A stretch of 64,000 nt of DNA from Capsaspora owczarzaki ATCC 30864 (lineage: Eukaryota > Opisthokonta > Filasterea): positions 384,380-448,379 of the forward strand of contig NW_011887296.1 of the NCBI RefSeq assembly GCF_000151315.2. Reading direction: 5' to 3'. The position numbers were made by a program, and so were the translations under genes. The notes under the pieces were generated by a model that worked only from the letters and a program-made list of their open reading frames with translations, had not been told where the DNA came from and did no database searches. This document shows positions 1 through 64,000 of this stretch, piece after piece (the stretch's first letter is position 1; each line of letters opens with the position of its first letter).

Positions 1-113
1 TTGGTACCTTTGTTGTTGGTTGACCTTGACACGTGAACGTGACTTTGACTGTTCAAATGTTTTAATGCGCGGGTTTGGGGTTTATTTTTGTTTTTGGTTG
101 TTTTTTTTTTCAG

Positions 114-1902
114 TGCAACATTGGCAATACGTGCTATGTCAATTCGGTGCTGCAACCTTTATTCTACACTCGGGGATTCTCGGCGTCGGTGGCCACGAGC
201 TTGCAGCAGTTTCAGTTGCTTGAACGATTCACCCTAAGCCTGTACAAAGACGACGCGCTTGCTTCTGTAATCATTGTTGTTTTGGTTTACCTTGGGTTGC
301 TTGTTTTTCTATGAAGTTTGGTTGCTCACAACGTTGCACCTTGCGCTGCTAGGAGATCAAACAACAGCTCTGCTGTTTGTGGGAGGATACGCTCGCTCCT
401 GGCAGCCCCATTTCGCCCTACCCGGTCGCTAGAGCGCTGTCTGTCCTGTTGATTGAAATGCAAGACTGCCTTGCCAAGCTTAATCCTTCCTTTGCCGCCG
501 AAACGCTCGGTCAAAGTGCATCAGTGTCCGCCACTTCATCAGAGCCCTTTTTCGGAGGCATAGACAAGTGGCTTCGACCGTCCGAGTTTGTCATGTGTCT
601 GCGCGACCACCATGCTCAATTTTCGGGCTACACGCAGCAAGATGCGCAAGAGTTTCTTCGCTACATTCTGACGTGCATGCAGGACTTTCTGGACAAAATG
701 GTTGCCTATGTGACCACCGTCGCCAATCTCATTGCTCCTGAGCTGCTGCTTCACCTGCGTGGTGATGGTGGTGGTGGTGGTGGTGGTGCAACTAGCGACA
801 GTGTGGCATCAGCGGCCTCGCTGAACAACATTCAGTCTTCAGCGGTCCAGACTTCCCCGCTTCTCGCTTCGCTGCTGAAGCAAGCAGTGTCGGTCTTCCT
901 GCCATCAACGGGTGGCAACGTGCCATTACCAGCCATGTCGAGCTTATTTCAAGGCAAGCTCACCACATCGACATGTTGTTTTGAATGCGACACGCGCACT
1001 TGTCAGTCGGAAACATTCTGGGACGTGAGCGTGCCGATTCATGATCGCGAAAACGTCCTTCCGCTTTCCGAAACCCTGGATGCGTTCACAACCCCCGAGC
1101 GGCTTCAAGGCAGCAACAAGTACCAGTGCGATACCTGCCGGTCGTTCACTGAGGCCGAGCGGCGAATCTTGATTGGTGCGCTCCCCAACGTCATGACTGT
1201 GCACTTTAAGCGATTTGCATTTGACGAGTTTAATTCCAAGCTCAGCACGGTTGCCGCGCTTCCTTGGTCGATGACATTTGCCGAGTGGTGTGTTGACGAC
1301 TGTCAAGGCCGCGATGCGCTCTATGGTAAGGACGACGGACGGAGTAGTTGGGGGGCCAGTTTGCTGTTGGCGGCTCAATCTCAATCTCAATCTCTCACTC
1401 ACACACACACTCACACACGCACTTGATCGAACGCGGCGTGACAAAAACACCACTCGAACATGACAAACGTTCCACCCCAGATCTTGCCGCAATCGTTTTC
1501 CACTCTGGCTCGGGGTCTTCCAGCGGCCACTATACCGCCGTTGTCAATCTCTCGACGTGCAAACGAGCTTCAATAGACCAGTCGTCCTTCCCTGGAAACA
1601 TCCCCGCTGCCTTGGGCCAACACCTTGCCTCAAGCCAGTCGGCTGTGCCAATGGCGTTGGATTCCGTCAACAGCACAAGTGCTGTCGGCCAGTCCGGCAT
1701 CACCGAACTCGATTCGGGCTCTTCTTCTGCCGCTCCAGTGGTGCAGGCTGACGACCCCGCCAAGCAGCAATGGGCCCTGTTCGACGATTCCGATGTCACC
1801 GCACTCAGTCCCGAGCAAGTCACCGAGCTTGTCAACCCGACGTCCGTTTCCGTCAGCACCTACCGCCCATCTGCCTACATTGTCATGTATGTCCGCCGAT
1901 GA
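114..1902 (+). CDS. USP1-like ubiquitin carboxyl-terminal hydrolase, 5' partial
   Basis: This is a cysteine protease of the USP family that removes ubiquitin. Three exons are visible: 114-266, 353-1325 and 1481-1902, with GT-AG introns and continuous frame. The Cys box GNTCYVNSVLQ opens exon 1, QQDAQEFL follows, two CxxC pairs of a zinc ribbon lie near 980-1140, and the His box SSGHYTAVV lies at the start of exon 3. The strings TEAERRILI, YDLAAIVFHSG and WALFDDSDV, and the order of blocks, resemble animal USP1 more than USP12/46. USP1 family members act with a WD40 partner on monoubiquitinated PCNA and FANCD2; that role is inferred here. A Gly/Ser-rich insert (near 765-850) separates the palm from the ribbon. 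The upstream exon or exons lie outside the window or could not be placed in bases 1-113. Confidence 0.85.
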
Positions 1903-2144
1903 CCCCCCCAAGCACCAAGAACAGTGTTGCACCATGTACATGTACTGCAGCTTTTGTCACCCAGCTTTTCGTTTTCCAATCCAGTTTTCGTTTTCCAATC
2001 CAGTTTCGGTTTTGTAGTTACCCTCTGTGTTTTTTGACCACTACTGCTTGCAATGACCTTGCTTTGACCGGTTTTTTTTTTCTTTTTCCAGTGGAGTGAT
2101 GCATTGCTGTCACTCTTTTTTCTGTTTCTTGGCTTTTTGGTTGT

Positions 2145-4799
2145 ATGACGATGAGTCTGCTCGCGTTGTCCCGGGTCGCTCCGCACTCTGCCGCCGCCGC
2201 CGTCACGCCATCCAGGAGCAGCGTGATGCGTGTGCTCTCCACCTGCGCCCGGTCGCCGAGCAGCAGCCGAAGGATGAGCTCGCTCAGTGTCGCGGCTCGG
2301 CAGCCACATGGCCGCCAGTCGCACCTGCCGCAACCACACTCCACCCGCGCCGCCATGCCAGCCGCTGGCAAGGGCACCCGTGCAACCAGCGCAGCCGTGT
2401 CGTACTCGACGGCTGCGTCGCACGCACCACCAGAGTCCGGCTCACTCACAACGGACGCTCTTCGCGCGTACAATGAGCAGCAGCAGCAGCAGCGTCCCAG
2501 CGAGCAAGCCGCACAGTCACGGTCACCACAGCCGTCAGCTGCACGAGCGCTACTGCTGCGTGTTCATCAGCGGAGCAAGGTCGGCGCGATCAAGCTGGTC
2601 GTCAAGAACCTCGACCCGCGCATGGACGACCAGCAGCTCCGAGACATCTTTGGCGAGTTTGGCACAATGACGCTGTGCAAAGTGGCAAGCTCGATCGGAG
2701 TGGGCCTTGTGACATACGAGTCGTTCGACGACGCCCATGCGGCGATGACGCAGGTGAACGGCATGTACCTCAACGGCCAGCAGGTCCAAGTCCACCGCTT
2801 GCCAGAGCGGCCAAGTCTCATTGTGCGCAACCTGCCTGCTGATGCGAGCGAGGAATCGCTGGCTGCACTCTGCCGGCCGTTCGGGAGGGTTGGTGTCGCC
2901 ACCATCGTGCAAGAAGCGCCGGAAGACGCGCCGATGGGAGTGGTCTGCCTCGATCGCTTTGAAGATGCGCTTACGGCAATACGCGCCCTTCACGGCAGCA
3001 AACTGGGGAGCAATCAGCTTTCAGTGACCTTCCCGGCAACCAGGGCAGAGCGTGAGTGTGAATCCGCCGTCGCGCAGCGCCTGGAGCGGCTGCAAGGCAA
3101 GCTTGTCATCAAAAACATGGACGTGGACATGGACGACGACCAGTTGGAAGAGCTGTTTGCGCCCTTTGGCACAATCATTTCGCTGCACATTATGCGTGAC
3201 GAAACTGGCAAGTCGAAAGGCTATGGTTTCGTTGCCTATTCCACCACCGAGGCGGCGAGCAAGGCGATGGCTGCGACACACGGGCAGACCTTCGATCGCT
3301 TGACGCGTCCATTGGATGTCACAATCTTCACGTCCTCGGAACATGACGGCATGTTCAAGGCGAATCGTGTGGCCGAGGTCAGACACCACGCGGAGGTCGC
3401 ACGCATTGCGCAATTTCGAAAAAACCTGTGCATCAGAAACCTTGGCGAGTCGATCGACGAAAAGCAACTTCGCGCCCTGTTTGCGCCCTTTGGCAAGATT
3501 CGGACTTGCCACGTTCTGCGCGACGACATGGGCCGATCACGGAAGGTCGGCTTTGTTGATTTTGCGACCATGGAGGAGGCCAGCAAGGCTGTTGCCGAAA
3601 TGCACGGCAAGCCGTCTCCTGGCACCCAGATGCCAATGACCGTTACCTTGTCTCATCGAGCTCGCGATGCGCAAGACCCTCCTGCTCCCAATGCCTCAGG
3701 AAAGGACAGTTCAACAGACGAGGCTGAGCCCGATGCTGAGGGCCAGATTCGCCCGCGCAAACTCATCTATGTGAAAAATATCGACCCTGCCGTGGAGCTT
3801 GAGGACCTGCAACGGGTTTTTGGCCAATTCGGAGCCATCGTCAGTTCCAACATTATGCGCGACGACGCGGGCATTTCCAAGGGGATTGGCCATGTGGACT
3901 ATTTGCATGCGGACGCGGCCCGCGCTGCAGTGGCTGCCATGGATGGCAAACGCTTGACGGCAACCGGCCAGCCGCTGAGAGTCTCGCTGCCAGATCCTAG
4001 AGATCGCTTCAGCCCCATACGCTACGCTAGTCTCATAATTAAGAATCTCGAGCAAAGCATCAATCTGAGTGCGTTGCGTGACCTCTTTTCGCCTTTTGGC
4101 TGCATCCTGTCGAGCCGCACGATCGAAACCCAGCCGCGGGCTGCGTTGGTCGACTTTCTGTCCGAGGAAGCATGCCAGAACGCCATTGCAAACATCAACG
4201 GCGCGATCGTCAACGGCTTGCCGGTGACTGCTTCGCCGTATGTTCGCAAGGATCGCCGCTCGGTGTATGTCGCCAATCTGCCGGCAAATTACAACTACGT
4301 CAAGTTGATGGCCTTGTTTGCAGATTGTGGCAAGATCGTTACGACGATCGTGCCCAGGGACTTTTCGACTGTTGGGTTTGTTTGCTTCGACCAGCCGGCC
4401 TCGGTAGAATTGGCCGAGCGCTTCCATGGTCATGTCTTGGAGGGCGAGGAGTTGTATGTCTCGCGGTTCCCTCTTCAGACCGACCCTGCTCCCCCACCGC
4501 ACGCCACGTCTGAAGTAGCACCGTACCACATCTTGTACCTGACTAATGTTGATTTCGAAGCCTCCGAGGATAAGGTGCGGGAGCTCTGTGCGCCGTACGG
4601 CACTTTGACGGCCGTGCATGTGCGTCGAAGAGCTGATGGCACGTCTCGAGGCTTTGCTTTTGTTCATTTTACCAACGTCGAAGACGCTTCTAAGGCAAAG
4701 GACGCACTCAGTGGCCAGATCCCTGCTGGTTTCCGCCGCCGCATCGTTGTGAGCTACGCTCATCCATTCACTGACGGGCTGCGTCCCGCTGCTGTTTGA
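2145..4799 (+). CDS. Protein with eight tandem RNA-recognition motifs
   Basis: A single-exon 884-residue protein. Eight RRM-like units can be read at about residues 149-220, 222-296, 318-388, 425-500, 537-610, 626-697, 704-777 and 793-870. Each has an RNP2-like strand (LVVKNL, LIVRNL, LVIKNM, LCIRNL, LIYVKNI, LIIKNL, VYVANL, LYLTNV) and most have an RNP1-like strand (for example KGYGFVAY, RGFAFVHF). Units 3-5 look most like poly(A)-binding protein; no C-terminal MLLE/PABC domain follows. The first 65 residues are rich in Arg, Ser and Ala and almost free of acids, as in mitochondrial targeting sequences. The start is the first ATG after the in-frame upstream region and lies 242 bases after the deubiquitinase stop. 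The function is inferred only as RNA binding, possibly in mitochondria. Confidence 0.85.
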   Translation: MTMSLLALSRVAPHSAAAAVTPSRSSVMRVLSTCARSPSSSRRMSSLSVAARQPHGRQSHLPQPHSTRAAMPAAGKGTRATSAAVSYSTAASHAPPESGSLTTDALRAYNEQQQQQRPSEQAAQSRSPQPSAARALLLRVHQRSKVGAIKLVVKNLDPRMDDQQLRDIFGEFGTMTLCKVASSIGVGLVTYESFDDAHAAMTQVNGMYLNGQQVQVHRLPERPSLIVRNLPADASEESLAALCRPFGRVGVATIVQEAPEDAPMGVVCLDRFEDALTAIRALHGSKLGSNQLSVTFPATRAERECESAVAQRLERLQGKLVIKNMDVDMDDDQLEELFAPFGTIISLHIMRDETGKSKGYGFVAYSTTEAASKAMAATHGQTFDRLTRPLDVTIFTSSEHDGMFKANRVAEVRHHAEVARIAQFRKNLCIRNLGESIDEKQLRALFAPFGKIRTCHVLRDDMGRSRKVGFVDFATMEEASKAVAEMHGKPSPGTQMPMTVTLSHRARDAQDPPAPNASGKDSSTDEAEPDAEGQIRPRKLIYVKNIDPAVELEDLQRVFGQFGAIVSSNIMRDDAGISKGIGHVDYLHADAARAAVAAMDGKRLTATGQPLRVSLPDPRDRFSPIRYASLIIKNLEQSINLSALRDLFSPFGCILSSRTIETQPRAALVDFLSEEACQNAIANINGAIVNGLPVTASPYVRKDRRSVYVANLPANYNYVKLMALFADCGKIVTTIVPRDFSTVGFVCFDQPASVELAERFHGHVLEGEELYVSRFPLQTDPAPPPHATSEVAPYHILYLTNVDFEASEDKVRELCAPYGTLTAVHVRRRADGTSRGFAFVHFTNVEDASKAKDALSGQIPAGFRRRIVVSYAHPFTDGLRPAAV

Positions 4800-4869
4800 A
4801 TATGTGTGGACAGGCGTCATGCCTCGTTATGTTGAAGCCAAAAAAAAAAACTATTCGTGACGCATCAAA

Positions 4870-4875
4870 AATAAA
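4870..4875 (+). terminator. Candidate poly(A) signal of the eight-RRM gene
   Basis: An AATAAA hexamer lies 71 bases after the stop codon, in the 152-base gap between this gene and the convergent gene at 4952. The match is to the general eukaryotic signal; no cleavage site is known. Confidence 0.4.
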
Positions 4876-4951
4876 CATTGAATAACTTAAACGTTTTGAC
4901 ATCAACCCGCGCACAAATATATAGCAGTGATAAAATGGAATGGGTGAAAGA

Positions 4952-6766
4952 TTACAAACCAGTGTCGGGTGCGGCAAATGTTCCAGTTGCAGCACCATCC
5001 GCTGAAGGTGGACGGGGCTGTGCTGCAGAGTCTGGCTGGAGGCTTGGAAGATTCTGGAATGACAGCGACTGAGGCAACGACCAATCAGGATCCTCCAACT
5101 CGCTAAACGAAAATGAACCCAAAAACATGTTCAAGTCGTTCGCCACAGGGCCCGTGTTTGGCTGCATGGAGCCCGTACGACGCCAAACGTTGGTGCATCC
5201 CGCAGGTGTCTGTTCCAGCATGCTCGCTACCCGCGAAAAGAATCGGGATGGGGTGTTCAAGGAAAGGGACACGCCGCCAGCAGCCGAGGTGGAAGTCGGC
5301 GCGGGCGGATGGCCGACAAGACTCAAACCAACACGAAGGTGGAGAGCTCGATCAATGTCCACCAGCGTGCCTGCCGTCCGTTGCGGGGGCTGCGGCGGCG
5401 TGGCGGAGGAGAGCGATGCTTCGTGTATCAAAGAGCCCGCGAGCTCCTTCACGGGTGACAGTATCGCCGATACGGACGGGGTGGTGAGTGTCAGTGGGAG
5501 AGCAACCTCGTTGCGATGATGACCGACCTCCGAGGCGGGTATGCTCCCCGGAATAATGCCCTGCGTTGCAACGGGCATGCTGTCGGGGAGTGAAGCGTTC
5601 AGGTTTCTGATGACGGGCGAGCCTCGTGAAATGGTGGACTGGCGCTCCTGAATGCGAGACAAAAGCGGGGATGGTCCGAATTCTGCGCCGTCGGCAAATG
5701 TTTCCGGCTTCACGGGCAGTGCGGGCGCGATTGGCAGTGGAGAATAGGTAGTGACTTGCTCGTGCAGTGGCTTTACCGGTGGTGGGCACGACTGTGTTTC
5801 GGTGACAGTGTCCTCCCTCAGACCAGCGCAGTTGTGGACGAGCTGATCATTCTCGTGATTGTTCGAGTCAAGATCGTCTTCTTGGGCGTACACTTCGCCG
5901 TCATAGTCACCCTCCTGGTAGAGCACTGTATCGTCGGAGTCGGGCTCGTCAGCATCATCATCATCATCATCATCACTCTCATGGTTGCTGTTCTCGATGT
6001 GCTTCGACAGCGCCGAGTCGTGGATGAGGCAGTTTCGGTATTGGTCTGCCGCTTCGTTGATGCGCGTTTGCAGAGTCGGGATGAAGGCAGCAGCCGCATG
6101 CACATCCATGAAATGCGCCCAGCCGTTGGACATTGTGACTGAATGCACCTTGTCGGACGTCTGAGCGAGCCAGTGCAGCTTTTGCATCAAACTGCACAGC
6201 GCTGGGCCGACCACATGCGTGACCTCGACATCCGACGTCGACTCTTGCTCGTCCATCGCAGTGACTCCATCATCACGTCGTTGGCATTGCGCCAATGCGG
6301 CACTCCTCGACGTTGACGTCCCTCTTGACGGGTGCTCAAAGTCACTCTGAAACCGTTTTGGCGGGAACTGCTTCTTGTGAATTCGCGCTGCAGTCCAGCT
6401 TGGTCTTTGGATGCCGTCGCGGTGGTGCGCGAATCGTCGACTAGCACTATTGCCAGTACTACTCGTGTCGGCAGCCAGCGGCTTGAGGCGGTCTGCGCGG
6501 CGAAACGGGCGCGGGCAGCACAGAGGAGGCGCTCGTTCCCGCGGCTCTGTTTCCCGCGCTTCCGTCCTACTCGTCGTCGGCGTCGCGGCTGGCTTGAGCG
6601 TGGACGACGACGACGACGGTGCCGTGGCCCAGCGACAGACAGTGCAGCAATCGCTCTGCTGAAGACCAGCCATGTCCGACTGGTGGCCAAGTCCAGCGTG
6701 AATCACAAAGTAGAGCTGATTCGCAGTGGCATTGAGCCTGGCTTCTGATGGCAGCCAGTCCGGCAT
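4952..6766 (-). CDS. Hypothetical acidic, low-complexity protein
   Basis: An uninterrupted 604-residue frame that I cannot place in a family. The N-terminal third is basic and Ser/Arg-rich. A central stretch (about residues 175-260) looks alpha-helical with regular hydrophobics. It is followed by a run of Asp (positions about 5955-5980) and Asp/Glu-rich sequence, and then a long Pro/Ser-rich tail that ends in a mostly disordered region. The start is the first ATG of the frame. It is transcribed divergently from VPS8 across 562 bases and converges on the eight-RRM gene. An intron within the N-terminal part cannot be excluded, because that part has weak coding character. Confidence 0.5.
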   Translation of the reverse strand: MPDWLPSEARLNATANQLYFVIHAGLGHQSDMAGLQQSDCCTVCRWATAPSSSSSTLKPAATPTTSRTEARETEPRERAPPLCCPRPFRRADRLKPLAADTSSTGNSASRRFAHHRDGIQRPSWTAARIHKKQFPPKRFQSDFEHPSRGTSTSRSAALAQCQRRDDGVTAMDEQESTSDVEVTHVVGPALCSLMQKLHWLAQTSDKVHSVTMSNGWAHFMDVHAAAAFIPTLQTRINEAADQYRNCLIHDSALSKHIENSNHESDDDDDDDADEPDSDDTVLYQEGDYDGEVYAQEDDLDSNNHENDQLVHNCAGLREDTVTETQSCPPPVKPLHEQVTTYSPLPIAPALPVKPETFADGAEFGPSPLLSRIQERQSTISRGSPVIRNLNASLPDSMPVATQGIIPGSIPASEVGHHRNEVALPLTLTTPSVSAILSPVKELAGSLIHEASLSSATPPQPPQRTAGTLVDIDRALHLRVGLSLVGHPPAPTSTSAAGGVSLSLNTPSRFFSRVASMLEQTPAGCTNVWRRTGSMQPNTGPVANDLNMFLGSFSFSELEDPDWSLPQSLSFQNLPSLQPDSAAQPRPPSADGAATGTFAAPDTGL

Positions 6767-7114
6767 GTCAGATATGGTCGAACTCTCGCTCTCTCGCTCT
6801 CTCTCTCGCTCTTTATCAGTGCCTCAGGAATATTGACAGAAAATGTGAATGACTTGACGGGCGAGCTGAAGCTGAAAAAAAAAAAAAAGTCTCTGAGAAA
6901 GTGAAAGACGACTGAACATGTCATCGCACAAGCTTGGATGTTCCTGCGGATTTGTGGCTATTGATCATGATCATGATGATTGAGGAAGATGATGAAGATG
7001 ATGATCTAGTAGCGGCAGCAACAGCTCGGGGTTTTTTTATCATCTGAGAGGCTCAGAGAAGACCCCTAAAAAAATAAGCGCTTCTCAGCAGGTTACTCGG
7101 TGTTGACCACCTTC

Positions 7115-7167
<53 letters not shown>

Positions 7168-7328
7168 CGACTTCCACCCACCATTCCCATTCAATCTCAG
7201 ACAAACTGACCGAATCTGTAAACTCCAATCTGTTCAGCGTCCCAAACAAACAGTTAGAATTCTGCTCAGCTCAGTCCTTGTCATTGTCAATCTCCATTCA
7301 CTCACTCACTCATTCATTCACTCAGCAA
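6767..7328. other. Divergent intergenic region
   Basis: Presumed shared promoter of the hypothetical gene at 4952-6766 and VPS8. It holds a CT-rich run near 6780-6812, GATGAT-rich sequence near 6968-7005 and an AC microsatellite. No gene is seen. Confidence 0.6.
7116..7164. repeat. AC dinucleotide microsatellite
   Basis: About 24 uninterrupted AC units in the 5' region of VPS8, 165 bases before its ATG. Confidence 0.95.
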
Positions 7329-10300
7329 ATGGCTCAGCAGCCAGCATCAGCGGCGGTCATTTCGGATGCGCTGCTGCAGCAGACGCTCGCTGAAGACCTG
7401 ACTGCTGGGCTGCCCGCCGATCTCGTTGCTGCACTCCGCGTTGCCGAGTCAACAACGACTGCAGCAATGATGCCTGGCGACGATGAGCATCATGATCACG
7501 ATCAGGATCAGGATCAGGATCAGGATCAGCAGCAGCAGCAGCAGCAGCAGCAGAAGGGCGATGCATTGGCAAGCTCACAGCGCACTGGTCTTGGTCTGGC
7601 ACCACTCCAGTCAGTCGCAGGACATCAGCACCAGCACCACCAGCACCACCAGACCCTTCAGCAGCAGCAGCAGCAGGAGGAGAAGGACAAGCTCAGCAGG
7701 CAGCGGCAACTCCAGCTCGAGCTCGCTGCGGCAGCGTCGTCCCACCCAGCAGGCGCCAACCTCAAGCCAACGGCTGCTGCTGCTGCTGCTGCTGCTGGGT
7801 CGTCATCAGAGGACAACGATGCGTCCAGCTACGCGGCTGCTGCTGCTGCTGCTGGAGGGTCGTCGTCGTCGTCCGGAGGCGATTCGAGCGCCGTTACTAC
7901 TTCTACTTCTACTACGACTGGGATCGCCGCCGTGTCCGTGCAAGACTCGGTCGTAAGGAAGGTCCCGCTCAACAAGATCTCGTCCCAGCTCACGACGGAC
8001 ATCACGCGCAAGGAAGCCGGATTGCCGACGTGCATTGCGTCGTCGGCAAGATTTGTCGCCATTGGAGCCTCGCATGGACTGGCAATCGTGTATGACTACC
8101 ACCAGCGCGTTCGATTTGTGCTTGGCTCGACGTCTGCAGGCATGACGTTTGGACCCATCACTGCAATCTGCCTGTCCTCGGTTGACGATTTGGACGCCTC
8201 GCTCCAACAACCACAACAGCCGCAGCAGCAACCGCATCAGCGCGCACCGGCAGCTGGCCCCGCCAACAACAACAACACCTCTGCTCACGGTGGACAGTCG
8301 CCCATGATGGCTCACGCAGGTGGAGTTCGAGGCAATGGAGGTGCTTCTTCTGCATCTCCGTCACAGCAACAACGAGCCTCCACAGTGGCCGCCACTGGCG
8401 CATCGAACGCTCCGCTGAGCGTGTCTGGGTTTGACTATTTACTGGCCGGCTTTGAAAAGGGCCATATTGCCGTGTGGGAACTGCAGCAGGGCAAGCTGCT
8501 CAAAGTCATTGACGGTGTGCACGATCGCGCCATTCTCAACATCACCGCGGCCGTCCCGGATCTGAGCTCCATCGTCTCATCCGATGCCCGGGGAGCCGTA
8601 TTTTCACACAATGTTCGACGTGTGATGGGCATCTGGGTTGCAGACTCGAAATGCCTCGTGACGGGCGGCGGGAAGGCTGCGGTTTCCTCGCTCGTCTCGC
8701 TTCCTCCTGCTTTGGGCCTCTCGCATCCCCTCGACGACCTGTCTCTCGTGGCCATGACAACGAAATCCAAGGTGCACATTGTCGCTTTGCGGCCCCAACT
8801 CGATATCATGCACACCTTTGGCAAGGAGGTCATTTGCGCGACTGAAGAGCAAGATGCAGTGCCCCAACGCCCTTTCGTCTATGGGCAAGACACGCCAATC
8901 TCTGACAATGCGCAGGATGGTGACAGCAGGACAGACAGCGGGCGCCAGACCCCTACCACCCCTCGCTCTGCTCAGCTGCTCGGGCGCGCCGCTTCCAGTC
9001 CAGGCAATGCGACTGAATCCACGTCGGATTTGCACTTGCCGTGTCTGGCATGGCGCAGGTGCATGCTGGCCGGTGAGGCCCGAAAGCGGACAGTGCTACA
9101 CCCGATGGTCGCTTGCTCGTTTGCCAATCACGTTCGCCTCATCGAAGTCGTGTGCAACGACACTGGTGCGCGGGGCATCGACTTGCCAGGGCCGCCGTCT
9201 CTCCCGGGCTCAACAACCCCGCAACAAGCGCAACGCCAGCAAGCGTCCTTGCAGCAGCAGCACGAGCAGTTTCGCCCAGCACCCGGCACGCCTCTTGCTC
9301 GCCAGTCGTCTGGCATCACGCAAGAGGAGCAGCAGCTCGTCCAACTTGTGTCGCCGACCTCCTCTTCCTCCTTGTCCTCGAGTCTGAGCTCGGGTTTGAA
9401 GGCTGGGTTGGCCTCCATTGGCACTCCGCTCACTCATGTCGGAAGCGCCTTTACCACCTTCATGAGTGCCAGTACCATTTCGTTTGTGCGGCGCGGCCAC
9501 CTGGTCTTGGACTTTCCCGTAACTGCCCTGCAGTGGCTCGGTGCCTCCATTGTCATTGCGCTCGATGGCCGGGAGCGGCTAAATGTGATTGACGCTCAGA
9601 CCATGCAACTGCTCCAGACCATTGATGTCAGCGACCTCAACCTGCTCTTCCACACTCGCTTTCAGCCGTTTGCTGCGGGTCCTCCGTCCAACACCTACTT
9701 GGCCACCGCTGCCTTCAACTCCATCTTTGGAGGCGCGGGCAGCAGCGGCGGCTCTCTGTCCCGGTCGCACTCGGCGTCTGTCACTTCTGCCAGCTCGGTG
9801 GCCGCCGTCACCGCTGCGCTGCGTCGCACAATGACGCACCACCAGACCATGTGTGCTCAGCTTCGTGGGTCAAACATTTTCCTCGTGGGACAGCAGTCCG
9901 TGGTCATGTTGACCTTGCTGACTTGGTCGGAGCGCATTGCCATTCTCGTTCGGCAAAGCAAATTCCTCGAGGCACTCGCATTGGCCAAGGAGTTTTACGA
10001 CGGCACTGCCAAAGCCATCATTGGGCTGCCACTGAATGCGGCGCGGCGTCGCGAAATTGTGAGCGAGCAAATGACGGATTTGCTGCTGGCCTACCTTGAC
10101 ATTTCGATTTCCACCCCTCCAGCTGAAGCCATCGTCCCGCCGCCCACTGTCGTCGCTGCCGCCACCACCGCCACAGAAGCACCCAACAATGCTGTTGCAG
10201 GCGTGTGGCTCAACGTCGACCACGTTCGCAACCTAGTCAGCACCAGCATCGAGTATTGTCTGGCCATTGACCGCCACGACTTGCTCATGAGCGAGATCTT

Positions 10301-13300
10301 TGACCGCTTTTGTGCGGTTCAGTGCGACTACCCGGCCAGTGGTCGCGGGGTCTTCCTGGAACGTCTCGAACCCTACGTTCTGAGTGACCGCATCCGCTCG
10401 TTCAGTCCGATTGTGATGCAGGCTTTCGTCGAGCATTACCTCGCGCGGGGATTTTTGCAGCGCATCGAGCGCTGCCTCGTGCACATGGATGTCGCCAACC
10501 TTGACTTGCATCAAGTCATCACCATGTGTCGGCAGCACCGCCTGTATACTGCGCTTATTTACGTCTACAACCGCGGTCTGTTTGACTATGTCTCGCCAAT
10601 GGAAGAGCTGGTTCAGCGCCTGTACCAAGCCGTCAAGGGCAAAGGGCGAGCACAAGCTGCTGCAACGAACGATGCGGCGCCATCCGGAATGTCGAGTAGC
10701 GATTTCAGCATTGGATACAAATTGCTCTTGTACATGAGCTTTTGCTTGACTGGCCGAGCCTTCCCGGCAGGCATGCTGCCCGCCGAGCTGTTGCCAACAA
10801 TCAAGTCAGAGGTGTATCACTTTTTACTGGCGCGTGCCTCAGCGACGAGTGCTCGTAGTCCTGAATCGCCCAGCTCTCCTGGTGAATTTGAAGAAGCCGT
10901 CCAGTACCCCAACCTTCGCGCCTTGCTCATGTTTGACATTCGCGAGTTCCTGAAGGTCCTGGATGTCGCCTTCGAAGATGCCGCTCTCAATCCACCCTCC
11001 TTTGGCCAGACTGCCGTGGATGAGGAATCCGCCTCCGCCTCGTCCAAATCACGCAAGCGTCGACAGGCCGATGCTCATCAGGCTTCTGCAACGCAAGATA
11101 TGGTTGTCCCGGTCCAGCCGATGCCCGATCGACAGCTCATTTTGGACATTTTATTCGACACATTCCGTGTGCGAACGATGGCCGCGGTGCAGCAAGAACA
11201 GCAACGACAACAAGTGCAACAACACCGACAACAAGCGCAGGGCAAAAGCAGTGCTCGGGCTCTGTCGCGCTCCGTGTCCCACCCCCAGTCCATCTCCCCG
11301 TTCTCTGCCGAGCAAATGACCGTTTTGTTTGCCTTCGTTGCTCGACAGTTGCTGCGCTTTCCAAAGTTGCTGACTGTCGAGCCGGCCATCCTCGATCTGA
11401 TGGTCCGCTATCTGACCAACGCCGACTCCTTGCTGTGTGACGCGAGCGAAAGCGAGTCCAAGTCCGCCGAAGCGTCCGGGCCTCAACAGGGTGGCGTGCC
11501 CGAGCTGCGGGTTTCTGTCGATGAGCGAGAGCAGGCCTTGATCAGCCTCTATCACGGAGGACTGCTCAACCACATTGACGAAGACACGCTTCTGATCATG
11601 ACCGAGTCCGCGCAATTCTTCAAAATTCTCGAGTCGTTGTACGAAGCGCGTCGGCAGTACGCCAAGATTCTTGCCATCTATCTGCGTGCTCCCAACCAGG
11701 AACGGAAGGCCATCAGCTACGTCCACCGTGTGCTGTCGGCGCCTCAGAGCTCCGTCCCGTCACGGCCCGCGTACGACGAGCGCGGCATACTGCGTCAGCC
11801 ATCCAGCTACACTGCGCAAGACAACGCGACTGTGCGGGAGTTTGCTATTCAGCATGCGTTGCAACTTTCGCTGGCCGATCGGCGTGCAATGGCCAAAGTG
11901 GTCATGCTGCACTTCCCCGAAGAGCTGGCGCCCTTTGTGGGCCGACTGCAACCCAACTCGCAAGTTCAGTACGAGTTCTTGCGTCACGTGTTTGACCCAA
12001 CTCTGCTCAGCAGTATTCCCCTCGCTACCGGCCAGCAACGGCCCTCCGTTGCGAGAGAGCCAGGCCAGTCCGAACTCAGTGCCCTTGTGGGATCGGTTCC
12101 GCTGGAAGTCAACGAGCGCTACATTGAGCTCCTTTGCGAGTATGCTCCATCCCAAGTGTATGCCTACTTGCGATTGCAAGACAACTACCGCCTTGAGGTT
12201 TGTGCATGAAGTTGCTATCGTGAATTTGAGCGTCGAAACTGGAACGAGGATTGGGGATGAGAAAGATATGAGAACAGAGAAACATTGTGCTCACACGCAC
12301 GTTGTGATTGTGTTTGACCAACCATGTGCAGGAATGTCTGCGCATGTGCAAAAAGTTCAAGATCACCGACGCCACGGCGTGGCTCCTCGAGCGGTCGGGC
12401 GACATTGTCGCCGCCTTCGAGTTGGTGCTTGCCTCACTCAAAGATCGCATTGTGTCATTATGTCACACGCTCATCTCGTCGCACTCTTCGACGCCCGAGG
12501 CTGGAGCGCAGCAACAGCAGCAGCAACAGCAGCAGCAGCAACAACAACAACAACAACAGCAACTAGCTGCAGCTCTCCATCAAGGTCCTCCGCCCGCTGT
12601 GCGACCTGTGCACCCTGAAATTCGGGGAGCAATTGCTCGCGCCCATGCCGTGCTCCTGGTTGCCATTCAGCTCTGCCAGCGCAATGCCAATCGGATCAAC
12701 GAGAACGAACGCGATCAGTTGTGGTTCCAGATGCTTGACACGGTGATGGAACCGCAGCGTCAGCTGAATCTGTTGGTGGACGAGCAAAAGCCTGCTTCCG
12801 CTGCGCGTCGTCGAATCGCCATGCAACTCAGCCCGAGCATGGTGACCAGCCTGATGATTGAACTCAAGTCGCTCACCCAGCGTGTTCTCAGTGCGATGAT
12901 GGGCTACGTCCCATTGAAAACAGTCCTGTACAAGGTGCTGCAGGACCCCAATTACAGCTCTGGCAACCTCGGTGACATTAAGGATCTTGTCATTGGCATG
13001 GTCGACACGTACAATTACGAGGCTGTCCTTCTCGAAACCACCAACCACATGATTGAGGATGATTTGATTACTGCCACCAAGTCTCTCGCTCGCGGTCTGC
13101 GCAAAGGTGAGTGTTGACCCTTGCCGTCCATGAAAAATTTCATGGTACTGTGCTGAACACCTGTTGGTCCGTGCGGTTGCGTTGGGTTTTTTTGTCTCGA
13201 ACTAGGTTTGATGCCACGCCAAGATGTTTGCAGCATTTGTGAACTTCGAGTGGTTCGTATTGCGAAAATGGACGACGCGCTGACCATCTTCCATTGCGGC

Positions 13301-13502
13301 CATGCGTATCATATGTCTTGTCTGGTTGGAGATGATGCCGGCGCTGATGTGCACTGCGTCATTTGCTCCAAGAAGCAAGCGACTGGACAGGTTTGTGGCA
13401 ATGCGTTTGTTGGTTGTGCACTGAAAGTTGATACTGATTCGCACTGCTGTGCTTTGCCCCTCTGTGTTTTTGTTTTGTTTTGTTTTGTTTTGTTTTGTTT
13501 TG

Positions 13503-13533
<31 letters not shown>

Positions 13534-14194
13534 GTTTTGTTTTGTTTTGGTTTTTTTTTTGTTTTTGTTTTTTTGCTTTTAGCGTGTACCACCAGCGGTG
13601 CTGTTGAACAGTCCTGCCAAAGCTCAAGTTCAGCGACATTCCGGAAAGCGACGTGCTGTTCAGCAGGAGGACATGGGCCTCTCGTTGGAAGACAAGTTGA
13701 ACGACTCCATGTCCTCTTCCTCGTCCACCACGAACGCTGGTCTGAATGTCTCAACATCGAGCGCTGCCAGCATCGACATATCTTCGGGCGCACTTGTCGA
13801 CCCGAGCGTTGACGCCTTGCGTCAACTGAAACGAGACTTGCTGCTGCCCAGCGAAATGGTACGTTGGGAAAAGTTCGTTGGTTCTTTTGGTTATCACTCT
13901 GTGAGTGTTCTGATCTGGCGGTCTGGTTCTTTGTTGTATTTTCGGTGTGTGTATTAGCATTCCATCCTTCGATCTCTTGGCGATGATTCCGTTGGTATCG
14001 GTCTGGGAGGAATGCGCCTGCTTGAGCCCAATGCCAAGTTCACACGGCTGCAGATTGCGCCTCCCTCGTCGAGCGTCGAGCGTGAAAAACGTCGAAGGGA
14101 GCGTGTGGCTGGCGCCATCGCGGCTCGTGCTCCAGGCTCGCTTCCCAAGCGTGCTCTCAACCAAAACGACGTTCCTGATCTTTTTGTGTTGTAG
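7329..14194 (+). CDS. VPS8: VPS8, CORVET complex subunit
   Basis: Vps8 is a subunit of the CORVET tether that acts with Rab5 on early endosomes. There are five exons: 7329-12197, 12332-13106, 13206-13390, 13583-13858 and 13958-14194, giving about 2113 residues. After a 200-residue Gln/Ser/Ala-rich leader, a beta-propeller region starts near residue 209. It includes LLAGFEKGHIAVWEL and DARGAVFSHNVRRVMG, which match the Vps8 propeller. The helical Vps8 domain includes WSERIAILVRQSKFLEALAL. Exon 2 carries CQRNANRINENERDQLWF and MVDTYNYEAVLLETT, close to animal VPS8. Exon 3 encodes a C-terminal RING (CSIC, HCGHAYHMSC, CVIC). The start is the first ATG with a good context; an upstream TTG extension is unlikely. 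It converges on the ESCO gene with a 207-base gap. Confidence 0.93.
13466..13550. repeat. TTTTG pentanucleotide repeat in a VPS8 intron
   Basis: About 15 units of TTTTG, slightly degenerate at the 3' side, fill most of the 192-base intron between exons 3 and 4. The run also supplies the T-rich tract before the acceptor at 13581-13582. Confidence 0.95.
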
Positions 14195-14401
14195 TGCTCC
14201 ATTTCTGAACTTTCGGTTGCGTTTGACTTGACTTTCAGACTGGAGTGTGTAAATGAAGAAAAAAATTAACGGGGTGTTATACATTTACTCCATGTTTCTA
14301 CAGTTATTTCGGCGTTGATTTATGCTTTTTCGCAAAACGTAGCTGCTTTCATTTAAATAGTGCGATATTGATGACAAGCCTTTGCATGCTCGAAGGTAGA
14401 G

Positions 14402-15902
14402 TTAACTTGTATGATGATACTCGACGGGCGGCGCGTTTGTTTCTTGTAGATACGCCAAGGCGAATGCCCTTCCGTTGTCTGTGAGAGGAGTGAAGGCGAT
14501 GTTTGCCTTCTCTACTGTGCCAACAGTGTAATAGTGCGCCCTGCCAAAGATGCCCATTTCCAAAAATCAATATGTCTTATCGTGAGTATTGGACTGGCAA
14601 ACTGACATTGGCACCCGAACGTCGAGCCGTCGCACTTGCTGCATGTACCTTGCAAAATCAAGTAAACGTGTGGCAATGTGGAATTTTCGGAATGCCTTGC
14701 TCACCCAGATCCGATTCACACCGAGAACCACCTTTGCGGCCGGCTTGGTGCTGGCGGAAGTGGAGGAGGCACTCGCAGCGGGACCAGAAGAATTGGACGG
14801 GCTGATGATCGTCATTGTCGTAGGGTTAAACTCTTCCAGCATAACACAGCCCACAGCCCGCTGTGGTGTGTCTCTGGTAATAAATAAAAATTTCTGGCCA
14901 AGCGTTCCAACAGACCGGGTGAGCAAACGCAACTTGTGAATGAACGAGGAAATGAACGGCAAAACCTACCCGCAGTTGGCTAGCTTCCTCAACCGACAGC
15001 AATCCAAGGTCTGCAGACATTAGTGGTAGTACCACGGTATCCTAAGATCAAAAATTGAGTGACCAAGAACCACAAAAACGACCAAACGAATCGCAGTCGC
15101 TTACAAAAAATAAATCCGACTTGCGAACTTCAACTAACATGCCGCTCGTTCGTGCGTCGGTGGCCAAGTCGGTGCTTTCCCAGCGATGCGACCTCTGTGT
15201 CAAGGCCGCGCTCCCACAACGTAAATAAAAGGTATTCTGACGAATCGACTCTTTCCCCACTCAATGCTCTCCAAGAGTACTTACAGGGACAAGGCCCTCT
15301 TTCCGCATCTGCAGCTCTTCGTGGTGCTTGAGATGCGCTTGCTCGTCATGAGCAGCCATGATCATTCCACAAGTCTTGCACTCGAGCTTTTGGCCAGCAT
15401 CCAGCATTTGTTGGACGGGCTGCTTGCGAGCGACAAGTTGTCGCGATTTCGCCTTCACCACACGGGCTGATGCACTTGACAGTGGCAACATTCTCCCTCG
15501 CCCACTCAATATATCGTTTGAAAGCATAATACGCGGGGAAGCGAACAAATCCCCGAGGCGATAACCGTGACTGCTTGGAACTCCTATCCGTCGCGATTGA
15601 TCAGGCAGGGCTGTGTCTTGGGATGCCGACTCGATGGCCATCCCACTGTCCTTTACAAGGTCACTTGCGACAAGGGTAGTCCTGTCGGCGGCACGCGCTG
15701 GGTCGAGGTCGTCCGACAGGCTGGACGAGGGCTCGGAATCAAGTGGCTGGAACTCGTCCGCGAGAGCCCAGTCGCTGCCGTCGCTCGAGAGCGGATCCGA
15801 GCGTACGTCTGAGCAAGCTCCGAACGCAGTTGCATCGGAGGACGGGCTGGGCGGGCACACTCTCGGTGACGATGGCCGCTGTTCGTCTTCTTGGGCAATC
15901 AT
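14402..15902 (-). CDS. ESCO1/2 (Eco1) cohesin N-acetyltransferase
   Basis: Eco1/ESCO acetylates the cohesin subunit SMC3 in S phase to establish sister-chromatid cohesion. There are five exons, in gene order 15902-15285, 15194-15105, 15041-14970, 14932-14649 and 14540-14402, giving about 400 residues. Exon 1 ends in the diagnostic finger after QQMLDAGQKLECKTCGM (CxxC) with the His pair in HLKHHEE. The GNAT core follows: FLFITRDTPQRAVGCVML, then GVNRIWVSKAFRKFHIATRL, which is the acetyl-CoA site. The last exon gives ANIAFTPLTDNGRAFALAYL, matching the family C-terminus. The phases close exactly (1203 bases). The frame is open upstream to 16244, but E2F-like sites lie there, so I take the ATG at 15902 as the start. 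The N-terminal 150 residues are Ser/Asp-rich and disordered. Confidence 0.88.
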
Positions 15903-16040
15903 GTTCCATAGGTCTGCCGCGCCTGCGCTCCCGATCCCGATCCGAATCCAGCAAGACGAGAGATAGCAAACCAACCAAGCAAGCCCATACAGCCCAGCGA
16001 AGTGAGTGTCGAGGCTTGAACGCTGGAGTGGATTTAACAG

Positions 16041-16089
16041 TTTTCCCGCCAAAAGTTTCCACTTTTCAACTCGTTTTGAGTTCCCGCCT
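16041..16089 (-). promoter_or_regulatory. E2F-like sites upstream of the ESCO gene
   Basis: The plus strand reads TTTTCCCGCCAAAA at 16041-16054, a perfect symmetrical E2F/DP consensus, and TTCCCGCC at 16081-16088. They lie about 140-187 bases upstream of the chosen ATG. E2F control suits an S-phase cohesion gene. The match is seen in the sequence; use by E2F is inferred. Confidence 0.6.
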
Positions 16090-16265
16090 TTTTTTTTCGT
16101 TCTGTTCCCTCTTACGTGAGTGCTGCGCTGAGCTGTCCTTGCTCGCTTCGTCTGTAGTGGTCTTGTTGTGATGGTGGTTGTTGTCGCGGCTGCTGTGGTC
16201 GTCGGTGCCATCTGCAGCCAACCGTCGAGCTCGAGAGTAGACATGCATAGGAATGGGAAATGAGC

Positions 16266-16354
16266 TGGATTTGGATTTTGGATTTGGATTTGGATTTGGA
16301 TTTGGATTTGGATTTTGGATTGGGATTTTGGATTGTGGATTTTGGATTGGGATT
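16266..16354. repeat. GGATTT/GGATTTT tandem repeat
   Basis: About fourteen units of GGATTT mixed with GGATTTT and GGATTG, upstream of the ESCO gene. Confidence 0.9.
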
Positions 16355-17001
16355 GAAAAAGGTTTCTGAGACCAAAAAAAAAAACAGCAATTCAGTGATC
16401 TGGACTTTGCGAAAAGCACAAGAGTATCTCAGGTTTCGGCGCATCAATGTCATTGAACAATGAATCGTGTCGATTGCTCCGCTCGTACATGTACTCGATC
16501 TGACGCCTAACCTGGCCGTCATGGAATGATATTGATGAACTGGTACTATGCAAGGATGAGTAAAGTGCGCATAGTCCAAAACGAGGAGTCAGAAAAGTAG
16601 AAATTCAGGCCAATAAAAACTAGACTTCTATTCACAATTTGCCAACTCTAACATCGAAATGCTCCCAGAACGATCAGATTCCTCCAACCCTCGTGGAGCA
16701 CAACGAGCGTGAAATGTTGTTTTAGATGAGGAAACATCGGGTGGATGTGAGACAGCAAGCTGGTCATGGCGTAGCCAGCGGCGGAAGAATACGAAGGATG
16801 GCGACGCCGGTGTTGTCTGAGATTGGATGAGTGCGCTCCGATTGAATGTTGAATAATACTAAGGTTATCCGGCTGATGCCGTGTGTCGCTGTAAACCAGG
16901 TAGAATTTGGGTTCTTGCGAAATTGTTGCTAAATCAGCGACGAAAGGTCGTCTTCAAAAAAGGTCGAGCGCACGGGCATTTTGGCTGCTGAAATTGCGTT
17001 T
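16355..17001. other. Intergenic, no gene seen
   Basis: No frame with coding character, splice pattern or RNA gene was found in these 650 bases. Confidence 0.5.
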
Positions 17002-17064
17002 CACAGTGGAAAAATTTTTTCCGAATTTCGGAAGACAATCCTCCGAATTTTGCTCAAAATTCGG
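17002..17064 (+). repeat. Double-hairpin repeat, left copy
   Basis: It begins CACAGTGGAAAAATTTTTTC, runs into the palindrome CCGAATTTCGG and then a stem-loop with arms CCGAATTTTG and CAAAATTCGG. A second copy in the opposite orientation lies at 20626-20681. A degenerate further stem (CCGAATTT ... AAAATTCGG) follows directly at 17068-17101. Confidence 0.75.
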
Positions 17065-17175
17065 AAAACCGAATTTATTATTTTTCCGGTGCAAAATTCG
17101 GTGCCTCAGCACAGCGAGAATATGGCGATAGCTCGACGTCTGATTGGTCAGAATTTGCTTTCTTGGTCTCCTTTT

Positions 17176-17905
17176 ATATGGGGCCGTTTTTTTAAAAAGG
17201 TAGAGTGAACCCCCCAAAATATGTCGTTCATATCCACCACCGTGTCCTACGTCGCTTTCCGCCGCTGGTGCTCTGATTGTGTGGTTTACACCATGTCATC
17301 AGTGTGCTCGAGGGTCGGGGGCGCAGCGGAAGTGCGTTGGGCGGCGGGGCGGAGCGAGAAAAGGAGCGGTTTGTGTCGCGGTGTGATTTCTCAGCCAAGC
17401 TTTTCCCAGCCCTCAATCTGTGCCACTGCTACATTCTGTTGCGGGTTCATCTTGTCCAACAATAATCGGGCCGCAGTAGAGGGCGATTAGCCCCAGCACA
17501 CTTGGTTACAAAAAAACAAACAAAAAACAAACAAAAAACAAAAAACAACTCTTGCATGTCCAAACCGAGTGCTGAACTGTTTTATGCACTCTCTCAGCTT
17601 CCGGCTCCTCCTGTCCCTACCAGCCATTGTCCCGATCTCCGATCTAAAGAATTATTTGATGTGGTGTGGCAGCCCGCTGACACTGATCTGCTACAACGAG
17701 GTTGCGTTGACCGTCACACCTTCTCGCGGCCGTACAGGCGCCGGCGAGACAGCGGCGTGTGGTCTGATGCACCGAGTGGCATGGACACATGGTCTACTCT
17801 CTCGGGCGGGGGTTGCAGGGCAGGGGAAACCAATTGCAGAGCTCAGCGACGCGATGGGAGTGAAAGACATGGCGATTCTACCTTTTTAAAAAAACAGCCC
17901 CATAT
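17176..17905. mobile_element. 730-base element with 28-base terminal inverted repeats
   Basis: The ends at 17176-17203 and 17878-17905 are inverted copies of each other, 27 of 28 bases identical (starting ATATGGGGC and ending AAAAAGGTAG). The similarity stops abruptly at the inner edge. If the element proper begins TGGGG and ends CCCCA, it is flanked on both sides by TA, as for TA-inserting DNA transposons. The interior has no transposase-like frame, so it would be a non-autonomous, MITE-like element. The superfamily is not assigned. Confidence 0.65.
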
Positions 17906-17947
17906 TATTAAAAATGTTTTTTTTAATTTTTAATAAAATTTATTTTA

Positions 17948-18487
17948 TTATTGGTTTCCATATTTGCACAAATTTACAAAAATCTCAGATCGCCCCCGCC
18001 TGCACCTTGCTGGTGCTTTGTACTTGCCTTTGGAGGGCGTGACTGGTAGCACACTGGCCAAGCATCTTGCAGCCCCGAGCTCCGCTTTGCTCCTTTCCGC
18101 ATCTGTTCAAGTAGGAATCACAAGTTAGTCACTGTTCTGTGTCATATCATGCATGACAGCTGACGGCGGGGACTTACACGTTTGCTTCAACGAGACACGT
18201 TGTCTTGCTGGCCGAACATTGCGATTGACTCCGTCTTGATCATCAGTTTCACACGCCTGCGACACATCAGCTCACAGTGAGTATTTCGTCTGTTGCGTTC
18301 TCCAATCGAACAGTATGCGTACCGAGCTCAGCACCACTTGGACTGAAAGAAGCCTGTGCGATGTGACGAGTGCGAATCTCAAGTTTTTTTCGCAATGTTC
18401 TTGTTCTTTGCAGCGTAGTGCTTGTTTGACTTGATCCAGCTCGACAGCCGCCGCCCGCTGAAGCGCGTCAATGACAATCTTGGACAT
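17948..18487 (-). CDS. Small three-exon gene of unknown function (candidate)
   Basis: I infer exons 18487-18323, 18256-18178 and 18102-17948, with donors GTACGC and GTAAGT, CAG acceptors, frames that join exactly (399 bases) and an A/T-rich tail with AATAAA-like hexamers after the stop. The 132-residue product starts MSKIVIDALQRAAAVELDQV, a likely amphipathic or coiled-coil helix. It has a basic middle (RPARQRVSLKQTY) and a Lys/Arg-rich end. The basic motif recalls the C-terminal shugoshin motif only faintly, and I do not assign it. E2F-like sites lie 75-120 bases upstream, so a cell-cycle role is plausible. Its 3' end is 43 bases from the inverted-repeat element. Confidence 0.4.
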
Positions 18488-18561
18488 CAAGTGGATGCTG
18501 TGCTACTTGTGATCATATTCCAAGGTGAGGCTGGAGTGCGAGACAATAAAAAATCATGTGA

Positions 18562-18608
18562 TTTTGGGCGCGAAATTTGAAAAATGCATTTTCCCGCCAA
18601 TTCCCGCC
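18562..18608 (-). promoter_or_regulatory. Cluster of three E2F-like sites
   Basis: The plus strand carries TTTTGGGCGCGAAATTT at 18562-18578, TTTTCCCGCC at about 18589-18598 and ATTCCCGCC at about 18600-18608. This matches TTTSSCGC-type sites in close succession, 75-120 bases upstream of the ATG at 18487. Confidence 0.6.
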
Positions 18609-19294
18609 CTAGCTGATTTAAAAAAATGCATTTTCTCCCCTTTCTATCGCGCTTCTGCAGTTCCTTCGCATCTCTCTCGTGTCGTCCTTCTATACCCATG
18701 TGAGATGAGTGTTTTCCGCGCATCCGCGCAGTCGGCATCGATCTGCAGGCAGCAGACGACCGCATCTTTCTTTTCTTTTTTTTCTTTTTTATCGCGCCTT
18801 TTTATCTTTTTTTTTTATCTTTTTTTTTTATCTTTTTTTTTTTATCTTTACCTCTATCCTCTTGTCCTCCTGACATCAGCATCGCTTGCGTGCGTTGGCT
18901 GCTGCACAGTCAGAGAGAGGTAAAGCTCGATGACAGACAAGCACCACAAGCCGCGCGACGGCTGTGTTCGCCTTCTTCTTTGCTTTTGTTTTTTTATCTT
19001 TTTCTTTTTGTTGTGGCACACTCACAAATGTCACTGCTGGCCATCTCGATCTGCACTCGATGTAGAAAAAAATAATAAATAAAATAAAAATAAATGGTAG
19101 ACTGAAGCAGTGACGTTACAAAATAAAATAAAAAAATTAAAATAAATTAAAAATAAATTAAAATTAAATAAAATTAAATTAAAATAAAATAAAGTAGCAT
19201 TAAAAAAATAAAAAAGAAATCAAAAAAGAAAGCGCAACCAAACAGGTTCGAACCCAGTAGCAAAAAGAAAGCAAAAAGCATCAAGACGCTTGGT
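18609..19294. other. Low-complexity intergenic DNA
   Basis: T-rich runs (TTTTTTTATC units at about 18775-18850) and A-rich AAATA/AAATAAA runs at 19064-19230. No gene is seen. Confidence 0.6.
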
Positions 19295-19618
19295 CTAGAC
19301 AGCTCGAAGTGAACGCTGGGCGAAATGGGATTCGATCGCAGGCATGGAACTACACTTTCTCATCCTCCTCCAATCGCGCGTATCTCGATTGGACAATATG
19401 TCATAACATCTCAGAATACTACAAGTCGAGAAAAGAAGCACGAAACACCGCGAAAAGACACGCAAACGGTGAGCACAAACTCACTCGTTTCGTGTTATTG
19501 CCTGTCCTGTCGCTGCATTGGCCCCTTTTGCCCCGCTCGCTGCTTTGAATAATACTGGATTAAGTGGTCGTCCTAACGCCATGTTGTACTCTGGTGTGCG
19601 GGGCGCGGTTTCTGCCAT
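19295..19618 (-). CDS. Possible small two-exon gene, unknown
   Basis: A tentative model: exon 19618-19485 begins MAETAPRTPEYNMALG and ends at a GTGAGT donor. A 66-base intron ends with a pyrimidine stretch and TAG, and exon 19418-19295 closes the frame (258 bases, 85 residues). The intron size and donor fit the other genes here. No family was recognised. A weak E2F-like TTTTTCGCGAA lies just upstream at about 19632-19642. It could be chance. Confidence 0.25.
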
Positions 19619-20625
19619 TTTGAAGCGAACATTCGCGAAAAATGAAGCCGGCCGCAGGCGTTCTTTGAACACTCTGTTTCCATGCTGTTACTGCCGCTGG
19701 ACTGGAACTGCTGCGACATTATTTGAGCATAACTACCTGACAATGAATGCGCTAATCACCACCCTTCACAATTTTTATCGCAGGCCGGTATCAAGCTCGC
19801 GGAAGTGATACCCATCGCGACAAACAACGCTACAACCGATCAACGCTCGTTTTTCAGCGCACACCGCACGCTTGACGTCAGCGTTCACTTGCATTACATT
19901 TGAATGATTTTTGACACGCACTGGTGTACAGTGAGGACCGAGTGCCGCAAGACTGCCAGCAGTACAAGTAAGGGACGTGACCGATTTGAGCTCACTTCTG
20001 TTTTCACGTCTCAAGATTGGCGTGGCTGTATCTGCACCCAGTGCGCAGCCGCCGTTGAAGCGGATCCATGACTGGTTACAAGTATGGCTGACGCTACAGA
20101 CAGACGTCGACATCGCAAGCGCGGTCTGCCCGCTGACCAGAGGCTGGAACTGCACCAAGTTGGCCATGCCCAGAGCTGCTTCCAACTCCAAAGCACTTCA
20201 TCATGATTCCATGGCATTTGAATACGTGTGAATAGTGTATCAATTGTATTTGTAGCTAGAATGAGAGATATCCTGAAGAATTGGTGCACTGGTGCAGTCA
20301 TTGAGTGGTGGCTGCGAAGTTGTGTCAACAGCGCTTTCCTGCGTCTGTGCGACCGTCCCCGACCGCTCCCGCATCAGAAACAAAGTGCCACAACTGTATC
20401 ACGTCACTGGACATGCAAAGGCGCGTGTTGATATGGCCTGGGGAGCAGCAGCAAGGAGGAGCGCCGATCGCAATGGACCGCCAGCCAATTCCCCTCCTCA
20501 TCGTTTCGCGTTCCAGGACAGTCCCCGCCGTCCAATTTCCACAAATATGCACTGCAAACAACATACATTGCATACTACGATTGAAAGAAACAAGCCAAAC
20601 TCAAGCATTCGCAAGTTGAAAAAAA
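19619..20625. other. Intergenic, no gene supported
   Basis: Several short open frames on both strands show no motif, splice pattern or recognisable family. Confidence 0.4.
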
Positions 20626-20681
20626 CCGAATTTTTGAAAAAATTCGGTCGTTCCGAAATTCGGAAAAAATTTTCCACTGTG
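20626..20681 (-). repeat. Double-hairpin repeat, right copy
   Basis: The reverse complement starts CACAGTGGAAAATTTTTTCC, then CCGAATTTCGG, then a stem-loop with arms CCGAATTTT and AAAATTCGG, matching the copy at 17002-17064. The two copies point at each other across 3.6 kb. Confidence 0.75.
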
Positions 20682-20930
20682 TTTTCGTTCGTTTCGATTT
20701 CTCGCTTCCCGAGCACTAAATACTGTCTCCCAATATGAAGAACTGAATTTTTAACGAGGGCCCATAGGATTGCCTCAACATTCAAGATCGGGAGGAGCGA
20801 CAATATTGACCATTTTGTATTTGAAAAAGAAACGTTGACGCTCAAAGCGCCTCTCAACTACTAACACCTCACACAAAACAGTACGGACAACCAGCAAATG
20901 AATCCAAAGAACCCAATGAATCCAAATGCT

Positions 20931-23900
20931 TCACTTTGCTGAACCAACACTCTTCGGATCGGACTCTGGCTTTCGGCTGCGTTGCGCAAGCAATCGTCGG
21001 GCAACCAGAGAGCCGGCCATGGCAACCGCAGCCGCCACAGAGATGCCAATGCCAATCTGAGAGACAGAGGGCGCGGATGCAAGCGTGGAAATCAGCGAGG
21101 ACGCCGACGACACGCTGGTGCCCAAGTCAAAGCTCGAGGTAGTCGGCAGTGCACGGGCAGAGCCCTCACTTGCCTGTCTCGTGACACGGGTAAGGAGCGA
21201 GCCAGCAGAGCGGGCAGACATGGAAAGGACGCCAGCATACCCGCCACCTGAGGCACCGGCAGTAAATCCAGTGGCGAGGCGGTCGAACGCAAAGACCGAC
21301 GATGACGATGCCGCCGCTGCCGTGTTGGCAGCCATAGCGCCAGCAGCAATACCCGCGGCGACGCTGCCCACCATGACGCCTGCTTGGGCACCGAGGGAAA
21401 GTCGCGGCACGGCTGGGGCAATTTGCGGCAGGTTTGAGCTCAAGGCTGTGGCCGACATGACTCCTCCCTGCTTCTGCTGTTGTGGACTCAACGAAGCTGG
21501 TCCTGATGCTGGGAGGAGCAACCCAAGACCAGTTGCGTCATCAGTCTCCAACATCGGTTCAGGGGTCATGAGGCCCGCGAAATCAGAGCCCAAGGTGCTG
21601 GCCTCGGCCAAATCCGAGTCGGAGAGGAAATCCATCATGTCCTGCGCGAACTTGCTGCCGTGTTGCAAAGCATTCTGGTCGACCGCAAACAACGAAGGCT
21701 CTTGTGTCCGATAGCGCTGGAACTGGTGCTCAAACTCTTGCTGCGCGGAAGCACAATCGGGCTCGCTCATCGAGCTAAACACATTTTGAATGTAGCTGCA
21801 GCACGACTCCCAAAATTCATCGATGCGATTGTACGCCGGTGATCCACGAGCGGAATGGTGGCTCGGGAGGGCAGGCGGGGTGTCGCCGCTGCTGCCAATG
21901 CTTGGCGACGAGGCGGCGGAGGAGGACGAGTGGGGTTCCAGCGCCGCGGCGTGCCGATCCGCCAACGTTGAGGCAATCCACCCAGAGTTCAAAGCGGAAT
22001 GAACAGCATCCTGGAACACGGTCGAGCCGAAATCGTGCTGATCAGAAAGCAAAAGATTCGAAATGGCGTCAGCAGAGCGCAGCGTATCGTCAATCGACTT
22101 TTGCCCTGGCTCCAATCGCGGCAGCTTGCTGGCGTGATCGTCTTCAAGCTCGTCGTCATTGTCGTCGAAAATGAAAATGCCACTGTTGCGAGCGCTATTG
22201 GTCGCGCTGGAACTATGCGTCGGAGACGCTGCCCGAGACTGGTGCGCTTCTTCGTCCGACATGAAGGAGCTGAGTGACGAGTCGCTGTCATAGCCTTGCG
22301 ACGTCTGGCCGCGGTCTCGCTGCCGCCGTTTGCGCGATGCTCGCGTCGGAGACACGGCACGATCCAGTGCCGTTGTTTGAAGCGTTGCTGGCAGGGACCC
22401 TGCTGCCATGCCCAAGCGGACGTGGCCACCATCCAGCTCCGTCTCACTCTCAGACGAGTAGTTGGAGGCGGTTTCGTCAGTGTCATGGCCGTCGCCCCGT
22501 CGAATACTACTGGTTGCAAGGCCCATCATGCCACCGTTCTGAAGGGCCTCCAGACCCTGGAGGAAGGCGGCGTGATCGAGCGTCGAGGCGTTTGTTGGCA
22601 GTTGATCCGTGATCTCGCTGGCGGCGATGTCGAAAATAGATGCCTTTGGCGGGAGCGGCGCTTGCTGCCAAGCTGCTGCGCGGTGAGAGCGGGGGCTCTT
22701 GGAGCGGCTGGCCAAGGAAAACGGCGGTACACCAGCGTTAGTTGCGGCTGCGAGAACAGGCGACAACGGAGGCGACTCCCATTCGTCCGACAGGTAGACG
22801 TTTGTGTCTTCCTCGACTGCAGGCGTCATCTGCCCATCCACGTCGCTCTGAGTCGTGGGAGCAACTGTCGCTGCCGCCAGGTCGCGCAGCACAAAGTCCA
22901 ACTGCTGCTGACCGGATAGATCCGAAAAGTCGCCAAAGCCGCTCGTGGAGGAATGGAGACCAGAATCATCGTCGCCGTCGTGCTCGTCATCGCCATCCTC
23001 GCCAGCCTGGCGGTGAGTCGTTGCAAGATGATTGTCCGACAGACTCAGATGCTGCAAGCGGAGAAGTTGCTGCTGCTGTTGCCGCTGAGATTGTTCACCA
23101 GATGTGGACTGGGGATACACGTGCAGCTGCTCCAGGAACTGAAGAGGAGACGGAGGCACTGGCTGGCCCGTTGACGAGACTTGCTCCATTGAAGCAGGAA
23201 AGAACCCGGCAGACAGCTGCTGCTGCTGCTGCTGCTGCTGCGGCTGCAAAAGGATTTGTTGCGGAAAAGGGTGTTGTTGGTCTTGCATCGGCGGTAGGAA
23301 CTGGAATCGCGAGTAAATGTCTTGCATCGTACCGTCATACTGAGGGAGCCGTGGATCGAGTCCAGCGGCGATGGGGGAGGTGGCCTGTGGCGGTGATCGC
23401 GACTTGCTGCGCCGCCCACCAGAAGAACCGCGCCTTGCGCTCGATGCAGACGGCTTGCGTGATGTGGAGGCATAGGTGGAGTGGTCTTCGTCTTCATCGT
23501 CGTGGTTGTTGGTCTGGTCGGGGTGACCAGCAACGGCTACGGCAGCTGCGCTCCCGGACCGAGTCCTTCGTGATCCAGCAGCGGCGGGAACAATTCCGGC
23601 AGGCGGAGGCGATGAAGTGGTCAGCCCGGCGAAGGCCTCCTCGAATAAATCAGAGTCTCCTGAAGCGGAGGACATGCCTCGTGCAGCTCGGGCTCTGGCG
23701 GCCTTGGTCTGGGTGGCGGCGCCAGCAGAACTCCCGCTACTTCCCGAGCCGCCAGCCGACATTTTCGCTGGCTTTGGCGCGGGGAGATGCGGCGCGGCGT
23801 CCAGCACAAGCTGACTCTCGTTCGCATTAAAGCCGTGCGCGAGAAGCGTCTCGAGCGTCAGGTCGGCAAGTTCGAGGCCGTTATTTGCGATCGACATGAC

Positions 23901-24309
23901 ACGCTTCACTAGTTCTTCCTTCAGCTCACACGAGCGCAAGTGGCGTCGACACAACTCGGCGCTCCACGGCGCGCGGGATCCAATATGCGGCGTGATGGGT
24001 GCTGGCGTGGTGCCGGGTCGTGCCGTGGCACACGCGTAAACGTGCTTCTGGTGGTCGTATGGCCGCTTGGATCGAACGCCGCAAATGCACCCAAACGGGC
24101 GATAGTCAATGTGCACAAGCATGTGCGATGTCAAATCGGACGGCTTGTGAAACGCCGGTCGATTGGCGTGCAGCTGGCAGCCATCCCAGTGGCACAATCC
24201 CACGAATCCAGTCTTGCGGTGGCGAATATGCACTGTCTGGACGTGCTCATACAGGGTTTCGTTCGTTGGGAAGGTTTCCGGGCATATTGCCGGCTGGCCA
24301 GGCCTGTTG
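20931..24309 (-). CDS. Large PacC/Rim101-type zinc-finger protein with C-terminal membrane anchor
   Basis: One large exon of about 1120 residues whose first coding exon is not resolved. It opens with ICPETFPTNETLYEHVQTVH, the second half of a PacC-type finger. Finger 2 (CHWDGC, LTSHMLVH) and a third (CICGVRSKRPYDHQKHV) follow. Next comes a helical stretch (LTLETLLAHGFNANESQLVL) that parallels the C-terminus of genes A-C. The middle is Gln/Ser/acid-rich and disordered, as in activation domains. Near the end a Gly/Ala hydrophobic segment (IGISVAAAVAMAGSLVA) is followed by basic RRLLAQRSRK, a predicted tail anchor. No ATG lies before the finger in frame and a stop lies upstream, so an upstream exon supplying the first Cys must exist between about 24320 and 25500; I could not find it. 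Confidence 0.8.
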
Positions 24310-25558
24310 GGAGCAACAATTACAAATTGTCAGCAACAGGTCTCTGAATTTTTTTTGGATCAAGATCATAGAGCACTGATTCTTCTATTGGAGCCATTCT
24401 GCTGATCTCGTTGGTGCCTGAGAAGTTGAATGGAGCGAAACGAGACAAGAAAAAGCAAAAACAACAACAAGAGCAAAATTCTATCATTTTGACCCTTTTT
24501 TGTCGGTCTTCCAGCTTGTCACTTTGGTTGATGTTTTTTTTTTTGTTCTTCTTGCCCCCCATTGACCAATTCAATGAAAACAACCAAAAATGTCGGGCGA
24601 CAAAGCCAACCATCAAAAAAAAAAAAAAAAAAAAAAAGCGGTCATCGAAATCGCCAAGACATTTGCACCTTTGGCTGAACGCTCAAGTGCACTCACCTCA
24701 GCTCTTTCCCCCTAAAGGCGCATAGGCAGCAAAAGCCGGGATTCTCACATTTGGAGCAGCAAAAACAAAACTAACAAACAAAAAAAAACCCACCCCCGGG
24801 GTCAAGTGGAGATGGAAAAGGCGAGAAAAGCGACGCCACGCCAATTCAATCGCCAAGAAACGCTGTCTTGGTTTTTCGTTACGCTCGACACGCAGAGACA
24901 CACGAGCGCGGTGGTGTCTGTCCATGCGAATGCTCATCATCATCAAGTGCCGACGGACCAGCCGGCATCGATGTAGCAACGTCGAACGAGAGAGAGTTGA
25001 GGTGTGTGAGCTCGTGTGTGACGACGCGCATCGCAGAGCAACGGGATTGACAAGTTCGACGTCCCACGCGGTCAAACGGACAACTGCAAACGAGCCACGA
25101 TAGGGAGCAGGCGAGTAGGTGGGCGGGAGGGGGGGGGAAGAGTCTGGGACGAAAGAGAGTGGGATGCACTCGAAATTGAGCAAACCAACGAACGTACTCG
25201 CGCCATAGACAGACTCCCATCAGATTGTTCATGATGATGCAGGAGGAGTGATTGAATCAAATGCACAGCCAAAATAAGACGGGAAAACGAAAGTGAAGAA
25301 CAGTCAAAGAGACAATCAAACAGCTCCTCCAAGTTGACTGGTGGTGGATAATGATGTGGCTGTCCATTGTGATTTCAAGTACTGCTTTGGTTTCAGCGTC
25401 TTCTGCACTACCCCACCTGTTGCAGCTCATTCTCAATCGATAGCATATTTATCCAGTCAAGAGTGACCAGTTCCACATCGCTTCTTCGTGATCCGTTCAG
25501 ACTCCAGCAAAAGTTGTCTTGGGTGAAATTTTGATCAGTCTTTCTTCCGACTGCCAAG
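24310..25558. other. Region between the large and small zinc-finger genes
   Basis: It should contain the promoter and the missing first exon of the large zinc-finger gene (minus strand) and the promoter of gene A (plus strand). A donor-like CTGAG/GTGAGT on the minus strand near 24694 could end a noncoding first exon. A-rich and G-rich runs occur at 24616-24638 and 25128-25137. Confidence 0.35.
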
Positions 25559-26706
25559 ATGCAATGCGAGTGGGAAGGGTAATCGTCGCCTCCGTGCATT
25601 TTGTGACTTTTATCAAACACATACAATAGCTTCCGCCTCTATGTTGACACTGAGAAGGCGGGAAGCAAGTCGAAAGGGAGGCAGGGGGAAAGCCTGGTGA
25701 GTTTGTGACGGCACGATCGCCCATCGGCTTTGTAGCATCCTGACAGCCGTCGCAAAAAAGTGATCCGTGTGTACATTCAGTATGTAAACCGTCAGCGTTT
25801 TTTGTCCGCGTGCCGACTTCAGCTCCAATGTGGGCGGCCGTTGTCCAAAACGCGCAAGCTGTCTGGCCGGAAACCCAGCCCCTGTCCCTTGATTCGATTT
25901 CCAGACACCCGTAGCCGATATAGCTAGGCACTCGAGCACCGTTCAGTTGTCCCTCACTCATACCCGTTGATATCTGACCAGCTGAACCGTCTCTCTGCTC
26001 GGGGGTGAATTGGCGTTGATTATTGACGAGCGCGCGAAACCGGAACTGACCCTCCAACCCCCCCCCTCCTCCCGCTCCTCCTGCTCCTCCGCTGTTCTTC
26101 TCTCTACTGCCCCCTCAGGTGCGAACAACGATTCGGATCTGCGGGACTGCTGTTTGAGCACTTGCGCGAGGTGCACGTTGGTCTTCGCTTGGACAAGACG
26201 TTTCAAGGTCAATGCCAGTGGGCGAACTGCTCGCGAGCTGACCAGCAGTTTGGCAAGCCTTACGACTTGGTGTCCCACATTCAAGTGCACGTTAATGTTC
26301 GACCGTTCGAGTGCATTTGTGGCGCACGTTCGAAGCGGCAGTCTGATCTTCGGAAGCACCTTGAGGGTTGCTGTCAAGGAACGGATTTCAAGTGGACTAA
26401 GGCGACATCGGGCTTGTTCCTGGCCAGAAAGGGCTTCTCGGACGATGCCATTACACGCATCCTTCAGCTGGTGCAAGATCCTGAAGATATTCTTCGAGTG
26501 ACGGACGCTCAGCTGCTCGAGGTCCAGATGGATGCACAAACTTGCCGTCTCGTTCTCGACGGCACCCCAGTCGAATTTCGAAACAACACGGCGAAATAAA
26601 CCTCTCGCCCATTGCCTCTTTGTCGAGCCCTGTGACTTGTCTCGCTCCGAATGGCGACGTTCAGCAAAGAATGAACTTGTATGACTTTGCTTGGTTGCGC
26701 AATTTG
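25529..26706 (+). repeat. Inverted duplication, left arm (with gene A)
   Basis: About 1.18 kb that is nearly identical, in reverse orientation, to 40535-41709. Homology begins at TTGATCAGTCTTTCTTCC and ends at GTTGCGCAATTT, just before a GT microsatellite. It includes the whole of gene A with its intron. Confidence 0.9.
25559..26599 (+). CDS. Small PacC-type zinc-finger protein, gene A
   Basis: Two exons: 25559-25578 (20 bases, MQCEWEG) and 26119-26599. The intron (GTAATC...CCTCAG) splits finger 1 between its two cysteines: joined, C-EWEG-C, then FEHLREVH. Finger 2 is CQWANC with LVSHIQVH, and finger 3 is CICGARSKRQSDLRKH. The order and the CxWxxC spacing are those of PacC/Rim101 and GLI/ZIC-type fingers, which bind DNA. 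A C-terminal helical module (GFSDDAITRILQLV, ILRVTDAQLLEV, TCRLVLDGTP) is shared with B, C and the large gene. The protein is 166 residues. No activation domain or protease-processing region like that of fungal PacC is present. It could act as a repressor or competitor of the larger protein; that is inference. Confidence 0.78.
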
Positions 26707-26715
26707 ATGCTTGGG

Positions 26716-26717
<2 letters not shown>

Positions 26718-26782
<65 letters not shown>
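26718..26782. repeat. TG dinucleotide microsatellite
   Basis: About 32 TG units immediately beyond the left arm of the inverted duplication; absent at the matching edge of the right arm. Confidence 0.95.
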
Positions 26783-26783
<1 letters not shown>

Positions 26784-28150
26784 GACATATCCTGTCCAAT
26801 CCTCCAAGCAAATTGTTCGTCATGACCAACCCTCGTCGCTTTAGTATCAATCAACCTTTGCGGGGCGAGTTCATTGCCTCCAACGGGTCTTGTTTGTGGC
26901 GTCGCCTCAGACCGCTCCAGAACACTCAAAGGTGCAATTCTTCACGAACTGAATTCGCAACCACGACGCAGCAACCCGATCAAACGATTCTAGTTCTTGC
27001 TTGCAGTTGCCCTTGCCTCGCAAAGCAATCATGTCGTTACCAAGGCGAACGAAGCCAAACGAGCAAAGAAGGCTCTCGTTCGGACTGCCGGTACATCGAT
27101 ATGCAACAATTGAGAGTTCAACGCCAGTGGCCGTTTCGACGAGTGCCAGACCGCTCAAGGGAAGCACTTTGGGGTTGCAAAAGAAGAATACTGCTGGCGA
27201 CATGGTTTTTCTGCGTGCTTGGATGCCAGGTTCATGTCGAAGAATCGTTGGCGTTCGCTCGCGTGTGTTGGATCTGTCGCCGTTTGGTTGTGATCCAGCC
27301 AACAGCCCGTGTCCAACAAACCACCAATTCCAATAGGCTCGGCTGTTTCTTACGAGCCAGTCTCGACTTAACTTGGATGCACACACTCACTGCTCTCAGT
27401 CATTTTCTGAATAGTTGTGCAGGATCTCTCATTTCTGCTGGTTTGTTTTCAGCCAGTCTCGCTTCGTTTTTCTCTGTTTGCTCCTTTCTCTTCCCGTCTC
27501 TCCCGTTCACAGCTTCACTCCCTCAATCGAAGCGCACTCTCATGCTCCTCGCTCAGAACGCAGGGCGGCAGAGCCCCAGACGGCTCCAGACGCACAGGGG
27601 AAGCGCACCGCCACAGCCACACGAACAAAGCGACAGTTTCGCTTCCTCTCTCTCCCTCTTCCTTGCTCTGGCTCGCTCTCTCTCTCTCTCTGTCTACCTC
27701 GCCCTCGCCAGCACCACACTGACACCCAAGTGTCAGTCTGCACGCCGTGGTAGCACACACCAACCCAACACCACAACGCACGCAACTCAACCCAACACAA
27801 ACAATCGGCGCTTTTTGTTTTTTTCCTCTTTTTCTTTGTTGTCTGTTTACCTTGCACACAGTCACAGTCGTGGCTTGTCCTTTTGGATTTCACTTCCATT
27901 GTGTGATTTTCGGGCGATGAGGAGGCGATGAGGGAGGAAGGACGACGAAAGGAGGTGAAAGTGGCAACTCCCTTCCCCCCTTGACGCCTGACTTCTGAGC
28001 TGCTCAAAACACAAACAACAACAAAAGGATGACAACGAAGGAGGGTGACAACGAAGCATGGCTTTAATCTGATCTGAGGGTCTTCTGAAAAAACAAACAA
28101 GTCTCACCATTCACTGAGTATCTCAAAACATGCACTGAGTAACGCCATGC
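26783..28150. other. Intergenic, no gene supported
   Basis: Long open frames exist on both strands (plus 26813-27931, minus 26907-27386) but none shows a family motif. The plus frame ends in CT-rich low-complexity DNA at 27640-27710. An acceptor-like TTGCTTGCAG at 26998-27007 precedes a short basic frame that I could not identify. Confidence 0.4.
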
Positions 28151-29248
28151 CTAGTTGGTGACCACGTCTGGAGCATGCATTGCTTGCCTCAAACCTGGAA
28201 GGTAGCGTGCAATGGTCGTGTCGAGACGCTCATTGTTGTCGGCCTCCAGGAAGAGCTGCCAGCCAAAATCGTTATTGTTGCCGCTGACGGTGCCGCGCTT
28301 CAAACGCTCGCCCCAGTCCTGGTAGCTCTTGGTGTAGTAGTGGTTGATTCGGAGAATGTCGACCTCACGTGTGGCCCCAATTTCGTGATCGTAGAAGGTC
28401 GTAAACTCGAGCTCACGGAACTTTTCATCGCACAGGGGTTTGCCGTCGTAAAAGTACAGGCTGTGTGTGTTGTGCAGGCCGGCCATCTGCCTCGGGTTGA
28501 ACAAGACCTTCTTGCCAATGATGACTTCGTTGCTGCGACGCGTGTACTCTTCCAAGACCAGTCCGGGCGGTGTGGTCGTGTGGTTGTTGGAGCCAAAGTT
28601 GAGTCGCCAGGCCGCAACGCCCCCGCATCTGCCGCTACCCACAAACGTTTTCAGTATTGCGAGCAACGACTGATCGGGCGACGTTGGGAAGAAGAACTCG
28701 TCAATGTCAAAGATGCCCATGTAGCGCGTCAGGCAACGGAAGCGCTGGACGCCGTCAACGATGCCGACTCTTTGCGTGTTCTGGATGCGATAGCCCGCGA
28801 TATCGTGCGTCATGATCGTCGGGAAATCTAGCAGTGTGACAAGGCCTGCTCGCATGTACGGAACGAGCACTTCGCGGTACTTGTCCGTCGAGTTGTTGTT
28901 GTACATTAGGAAGTGGTCAAAGCCAACCAGTCTGTGGAACTCTATCCACTCCTTGAGGTACTTGTCTGCGTCTCGGAAGATGGCGAACGCTGTGAGCTGG
29001 TACTGGAAGCGGCTCGACTCGGAGCACTTGAACTCGCGCGTCGGCATCGGCATCCCGTAGACGGCGTGGAAGAGGGCCTCGCTCTGGTCAATCGGGTGCA
29101 AGCGGTCGCTCGACGCCATCTGGAGCAGCCACCAGAGCACGCCACACACGACCAGCAAGACAATGGCCATTCGGATGCGTCGCGCGATGGGCGCGTTGGT
29201 GCTCGGTGCGCCCCACCGCCGCAGCACTTGTCGCAGGTCGGTAAGCAT
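28151..29248 (-). CDS. GT92 (DUF23)-like type II membrane glycosyltransferase
   Basis: A single-exon 365-residue protein. A short basic cytoplasmic tail (RQVLRRW, RRIR) is followed by one hydrophobic segment (MAIVLLVVCGVLWWLLQMA), giving a Golgi type II topology. The catalytic part carries YLKEWIEFHRLVGFDHFLMY, YNNNSTD, the metal-binding-like DIDEFF, and INHYYTKSYQDW near the end, all hallmarks of family GT92. Animal members add beta-1,4-galactose to core fucose or other glycans; the substrate here is unknown. The start is the ATG just before the tail. The frame is open upstream to 29653 but that part looks like untranslated leader. Confidence 0.85.
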   Translation of the reverse strand: MLTDLRQVLRRWGAPSTNAPIARRIRMAIVLLVVCGVLWWLLQMASSDRLHPIDQSEALFHAVYGMPMPTREFKCSESSRFQYQLTAFAIFRDADKYLKEWIEFHRLVGFDHFLMYNNNSTDKYREVLVPYMRAGLVTLLDFPTIMTHDIAGYRIQNTQRVGIVDGVQRFRCLTRYMGIFDIDEFFFPTSPDQSLLAILKTFVGSGRCGGVAAWRLNFGSNNHTTTPPGLVLEEYTRRSNEVIIGKKVLFNPRQMAGLHNTHSLYFYDGKPLCDEKFRELEFTTFYDHEIGATREVDILRINHYYTKSYQDWGERLKRGTVSGNNNDFGWQLFLEADNNERLDTTIARYLPGLRQAMHAPDVVTN

Positions 29249-30639
29249 GAATGGATGACGTTGAAGCCGCTTCGATGAAGTGTACCGGTGGCACCGAATC
29301 GATGTATTTATTTTTTGAATTCGTTGGTCAGACGACAGAGCGCTTGTTTTGCGTGTGAGTGTGTCCCGTCCTATGAGCCTCAATCGGTAGGGGCAAACGG
29401 TGAAAAGAAGAGGTTTGGCAGAGGGTGAGTTGGGTGGAGGTGACAACGAATGGAGACTGGAAATTTTAATTTTAGGCGAATACCAAATGGACGTGCAAGT
29501 ACGACAAATAATAAAGAACAAAAGGTTGTTATGGCACAACATCCAACTCGACTCGTGCTTGTTGTTTTTAAGAAACAAGGCAAACGCAAGCGTGCGCACT
29601 TGAAATTCGCATGGAAACCCAGCGTAGCTGGCGCGGCTGAGCACTAGAAACAACTCATGAATTTACGTCGTTGGTTGGTCGAGGAGTGAGGGGTACTGCG
29701 GAAAAAAATTTAGCATGCGGAAGAGGACGAGCGTGACGGAAATTGCCGTGACAAGTTCCTAAAATAGCGACAACGCGGATTTTTCTCGCGTGTCCCAGTC
29801 GCGTGCCTGGGAACCTCCAACATGACTCTCCGGATTGTTTTCATGGGGATCTTAGATAGCTATTGGTCAGGTATCGTCGATTGCTCGATTGAATGGTATC
29901 CCTGCTTTTGCAATCGAGTTCTGAATCATTCATTTGGAATACACAATTTTAACCGAAAAGAACAAATCAAAAACCAATCCATAAGCATCCGAATACTAAC
30001 TCCTCATCACGGGCCACTGTTGCCTGCTCTGCGTCCTCAACTCAGGGTCCTGACATACTCCCAACATGTCTTTAGTCTCACTAGTTGATTTGCCTACGTA
30101 AACGGTGCGAAGGGGGGGGGGGAAGTGCATCGCCAGGTCAAAAGCCAAGTTCGCCGCTTCGCTCCTACCCAAACCGAACCAAGCTCCCGTGTGGACAATA
30201 CACAGTGATACCGTAAAACGAGCATCGCTCTTGCTCTGACTCTATGCACCTGATTCTGCGCCTCCTGTCGTTGAGCTCATGTACCTCTCGCCAATAAAAA
30301 TAAAAAAAGCACGCACCACCCAAGCGACAAAGTTTTGATTTAGCTTGCTTGCTTTTCACGTTCCTCAGGCCACAGCCAGTCACTACCTGCCTGCGCTTGA
30401 TGGCTGTTGTATCAAAGTACTGTTCATCGCATTAGTGCCAAAGCGGGCGCCAGGCTCAGCAATCAGCGCGACGATGACGCTGAAATGCGAAATTCGCACT
30501 TTAGCAAAGACAACATTCACTTTTTGCACTGTTGTTTTGTGTTTTCGGCGATTCATTCGCCAGGCTCCATGACCCGACCTCGCCGCCAACCGTCCCAGCC
30601 TGTATCTTTGCAGTAGCAAATGAGTGTATCAAATGCAGC
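29249..30639. other. Intergenic, no gene supported
   Basis: Presumed promoter of the glycosyltransferase on its left side. There is a run of ten G at 30112-30121. No coding frame with motifs was found. Confidence 0.4.
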
Positions 30640-31290
30640 AAAGCCAAAGTTGCCTATCCGATCCCAGTGTTGGTGAGAGAGTCTCGAGAGGCCGAGCGAT
30701 CAAAACGCCTCCGTGCGCGATAGCGGCCTCGCCTACCAGCAGATCGCCATCCAGCTCGCCACTACCTACTTGGACGTACGTGGTAGGGTTGAGCGCTGCT
30801 CGTGAAAGGCCACGACGCGCAATCGTTCTGGCTTTCGCCGCTCTAGCAAGCTTCAGCCACCCAACCAGCTTGAGCATGCCCAATTCTCCTCCGACGAGCG
30901 CATCGCCGCATCCAAGGTCACCCTCGCGCATGGTGGAGACTATGCAATGCGTCTGTGATGAAAGTTATGAACTGACTGCCGCTAAACGGCCCTTTGCTTT
31001 GCGGCAAAGGTCGAAAATGCGATGCTGAAGCGCGACCAAAATATACCCATCAACGTTCAACCGCAGACAACTGGCTGAACGTCATCTTCTTCAACGAGAC
31101 CGCGCTCTATCTGTACAGGACCAACGGAGATAGCCGTGGGTGGCGGCAACGGGGCGATCCGCTTGATGCAAGCAGTGTACAGAGCATCGGAGCATTGTCG
31201 GGTAAAGGTGAAGGCAAAAAAAAAAAAATCAACTCGGTTCGCCATTCGGCTGGTAGTGATCTGCCAGCATCTCTTAGGATGATTTGAAGG
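30640..31290 (+). mobile_element. Decayed Tc1/mariner-like transposase relic
   Basis: Two pieces of a Tc1-type transposase can be read in different frames. Near 30720-30795, DSGLAYQQIAIQLATTYLDV resembles the N-terminal helix-turn-helix. At 31065-31180, NWLNVIFFNETALYLYR, then GWRQRGD, resembles the WxxVxFSDE...VWRRPGE block around the first catalytic Asp, which here is Asn (FFNET). The stretch between the two is broken by stops and the third catalytic region is missing, so the copy is dead. Terminal repeats were not found, so the limits are approximate. Confidence 0.45.
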
Positions 31291-31579
31291 CCACGATGCA
31301 TTCCTAGAAATCAAAGGTCAGGGTTTGTGGAGTTGTAATGAAGTAATACGTTCTTTGTTTGAGGCTTGTTCAACGGAGTCGCTTGCGCATCCACAGGTCG
31401 ACTACGAGATTTGATCGCCACGCGAGGTCGTCAACGAATCCAATTGTTTGGCGCCCGACAAAGCATTCACAGTGCCTGTGAATCCTGTTGAAATTTCTAG
31501 AAGGGAAGTGCAATCGAAAAGGAAGTTAATGTCAGTCAGCCAGTCAAGCTTTTTGTTTCCGTCGTCAACGTTGCCAAAA

Positions 31580-32831
31580 ATGCAGTGCCACTGGGAAGGG
31601 TAATCCGTCGCCGCATTTTGTGACTCATATTTGAAGCATCTACAATACTTTCCGCCTCTTTGGGGACACTGAGAAGGAGGGGAGTAGAAAGGGAAGGAGG
31701 CTGTAGAGTTTGCAAGGGCTTTTCGGGGGCTCCCGCAGTGCAAGTTGTCATGCGGGACGATGACACACTGAGGACGGAAAGTATCATACAACCATGCCAT
31801 GTGAGATGAGCGAGGGCTGTTTTTACGTGATGAATCGAAGAGTCGCGTTGACATGGTTTGAGCGCGGGCGTCCGCCGAGACTTTTCCCAACCGCACTGTA
31901 GCCTCTGAAAGTCTCTTGCAGTCGTCGCACAAAGTGCTCGGCATGCATATTCAGTATGTATACGATTAGCTTTTCTTATTTACGAGCCGACTTCAGCTCC
32001 TATTGCAGAATAAGTGAGCGGCCGTTCTCATCGATGTCCACAACTGTTTTGCTTTCACAAAAGCCCTGTCATTCGATTTTCATACTCATGTCGCCTGTGG
32101 CTCTGTACCCGAGCATCATGCAGTTGATAGCATTCAAAATCGTTGATATGTATATTTTGCAAACTAAACTGTCCGCTGCTCGGGTCTGAATTGGCGTTGA
32201 AGAACTGAACTGACCAGTCGTATTGTCTTCCCTCAGGTGCGAACGACTATTCGGGTCTGAGGAGCAGCTGTTTGAGCACTTGCGCAAGGTGCACGTTGGT
32301 CTTCGCTCGGACAAGACGTTTCAAGGTCAATGCCTGTGGGCAAACTGCTCGCGAGTTGACCAGCATTTTGTCAAGCCTTACGACTTGATGTCCCACATTC
32401 AAGTGCACGTTAATGTTCGGCCGTTCGAGTGCATTTGTGGCTCACGTTCGAAACGGCAGTCTGATCTTCGGAAGCACCTTGGGTGTTGCTGCCGGGGAAA
32501 GGCTTTCAAGTGGACGACGGCGACATGGGCCTTGTTCATGGCCAGAAAGGGCTTCTCGGACGACGCCATTACACGCATCCTTCAGCTGGTGCAAACTCCT
32601 GCGGATATTCTTCGAGTGACGGAAGCTCAGCTGCGCGAGGCCCAGATTGATGCACCAACTTGTCGTCTCTTTCTTGAAAGCATTCCTTTCGAGACTCGCG
32701 AGAAACGACCGGACGAGATCAGCCTCTCGCCCACTCCCTCGCGCCTGAAACGGGCGGCAAGGAAACCACCAAAAGAATTAACGTTTGTGTCCTGGACTGG
32801 TTCAAACGAAACGGTAGATTTGAGCCAGTAG
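31580..32831 (+). CDS. Small PacC-type zinc-finger protein, gene B
   Basis: Exons 31580-31599 (MQCHWEG) and 32237-32831, with the intron splitting finger 1 exactly as in genes A and C. The fingers are C-HWEG-C with FEHLRKVH; CLWANC with LMSHIQVH; and CICGSRSKRQSDLRKH. The shared C-terminal module (GFSDDAITRILQLV, ILRVTEAQLREA) follows. The product has 204 residues, 38 more than A and C, because of a basic Ser/Arg/Lys tail (PSRLKRAARKPPKEL). The intron is homologous to that of A and C in several blocks. It is a more diverged paralog, probably an older duplicate. Confidence 0.77.
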
Positions 32832-33101
32832 CTGAGTTTGATGCTTGGGTATGTGTGTGAACCTCTGTTGCATGTCGTTTTTGTACAACAACGGTCTTCA
32901 TGTTTTCGGCAAGTGTTTCAGAATGTACATTGAAATTACAGGAAGAATGAAATAGCGACGTCGGGCATGCACACACAACACTATAATTTGTAATCCATCA
33001 AAATTATGCGTGTATTCAAAAACGCAGAATGCGCCAGCCGACGAATCTTCCAGCGGAACTCTCAAGTTCGCAATAACAGCCGGAAAGCAGGCGGATGTTG
33101 T

Positions 33102-36100
33102 TCACAGCATTGCACCAATTTCGCGGACGGTCGTCCCATCCTGAAGCGATGCCAGCCCCTTGACGAGCTGAGCAAATGTCGGGCGCTTCTCTGGCGATAT
33201 ATCCCAGCAACCCACCATGATGGTGTAGAGCTCGGGCTTGCAGGTCTGTGGCATGGGCAGTCGGCCGCCAGCCTCCACATGAGCCAAAGTGTCTCGCCCA
33301 TCCATCTTGCCGTACGGTGTTGCGCCGTAACTGCAGCATTCCCCTACCAACCAAGCATTGTCGTAAGTGAGAAAAGGGTTTAGCCCGACATCGCTGCGAT
33401 AGAGCCACTCGATTTACAGGCTGTTACGCCAAATGACCACACGTCCGACATGAAAGTGAACTTGCGGAAGGTCATTGTTTCCGGTGCCATCCACTACGTG
33501 TGTAACATCAACAAATTCAGCATCGAGCACCGCAAACAGCAGCCCCGTTCACACCTAAGACCCACCTTCACTGGAAGCTTGCCGCGCGTTTGCATGCGAT
33601 AGTAATCGTTATCAGAGGCCAACTCGCGAGAAAGCCCGAAATCGGCAATCTTGACCACCATTCCTTGCCCCACGAGGCAGTTGCGCGCCGCAAGGTCACG
33701 ATGCACAAAGTGGAGCGTGCCCAGATACTCCATGCCAAGTGCAATCTGGCGAATGGCGTGGATCTGCTCGTTCTGCGTCCACCAAAGCGAGTGGAGCTTG
33801 GACTTTTGAAGCATCGTACGCAAATCGCCATACTGCACAAACTCGAGCAGAACGAGATGAGGCTCTGACTCGACCAAAGCCGCTAGCAGGCGCACAACAT
33901 TCGGATGCACGAACGGCGCCATCAGTTTCGCCTCGCTTTCAAAGTCTTTGCGGGACTTTTCATCCGCGTTCGACTTGAGAGACTTGACTGCAACTTGCAC
34001 CGTTTCGGACGCCGTCGGTCCGAGCAAAGCTTGAGCTCGTGGAGGCAGCTTGCTGAACGGCACTTGACCCAGGGCTACATCGCCAAAGTTCCCACTGGCA
34101 AGGTGCTTCACAATGCTCAAGCCTTCGCGAACGCGGCGCGAGTTGCTGCCTGCTACATACGCGCTTGCATAGTCGTAGACCACCTCTGCAGAGGTACTAG
34201 TCGTCGAGATGGCTTGGTACAACGGCTCTGGCTGCTTTTGACCGACCACGGCGTAAGCTGCGATGTCCTCTTCTTTTTGAGATCCGGTCGCACGGGTTAG
34301 AGGAGAGATTGTCATCTCAACAGCCTCTTGGTAGATGGGACCGGCAGAGTTTTTCGATCGCGCAGCTGAGCGTCGCGGCGAGCGCCGGCGTCGCCACACG
34401 ATGAATACCACTGCAATAATCGCAATAACCGCAACAGAAGCTACAGCAGCTGCGATGGCAGCTGTTGCAGATGAAGATGACTCTTGAGAGTCGCCACCGC
34501 CACGTTGTGCAATGGAAGATGCAACTGATGCAGCGGACGCCGATGCGGTTGACGCAGCAGATGCAGTCCGAGCAGAAGCGATGGAGGCGAACGAAACGCA
34601 GAACCCACTCATCATAACATGACCATCATAACACTGAGTGCAGGGATTGTCTGAAGTGCAGGTCAGGCAATTGATTCCGCAACAAGAACTAGACCCTGCG
34701 GCATAGCAGGTAGCACAGGCTGTATCGCACTCTGCAGAACCAATGTCAGTGACATGATCACATCGGCATGACAGTCACCTCGCGAACTTACTGTATGGTT
34801 CAGATGCACTGCCGTATGTGCTGGGCGGAGCGACAGTATTCCCGTCAAAGGTAAAGTTGTTGGGCCTCAGAGAATAGGACACACTCAGCGCCAAATACAT
34901 ACCATTTTGCAAGCCCGTAAACAGACCGGGCGGCAGAGTGGTGAGGGGATTGTCATTCAAAGCTCTGCAAGCAACGCAAAGTAAGAAGCACATCAAGCAC
35001 GAGCGACGACAAAAAGCTCTGGCTTACAAGGCAGTCATCGCAGTAAGACCTGAGAATGCGTTTGCAGAAATGCTGGTGATCTGGTTGTTGTATAGATGTC
35101 TACAGAAGGAATCGCAAACGAATGAGTCGTATGCATGTGATGCTTTACGTCTCTGCTTGCTTACAAGAGAGTCAGCGCGCTCAGGCCTGCGAATGCGTTC
35201 GCAGAAATGCTAGTAATCTGGTTGTTGGGCAGAACCCTGCAGAAAACCGCAAACATGTGAGCTGTCTCTCTGTGGTCCTTCATGTCTTTGCCTGCTTACA
35301 ATTGTATCAGCGCAGTCAGGCCTGTGAATGCAGAGGTTGGGATACTGCGGAGCTGGTTGCCGGCCAGATTCCTGCAAACAGGACGAGTGAGATATTGTGA
35401 TTTTTCACGACTTTTGCTTGCTTACACTCCTATCAGCGCAGTTAGGCCTGCGAACGCAGTGGCGGGAATGCTGGTGATTTGGTTGTTGGACAGTGATCTG
35501 CAGATCGAGTCGCAAACGAGTGAGTCGGATCTGAATGGTCCTGCATGTCTCTGCTTGCTTACACGGATTTCAGCATAGGCAGGCCTGCGAGTGCAGAGGT
35601 GGGCATACTGGTGAACTGGTTGCCAGATAGCACCCTACAGAAAGTGACGCAACGAGTGAGCCATTGTGATTCTTCGCGACTTTGCTTGCTTACACTCCTG
35701 TCAGCGCAGATAGGCCTGCAAAAACGTTTGCTGAAATGCTGGCAATCTGGTTGGAGGATAGATCCCTGCAAATAGAGTCGCAAACGAGTGAGCCGTTTGT
35801 GTGTGATTTTTCACGTCGATGCTTGCTCACAATCTATTCAGCGCGGCCAAGCCTGTAAATGCGTTTGCAGAAATACTGGTAATCTGGTTGCTTTGCAGAT
35901 ATCTACAGATAGACACAAAGAGTGAGTCGCAGATGCGGATCCTCACGACTTTGTGCGTTGCTTACAGCCAAGTCAGCGCAGTGAGGCCTGTCAATGCGTT
36001 TGCGGAAATGCTGGTGATCTGGTTCAGGTTCAGATACCTATCGACCGTATGCTAGTAAGAAGGGCAATCATTCAATTCAAATGCAGCTCACGCAATACGT

Positions 36101-39100
36101 ACAGGATTGTCGTGTTGATTGGAATTCCGCTTGGGATGGCGGAGAGAGATCGGCCATTGCAATCGACAGTTGTATCCGAGCAAATGCACAAACCACCGAT
36201 GCCACAAGCATTAACTGCTGAAGTGGCAGATGCGGACGCTGAAGCAGAAGCAACGGAAGCGACTGAAGCGACTGAAGCGACGGAAACAACCGATGCAACG
36301 GATGCCATAAATGCACTTGTCGCAGCAGATGCGAGGCAGAAGCCACTCATCATAACATGACCATCATAACACTGAGTGCAGGGATCGTTTGAAGTGCAGG
36401 TCAGGCAATTAATCGCGCAACACGACCCGGATCCTGCGGCATAACAGGTGGCACACGCTGTATCGCACTCTGCAGAATATATGTCAGAGACATGATCACG
36501 TGGGCATGGCGGTCACTTGCAAACTTACGGTATGGTTCAGATGCACTGCCGTATGTGCTTGGCGGAGCGACAGTGTTCCCACTAAAGGTAAAGTTGTTGG
36601 GGCTCAACACTAGGGATGAAGGCGTCAAGTACATGCCATTTTGCAAGCCCGAAAATAGACCGGGCGGCAGAGTAGTGAAGGGATTTCCATCCAAAGTTCT
36701 GCAAGTACTGCAAAGTCAGAGGCATATCAAACATGCGCCGAACGAGTGCTTGCTTACAATCGGGTCAATGCAGTCAGGCCTGTGAATGCGTTTGCAGAAA
36801 TGCTAGTGATCTGGTTGTTGTGTAGATGTCTACAGAAAGAGTCGCAAATGAGTGTGCCATGTTTGCGTGACTAGTCGTGCCTTTGCCTGCTTACAACTGT
36901 GTCAGCGCAGTCAAGCTTGTAAATTCGCTTGCAGAAATGCTAGTAATCTGGTTATTGTGCAGACCCCTACATACAGAGGTGCATATGAGTGAGCCGTTGT
37001 AATTCTTCACTACTTTGCCTGCTTACAATCCCATCAGCGTAGTCAGGCCTGTGAATGCAGAGGAAGGAACACTGCGGAGCTGGTTGTCGCCCAGATTCCT
37101 GCGGACAGAGTTGCGAACGAGTGAGCGGCTGTGTGCTGTTCATCCAGTCTTTTGCTTACAAGACGGTCAGCGCAGTCAGGCTGGTGAATGCAGAGGAAGG
37201 AATACTGCGGAGCTGGTTGTTAGCCATATTCCTGCGGACAGAGTTGCGATCGAGTGAGCGGCTGTGTGCTGTTCACTGTCTTTGCTTGCTTACAAGAAAG
37301 TCAGCGCATTCAGGCCTGCTAGTGCGTTTGCTGAAATATTGGTGATCTGGTTATAATCAATTCGTCTACAGATAAAGTCGCAACAAATGAGCCGTGTGTG
37401 AGTGTGTGTTTCTTCATATCGTTGGTTGCTTACAAGAAAGTCAGCGCGGTGAGGCCTGTAAGTGCAGAGGTGGGAATACTGGTGAACTGGTTGATATTTA
37501 GCCCCCTGCAAATAGTGTCACAACGAGTGAGGTGTTTGGGTTCGATTCGGCATGTCTTTGCTTGCTTACAAGCCTGTCAGCGCAGTCAGGCCGGCGAATG
37601 CAGTTGCAGAAATGCTGGCAATCTGGTTGTTGGATAGATCCCTGCAAATAGAGTCGCCAACGAGTGAGTCAATTGCCTGTTACTCTTCATGGCATTGCTT
37701 GCTTACAGTACTGTCAGCGCAGTCAAGCTTGCGAATGCGTTTTCAGAAATGCTGGTGATCTGGTTGGCCGACAGATCTCTACATATAGAGGCGCAACAAG
37801 CGTGAGTCGATTGTGTTTCTTCATGTCTTTGCTTTGCTTACAGCGAAGTCAGTGCAGTGAGGCCTGTCAATGCGTTTTCGGAAATGCTGGTGATCTGGTT
37901 GCTCTGCAGGTACCTATCGACCGTATGCCAATCAGGATGATAATTCAAGGCCAGCTCACGCAATACATACAGGATTGTCGTGTTGATTGGAATTCCGCTT
38001 GGGATGGCGGAGAGAGATCTGCCATTGCAAACGACAGTTGTATCCGAGCAAATGCACAAACCACCGATGCCACAAGCATTAACTACTGAAGTGGCAGATG
38101 CGGACACTTGTGAGGCAATTGACGCAGAAGACGCTGAAACAGAAGCAACAGAAGCGACTGAAGCAACGGAGGTAATCGATGCGTTGGTCGCAGCTGATGC
38201 AAGGCAGTAGCTGCCCATCGAAAAATAACCCTCGTAGCACAGAGTGCACACAGCCGAGGAACTGCAGGTCAGGCAATTGGTGCCGCAACATGATCCGGAC
38301 CCCAAAGCGTAGCAGGTGGCGCAGGCTGGATCACAAGCTGTAATACAAACGTCAACGAAACGTTCACCTTCTCAGGAATTGCAAGCAGCTCGGAACATAC
38401 GGTATGGATGGGATGCACTCCCGTATGTGCTGGGCGGAGCAACAGTGTTCCCGTCAAAGGTAAAGTTATTGGGGCTCAGATATTGGTACGAAGCGGACAA
38501 ATACAAGCCATACGCCAAGCCCTTAAACAGACCGGGCGGCAAAGTCGTGAAGGGATTGCCATCCAAAGCCCTGCGAGTACGACAAAGTCAGAGGCATAGC
38601 AAACATGCGCCGAACGAGTGCTTGCTTACAATCGGGTCAATGCAGTCAGGCCTGTGAATGCGTTTGCAGAGATGTTGGCGATCTGGTTGTTGTCCAGAGC
38701 CCTACAGATAGAGTCGCCAACGAGTGAGCCGTTTGTGTGTGATTCGTCACTCACAACTTTGCTTGCTTACAGGTAGGTCAGCGCGGTCAGGCCTGGAAAT
38801 GCTTGGGTGGGAATGCTGGTGATCTGGTTGTTAAGCAGATATCTACATGCAGAGATGCCAGCGAGTGAGGCGTTTGCTTGCGATTCGTCATGTCGTTGCT
38901 TGCCTACTTACAACTGTGTCAGTGCGCTCAGGCCTGTGAGTGCGGCTGCAGAAATACTCGTGAGCAGGTTACTGGAAAGATACCTGGATAGAGTAGCAAA
39001 CGAGTGAGTCTTCTGTGTGTTATTATTCCTGTCGGTGCTTGCGTACAGGTATTTCAGCGCAGTCAGGTTTGCGAATGCGTTGACAGGAATGCTGGTCATC

Positions 39101-39651
39101 AAGTTGTTGTTTAAATATCTACAAGAGTGTCGCTATTTAGTGAGCCCTGTGTGTTTGTCGTCGTGTCGTTGCTTACTTACAAGACGGTCAGCGCGGACAG
39201 GGTTGTGAATGTGCTTGCCGAAATGCTGGTGATCTGGTTGGTTTGCAAATACCTATGGCAGGTCGCAAAACGAGTGAGCCCTCTTGCTACGATTCTTCAA
39301 ACCGTCCATTGCTTGCTTACAGGTAACTCAGAGCAGTGAGGCCAGTGAATGCGTCTGCAGAAATGCTGGTGAGTTGGTTGCCCTGCAGAGACCTATCATC
39401 CGCACATCAACGTACGCAGAATGAGGAAGTTTGTGCTTGAACTCAAGTCAGCTCGATGGCAACACTTACAGCTGCGTTGTGGTGACTGGGATTCCGCTTG
39501 GAATGGCTGAGAGAGTTCTATAACTGCAATCGACAGCAGTTCCCGAGCAACCGCACGCGGTACAAGCATCGTCTGCCTGTGCCAACTGGATGTGATGGCT
39601 GACACACAGCAGCAGCAGAAGCAGGCCAAAGGCAAACCCTTTTGGTGTCAT
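33102..39651 (-). CDS. LRR receptor tyrosine kinase with three tandem LRR blocks
   Basis: About 30 exons and roughly 1530 residues. The first exon (39651-39470) encodes a signal peptide (FAFGLLLLLLCVSHHIQLA) and an LRRNT (CTACGCSGTAVDC). LRR exons, nearly all 72 bases and phase 2, follow in blocks of 6, 9 and 8. Each block closes with an LRRCT-like exon (near 38397-38572, 36528-36703, 34793-34964) and a Cys-rich exon (CDTACATCYAAGS). The first two Cys-rich exons continue through Ala/Ser/Val repeats into the next LRRNT (CGIGGLCICSDTTV). Exon 34731-33566 holds a hydrophobic membrane segment ending in WRRRR and most of the kinase (SGNFGDVALG, VAVKSL, HRDLAARNC, DFGLSRE); exons 33493-33418 and 33343-33102 give WMAPET, SDVWSFGV and the end. 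All catalytic residues look intact. Activation-loop YY and juxtamembrane tyrosines (GPIYQEA, EPLYQAI) could be phosphosites. Confidence 0.88.
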
Positions 39652-40534
39652 CTCTGCGGATGGAAATATTGCCAATTCAGTGACATTTACAACGTGAGCT
39701 CGATAGCTTCAATAAACACTCGCCCCCCCCCCCACAATATCAGAGTGCTGAAAGCCAGTTGTTGCGTGGATAGCTGGAGACGGGTTGTCTCAAATTGTCA
39801 CAACGACTAGCATTTGTAGCCTGTCTGCTCCCAGCGCTCCCTTCTCTATCACTTCCACTTGCTTTCATTGATCAAATGTGCCCTTGCTTTCATTGATCAA
39901 ATGTGCCTTCGATAGAGCGGCGGAAAGAGAGCGGCGCATCAGCTTTCGATCGCACTCGAATTAAGTTATGGTTTGTTTTTGGTCCATTGCGAATGTTTCC
40001 AGGCCAGTCGCAAAGCCGCCCCCCCGCTGTGTCGCTCCTTCCGCACCGTCACTGCTTCTGATTGATTCGATTAGCATGATGCTTCAACAGGAGCGCGCTG
40101 AAGGATCAGAGAGGACGAGAGACAGAGAAGGGGTGCTCAAAGCCAAGCCGTCATGTTCGACAGCAGCTCCGACCCGCGCCCGCTGAGCATGCGAACGGCC
40201 TGCTTTGCGATGCGACTGCAGAGGCGAAGCCAGATCATCAGAAGCGAGCAGCGGGTTTGCTTCTTGGGTTTGACGATGCGTCTGTGGCTGACCTTTGTTG
40301 TGACCAAGGAAACGGACGACAAATCAAAGAAACCAATAAAAGAAAACGAACAACAACAATAGGAGTGAAACCAAATTTGGTCGAGCTTTTTACGCCTTGA
40401 GAATCATCTCGTCTTCCGTGGCGGGGAGTTGGACGGGTGTACGAAACTGGAGGGTGTTTTTGATAACCGGCTACGTCATAGGACTCAACACTGCTCGTGA
40501 GGCATTGTGTGGGTTGCCATCGATCCAAATTGAA
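39652..40534. other. Presumed promoter region of the LRR kinase gene
   Basis: It holds a run of C at 39723-39732, a 25-base tandem duplication and no supported gene. Short open frames near 40137-40322 show no motif. Confidence 0.45.
39858..39907. repeat. 25-base direct duplication with TTGATCAA core
   Basis: The unit CTTGCTTTCATTGATCAAAT plus GTGCC occurs twice head to tail without mismatch. Each copy carries the palindrome TTGATCAA. Confidence 0.9.
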
Positions 40535-41709
40535 ATTGCGCAACCAAGCAAAGTCATACAAGTTCATTCTTTGCTGAACGTCGCCATTCGGAGCGAGACA
40601 AGTCACAGGGCTCGACAGAGAGGCAATGGGCGAGAGGTTTATTTCGTCGTGTTGTTTCGAAATTCGACTGGAGTGCCGTCGAGAACGAGACGGCAAGTTT
40701 GTGCATCCGTCTGGACCTCGAGCAGCTGAGCGTCCGTCACTCGAAGAATATCTTCAGGATCTTGCACCAGCTGAAGGATGCGTGTAATGGCATCGTCCGA
40801 GAAGCCCTTTCTGGCCAGGAACAAGCCCGATGTCGCCTTAGTCCACTTGAAATCCGTTCCTTGACAGCAACCCTCAAGGTGCTTCCGAAGATCAGACTGC
40901 CGCTTCGAACGTGCGCCACAAATGCACTCGAACGGTCGAACGTCAACGTGCACTTTAATATGGGACGTCAACTGGTCAGGCTTGACAAACTGCTGGTCAG
41001 CTCGCGAGCAGTTCGCCCACTGGCATTGACCTTGAAACGTCTTGTCCGTGCGAAGACCAACGTGCACCTCGCGCAAGTGCTCAAACAGCAGCCCCGCAGA
41101 TCCGAATAGTTGTTCGCACCTGAGGGGGCAGTAGAGAGAAGAACAGCGGAGGAGCAGGAGGAGCAGGAGGAGGGGGGGGGGTTGGAGGGTCAGTTCCGGT
41201 TTCGCGCGCTCGTCAATAATCAACGCCAATTCACCCCCGAGCAGAGAGACGGTTCAGCTGGTCAGATATCAACGGGTATGAGTGAGGGACAACTGAACGG
41301 TGCTCGAGTGCCTAGCTATATCGGCTACGGGTGTCTGGAAATCGAATCAAGGGACAGGGGCTGGGTTTCCGGCCAGACAGCTTGCGCGTTTTGGACAACG
41401 GCCGCCCACATTGGAGCTGAAGTCGGCACGCGGACAAAAAACGCTGACGGTTTACATACTGAATGTACACACGGATCACTTTTTTGCGACGGCTGTCAGG
41501 ATGCTACAAAGCCGATGGGCGATCGTGCCGTCACAAACTCACCAGGCTTTCCCCCTGCCTCCCTTTCGACTTGCTTCCCGCCTTCTCAGTGTCAACATAG
41601 AGGCGGAAGCTATTGTATGTGTTTGATAAAAGTCACAAAATGCACGGAGGCGACGATTACCCTTCCCACTCGCATTGCATCTTGGCAGTTGGAAGAAAGA
41701 CTGATCAAT
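40535..41709 (-). repeat. Inverted duplication, right arm (with gene C)
   Basis: Counterpart of 25529-26706 in reverse orientation. The outer edge lies 22 bases beyond the stop codon of the ATRIP-like gene. The TG microsatellite next to the left arm is absent here. Confidence 0.9.
40639..41680 (-). CDS. Small PacC-type zinc-finger protein, gene C
   Basis: Exons 41680-41661 (MQCEWEG) and 41119-40639, 166 residues, the inverted copy of gene A. It has the same three fingers and C-terminal module. It differs from A mainly in a patch of about 45 bases in finger 2 (C reads KPDQLTSHIKVHVDV where A and B read KPYDL-SHIQVHVNV). Its ATG is only 51 bases from the stop codon of the ATRIP-like gene on the same strand, so it has almost no private promoter. 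It may rely on sequence inside its own arm or be silent. The splice sites are intact. Confidence 0.75.
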
Positions 41710-41731
41710 CGTACCATTGAAACAGAAGACG

Positions 41732-44700
41732 CTATTGCAATTCCATTCTAGAGTTCTCAACAGGATTCGCAGGCACTACTATTGCACCGTCGGGCGCCAA
41801 ATCACTGGACTCGTCGTCGACCTCGAGTGGTGGCAAGACAATGTCGATCAAGTCTCGTAGTTGAACTGTGGGGGGGGGGGAAATGCGCAACAGCAGACGA
41901 AAGGCGAGTTGGTTGAGCAAGCAAAGAAACGATGGAGGACTGCATTTTCAACGACACAAACCCTCACCTTCGGTTTCTAGGAACGCATCTTGGCCTTCAA
42001 ACCGTCCCAACAATTGCTGGCAGATCATTAGAAAGGCAAACCGCGAGTACCGCACATGAACCATCAACTCTTGATCGCTGACAACCAGCACATGCAGCAG
42101 AGAAACTGCTTGTACAATCGATGTTAACCTGCAGGACATAGCATGCCACAGAGTGAGCTTTGTTACAACAACAGAGCAACGCTTCGCGAATCATCGCAAG
42201 TCCAAAAGATGACACACTGAGATTGTGAAAAGTGATCCAGAGGAGGCAAATGATCCATTCCAAGCTCGTATAGCACAGATTGTAGATATCTGATCAGGTG
42301 CGACATGATCTGAGGTCAAAATAAGGTGAGTTGCAGCCTTTGGCACTCCCCCCCCCTTTGCAAAGACACAATAGCCGCGGCATACCTTTTCACAACAGGG
42401 ACAAGGTTGATGCAGCATAACATCCAAGCCTCCACGTCCTTGGCCAGCGAGAACGGCAAGCAAATCAAGAATGGCAGAGCGGATGCTCCGTGCCGTGTCA
42501 ACCTCCTTAACGCTCAGAACCTCAACATCGTGCGACGCGGCCAATGGCGGCTCAATCAAACAAACGCCTATCAAATCGAGCACGCAAGGAATATAATGCT
42601 CAACGGTACACGTCCCAGAGTGGAGGAACCAGCATGGAACAATGTGGATTCGGTGGTGCGCAAGCTCGGCCAGCATATCTCGACTTCGAACAAGCGCGAC
42701 AAGAAGTTTCTGGCAACGCAGTAGAATGTCGAGCAGGCACGGTTGCGAAGCGTCCTTCTCCAACAAAATAGTTGCAGAAGATGCGTAGGATTGAACCATC
42801 CACTGCAAATGCAGCAAGTGCAACAAACGCGACACGGCTCCGGAAGTGACGAGAGGCACGAACGCTGGCAACGAGAGCGCAGGCGCATCAAACGCCAAGG
42901 CTTGGAACATTGCCAACAAGAGCGAAATGGCTCTCAAATGAATGATGCGGCACTGTTGCCAACGCCTACGCTGTTCAACCTCTGCGGTGGTTGGCGGGGC
43001 AACCGACGCCGTCGAGTTGAGCGCCGTTTCTGCAGGGCTGCTAGCTTGCAAGTAGCCAATGGTATTTGTGCACATTGAGAAAAGCACGACGAGGCGAATC
43101 AGGAGATGCTTGGGAAACTGCACGGGCCGGAAGCTCTCGTGGAGTTGCAGTACTGGTTCTCGCGTATCAGCTTCGAGGTGCTCTGCTGACTGGTGAGTTC
43201 GCTTGCGAATGCGTGTTGTACACACGAACGATTTGAGGCTCTCAAACGCCGGATGAGCGGCGAGGCTGGCAGCAGCAGCAGAAGCAGCCGCCGAAGAAGT
43301 GGATGTGGTGGTGGGCATCACGGCGTGACTGTGACCTGTTGCATGGCTCAAGACAGCCATCCGCACAACCAAACTTGACTCGAAGAGCGGTCCAAGCACT
43401 TGCAGTACGGAAAGCAAATCCTCGTCGCTCTGGATGGAATGCTCTGCTTGCGCCACAACAAGCGCAGTCTGAGCATCACGTTCGGTTTTGAGGGCGGTTT
43501 GGGCAGAAGTCGCAACTTCGTTCAGATTGGCCATGGTTGCAACAGGACTCGATTGGTCTTGAGCAAAGCTTTCAAGCATGGCTGCATTGCAGTAGCGATG
43601 AGCGGCCAATCGCTCGTCTAAAAGGGCGAGCAAATTGCACACGCCCGCCTCGGCTCGATTTGGATGCGGGGAAGCGGTCTCTTGCAGAGCGGTTGCCAGC
43701 TTGGAAGCCAACAAGAGCGAGAAATTGTCGGCTGTACTGGGCGTGGACGACGTCGCACTCGCAAGCAATGCGGGCTTGAAGCTTACGGCATCAACCGAGT
43801 GTGTGGAGAGCGGCAGCAGTCCGCTCGTGGAATAGGCGTACGGATTCAGAGTATCGAGCGACGAAGGCTGAAGCAAAGATGATACGATCGACGAGGAGGA
43901 AGAGGCAAAGAATGCAGCCAGTGTTCGTCGTTCCTGATTCTCTTGTCGTTGCGCTTCTCGCAATTTTGCGAGTGCAGCAGAAAGAATGGGGTCGACTGTC
44001 TTTGCAGAAGTTGTTGCAGCTGCAACAGCCGCAGATGGCGCAGTGGCTGGGGAGGGAGCAGCGGACGCCGCGGCCGTTGGTGGGACAGAGTCAGCACCAG
44101 CAACAGCGGCTGGCGACACAAGTCGGACCAAAGCACTGGGTTTCGAATCGGCGCGTGACTGGGAGGTGGCGGTCGTAGAAGGCCAGGCACCAGCAGAAGA
44201 GCCTGCAGCAGCTGTCGTTTTCATGGCAGCAAGCTTGGAGGTGGACGACCCAGCAGCTGCAGATGCCGGCGGCACCACGGAAGAAGCAGTACCTGAAGCA
44301 CTCAGACGGGACTTTTTGTGCTGAAAGGCAGCAGCCGCCGCAGCCGCAGCAGCAGTTGAGCGATTCGAAGTTGGCAAGAAGCCGTCGCCAGGGTAGTGCA
44401 AGCCCGTCCCACTGGCCAGCTGAGGCGCCAGTCCAGTTGGAGACGGAGTCACGAGGGTGATTGGGCGAACGTTGGCGGCAATCACCATACCAATCGGTGC
44501 AGAACTTGCCGCCGCTATGCTTCGTGCCATCTGTAGCGGGACGGCGGAGTTGGATGCAACCTGCTGGGCGTGGTCTGCGGATAACCCACCGTGTGCTGGC
44601 ACTGCTGAAGACGAGTTGAATGCAGTGCTGCCTGTCGGTGCTTTCCTGGGCGGTGCTGGTGCTGGTGCTGGTGCTGGTGCTGGTGCGGTCATGTCACCCC

Positions 44701-45141
44701 CAGCCTTCATCGATGAGCGATGTGCAGGCATCGGTTCAACGACTTCAGACTTCACAATGACAACCTGACCGGGCGTTGAGTTTGGCTGCGAGTCAAGCAG
44801 GATGACGGGCAGCGACATTGCCAGCTGCTCAAAGTCGTCGTCATCGTCCAGCGTGAAATCTGCACACACACACACAAAAGAACAAGAATTCAAAAAATCA
44901 AGTACGGCGGTGACCGCGAGTGAGTTCCTCAAAGCATACTCAAAAGCAAGTGCACGCAATATGAAACAAGACCGAAACACTAGGGTTTTGGCGGGCTTTT
45001 TTTTCGGTGGGTGAAACGCACCAAAGCTGTCCGTGGGCTTGCTTGTGGACACGGATGAGGATGGAGGGACGGTCGGTTGTTGGAGTTGGACTGGTCGAGA
45101 CGAAGGCAGATGCCGGGCAAAGGCAGACGACTGGGCAGGAC

Positions 45142-45175
<34 letters not shown>

Positions 45176-45421
45176 CACGGATGATGAGGCGAACGTGAGT
45201 GTGCTCTTGCGCGATCCAAAGCCAGTGTGCTGCTGCTGGTTGACTGGCATGGACACACCAGCACCACTGGGCAGAGGAGCAGCAGCAGCAGCGGCGGCGC
45301 CGGCGCCAGAAGAGGTGGACGTGCCGCTGCGTACGAGCGCCGGTTTGCTTGCCAAGGATGCTGGGGCGTCATCCACCGTGGCTAGGCGCATACGCTTGGC
45401 CGTGCGCTCGCCATCATCCAT
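41732..45421 (-). CDS. ATRIP-like checkpoint protein (candidate)
   Basis: Five exons: 45421-45022, 44859-42386, 42309-42167, 42128-41968 and 41865-41732. They join exactly (3312 bases, about 1103 residues). The splice between exons 1 and 2 creates DSFDFTLDDDDDFEQLA. This resembles the acidic RPA-binding motif near the N-terminus of ATRIP (DFTADDLEELD in animals). The remainder has long Ala/Ser/Pro-rich tracts, a short possible coiled coil (LAKLREAQRQENQERR) and a Leu-rich helical C-terminal half. That half could be the HEAT-like part that binds ATR, but I found no single diagnostic motif there. ATRIP recruits ATR kinase to RPA-coated DNA. The alternative is an unrelated large protein with an acidic RPA-type motif. 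The upstream TTG extension to 45442 is ignored. Confidence 0.5.
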
Positions 45422-46260
45422 GTGTATGGGCGTGTGCTGCAATCAAACAATCCACGAGAATCGCTCTGGCTGCCCAGCTTGTCGGTCTCTCACGCAGTTC
45501 GAGTGGTTGTCTCAGACGTTGCGACCACGAAAAATCAACGAACAAAACACAGAGTGTAGACTGCGTCCGCTCTCTTCATGAACATGTCCAATCTGGATTC
45601 ACGTGGCATGTGGTCAACCCAACGGTACTTTACACAAGTTGATCAAGTATCAAAGAAAGCATAAACACCACGCAAGCTATGTCACTGCGCATGAACAACC
45701 CTCGTCCATCCATTTCCTTGTGGCGTTAGGTACAAGTATATCCGACGTAAAGCCTTTCGAATATCACCTCTCGGGCAAAACTGCTGGGTCCAACTTGAAC
45801 TTGCCAGCCCTCGCGCATTTGTAGGTGGATGGGATGACCCGCTGGCCAAATTGTCGCAAGGGCGAGGTTCGAATCGACGAAAGTCGGCTGCACAGCACAT
45901 TCGTACTGAACATCACTGTTTTGACTCGGCACTTTGCAAAATCGTGCTCGGCACTCATGCTCATAGTCTGTGAACAAACGGAGCGGGAGACACGACAGAT
46001 CCTGCACAAAAAAAAAACCAAAAAAAAAACCCCGATCACATTGATCAAGCTTTGGACAAATGGTGGAAACGAAACTACATGATATCAAATTGGGAGAAAT
46101 ACGAAAAGGACGACAAATCAAAAACAAAGCGGACTTCAGACAACAACTTAAAATGCTTGCAGCAAAACGCCCGAATTGATCAAAACTGCCACCCTTCTCT
46201 TTGATTGATCAAGATACAAAATGGGGGCGGGGGGAACCGGCAGGGGGGAACGACAACGCT
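45422..46260. other. Intergenic with one possible exon
   Basis: On the minus strand an acceptor-like TTTTGTGCAG near 46000 is followed by about 270 open bases (45730-45998) in two frames. I found no partner exon or family. Otherwise there are only A-rich runs (46008-46030). Confidence 0.3.
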
Positions 46261-49159
46261 TTAGTCGACCTCCTCCATCTTGCTCTCACCAGCGTCCGAG
46301 GCGAGCGGGGGAACGTCGTCGACGGGGGCGGCAGCCGACGAGTCGTCCTCGTCAATGTTCAGGCCAAGCTTGATCATGCGGTGGATGCGGGTCGAGAACG
46401 AGGCGGGGTCGTCGAGGGAGAAGCCAGAGGCGAGGAGGGAGGTCTCGTAGAGGAGGACGACAAGGTCCTTGAGGGTCTTGTCGTTCTTGTCCTCGTTAGC
46501 CTTGATCTTGAGGTTCTTGATGATCGAGTTGTCGGGGTTGATCTCCATGGTCTTCTTGGAAGCCATGTACGAGGCCATGGACGAGTCACGGAGGGCCTGA
46601 GCCTTCATGATGCGCTCCATGTTGGCAGTCCAGCCAAACTGGCCGGTAACGAGCACGCAGGGCGAGGCAACAATGCGGTTGGACACGGTGACCTTCTCGA
46701 CGCGGTCGCCAAGAATGTCCTTGATGGCCTTGCAGAGCGACTCAAACTCGACCTTCTGGTCCTCGATGCGCTTCTTCTCGTCGTCGTCCTCGTCGAGCTC
46801 AAGGCCCTCCTTGGTGACAGAGACGAGCTTCTTGCCCTCGTACTCCTTGAGTTGTTGGACGGCGTACTCGTCAATGGGGTCAATCATGTAGAGGACCTCG
46901 TAGCCCTTGGCCTTGACGCGCTCGACGAAGGGCGAGTTGGCGACAACGCTCTTGGACTCGCCGGTAATGTAGTAGATGACCTTCTGCTTCTCGGGCATGC
47001 GCTCAGTGTACTCCTTGAGGGAGGTGAAGTCGTCGCCAGACTTGGACGAGAAGTAGCGGAGGAGCTCGGCGAGCTTGGCGCGGTTTTGGGAATCTTCGTG
47101 GATGCCAAGCTTGAGGTTCTTGCCAAAGTTCTCGTAGAACTTCTTGTAGTCCTCCTTGTCCTCGGCAATCTCGGTGAAGAGCTCGAGGCACTTCTTGATA
47201 ATGTTCTTCTTGATAACCTTGAGGATCTTGGACTGCTGGAGGGTCTCGCGAGAAATGTTCAGGGGCAAGTCCTCAGAGTCGACAACACCCTTGACAAAGT
47301 TGAGGTACTCGGGAATGAGGTCCTCGCAGTTGTCCATGATGAAGACGCGGCGGACGTAGAGCTTGATGTTGTTGGGCTTCTTCTTGTTCTCAAACATGTC
47401 GAAGGGCGCGCGCTTGGGAACAAAGAGCAGTGCCTTGAACTCGAGCTGACCCTCAACCGAGAAGTGCTTGACAGCGAGGTGCTCCTCCCAGTCGTTGGTG
47501 AGCTGCTTGTAGAAGGCAGCGTACTCGTCCTTGGTGATGTCGTCGGGGTTGCGAGTCCAGATCGGCTTGGTCTTGTTGAGCTCCTCGAGCTCGAGGACAG
47601 ACTCCTTGACCTTCTTCTTCTCGGCCTTCTTGCCGTCCTTCTCCTCGTCCTCGACCTCCTCAACGGCGGCCTCGTCGTCCTTCTTCTCGGCAGACTCGTC
47701 GTCCTCAATCTCCTTCTCAACCTCCTTCTGGACGTGCAGGTAGATGGGGTAGCCAATGAACTGCGAGTGCTTCTTGACAATGTCCTTGATGCGCTTCTCC
47801 TCGAGGTTCTCGAGCTGGTCCTCCTTGAGGTGGAGAATCATGGCAGAGCCGCGGCCAAGACGGGGGCCGTCAGTGTCGACGGCAATGGTGAACGAGCCAC
47901 CAGCAGTGGACTCCCAGATGTACTGCTCGTCGTCGTTGTGCTTGGTAATAACGGTCACCTTGTCGGCAACAAGGTAGGCAGAGTAGAAACCGACACCAAA
48001 CTGGCCAATCATGCTAATGTCAGCGCCAGCCTCAAGCGCCTCCATGAACTGCTTGGTGCCCGAGCGAGCGATCGTGCCGAGGTTGTTGACGAGGTCGGCC
48101 TTGGTCATGCCGATACCAGTGTCGCGGATGGTGAGCGTCTTCTTCTCCTTGTCGGGGATGAGCTCAATCTTGAGCTCCTTCTGGCTCTCAAGCTTGGACG
48201 CGTCAGTGAGCGACTGGTAGCGGATCTTGTCGAGGGCCTGTGTTTCAATGGATGGTGAAGGGTGAGTGTTGGTTGACATCCAAACGAAATCGAAATCGAA
48301 ATCGAAGGAGCAAGAAGAAGAAGAAGAACAAGAAAAAAAAAAAAAAAAAAAAGAACGAAAACTGTGCAAGTGAAACTGAGCAAATCGAGCTGGCACGTGC
48401 GGCATTGGTCACGTCGTCTGCCACTCGAACACCAACCACTTGAATAGAAAAGCGAGCGCAAGAATGCAAACGAAAGCACACCCAGGGGAAAAAAAAAAAA
48501 AAGGCAGCAGGAGCAGAAACTCGAAAAAAAAGAAAAACAAAAAAGAGTCACAGAAGGCGATGGAAGGCCGTGGAAGGAATTGGAAACAACACGAAAACTG
48601 TGTTTCTTGGCGATGAGAGCGCGCGTTTGCAGAGCGTCAAAGACCAACCCCCAGGCACTCCCCGTTGCCGCGTCATGAAGAAGGAAGCGCGAGTGCGAAA
48701 TGAAGCGCATTCAGCGCAGGAAAACGCCACCCGAAAGCCAGCAAAAAAAGCAAAAAAAAAAAGCAAAAAAAAGCACATGGACGATTTCGAGATCTTTCAA
48801 CCAAACGAGTCGTTCAACAAGCGCACTTACATCCGAGGCGTTCGAGATGAGCTCACGAAGGTAGATCTCCTTGTTCGAGTAGAACGCGTTGACAATAAGG
48901 GACATAAGCTGAGCAATCTGTGTGCAGCAACATCAAGAAAAAAAAATCACAGAATAAAAAAAAAAAAAAAAAAAAACGTCAGTGTTCAATTTCATCTCGT
49001 TTTGCTGCACGGCGCACTTTGCGCGAAGCGTTCAAAGCCGAGCAGTCCATCACTCCAAAAAACCCCCAGTGTGAAACCAAAACAATGCCAAGCAAGCAAA
49101 CAACCACATCTCGAAAAGCGAAAGCGCACCTCAGCCTGGAAGTGGTAGGTTTCCGCCAT
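46261..49159 (-). CDS. Cytosolic heat shock protein Hsp90
   Basis: ATP-dependent chaperone for kinases, receptors and transcription factors. There are three exons: 49159-49130 ([10 protein letters not shown]), 48917-48831 and 48237-46261, giving 697 residues. The N-terminal ATPase has [15 protein letters not shown], joined across the intron to [10 protein letters not shown], then DTGIGM and [16 protein letters not shown] charged Glu/Lys linker follows, then the middle domain ([30 protein letters not shown]). The C-terminus is MEEVD, the TPR co-chaperone motif that marks cytosolic Hsp90. Strong codon bias (Lys almost only AAG, Asp/Leu C-ending) suggests high expression. The 49159 ATG is supported by [10 protein letters not shown], as in other Hsp90s. 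Confidence 0.97.
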
Positions 49160-49609
49160 TGTTGTTAGCTGTTTGGAAAAAAAAACGAAACAAAAATTGG
49201 AGTGAGGATGAATGGAGAAAATGCTTGTTTTGGATGGCTTTTCTTTAAAAACCGCTCTCAGCATGGAAGCGTCTAGAAGCCCCGCGCTTTTGTTTTGTTT
49301 GATTTTGTGTGCGGAAGAATCGAGACCAACACAGCCAAAAGCCGTCCACCTTCAAGAATAGCAATGGTCGAGTTTGGAGAAAGAGGTGGAACAAAATGGA
49401 ACAAAATGTCCAAAAGCAAGAACAACATCGGATTGTCAATTGCACAGTGCACAAACTCGCACGCCCACGAATGGACGGCAGAAAAAAAACCTCACAACAA
49501 CGACACCACAACGACGCACAACCAGCAGGAAATACGGACGCAAAGCCATGCAAGAGGGAGACCAGAAACGAACAAAATATCAAATCAGTCGTCTGCTGTC
49601 ATCTGCCGT
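49160..49609. other. Hsp90 promoter side and 3' flank of the MAGUK gene
   Basis: 450 bases without a gene. I looked for perfect heat-shock elements (GAAnnTTCnnGAA) and found none convincing; GAAGCGTCTAGAA at about 49266-49278 has wrong spacing. Confidence 0.5.
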
Positions 49610-52231
49610 TTACTTGCTTGCAGCGGGCACTGGCGCCCAGAAAGGCTCCTTGTCTGCTTGTGCCACGAGCTGCTTGACGGACTCGTAGGTGGCGGAAAAG
49701 TCTGCGTTGACCACCGTCGCGTCAAAGAAGAAGCCAACGTTGCGGTCGATGCGGTCGCTGGCCTTGACGACTTCTTGGAGCTTCTCCTTGGCAATCTCGG
49801 GGTTCTTTTTTGCCAAGACATCTGTGTTGGATGTTTGGGTTGGCACCACAATGAGAAAAAGTCAATACCAACAACAACCACACAGACACAAAAAAAAAAA
49901 ATCAAACATCCCAACGAAAAGCGCAAAACGTACCAACAGATGGGGGCTGCACAAACAGCACAAACGGGTAAGGCTTGATGAGCTGGAGCTGTCCAAGGGC
50001 ATGGGGATGCACCTCGAGCAGGACAGTCTTGCCGGCATCGATAAGCTTTTGGACCGATGAGACGTGCGTGCCATACAAGTTGTCCTTGTACTCGCCATGC
50101 TCAATGAACTTCTTCTCAGCAATGTCCTTGGTCATGACATCCTTGCTCGAGAAGTAGTATTCGCGGCCTTCCTGTTCGTTCTCTCGAGGTGCGCGGGAAG
50201 TGTCTGTTCAAAGCGAAATCAAATGCAAGTTGAGTGAAGAGTGCAAAGCAGAGCACGCAACCAAACAAAAAAAGGGGGGGGGGGCGAGACTCACGAGGAA
50301 CAACAGTGGACAGCTGGCCAGAGAATTCGCCCAACAGCTTGCGACGGATTTCGCTCTTGCCAACACCATCCGTGCCAACAATGACGAATGGTCGCTTGCG
50401 GCCAGCGGCCGGCTGTTGCAGCTCCACAGTCTCGTAGAAGCCGAGGTTGCCAGTTTCGTCGACTAAGCGGGAGAGCAACCAAAAGTGTGCGTGAGAATCA
50501 TCGACAGCCATTGGAAAAAAAAAAAAAACCACCCAACAACAAAAAAGTGCTCCTTCCCCACCACCCCGAAAAAACACTCACCGTCCTTCGACTTGGAGGT
50601 GGCAATATACATGGACTGGTTGCGCATGGCAAGGGCTTTGCTGTCCTTCTTGCGGAAGCTGGCGTTCGAGTCAGAGCCATCGTCGTCGCCGCCGGCGCCG
50701 TTGGCAGCCGCAGAGTCGCGCGATTGGGCGTTGCGCAGGGCAATGACCTTGGCCCGTCGGACCTCCTGCAGGGGGAGCGAAGGAATGAGGCCAATCTTGG
50801 TGGTGCCATATCGGCGCGCTTGCCACCAGTTCTCGTCGTCCATATTGAGGATTTCGAGCACCTCGCGACGCTTGAAGGCGAGCATCGCGTCCACGCAGGG
50901 GGTGAGCTCGTCCTTGGCGGGGACGTACTCAAACTGCGCGCGCACAGTGCGCTTGATCTCAAGCGGAGGCGGCGTTGGGCCGTTGTCTGTCTGCGCCGAA
51001 CGCAGTCGGAACGACACAATGCCCGTCGCGCCCTTGATGAGCGAAACAACCTGTTCCACCGACTTTTTAGAAATGTCCTGGTCGTTGACGGCCAGAATCT
51101 CGTCACCGGGCGTCAGCAGACCACTGTTAGCAGCAGCGCCGCCAAGCATGAGACGCGCAACATAGATGCGGCCGTTCACCTCGGCGACCGTGGCGCCGAA
51201 CGACTGACCGACATTCTTTTCGATGCGGACTGTCTTGATCGGAACCTCGGCGGGNNNNNNNNNNNNNNNNNNNNNNNNNNNNNNNNNNNNNNNNNNNNNN
51301 NNNNNNNNNNNNNNNNNNNNNNNNNNNNNNNNNNNNNNNNNNNNNNNNNNNNNNGCAGCACAGAGCAGCGCGCGGAGCAGCAGGAGTGACAGTCTTTACC
51401 ACAGCAGCAACAGGGGCGGCAACGACAGCAGCAGCAGCAGCGACAGGAGCGGCAACAGCAACCGGGGCGGGAGCGGGAGCGGGAACGGGTGCAGGTGCAG
51501 GTGCAGGTGCAGGCGTGGGAATGACAATCGGAGTCGGGACGGCAGAGATGCGCTTGCTCTCCGCGGGCACGTCAGCAATCTGAATAATGATGCGGGGCTT
51601 GCTGGTGTCGGCCGTAAAGTCCTTGTTGGCGATCTTGTCGTGCGCCATGACAGCCGACAGGAACTGGGGCGTGCTGAGCAGCGCACGCACCGCTTCGATC
51701 TGCGCGCCAGACTTGCCTGCAAGCGTCTCGGTCAAAAAGTCCTTGACGAGCGTGAGCGCGTTGTTGGTCGACGGAGCCAGGCTCTGCTTGCCATGCGCGC
51801 CGACCTGCTGGTGGATGTCGTACAGCGCCTGGAAGCGAGGGCTGGTCAGGTGCGACTTGAGCGAGGCCTCGTCCACGCCACCCAACTGGCCCTTGTACTG
51901 GTCGAGGAGGGCGACCACGGCCGTGAGCGAGTTTTCTGTGTCAGGATTTTTTTCAAGCGGAAGATGAGCGCAAGAATCAAAATGACAAAAAAAAAAAAAA
52001 AGACAAAAAAAGGCAAAAATTTAAATCAAAAAAAAAAAAAAAGCGGTTGGAATGATAAAAAGAAAAAAGAAAAAAAAAAAAAAGGCCCCAACGCAACCTC
52101 GTGTGAACGAACGAGACATCGACAGCAACGATGGGGTCTGCCACAAAGTGAACAACCAGCAATTTGCAGCAAGAGCGGGCACACGCGGCGTCGCTCGAGG
52201 AGTGGATTCAAGACGCGATCCCTGCCAAAAA

Positions 52232-52263
<32 letters not shown>

Positions 52264-52877
52264 GGATTTGGATTTTTTTTTTTTTTTTTTTTTGTTTTGT
52301 GCTCGACTGTTTGGGAAAAACCGCATTGCGGGACGCATCGTGCCGATGGAAGAGCGAAAAGAGCGATGACACAACAGCGCCCGACTTTGCTCCCTCCGAC
52401 TCTCGTTCGAGGCGCTCCATCGGCCCGCGGATGCTCGTTCAACGTGAATGTGGGGCGTGATTGGATTTTTTTTTTTTTTGTGTGTGTTGCTGGGATTGCA
52501 TTGAGCCAAGACGCGAGATCTCGCTTTTGCTGCGCCGCGCTCTCCCACCGACAGTGGCCAACAGAGCCCCACTTTCCCGAGAGACTCAAGAGCGAGCAGT
52601 CTACCACAGTCCGTGGTGGATGGTCGTCGATGTTGCTCTAGGGCAGCGATGGGGAAAGAAAAAAAGGCAGCCAACGAAAAAAAAAAAAAAAAAAAAACGA
52701 GAAAAAAAAAAAAGCCGGCTAGACTGCGGCGGCGAAATGTTGCTCCGCCCTGACGACGCGCACTTGTTCAGCAGCACTCGCGCACTGCTCACGACGAGGA
52801 GCGATGCCGAGGCGATCGAGTGGTGCAGGGGATCGCGAGCGCGAGGAAGGCACCAGAGCACACTCACCTTGAGACAT
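49610..52877 (-). CDS. MPP/p55-type MAGUK scaffold (L27-L27-PDZ-SH3-GK)
   Basis: A membrane-associated guanylate-kinase homologue, in animals a polarity and junction scaffold. The exons are 52877-52868 (ATG plus seven bases), 51935-50582 (interrupted by a 100-N gap), 50462-50295, 50203-49934 and 49821-49610. Two L27-like helices come first (AVVALLDQYKGQL, SPRFQALYDIH; ALTLVKDFLTE, TPQFLSAVMAHDKI). Next are an Ala/Pro linker, a PDZ domain (VRIEKNVGQSFGATV, PGDEILAVND), an SH3 (VRAQFEYVPAKDEL, DENWWQARR) and the GK domain (RPFVIVGTDGVGKSE, VPHTSRAPRENEQEGREYYF). The domain order is that of the MPP family. Frame is lost across the N gap, so the number of missing bases differs from 100 modulo 3. 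Which MPP paralog it is closest to cannot be told. Confidence 0.92.
51255..51354. other. Assembly gap (100 N)
   Basis: Exactly 100 N inside exon 2 of the MAGUK gene, in the Ala/Pro-rich linker between L27 and PDZ. The flank is a GCA/GCAG-rich repeat-like sequence, a likely cause of the gap. Confidence 0.99.
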
Positions 52878-53525
52878 TGTGACTTTTGAATTCAAAGAGA
52901 AAGAAAAAAAAAAGCAAAAAAAATGAATGATTTTTTGGTTTTTGAAAAAGCGCAAAACCCCCCCCCCCAATGATGTGATGTTGTCTCACTCGTGAGCTTT
53001 TGGGTCGGGATGGAGCAACATGCGAGTGCCATTGCGATTTTGCGACATGGTTGGACCAGGAGAGCTGTCGGCTGATTCAGAAGAGCGAGAGCGAGAGACG
53101 TGTTTTTTTTTTTTTTTTTTTTTTGGGTTGACAGTCGACCAAATTTGGCTCGTCTGCAGACATCACTGCTCAAAGCACGAGGGACACCTCAGCTCCTGAG
53201 CCTCAGAATACAACAACCCTTGCTCGAATCGAGTAACTTTCAACTTGTTTATTTTTGTTTTGTTTTTGTCGTTTTGTACGACCTCGAACATTTTGTCAAA
53301 AATCGTAAAAAAAAAAATAAAAAAAAATTCACAGCTTGGATTTCTCACCCGGCAAATCACACAAAAGGGGGTGATCGCGGTGGCCGTGCAAAAACCAAAC
53401 CACCAGCAGCTGTAGAGCATGGAGGGTTAGACATCAAGTGTCTGTCAAAAGTAGCAGCACAACACACATCCAAAACAACCGAAAAAACACAAAAGAAGAC
53501 AAAAGAGAAGACAAGGGCTCGGACT
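52878..53525. other. MAGUK promoter region and eIF1 3' flank
   Basis: No gene seen. Contains homopolymer runs (T at 53102-53124, C at 52960-52969). Confidence 0.5.
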
Positions 53526-54618
53526 TTAGAAACCGTGGACCTTGAGCTGCTCCTTCTTGGCAAGATCAAACTTGACAAGGAATTCGCAAATGCTGTTACG
53601 CTGATCGCCTTGAAGTTGGATGACTTCGCCGTACTCGGGATGCTCGACAATGGTGCCGTTGCAGGCAAACTCCTTCTTAAACGCCTTGACCAACTTCTTC
53701 TTGTCAAACTCCTCGCCAACGCCTTGGACAGTGGTCAGTGTCTTGCGGCCGTTACGCTGCTGGATGCGGATGTGAATGTAGTTGCCGCCAGGCGCGTCCT
53801 CGCTCTGGTCGTTTGCAAAGGGGTCTGCCAACACGAAAACAAACAAAACAGAACAACAACAAAAAGAAAAAAAAAGTGAGTGCCAGTTGCCAACAAAGAA
53901 TCACAAAGACAAGCAAATGAGGATGGTTTGCGGCATTAGAGCTGAAAAAGGCGGAAAAGGCTGAAAAGGCTCACATAAAAAAAAAAAAAAAAAAGCCCAA
54001 TGCAAACTTCATAGAAAAAAAAAGAAAAAAAAAGAAAAGTGAAAAGCGTGTCGCAATCATCGTCGTAGACATCCAGACATCCAGTTCGGGAACAGCGGTG
54101 CTCATCAGCCAAAGGCAAATGCTATCACAAAAGCACCCCACCACGCCACAAACCACCAAGCACCCCTTTCTGTTATCGATCAGTGATAGACGAACAAGGA
54201 GAAAAAAAAAAAAAAAAAAGAAGCGAAAAAAAAAAAAAAAGCTTCCTGTTCTCGGTCTTCGACACAGAGAGCGTCATCGTGTCAGCAGCGAGTCGCTCGG
54301 CGTCGCTGTTCGAATAGAGACGAAGAGGGCGTCGTTGTTGACAACGGAGGCGGAACAAGGCAGACCGTCGCACACTTGCAGCGACGGTGAGCTCGGGCTG
54401 AACGACCAGAACAAGGACGACGACACATGCTGGCGCAAAAACGAAACGACACACGAGCCGCCCGTCCGTTCGGTGTCCCATCCAATGAACACAGCAAAGT
54501 GACAGCGACATGCATCCGAAAGGCCCAATGACGGAGCACGAAGGGGGGGGGGCGAGCCGGAGGATGGGAAGAGCTTCTTACCGAGCCGCGAAGGCACAAA
54601 GTTCTGGATAGTTGCCAT
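53526..54618 (-). CDS. Translation initiation factor eIF1 (SUI1)
   Basis: eIF1 sits near the P site of the 40S subunit and enforces AUG start-codon selection. Exon 1 (54618-54582) gives MATIQNFVPSRL. A 757-base intron follows, then exon 2 (53824-53526), and the total is 111 residues, the usual length. Joined sequence reads DPFANDQ, then YIHIRIQQRNGRKTLTTVQG, KKLVKAFKKEFACNGT, IEHPEYGEVIQLQGDQR and a LKVHGF end, nearly the same as animal eIF1. The intron is long for this window and splits the protein before the conserved core. Confidence 0.96.
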
Positions 54619-54881
54619 GTTGAAAGACTGAGCACCTAAGGTATGGTTCAAATTTGGAATGAAAACGGTCGAGATACTTGGTCAAGTCTAGGACCGAGCG
54701 GGGATGGGTGGGAAGGGAGAAAGGAAGGCGACGACCGTACCAACACCGCGCAAATCCCCAACACCACAACGACGAGCTGCAACAACGATGAAGAGGATTA
54801 ATGGGGTTATTCTGAACAACAAAGAATCGAGCAATGACATCCAAGGAAACCAAGAAACACAAAACAACAAGAGCGCTTTCA

Positions 54882-56396
54882 TTAGCTGTGGCCGTACACA
54901 ACGTTTGCCAATTCCGCTTGCTTCTCTTGTGTGCAGGGAGCAAGATACTTTCGGCGTTGCGCGGAATCAGCAGCGAGATACTGGCGCAGGACATTGGCAA
55001 TTCGTCCGGATGCTGCGCCATCACCAAAGACGTTCTGGCCTTTGATGCGTTGGTGATACTCGACCAAGTTGTCAATCACGTTCTGCGTGTCGCTGACAAC
55101 GCGATCCTCGTTCGTGCCAGCAAGCCGGACGGTGCCTGCGTAGACACCCTCAGGACGCTCAGTTGTTTGACGCAGCAGCACGACCGGCTTGCCGATGGAC
55201 ACGGCCTCTTCTTGCAGGCCGCCCGAGTCGCTGAGAACGATGGTGACCTCCTGGAGAAGATAGGTCAGGACGTCATAGTCGAGCGGGTCGGTCAGCGTGA
55301 TGCGGTCGACATTCTTCAAGTGCGCGAAAACCACTTTCTGCACGTTCGGATTGAGATGCACGGGGAACACAACGCGCACGACGGGGTTGTCTTCCACAAT
55401 GCGCTTGACGGCGCGGCAGATCGACTCCAGCGGCTCCCCAAGGTTCTCTCGCCGATGGCTGGTTACGAGAATGATCACAGGCGGAGCGTCGTTGACATCG
55501 CACGCACCGCCGGTGCAGGTCTGCAGCTGGGCAATGAGGCGGCGCGCCGCAGCGGGCGGGTCGGCGTTCAACCGCGCCAGCACGGCGTCCACGCCCGTGT
55601 TGCCGGTGACAACAATGTTTCGCGCACACGTGTTTTCCCGCCGAATGGCTTCTGCAGCGTATTCTGTGGGCGCAAAGTGGAACGTGGCAAACGAATCGAT
55701 TGCGCGACGGTTCATCTCCTCAGGGAATGGGTGGTTGAAGTCGAACGACCGCAGCCCCGCCTCGACGTGGGCCACTGGGACGCGCTCGTAGTAGGCTGCC
55801 GTGGCGCACGCAAGTGCAGTCGACGTGTCTCCTTGCACCAGGACCACCTCGGGCCTCAGCGACGCAATGACGGCGGTCGACTGCGCGACCACGGCGGCGA
55901 ACAGCGCGCCCAGATTCTGGTTGTGCTGCATGACACTGAGGCCGAGATCAATCTTGAGGTCAAAGCCGCGCAGTGTCTGCGCAAGCATTTCCCTATGCTG
56001 GCCAGTGCTCACCACGATCGTGTCGAATACGTGGCTGTTGACCGAGTTCTCCTGCATCTCGTGCACGAGCGGTGCCATTTTGATCACTTCCGGCCGCGTG
56101 CCCACAAACACGAGTGCCAGCGGTCGCCGTCTCGCCTGGTTCTGCCGATGTTGGGCAAGCTGGTGCAGCTGGGCAGCGAGTGCAGCCGGCAGGGGCGAGA
56201 CTGCGTCCCCGGAAGCGCCGGGCTGCTGCTCCGAGAGCTGGACGTCGACGTTGTCGGGGGCGGGATTTCCGAGTTTCCAGCCATTGAGGCCCGTGCTGGA
56301 CGACAAGAGCGCCAGTGCGACAACCAGCTCAAGCATAAACACCAACGCCAGCACGGTTGGTTTGCGCACGAAAGGGGGCAGTCGAAAGCTGGGCAT
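54882..56396 (-). CDS. Non-hydrolysing UDP-GlcNAc 2-epimerase (WecB type) with N-terminal membrane anchor
   Basis: This enzyme type converts UDP-GlcNAc to UDP-ManNAc and is typical of bacteria. The single exon encodes 504 residues. Core motifs are FVGTRPEVIKMAPL, VQGDTSTALA, HVEAGLRSFD, PFPEEMNRRAID, TSHRRENLG, LSDSGGLQEEA and RQTTERPEGV. They include the Arg, Asp, Glu and His positions used in the bacterial active site. In front of the roughly 370-residue catalytic core lies a leader of about 90 residues with basic FVRKP and one hydrophobic segment (TVLALVFMLELVVALALL), giving a type II signal anchor that bacterial enzymes lack. The ATG at 56396 places this anchor at the start. Probable bacterial origin by horizontal transfer, later retargeted to the secretory pathway (inference). 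Confidence 0.9.
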   Translation of the reverse strand: MPSFRLPPFVRKPTVLALVFMLELVVALALLSSSTGLNGWKLGNPAPDNVDVQLSEQQPGASGDAVSPLPAALAAQLHQLAQHRQNQARRRPLALVFVGTRPEVIKMAPLVHEMQENSVNSHVFDTIVVSTGQHREMLAQTLRGFDLKIDLGLSVMQHNQNLGALFAAVVAQSTAVIASLRPEVVLVQGDTSTALACATAAYYERVPVAHVEAGLRSFDFNHPFPEEMNRRAIDSFATFHFAPTEYAAEAIRRENTCARNIVVTGNTGVDAVLARLNADPPAAARRLIAQLQTCTGGACDVNDAPPVIILVTSHRRENLGEPLESICRAVKRIVEDNPVVRVVFPVHLNPNVQKVVFAHLKNVDRITLTDPLDYDVLTYLLQEVTIVLSDSGGLQEEAVSIGKPVVLLRQTTERPEGVYAGTVRLAGTNEDRVVSDTQNVIDNLVEYHQRIKGQNVFGDGAASGRIANVLRQYLAADSAQRRKYLAPCTQEKQAELANVVYGHS

Positions 56397-56799
56397 GGTG
56401 GTGGAGCAGCTCTTCAGGGAGCAAGAGAGCAAGAAACAAATGGAAATGAGGGGACTGGCCTATGCTATGCAAAAAGCAATCACATCATCAACAATGGAGC
56501 GGGGGTGCGAGAATGAGAAAAGGTGTATCGAATACAAATGAACACTCCCGAAAGGCGGGAGAAGAGAAGGAAGCACCGAAAAAAAAAAAAAAAAAAAAAC
56601 TAGCGAACGAGACCAACAGGACCCACATCACTGCGATGAATTGAACCAGTCAACCAAAGCGTGTGAAGAGGCAAGGGGGCTTGGCAAAGCAATGAAGACC
56701 CACCAAACAAACGAAAAGCAAGAATCACAAACGAATTGCGAACACACACAACAACAACAACAAAAAAAACAAACAACAAAAACAAAATCAAGTCTGCTT
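56397..56799. other. Gap between the epimerase gene and RRN3
   Basis: A-rich low-complexity DNA holding the epimerase promoter and the RRN3 3' flank. No gene is seen. Confidence 0.5.
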
Positions 56800-59700
56800 T
56801 CACAAGACGCGCGAGTTGCGCCCTGCGCGCCGGCCAGGTGCCGAAAAGACGGGCAAGTTGGCTGCTCGTTGTAATTGTTGCTGTTGCTGGAAGTGCATGG
56901 CCATGAGGGCAGCACCGCTATTTTGATGTCCATCGGGCGTAATCATCATCATATCGTCCGACGACGGTTCATACTCAGCCGACACGTCGCGTGCCACTTG
57001 GGGAATGGCCAAACCGGCACCAAGCGCAAAACTCCTGCTGCCAAGACCCGGAGTGGTGGTAGCGCCGAGCAAACTCGAGCCCGCGCGAGGATTGGCACGA
57101 TACTTGGAATTGCCACCGTCATAAGTCGAGCCGTTCAACGCCATCGCTACAGCGGACATGGAGTCATCATAGCTCCCTGCCGTTTGACTGTGGTTGGAAC
57201 TGATGCTGCCGGTGCTCAAGTTCAGCATGTCTTGTTCTTCCTCGACATCGTCGTCGTCGTCGTCGTCTTGCGCGGCTTCATCGTTGTCATCGTCGTCGTC
57301 ATCGTCGTCGTCGCCGTTCACTTGGTTTGGTAGCGCAGCGGCATTCCAGTACTGTGGTCGCAAAACCACCCAAAGCGAAAGAAGAAACAAACCCCAACAC
57401 CACGGTCAGAAAAAAAAAAACAACAAAAACCAAAAACAACTCCGATACCCACAAAACCAACAAGCCTCCAACTACAGCAACCTCCCAAATACACCCCAGC
57501 ATGACCAAGAGCCAAGCAGTAAAACAAGCAGCATACCTGATAAAACGGTTCAATATATCGCTTGGAGCGACGGAGCGAATAGGGATCGAAGGGGAAGAAG
57601 GCTTCGAGAACACTGGACGCCGGCAGAACAATCTTCTTGTTCCGATCGATAATGTTATGGCAGTAGACGAGTTCGTACGCTCGGGTGATTTTGGCAAACT
57701 CCTTCACAACGTAGGGAAGAACGACTTTGAGAGGGTTGAAGCGACAGCCGACGATTCGCTGGAAGCACAATCGCTGGATGAAAGCAATGCCATTCTCAAG
57801 GGCGAGTAGCTCGGCATGCCGGTAGCAGAAGGTGTACATGGCCGCTTGGCACGTGTAGAAGAAGACGCTGTGCTGGGCAACGTTCACGAGCTCTGCGGAA
57901 GCAACCTTATGCTCGTGCACTTCAATATACTGCAAGAGCCAGTTGCAGGAGACCTCCAGACACTTGCACACCATGGGAAGCGGAAGGTACTTGGCGCGCG
58001 CCACAAAACTGGCCATGTACGACGCAGCAGACTGCCGAATAGCCGTATGGCCACCTTCCACGAGAGCCTTTTGCAAAATAAAGCCGAGAAACAGCTCTGC
58101 CAGGCGAGGATCAAAGCTGCAAATACGGAAGAGGAGGAACTGCACAAAGCGGGAGCGATGGGTGGGCAGGATGCGGTGCTCAAAGTTGCGAAGCAGGATC
58201 GTGAAAAGTTCATACACGATCAGGTCGCCGCTGACCGCCAATCGACACGTGTCAATGTACTCGAAAAGCAGATGCATCATGCCATCCATCTTTTGGACCA
58301 TCTCCATCGCAGGCGAGAGTCGTTCGGGGGCAGTGACCGCGCTGCCGTCTTCGTCGCTGTCGTCGCTGTCGTCACTGGCTGACTCGTCATTGTCGGATTC
58401 GTCGTTGGCGTCGCTCTCGTTGTCTTCGCCATCATCGGCCTCGTCGTTCTCATCATCGACTTCCTCGTCGTCATCATCTTCATCGTCGTCGTCGTCATCG
58501 TCGTCGTCGTCGTCACCATCATCAGCGTCGTCGTCTTGATCGGCAGGAATCTCGACATCAATCTTGAGCATTCGATCAATCGTCAGCTCGACAATCTGTT
58601 CGCGCAAAAGAGGAATGTAGAGCGACAGCACCAGAATGTTGCGCAGGAAGGCTTCGTGGTCGTTTGCACTCTTTCGTCGATGCGGGAAGGCGTCGCAAAT
58701 GGCAGCCATCAACGTCCCGAGACTTGTAGGCACGCGTGCAATGACGGTCGAAATGGCAATATGGGTTCGCTGCGACACGACGTTGAGCGCAGCAATGGCG
58801 AATGTGTTGTCGGCGGGCAGTGGCAGCGGTCCGCTGTTGCCTGCGCTCGCAGCGGTCGACTCTGTTGGTGGTGGTGGTGGTGGTGGTTGGTGCAGCGAGG
58901 CAGCGGCTTCGGTCGTGTGAGATTCAACTGCAGCGGCAGCAGCAACAGCACCAGCAGCCGCAGCGACTGCAGCAGCTGACGAGGTGAGATTTGTGTCGAG
59001 GTCGGACCGTGGAAAGAATCCCCGAACAAGGAGCTTGAGCGATGGAATGGCATAGAACGCATGCGCCGACAGCAACATGTCGAGGAAGACAATGTAGGTT
59101 TCGACAAACTCGTCGTTTTGGCCAACCCATTCGACCGACAGGGCTGCGTTGACCAACTCATGGCACTTCTCGTTCAGCACTGAAACGCACACCGTGAGGC
59201 CTTGGAGCCAGCGCTCCATCGCGGTCGGGTCGGACTTTGCATTTTCCCTGGCCATGGCCACCTTGGCGATCAAGTCCTTGTACCGTTGTGGGTTGCCCTG
59301 TGATGATTCGCAAACAACGACAAACGGGCATTTGTTGCAAAGTGAGTGAGAGTTGTTCACGCGAATGGAAGGTGATGATGATGACGAACTGAATCCCTCC
59401 ATTGCACAATCAACAGCAACGGAACTTGCTGAACGTGACTTATTGCGTCTGGTCCACCATCACAACCACAAAGAAGAAGAAGAAAAAGAAGAAGACACTG
59501 TCTTTGGTTTCCACCTTCGCGCAACATGACGCTCCAAAACGGACATGAGCCAAAATGCTGCGCAATGCATTGGCAACGCAATGGACTCTCCGCCATGGAA
59601 AGGCCAACGTGCGAGCATTTCGTGCACCACCACGGAGCACTGCTTTTCGACCTCCCATCCGCCCGACTCATGCTTGCAGAAGTGGGTGGGCGGTGGCCAG

Positions 59701-59925
59701 CGAAGGGTGGACCTCATGGTGTGAGCGAAGAGCGCCACACGCGGGAAACACGAGTCCGCCGCTGCTTTTTTTGCTCGCCCCCCCATTCCCGCCTCACACT
59801 GGAGACAACCACAGCATCGCTTGCGAGCTACACTCTATCACTTGCGTCCGATTGCAATTGGGAGGGGCTCCAAACCAGCCTGGTGGTGGTCTATTTGGGA
59901 GCAGCATCCAGCCAAAACGCAAGCC

Positions 59926-59958
<33 letters not shown>

Positions 59959-60489
59959 ACGAGCACTCACCGATTGGCGTTCGGCAATCGCTTCGACAAT
60001 GTACGCGCCGACAATCTCTGCGCCGTGGGGCGTGGACGGCGATTGCGACTGGGGCAGGGTGGCTGTTGTCTGTGGCAGCAGGTGCTGCTGTTGTTGTTGT
60101 GTTGCGCGCCCGCTGACAGAAGAAGAGGTCTGAGCAATCCTGGTCCGTGTCGGAGTTGCACGCATGGCTTCATCGTCGCTGTCGTCGAGGTCGCTGCTGC
60201 TGCTGGTGCTGCTGCTACTGATGGCGTCGCTGCTGGATGCTTGGACCCGCGCTGTGTGTGCGTCGCTGGAGCTGGACGATGTGCGGCTGCGCTTGGGCGG
60301 CGAGGCGGGCGTCGTGCTGCGGCCTTTGCCATGGCTGCTCTTGTTGCTCGCGTGGGACGCCGTCGCCACAGCGGACGCGACGCGTGAGTGGTGTGCGCTC
60401 TGATGTGATGCCTGCAAGTGCGATAGTGGCGGGGCAGAGGACGCTGCCTGGCCTGTGCGCCGTGGTTGCGCGTTGGGCTTTAGCATCAT
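56800..60489 (-). CDS. RRN3: RNA polymerase I initiation factor RRN3 (TIF-IA)
   Basis: Rrn3 bridges RNA polymerase I and the rDNA promoter factors and couples rRNA synthesis to growth. There are three exons: 60489-59971, 59297-57537 and 57351-56800, in frame, about 943 residues. Exon 1 is a Ser/Gln-rich leader. Exon 2 holds the HEAT-like core: DEFVETYIVFLDMLLSAHAF, LLREQIVELTIDRMLKIDVE, MDGMMHLLFEYI, LPTHRSRFVQFLLFRICSFD, RQSAASYMASFVARAKYLPL, NPLKVVLPYVVKEFAKITRA and FFPFDPYSLRRSKRYIEPFY, all matching the family. A long Asp/Glu run (58390-58535) sits where other Rrn3 proteins have an acidic phosphorylated loop. Exon 3 adds a second acidic run and a disordered tail. Confidence 0.93.
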
Positions 60490-60668
60490 TTCACACTAAA
60501 ATAGAGTCACGGAAAAAAAAAAAGACTGAGAAAAACAAAAATGAAAAATGTTCTGTTGTCCACTAAAACAATATGAATTCTACAGTATTAAATAAATGTA
60601 CACAGGCAAGGGAGGGAGAGGGCGAACAGAAGAAACAATGTTACGAGAGCCGAAAACAAACAAGCAGC

Positions 60669-62066
60669 TCATTCGCGTGGTTGGGTCATCCAGGACAGCG
60701 TTTGGAGGCCTTCTGCAGACAAGCGTTGGCCATTGTCTCTGAAACCACGACAAAACAGCGTCACCAAACGAAAACCGAAAAAAAAAAAAAACAGAAAAAA
60801 CAATGAGTGCTCACGTCCGAACGAGGAGCAAAGCCACATTTCGCACACAAACTCACCGTTGCAAGCAGAGAAGCAAGAATTGGGAGGCTGGAGTGCTCAG
60901 ATGAAGCGGAAGCGGCGGCGGACCAGTGGCCGTGCCAATACGGAACAATGCAGCGAGGGGTTCCAGTTCCGACCACGGCGGGCGGCCGGTGAACATTTCG
61001 ATGATGGTGCAGCCAAGGCTCCTGCAAAGTGACAAGAGCGATGGCTTAGAAACCAAAACAACCCCCCCTCCTTCGCCGAGCAAACCACACAAGACTTCAA
61101 GCACGACCTACCAAATATCTGACTTGCGTCCGTAGCCCGAGCCATTGACAACCTCTGGTGCCATCCAATAGGGCGTGCCAACTTGAGACTTGCAGTTGGA
61201 CATGATTCGGATGCTTTGCAAGCGTTTGGATGCGCCAAAGTCTGCCAGTTTAACATTGTCGCCAGAGTCGAGCAGAATGTTGGCACCCTTGATGTCCCGA
61301 TGCACAATCATGTGCGAGTGCAAATATTGCAAGCCTCGCAGAATTTGACGCGTGTAGCGAACAACGCGGTCTTCCGCAAAAGGACCAACCACTTTGAGCT
61401 GTGTTGCGATGGAGCCACCAGGCATGTACTCCAAGAAAATGCACAGGCGCTTGTCGGTGCGCTCCGTTCCGAAATACTGCACAATGGAATCGTGTCGCAG
61501 ATTCTTCAACAGAGCAATTTCCGATTCCAGCGATTCGAGTTCCTAAGAGTACAAGTTGTAGTGGCGTGGGGCAAATGGAATTTGCAGACGATGTGAGTCA
61601 ACAACGATGCAGTGCAACGAGCAAAAAAATTATTTCAGTCATAGTATCGACCAACCTTCGTCATGTCCATGCCACCGGCCGTGTAATCGACCGTTTTGAC
61701 AGCCAAAAAAGCGCCAGTGTCCTCGTCCACACACAAAAACACTTGGCCAAACCCGCCAGCGCCGAGCAACCGATCCATTCGCCAGCGAACTGGCTTGCGA
61801 CGCTCTCCCTGCGGCAGCGCACCAAACGAGCCTGTAAACTGCTGTGCTTGCTGCTGCTGCTGCTGTTGCTGCTGCTGAAGAGCGCGCTCTTGAAGCGCTA
61901 GCTGCGTGGCAGCGGGTTGGGCTCGCGGTTGTTCAAATTGCGGTGCGATGAAAGGCACACCTTGCTGCTGCTGCTGCTGCTGCTGCTGTGGCGGCTGCCG
62001 AAGAGCAGGGTGATGCTGCATGTAGGAAGGCTGCTGCTGCTGTTGCTGCTGATACTGCATCAGCAG

Positions 62067-62139
<73 letters not shown>

Positions 62140-64000
62140 AGTTGCTGCTGCTGTTGTAGTTGCTGTTGCTGCTGCAGATACTGCTGCTGAAGCATAAATG
62201 CTGACTGGGCTGCTGGAGGCTGGTGAGACGAAGCAATCATCGCCGCGCGGGATGGTTGGGACGCGGCACGAGACCGAATGGGCGTCAATGCAGAAGAGTC
62301 TTCGTCTTCTTCGCGGAAAAATTCAGCAGGGGATTGGCCGATCGACGCTTGAGCTAGATGCACGGGTGCATTGTTCCGACCAGCAACCAACGTCTGCTGA
62401 CCTCCCCCGGCAGCCAGAGTGCTCACATTCAGCGCCGGTCGGGGCCGAACGGCTGAATCGGTGAGCCCTCGAGGGCGGAAGGGCTCAAGCGGCGGCTCCT
62501 CGTCCGCGAGTTGCGGAATGATACCGCCTGGGGGCTGCGCCACTGACTGCTGCGGCAGGAACGTCTGAGCAAAGGAGTGAGGAGGCGCTGGATGCCAGCC
62601 GCCGGCGACAGTGCCTGCAGAGAATCCAGTTCCCGCGGCACCGACAGGAACCTGGGCGGGATGGTGGAACTGCGCAGCTGCAGCTGGCACAGCGGGGAGA
62701 CCTGCGTGCACGTCGATGGATGGAGCACTGAGAGAACGTGCAAACGTGGACGGAGCAGGAACGAGCGATCCGCCAAGCATGATGCCTCTGGTCGGGGCTG
62801 GCACAGGCGTTTCTGCTAACTCGGATGGAACGCCGTTGAACGAGCTTCGCGCCAGGAACGAGGTTGGTCTCGAAGAGCGACGCTCGGTGGGCTCAGTATC
62901 GGCAAAATTCACGCTGCCCGAGCTCCCGTAAGCGTCTCCTGCTGCGTCGCTTTCCGAGTCTGGTGCTTCGCCAAGGGTGGAGCTTGAGCCGACGCGGAAG
63001 TGTAGGTGGTGCGCAGGTAGTCCATTCTGATGCACGTGTGAATCCTCGTCATCGTCATGGTCGGCGATGAATTGGCCACCGGCGTCGGGGCCTGCTTCAG
63101 TTTCAACGGCGAGTCTTGCACGATTTCCAACGTCAGCTCGCTCTGTATCATGGCCCACACCGCTGTCGTACTGGGCCATGTTGGATCCGGAAGACGCGCG
63201 AAACAAGGCAAGGAAATTTTCGCTGCTCACCTCGGGTGGGATGGATGAGCGTCGCTGTTGGCTGATGAAACCAGGGGGAGGCGAGTTGGGCGCGGAAGCA
63301 TCACGATCAGGAGGACTATCCAGTCTCGAGTTCGACGGGAATGACACGATCGACACGGGTCGGGAGGGTGTAGAGTTGACATTGCCCAGACTTCGACGTC
63401 GAGCGAGCACCGTGGCGCCCACTGGAAGAAGCGTAAGCTGCGGCGATGTTCCATTCGGCAACGCCAGCGTCTCGCTCGATGGCGCGGACGATAAGCCGGC
63501 AGATGTGACCGCTGCGGTCGTAGCAGCAGCAGCAGCAGCAGCAGCAGCAGTCGACGTAACTGTCGGCATGGCAGGAACCGAGGAGGCCAGCAATGCCGGT
63601 CCAATCGACAGGCCTTCTTTGACAGGCGGGTCAAATAATAGCGCTCGGACTCGTGTCAACCCAGAAGTGCTGTCAAACCCTGGGTGAACGGATGAATTCT
63701 TGGGCGGCAGTGGGCTGGCGGCGATGGCGTCGAGAGGGAGCAGCGGTCGCTGGTGTTCTGCATCGACAAACGGGCGCCCTTCCGTATACGACCGGGACCG
63801 AGGGCGTATTCCAGGTGCAATTAAGCGAGAACGACTACTTGGTGGAGCATTCGACAGAGATACGGGAGCCGCTGGCGCTGGCGCTGACGTCCGAGGTTCC
63901 GACTGGCCTATTATCGTGGAAGGGCTCGATGCAGACCCCTCCTGCGAGGGGTGGCTGCTACCATCGTTCGAAAAGCTGCCAGAATCAGAGACAGACGTTG
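60669..64000 (-). CDS. MEKK-type MAP kinase kinase kinase, 5' partial
   Basis: A STE11/MEKK-family Ser/Thr kinase that would activate a MAP2K. Exons: 64000 or beyond to 61656, 61542-61112, 61023-60857 and 60738-60669. The first frame stays open to the window edge, so the N-terminus is missing. At least 780 residues of Ser/Pro/Gln-rich disordered sequence precede the kinase. Kinase motifs: [63 protein letters not shown] and [10 protein letters not shown], then [16 protein letters not shown], and QRLSAEGL near the stop. HRDIKGAN with [10 protein letters not shown] places it in the MEKK group (MAP3K2/3-like or plant ANP-like). No SAM, RA or PB1 domain is visible in this part. Confidence 0.9.
62067..62139 (-). 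repeat. Pure CAA run coding for polyglutamine in the MAP3K
   Basis: About 24 consecutive TTG on the plus strand (CAA in the gene) within a longer CAG/CAA-coded Gln-rich stretch, 61848-62190. The pure run suggests recent slippage. Confidence 0.9.

Follow-up and report, generated by a model that had tools for sequence, protein, structure and literature searches.

The 64,000-nt window of Capsaspora owczarzaki DNA analysed here lies on contig 5 of the searched genome (27.46 Mb, 29 contigs). It contains a cluster of four paralogous zinc-finger genes, three small (A, B and C) and one large (D), with the following predicted exons.

20931-41680 of the window: cluster of the four paralogs A, B, C (small) and D (large)
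20931..24303, minus strand: D exon 2, with fingers, SAM-like module, long low-complexity region and C-terminal hydrophobic segments
25198..25232, minus strand: D exon 1 (35 nt, MNNLMGVCLWRE), coding for the Cys and Trp that open finger 1; new here
25559..25578, plus strand: A exon 1 (20 nt, MQCEWEG start), which supplies the opening Cys and the Trp of finger 1; it ends at a GT donor in phase 2, and the frame stays open after joining
26119..26599, plus strand: A exon 2, which completes finger 1 and encodes fingers 2-3, the SAM-like module and the stop
31529..31599, plus strand: B exon 1, with ATG at 31529 or 31580
32237..32831, plus strand: B exon 2
40639..41119, minus strand: C exon 2
41661..41680, minus strand: C exon 1

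The exon models given for A, B and C in the first-pass annotation are correct to the base: at the junctions 25578/26119, 31599/32237 and 41661/41119 the predicted splicing is GT-AG and in phase 2, and the joined frames are open. The predicted proteins have lengths of 166 aa (A and C) and 204 aa (B); a further in-frame ATG of B, 17 codons upstream of 31580, would extend it to 221 aa (start at 31529). As for the large gene, the reading frame annotated at 20931-24329 is real, but its likely first exon had been missed and is now placed at 25232-25198 of the minus strand. This exon (ATG..TGT-CTA-TGG-CGC-GA/GTACGT) can be joined through an intron of 894 nt to the acceptor CAACAG/GCCTGG at 24303, and the joined product of 1135 aa starts with MNNLMGVCLWREPGQPAIC...; these splice signals were located by eye and by pattern. 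The intron lies inside the second codon past the finger-1 Trp, in phase 2, which is the site and phase found in A, B and C. Over the 2 kb that precede D, there is a single instance of the ATG-CxW-GT pattern (mean of 0.019 in 1000 first-order Markov samples); with a stricter donor it occurs five times in the whole window, in A, B, C, D and at 17914. In the alignment to the solved structure 5y0u, the Cys of D exon 1 lines up with the Cys that opens finger 1 in AEBP2. The segment is the likely missing first exon of D. With the shared intron position and phase, the single upstream pattern and the Cys paired with AEBP2, it provides the strongest evidence that the split first finger, earlier claimed for A, B and C and now predicted in 4/4 genes, is real and probably ancestral; the intron would have been inherited from the common ancestor of all four. 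The paralogy of the genes is supported as well.

The ligand arrangement of the fingers is the same in A-D: C-x-W-..-C-x12-H-x4-H in finger 1, C-x-W-x-x-C-x15/17-H-x3-H in finger 2 (15-17 residues from Cys 2 to His 1) and C-x-C-x12-H-x3-C in finger 3. In A, the last two are located as follows.

26213..26290, plus strand: A finger 2
26312..26371, plus strand: A finger 3, C-x-C-x12-H-x3-C

Three fingers in the PacC order had been proposed; there are indeed three, the first two of CxW type, but the third, of C2HC type, is not a canonical C2H2 finger. According to the main text of the 2010 survey of Hatayama and Aruga (PMC2837044), in the tandem-CWCH2 (tCWCH2) motif the Trps of two fingers build a single hydrophobic core, the linker between fingers 1 and 2 is near 11.8 +/- 4.4 residues and lacks TGE(K/R)P, and the classes with this motif include PacC, AEBP2, Zic/Gli/Glis and Zap1. 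In the spliced A, B, C and D (and in two genes outside the window, on contigs C12 and C8), a Trp is present between both Cys of fingers 1 and 2. Past the first His, the class has V/L/I in finger 1 and V/L/I/M in finger 2; in the order A, B, C, D, finger 1 shows L, L, L, V at this site and finger 2 shows I, I, I, M. The linkers comprise 12, 12, 12 and 11 residues, with no TGE(K/R)P. By these sequence characters, the finger class of A-D is tCWCH2.

Within this class, the A-D profile scored 71.5 bits with an approximate PacC finger consensus (not an authentic sequence), 47.7 bits with GLI fingers 1-3 and 40.1 bits with a piece of AEBP2 lacking finger 3. In a search of the genome with the approximate PacC consensus, C topped 25 matches (1.5e-14); a Gli/Zic-like gene as well as A and B ranked lower, and D came sixth. 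Among solved chains, the profile of seven genome members placed 2gli first, with no PacC among the best 60 of 170; D placed AEBP2 first (4.9e-7), and C alone gave ordinary fingers first and 2gli eighth. The best Pfam match was Zap1_zf1 for A (1e-7, over its cut-off) and plain zf-C2H2 for B, whereas D without its first exon reached no Pfam cut-off (zf-C2H2, the best, 16.6 bits vs 25.2 needed); the Pfam scan of D yielded weak zinc fingers and no other domain. PacC has a canonical third finger, C-x2-C-x12-H-x4-H, carries PalA-binding YPx[L/I] motifs and is activated by proteolysis in response to pH. In A-D, finger 3 is C-x-C-x12-H-x3-C, and no YPx[L/I] occurs in A, B or D, so that PacC/Rim101 membership, as judged by this finger pattern and motif, is rejected. 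The third finger of AEBP2 has C-x4-C spacing, and its C-terminal region binds PRC2; finger 3 of A-D, with C-x-C, departs from that spacing. Sequence comparison leaves PacC, as represented by the approximate consensus, as the closest of the three references, and the fingers can fairly be called 'PacC-like'. The best Pfam match of A, Zap1_zf1, and the best solved match of D, AEBP2, speak against a full PacC assignment.

Three more genes of the same finger type were found outside the window.

C16:604476-604841, minus strand: C16 gene
C12:346583-347056, minus strand: C12 gene
C8:1194913-1195374, minus strand: C8 gene

In the C16 gene there is no in-frame finger 1, and a degenerate stretch stands in its place. 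Finger 3 of the seven aligned members always ends in H-x3-C (7/7) and begins with C-x-C in 5/7 and C-x2-C in 2/7. No link was established between the post-finger regions of the three genes and the A-D module (hhalign probability 1.2%); none of six comparisons of D or A with these tails went beyond chance, the nearest being A-C8 (118/2000 shuffles) and D-C8 (151/2000). Among themselves, the tails are clearly similar for C12-C16 (0/2000 shuffles) and weakly for C16-C8 (35/2000), with no similarity for C12-C8 (1029/2000). Other CxW finger genes (L010, L011/L007, L009/L006) were set aside as Gli/Zic-like or having more fingers, as were further finger genes of the genome (L013-L017, L019, L020, L021).

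The fingers of A-D are followed by a module of ~65 residues, helical in the predicted models.

23775..23972, minus strand: D SAM-like module
26387..26587, plus strand: A SAM-like module
32505..32705, plus strand: B SAM-like module, by homology to A
40651..40851, minus strand: C SAM-like module, by homology to A

That large and small genes share it was confirmed: the D and A modules align with a score of 47 (shuffle mean 21.7), a value reached by 1/2000 shuffles, and D and B with a score of 34 (17/2000 shuffles as high). The module had been thought to be of an unfamiliar kind; structure prediction, the check suggested along with that claim, gives a SAM-like fold instead. The predicted models of the A and D modules have the five helices of the SAM fold and match solved SAM domains across most of their length with moderate confidence; the matches of A include the Polyhomeotic, Scm and L3MBTL3 SAM domains, and the Ph/Scm pair is the top match of D. 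A match to a Pfam SAM model was seen in 0/7 members, and the profile match to the SHIP2 SAM domain is weak (E 0.19). Four other weak Pfam families among the seven members, the best being RecX_HTH3 (E 0.042, 3 members) and none SAM, were discarded as noise. We regard the module as SAM-like with moderate confidence, based on the predicted models.

These matches bear on whether A-D might be AEBP2-like adaptors of chromatin complexes, with fingers that bind protein instead of DNA and a SAM-like domain that polymerises. Both AEBP2 as the best solved match of D and the Polyhomeotic, Scm and L3MBTL3 matches agree with such a role. However, the preference of the A-D profile for the approximate PacC consensus over the AEBP2 piece lacking finger 3, together with the weak zinc fingers that are the only Pfam domains of D, makes it improbable.

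Genes A and C lie in the arms of an inverted repeat, and the region upstream of B contains a related fragment.

25531..26705, plus strand: inverted-repeat arm with A, 98.2% identical to the other arm
40533-41708: inverted-repeat arm with C, pairing with the arm of A
40942..40986, minus strand: C codons 52-66, finger-2 helix tract unlike A (A counterpart 26252-26296, plus strand)
31254..31514, plus strand: decayed copy of the 3' end (42030-41734) of the gene upstream of C, located upstream of B

The arms (1.18 kb) extend from 28 nt before the ATG to 106 nt past the stop and differ by 20 mismatches and 1 gap. All 17 coding differences are in exon 2 (13 nonsynonymous, 4 synonymous); the 674 positions outside exon 2 hold 3 mismatches, one each before the coding sequence, within the intron and after the stop, and the gap is in the intron. 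A Fisher test of the two densities (17/481 vs 3/674) gives P 9.5e-5. Ten of the 17 coding differences fall in codons 52-66, which form the finger-2 helix (P 5e-7, calculated only after the cluster was noticed). Polarised by B, 6 changes are on A, 10 on C (8 in codons 50-67) and 1 is not assigned to either. Gene conversion appears to be the best account of this pattern; the likeliest course is recent conversion across the 5' part together with older divergence, and finger 2 perhaps contains a converted tract. A donor for the altered finger-2 tract of C was sought in the genome, and the matches were A, B and C only. Positive selection on A/C is not supported, as N:S of 13:4 is near the site ratio of 384:114, i.e., about neutral.

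The gene upstream of C comprises an ORF at 42191-45442 with an inferred end at 41732, and C begins 51 nt past the inferred stop. B and C have common upstream sequence that is missing at A and that at C resembles the 3' end of this gene; the decayed copy at B was matched by blastn in two blocks, one of 82% and one of 79% identity, and its translation contains stops. Since B and C share this upstream sequence, broken by stops at B, they probably come from an older duplication that took in the end of the upstream gene. A and D are arranged head to head, and 326 bp separate their start codons. A viral source was rejected, as 0 of 42 pattern stretches were confirmed.

Two other views of the small genes touch on these data. 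A and C differ at finger-2 helix positions 2 and 3 (Y-D vs D-Q) and at nearby residues, and the absence from A of the B and C upstream sequence means that control may differ; A, B and C could accordingly be independent transcription factors of diverged DNA specificity and not modulators of D. This is unlikely, as they have almost nothing besides fingers and SAM-like module with which to activate or repress (B adds 38 C-terminal residues), and the near-neutral N:S lends no support to adaptive change. Alternatively, at least one small gene would be a relic, duplicated and still open but non-functional. The equality of dN and dS between A and C, the closeness of C to the upstream gene and the decayed fragment at B fit such a history. 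Nevertheless, the finger ligands and splice-site dinucleotides are all intact in A, B and C, and A-B dN/dS is 0.71 with no frame shift, which makes relic status quite unlikely.

The reading that we favour, with reasonable though limited confidence, is that A-D form a tCWCH2-SAM-like branch in which D is the effector and A, B and C are its modulators. Fingers 1 and 2 would pack via their Trps as a fixed unit, DNA would be contacted by fingers 2 and 3, and the SAM-like domain would form homo- or hetero-oligomers. The effector would be D, which has another ~950 residues and possible membrane segments; A, B and C, with little besides fingers and SAM-like domain, would modulate it via common sites or SAM-SAM pairing. 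As SAM-type domains often join proteins together, the small proteins could pair with D or block it.

On the Kyte-Doolittle scale with 19-residue stretches, the hydrophobicity of D is highest in two segments near its C-terminus.

21000..21056, minus strand: D segment 1095-1113, 19-residue mean 2.09; possible tail anchor
21327..21383, minus strand: D segment 986-1004, mean 1.73

After segment 1095-1113 the protein continues for 22 residues, the first of which are RRLLAQRSRK. Because of these two segments, D may be membrane-tethered, with 1095-1113 as a tail anchor, which is uncertain given the richness in glycine and alanine. A more speculative and rather doubtful extension is that the locus is a self-contained switch, in which the release or activity of membrane-tethered D would be tuned by A, B and C, A and D would use a short divergent promoter, and conversion would keep A and C alike save for the DNA-reading part of finger 2.

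Taken by sequence and predicted models, A-D are a real and probably lineage-specific branch of the tCWCH2 zinc-finger class with a C-terminal SAM-like domain, that is, known types of parts in one coherent and apparently undescribed combination. No description of it was found among the matches listed in the literature on Capsaspora zinc fingers and transcription factors, CWCH2, PacC/Rim101 and SAM, which does not prove absence from print; in the main text of the 2010 survey with its 11 tCWCH2 classes, SAM and Capsaspora each have 0 occurrences (PMC2837044). In a unicellular organism closely related to animals, such a branch would shed light on how PacC-, Zic/Gli- and AEBP2-type regulators diversified. 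The locus would also offer a natural test of short fingers-plus-SAM paralogs pairing with a long one. A and C, nearly the same except in exon 2 but with different finger-2 helices, lend themselves to an experiment on how specificity changes.

Compared with known systems, the ~65-residue helical module and its structural matches resemble the SAM domains of regulators (Polyhomeotic, Scm, p63/p73, SAMD1/L3MBTL3), whereas the family lacks a Pfam-level sequence match; none of those domains is known to be joined to a tCWCH2 unit. Zap1/ZafA, the zinc regulator, is the best Pfam match of A, but can have as many as eight fingers, among them two tCWCH2 pairs, against three fingers in A-D (PMC2837044, main text). 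The Zic/Gli/Glis proteins share the tCWCH2 pair and have five fingers (same source). According to excerpts of PMC2222250, the 10 residues between the finger-1 Cys of D are within the Zic range of 6-38, whereas the Zic A-intron is at the centre of the finger domain and the A-D intron in finger 1. Metazoan AEBP2 resembles A-D in two CxW fingers, a long linker, a third finger and a longer finger 2; a SAM domain is not named for it in the main text of PMC2837044. Its finger 3 differs in spacing. As for PacC/Rim101, the fungal pH regulator, the earlier assignment of PacC-type fingers holds as a resemblance, the best of the three references, and gives way on the C-x-C/H-x3-C finger 3, the longer finger 2 (15-17 residues from Cys 2 to His 1) and the SAM-like tail. 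The likeness consists in three fingers with the first two CxW, a finger-3 helix like R-x-x-D-x-x-K and, in finger 2 of C, K-x-D-x-x-T-S-H-I-x-V-H-V, as in the approximate PacC consensus.

The small zinc-finger, SAM-like paralog A and the large paralog D are divergently transcribed with start codons 326 bp apart (window 25232-25559), an interval that could possibly serve as a shared promoter. Immediately 3' of A, just past the end of the A/C inverted repeat, lies a TG microsatellite (26718-26781). The other features found in the intervals between and around the paralogs are as follows:

353-12209 and 46261-59459: ordinary neighbouring genes according to Pfam (ubiquitin hydrolase, RRM protein, Vps8, HSP90, UDP-GlcNAc 2-epimerase, RRN3)
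28151-29662, minus: family 92 glycosyltransferase gene (Pfam PF01697, 3.2e-22), between A and B
31254-31514, upstream of B: decayed copy of 42030-41734 (minus), inferred to be the 3' end of the gene that precedes C
33000-39800, minus: tyrosine-kinase gene (Pfam PF07714, 8.8e-47) with repeat array and ectodomain blocks, between B and C

At the C locus, the upstream gene, on the same strand, is inferred to stop only 51 nt short of C's start codon (41680-41734), which leaves scant space for C to have a promoter of its own. The decayed copy of the end of this upstream gene, found upstream of B, probably records an earlier duplication of the C locus.

The array adjoining the tyrosine-kinase gene comprises 17 copies of a 115-nt repeat, apparently one per exon, whose units look leucine-rich-repeat-like by eye. 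Three ectodomain blocks, each with a Cys-rich end, are located nearby, spaced 1.74 and 1.87 kb apart. The repeated blocks of this region result from tandem duplication, either internal or of the gene.

As for L005, the finger-family member on contig 16, it retains fingers 2-3, and its finger 1 is replaced by a degenerate stretch, MFVKLREVALKVIRR, compared with LFEHLREVHVGLR in A.
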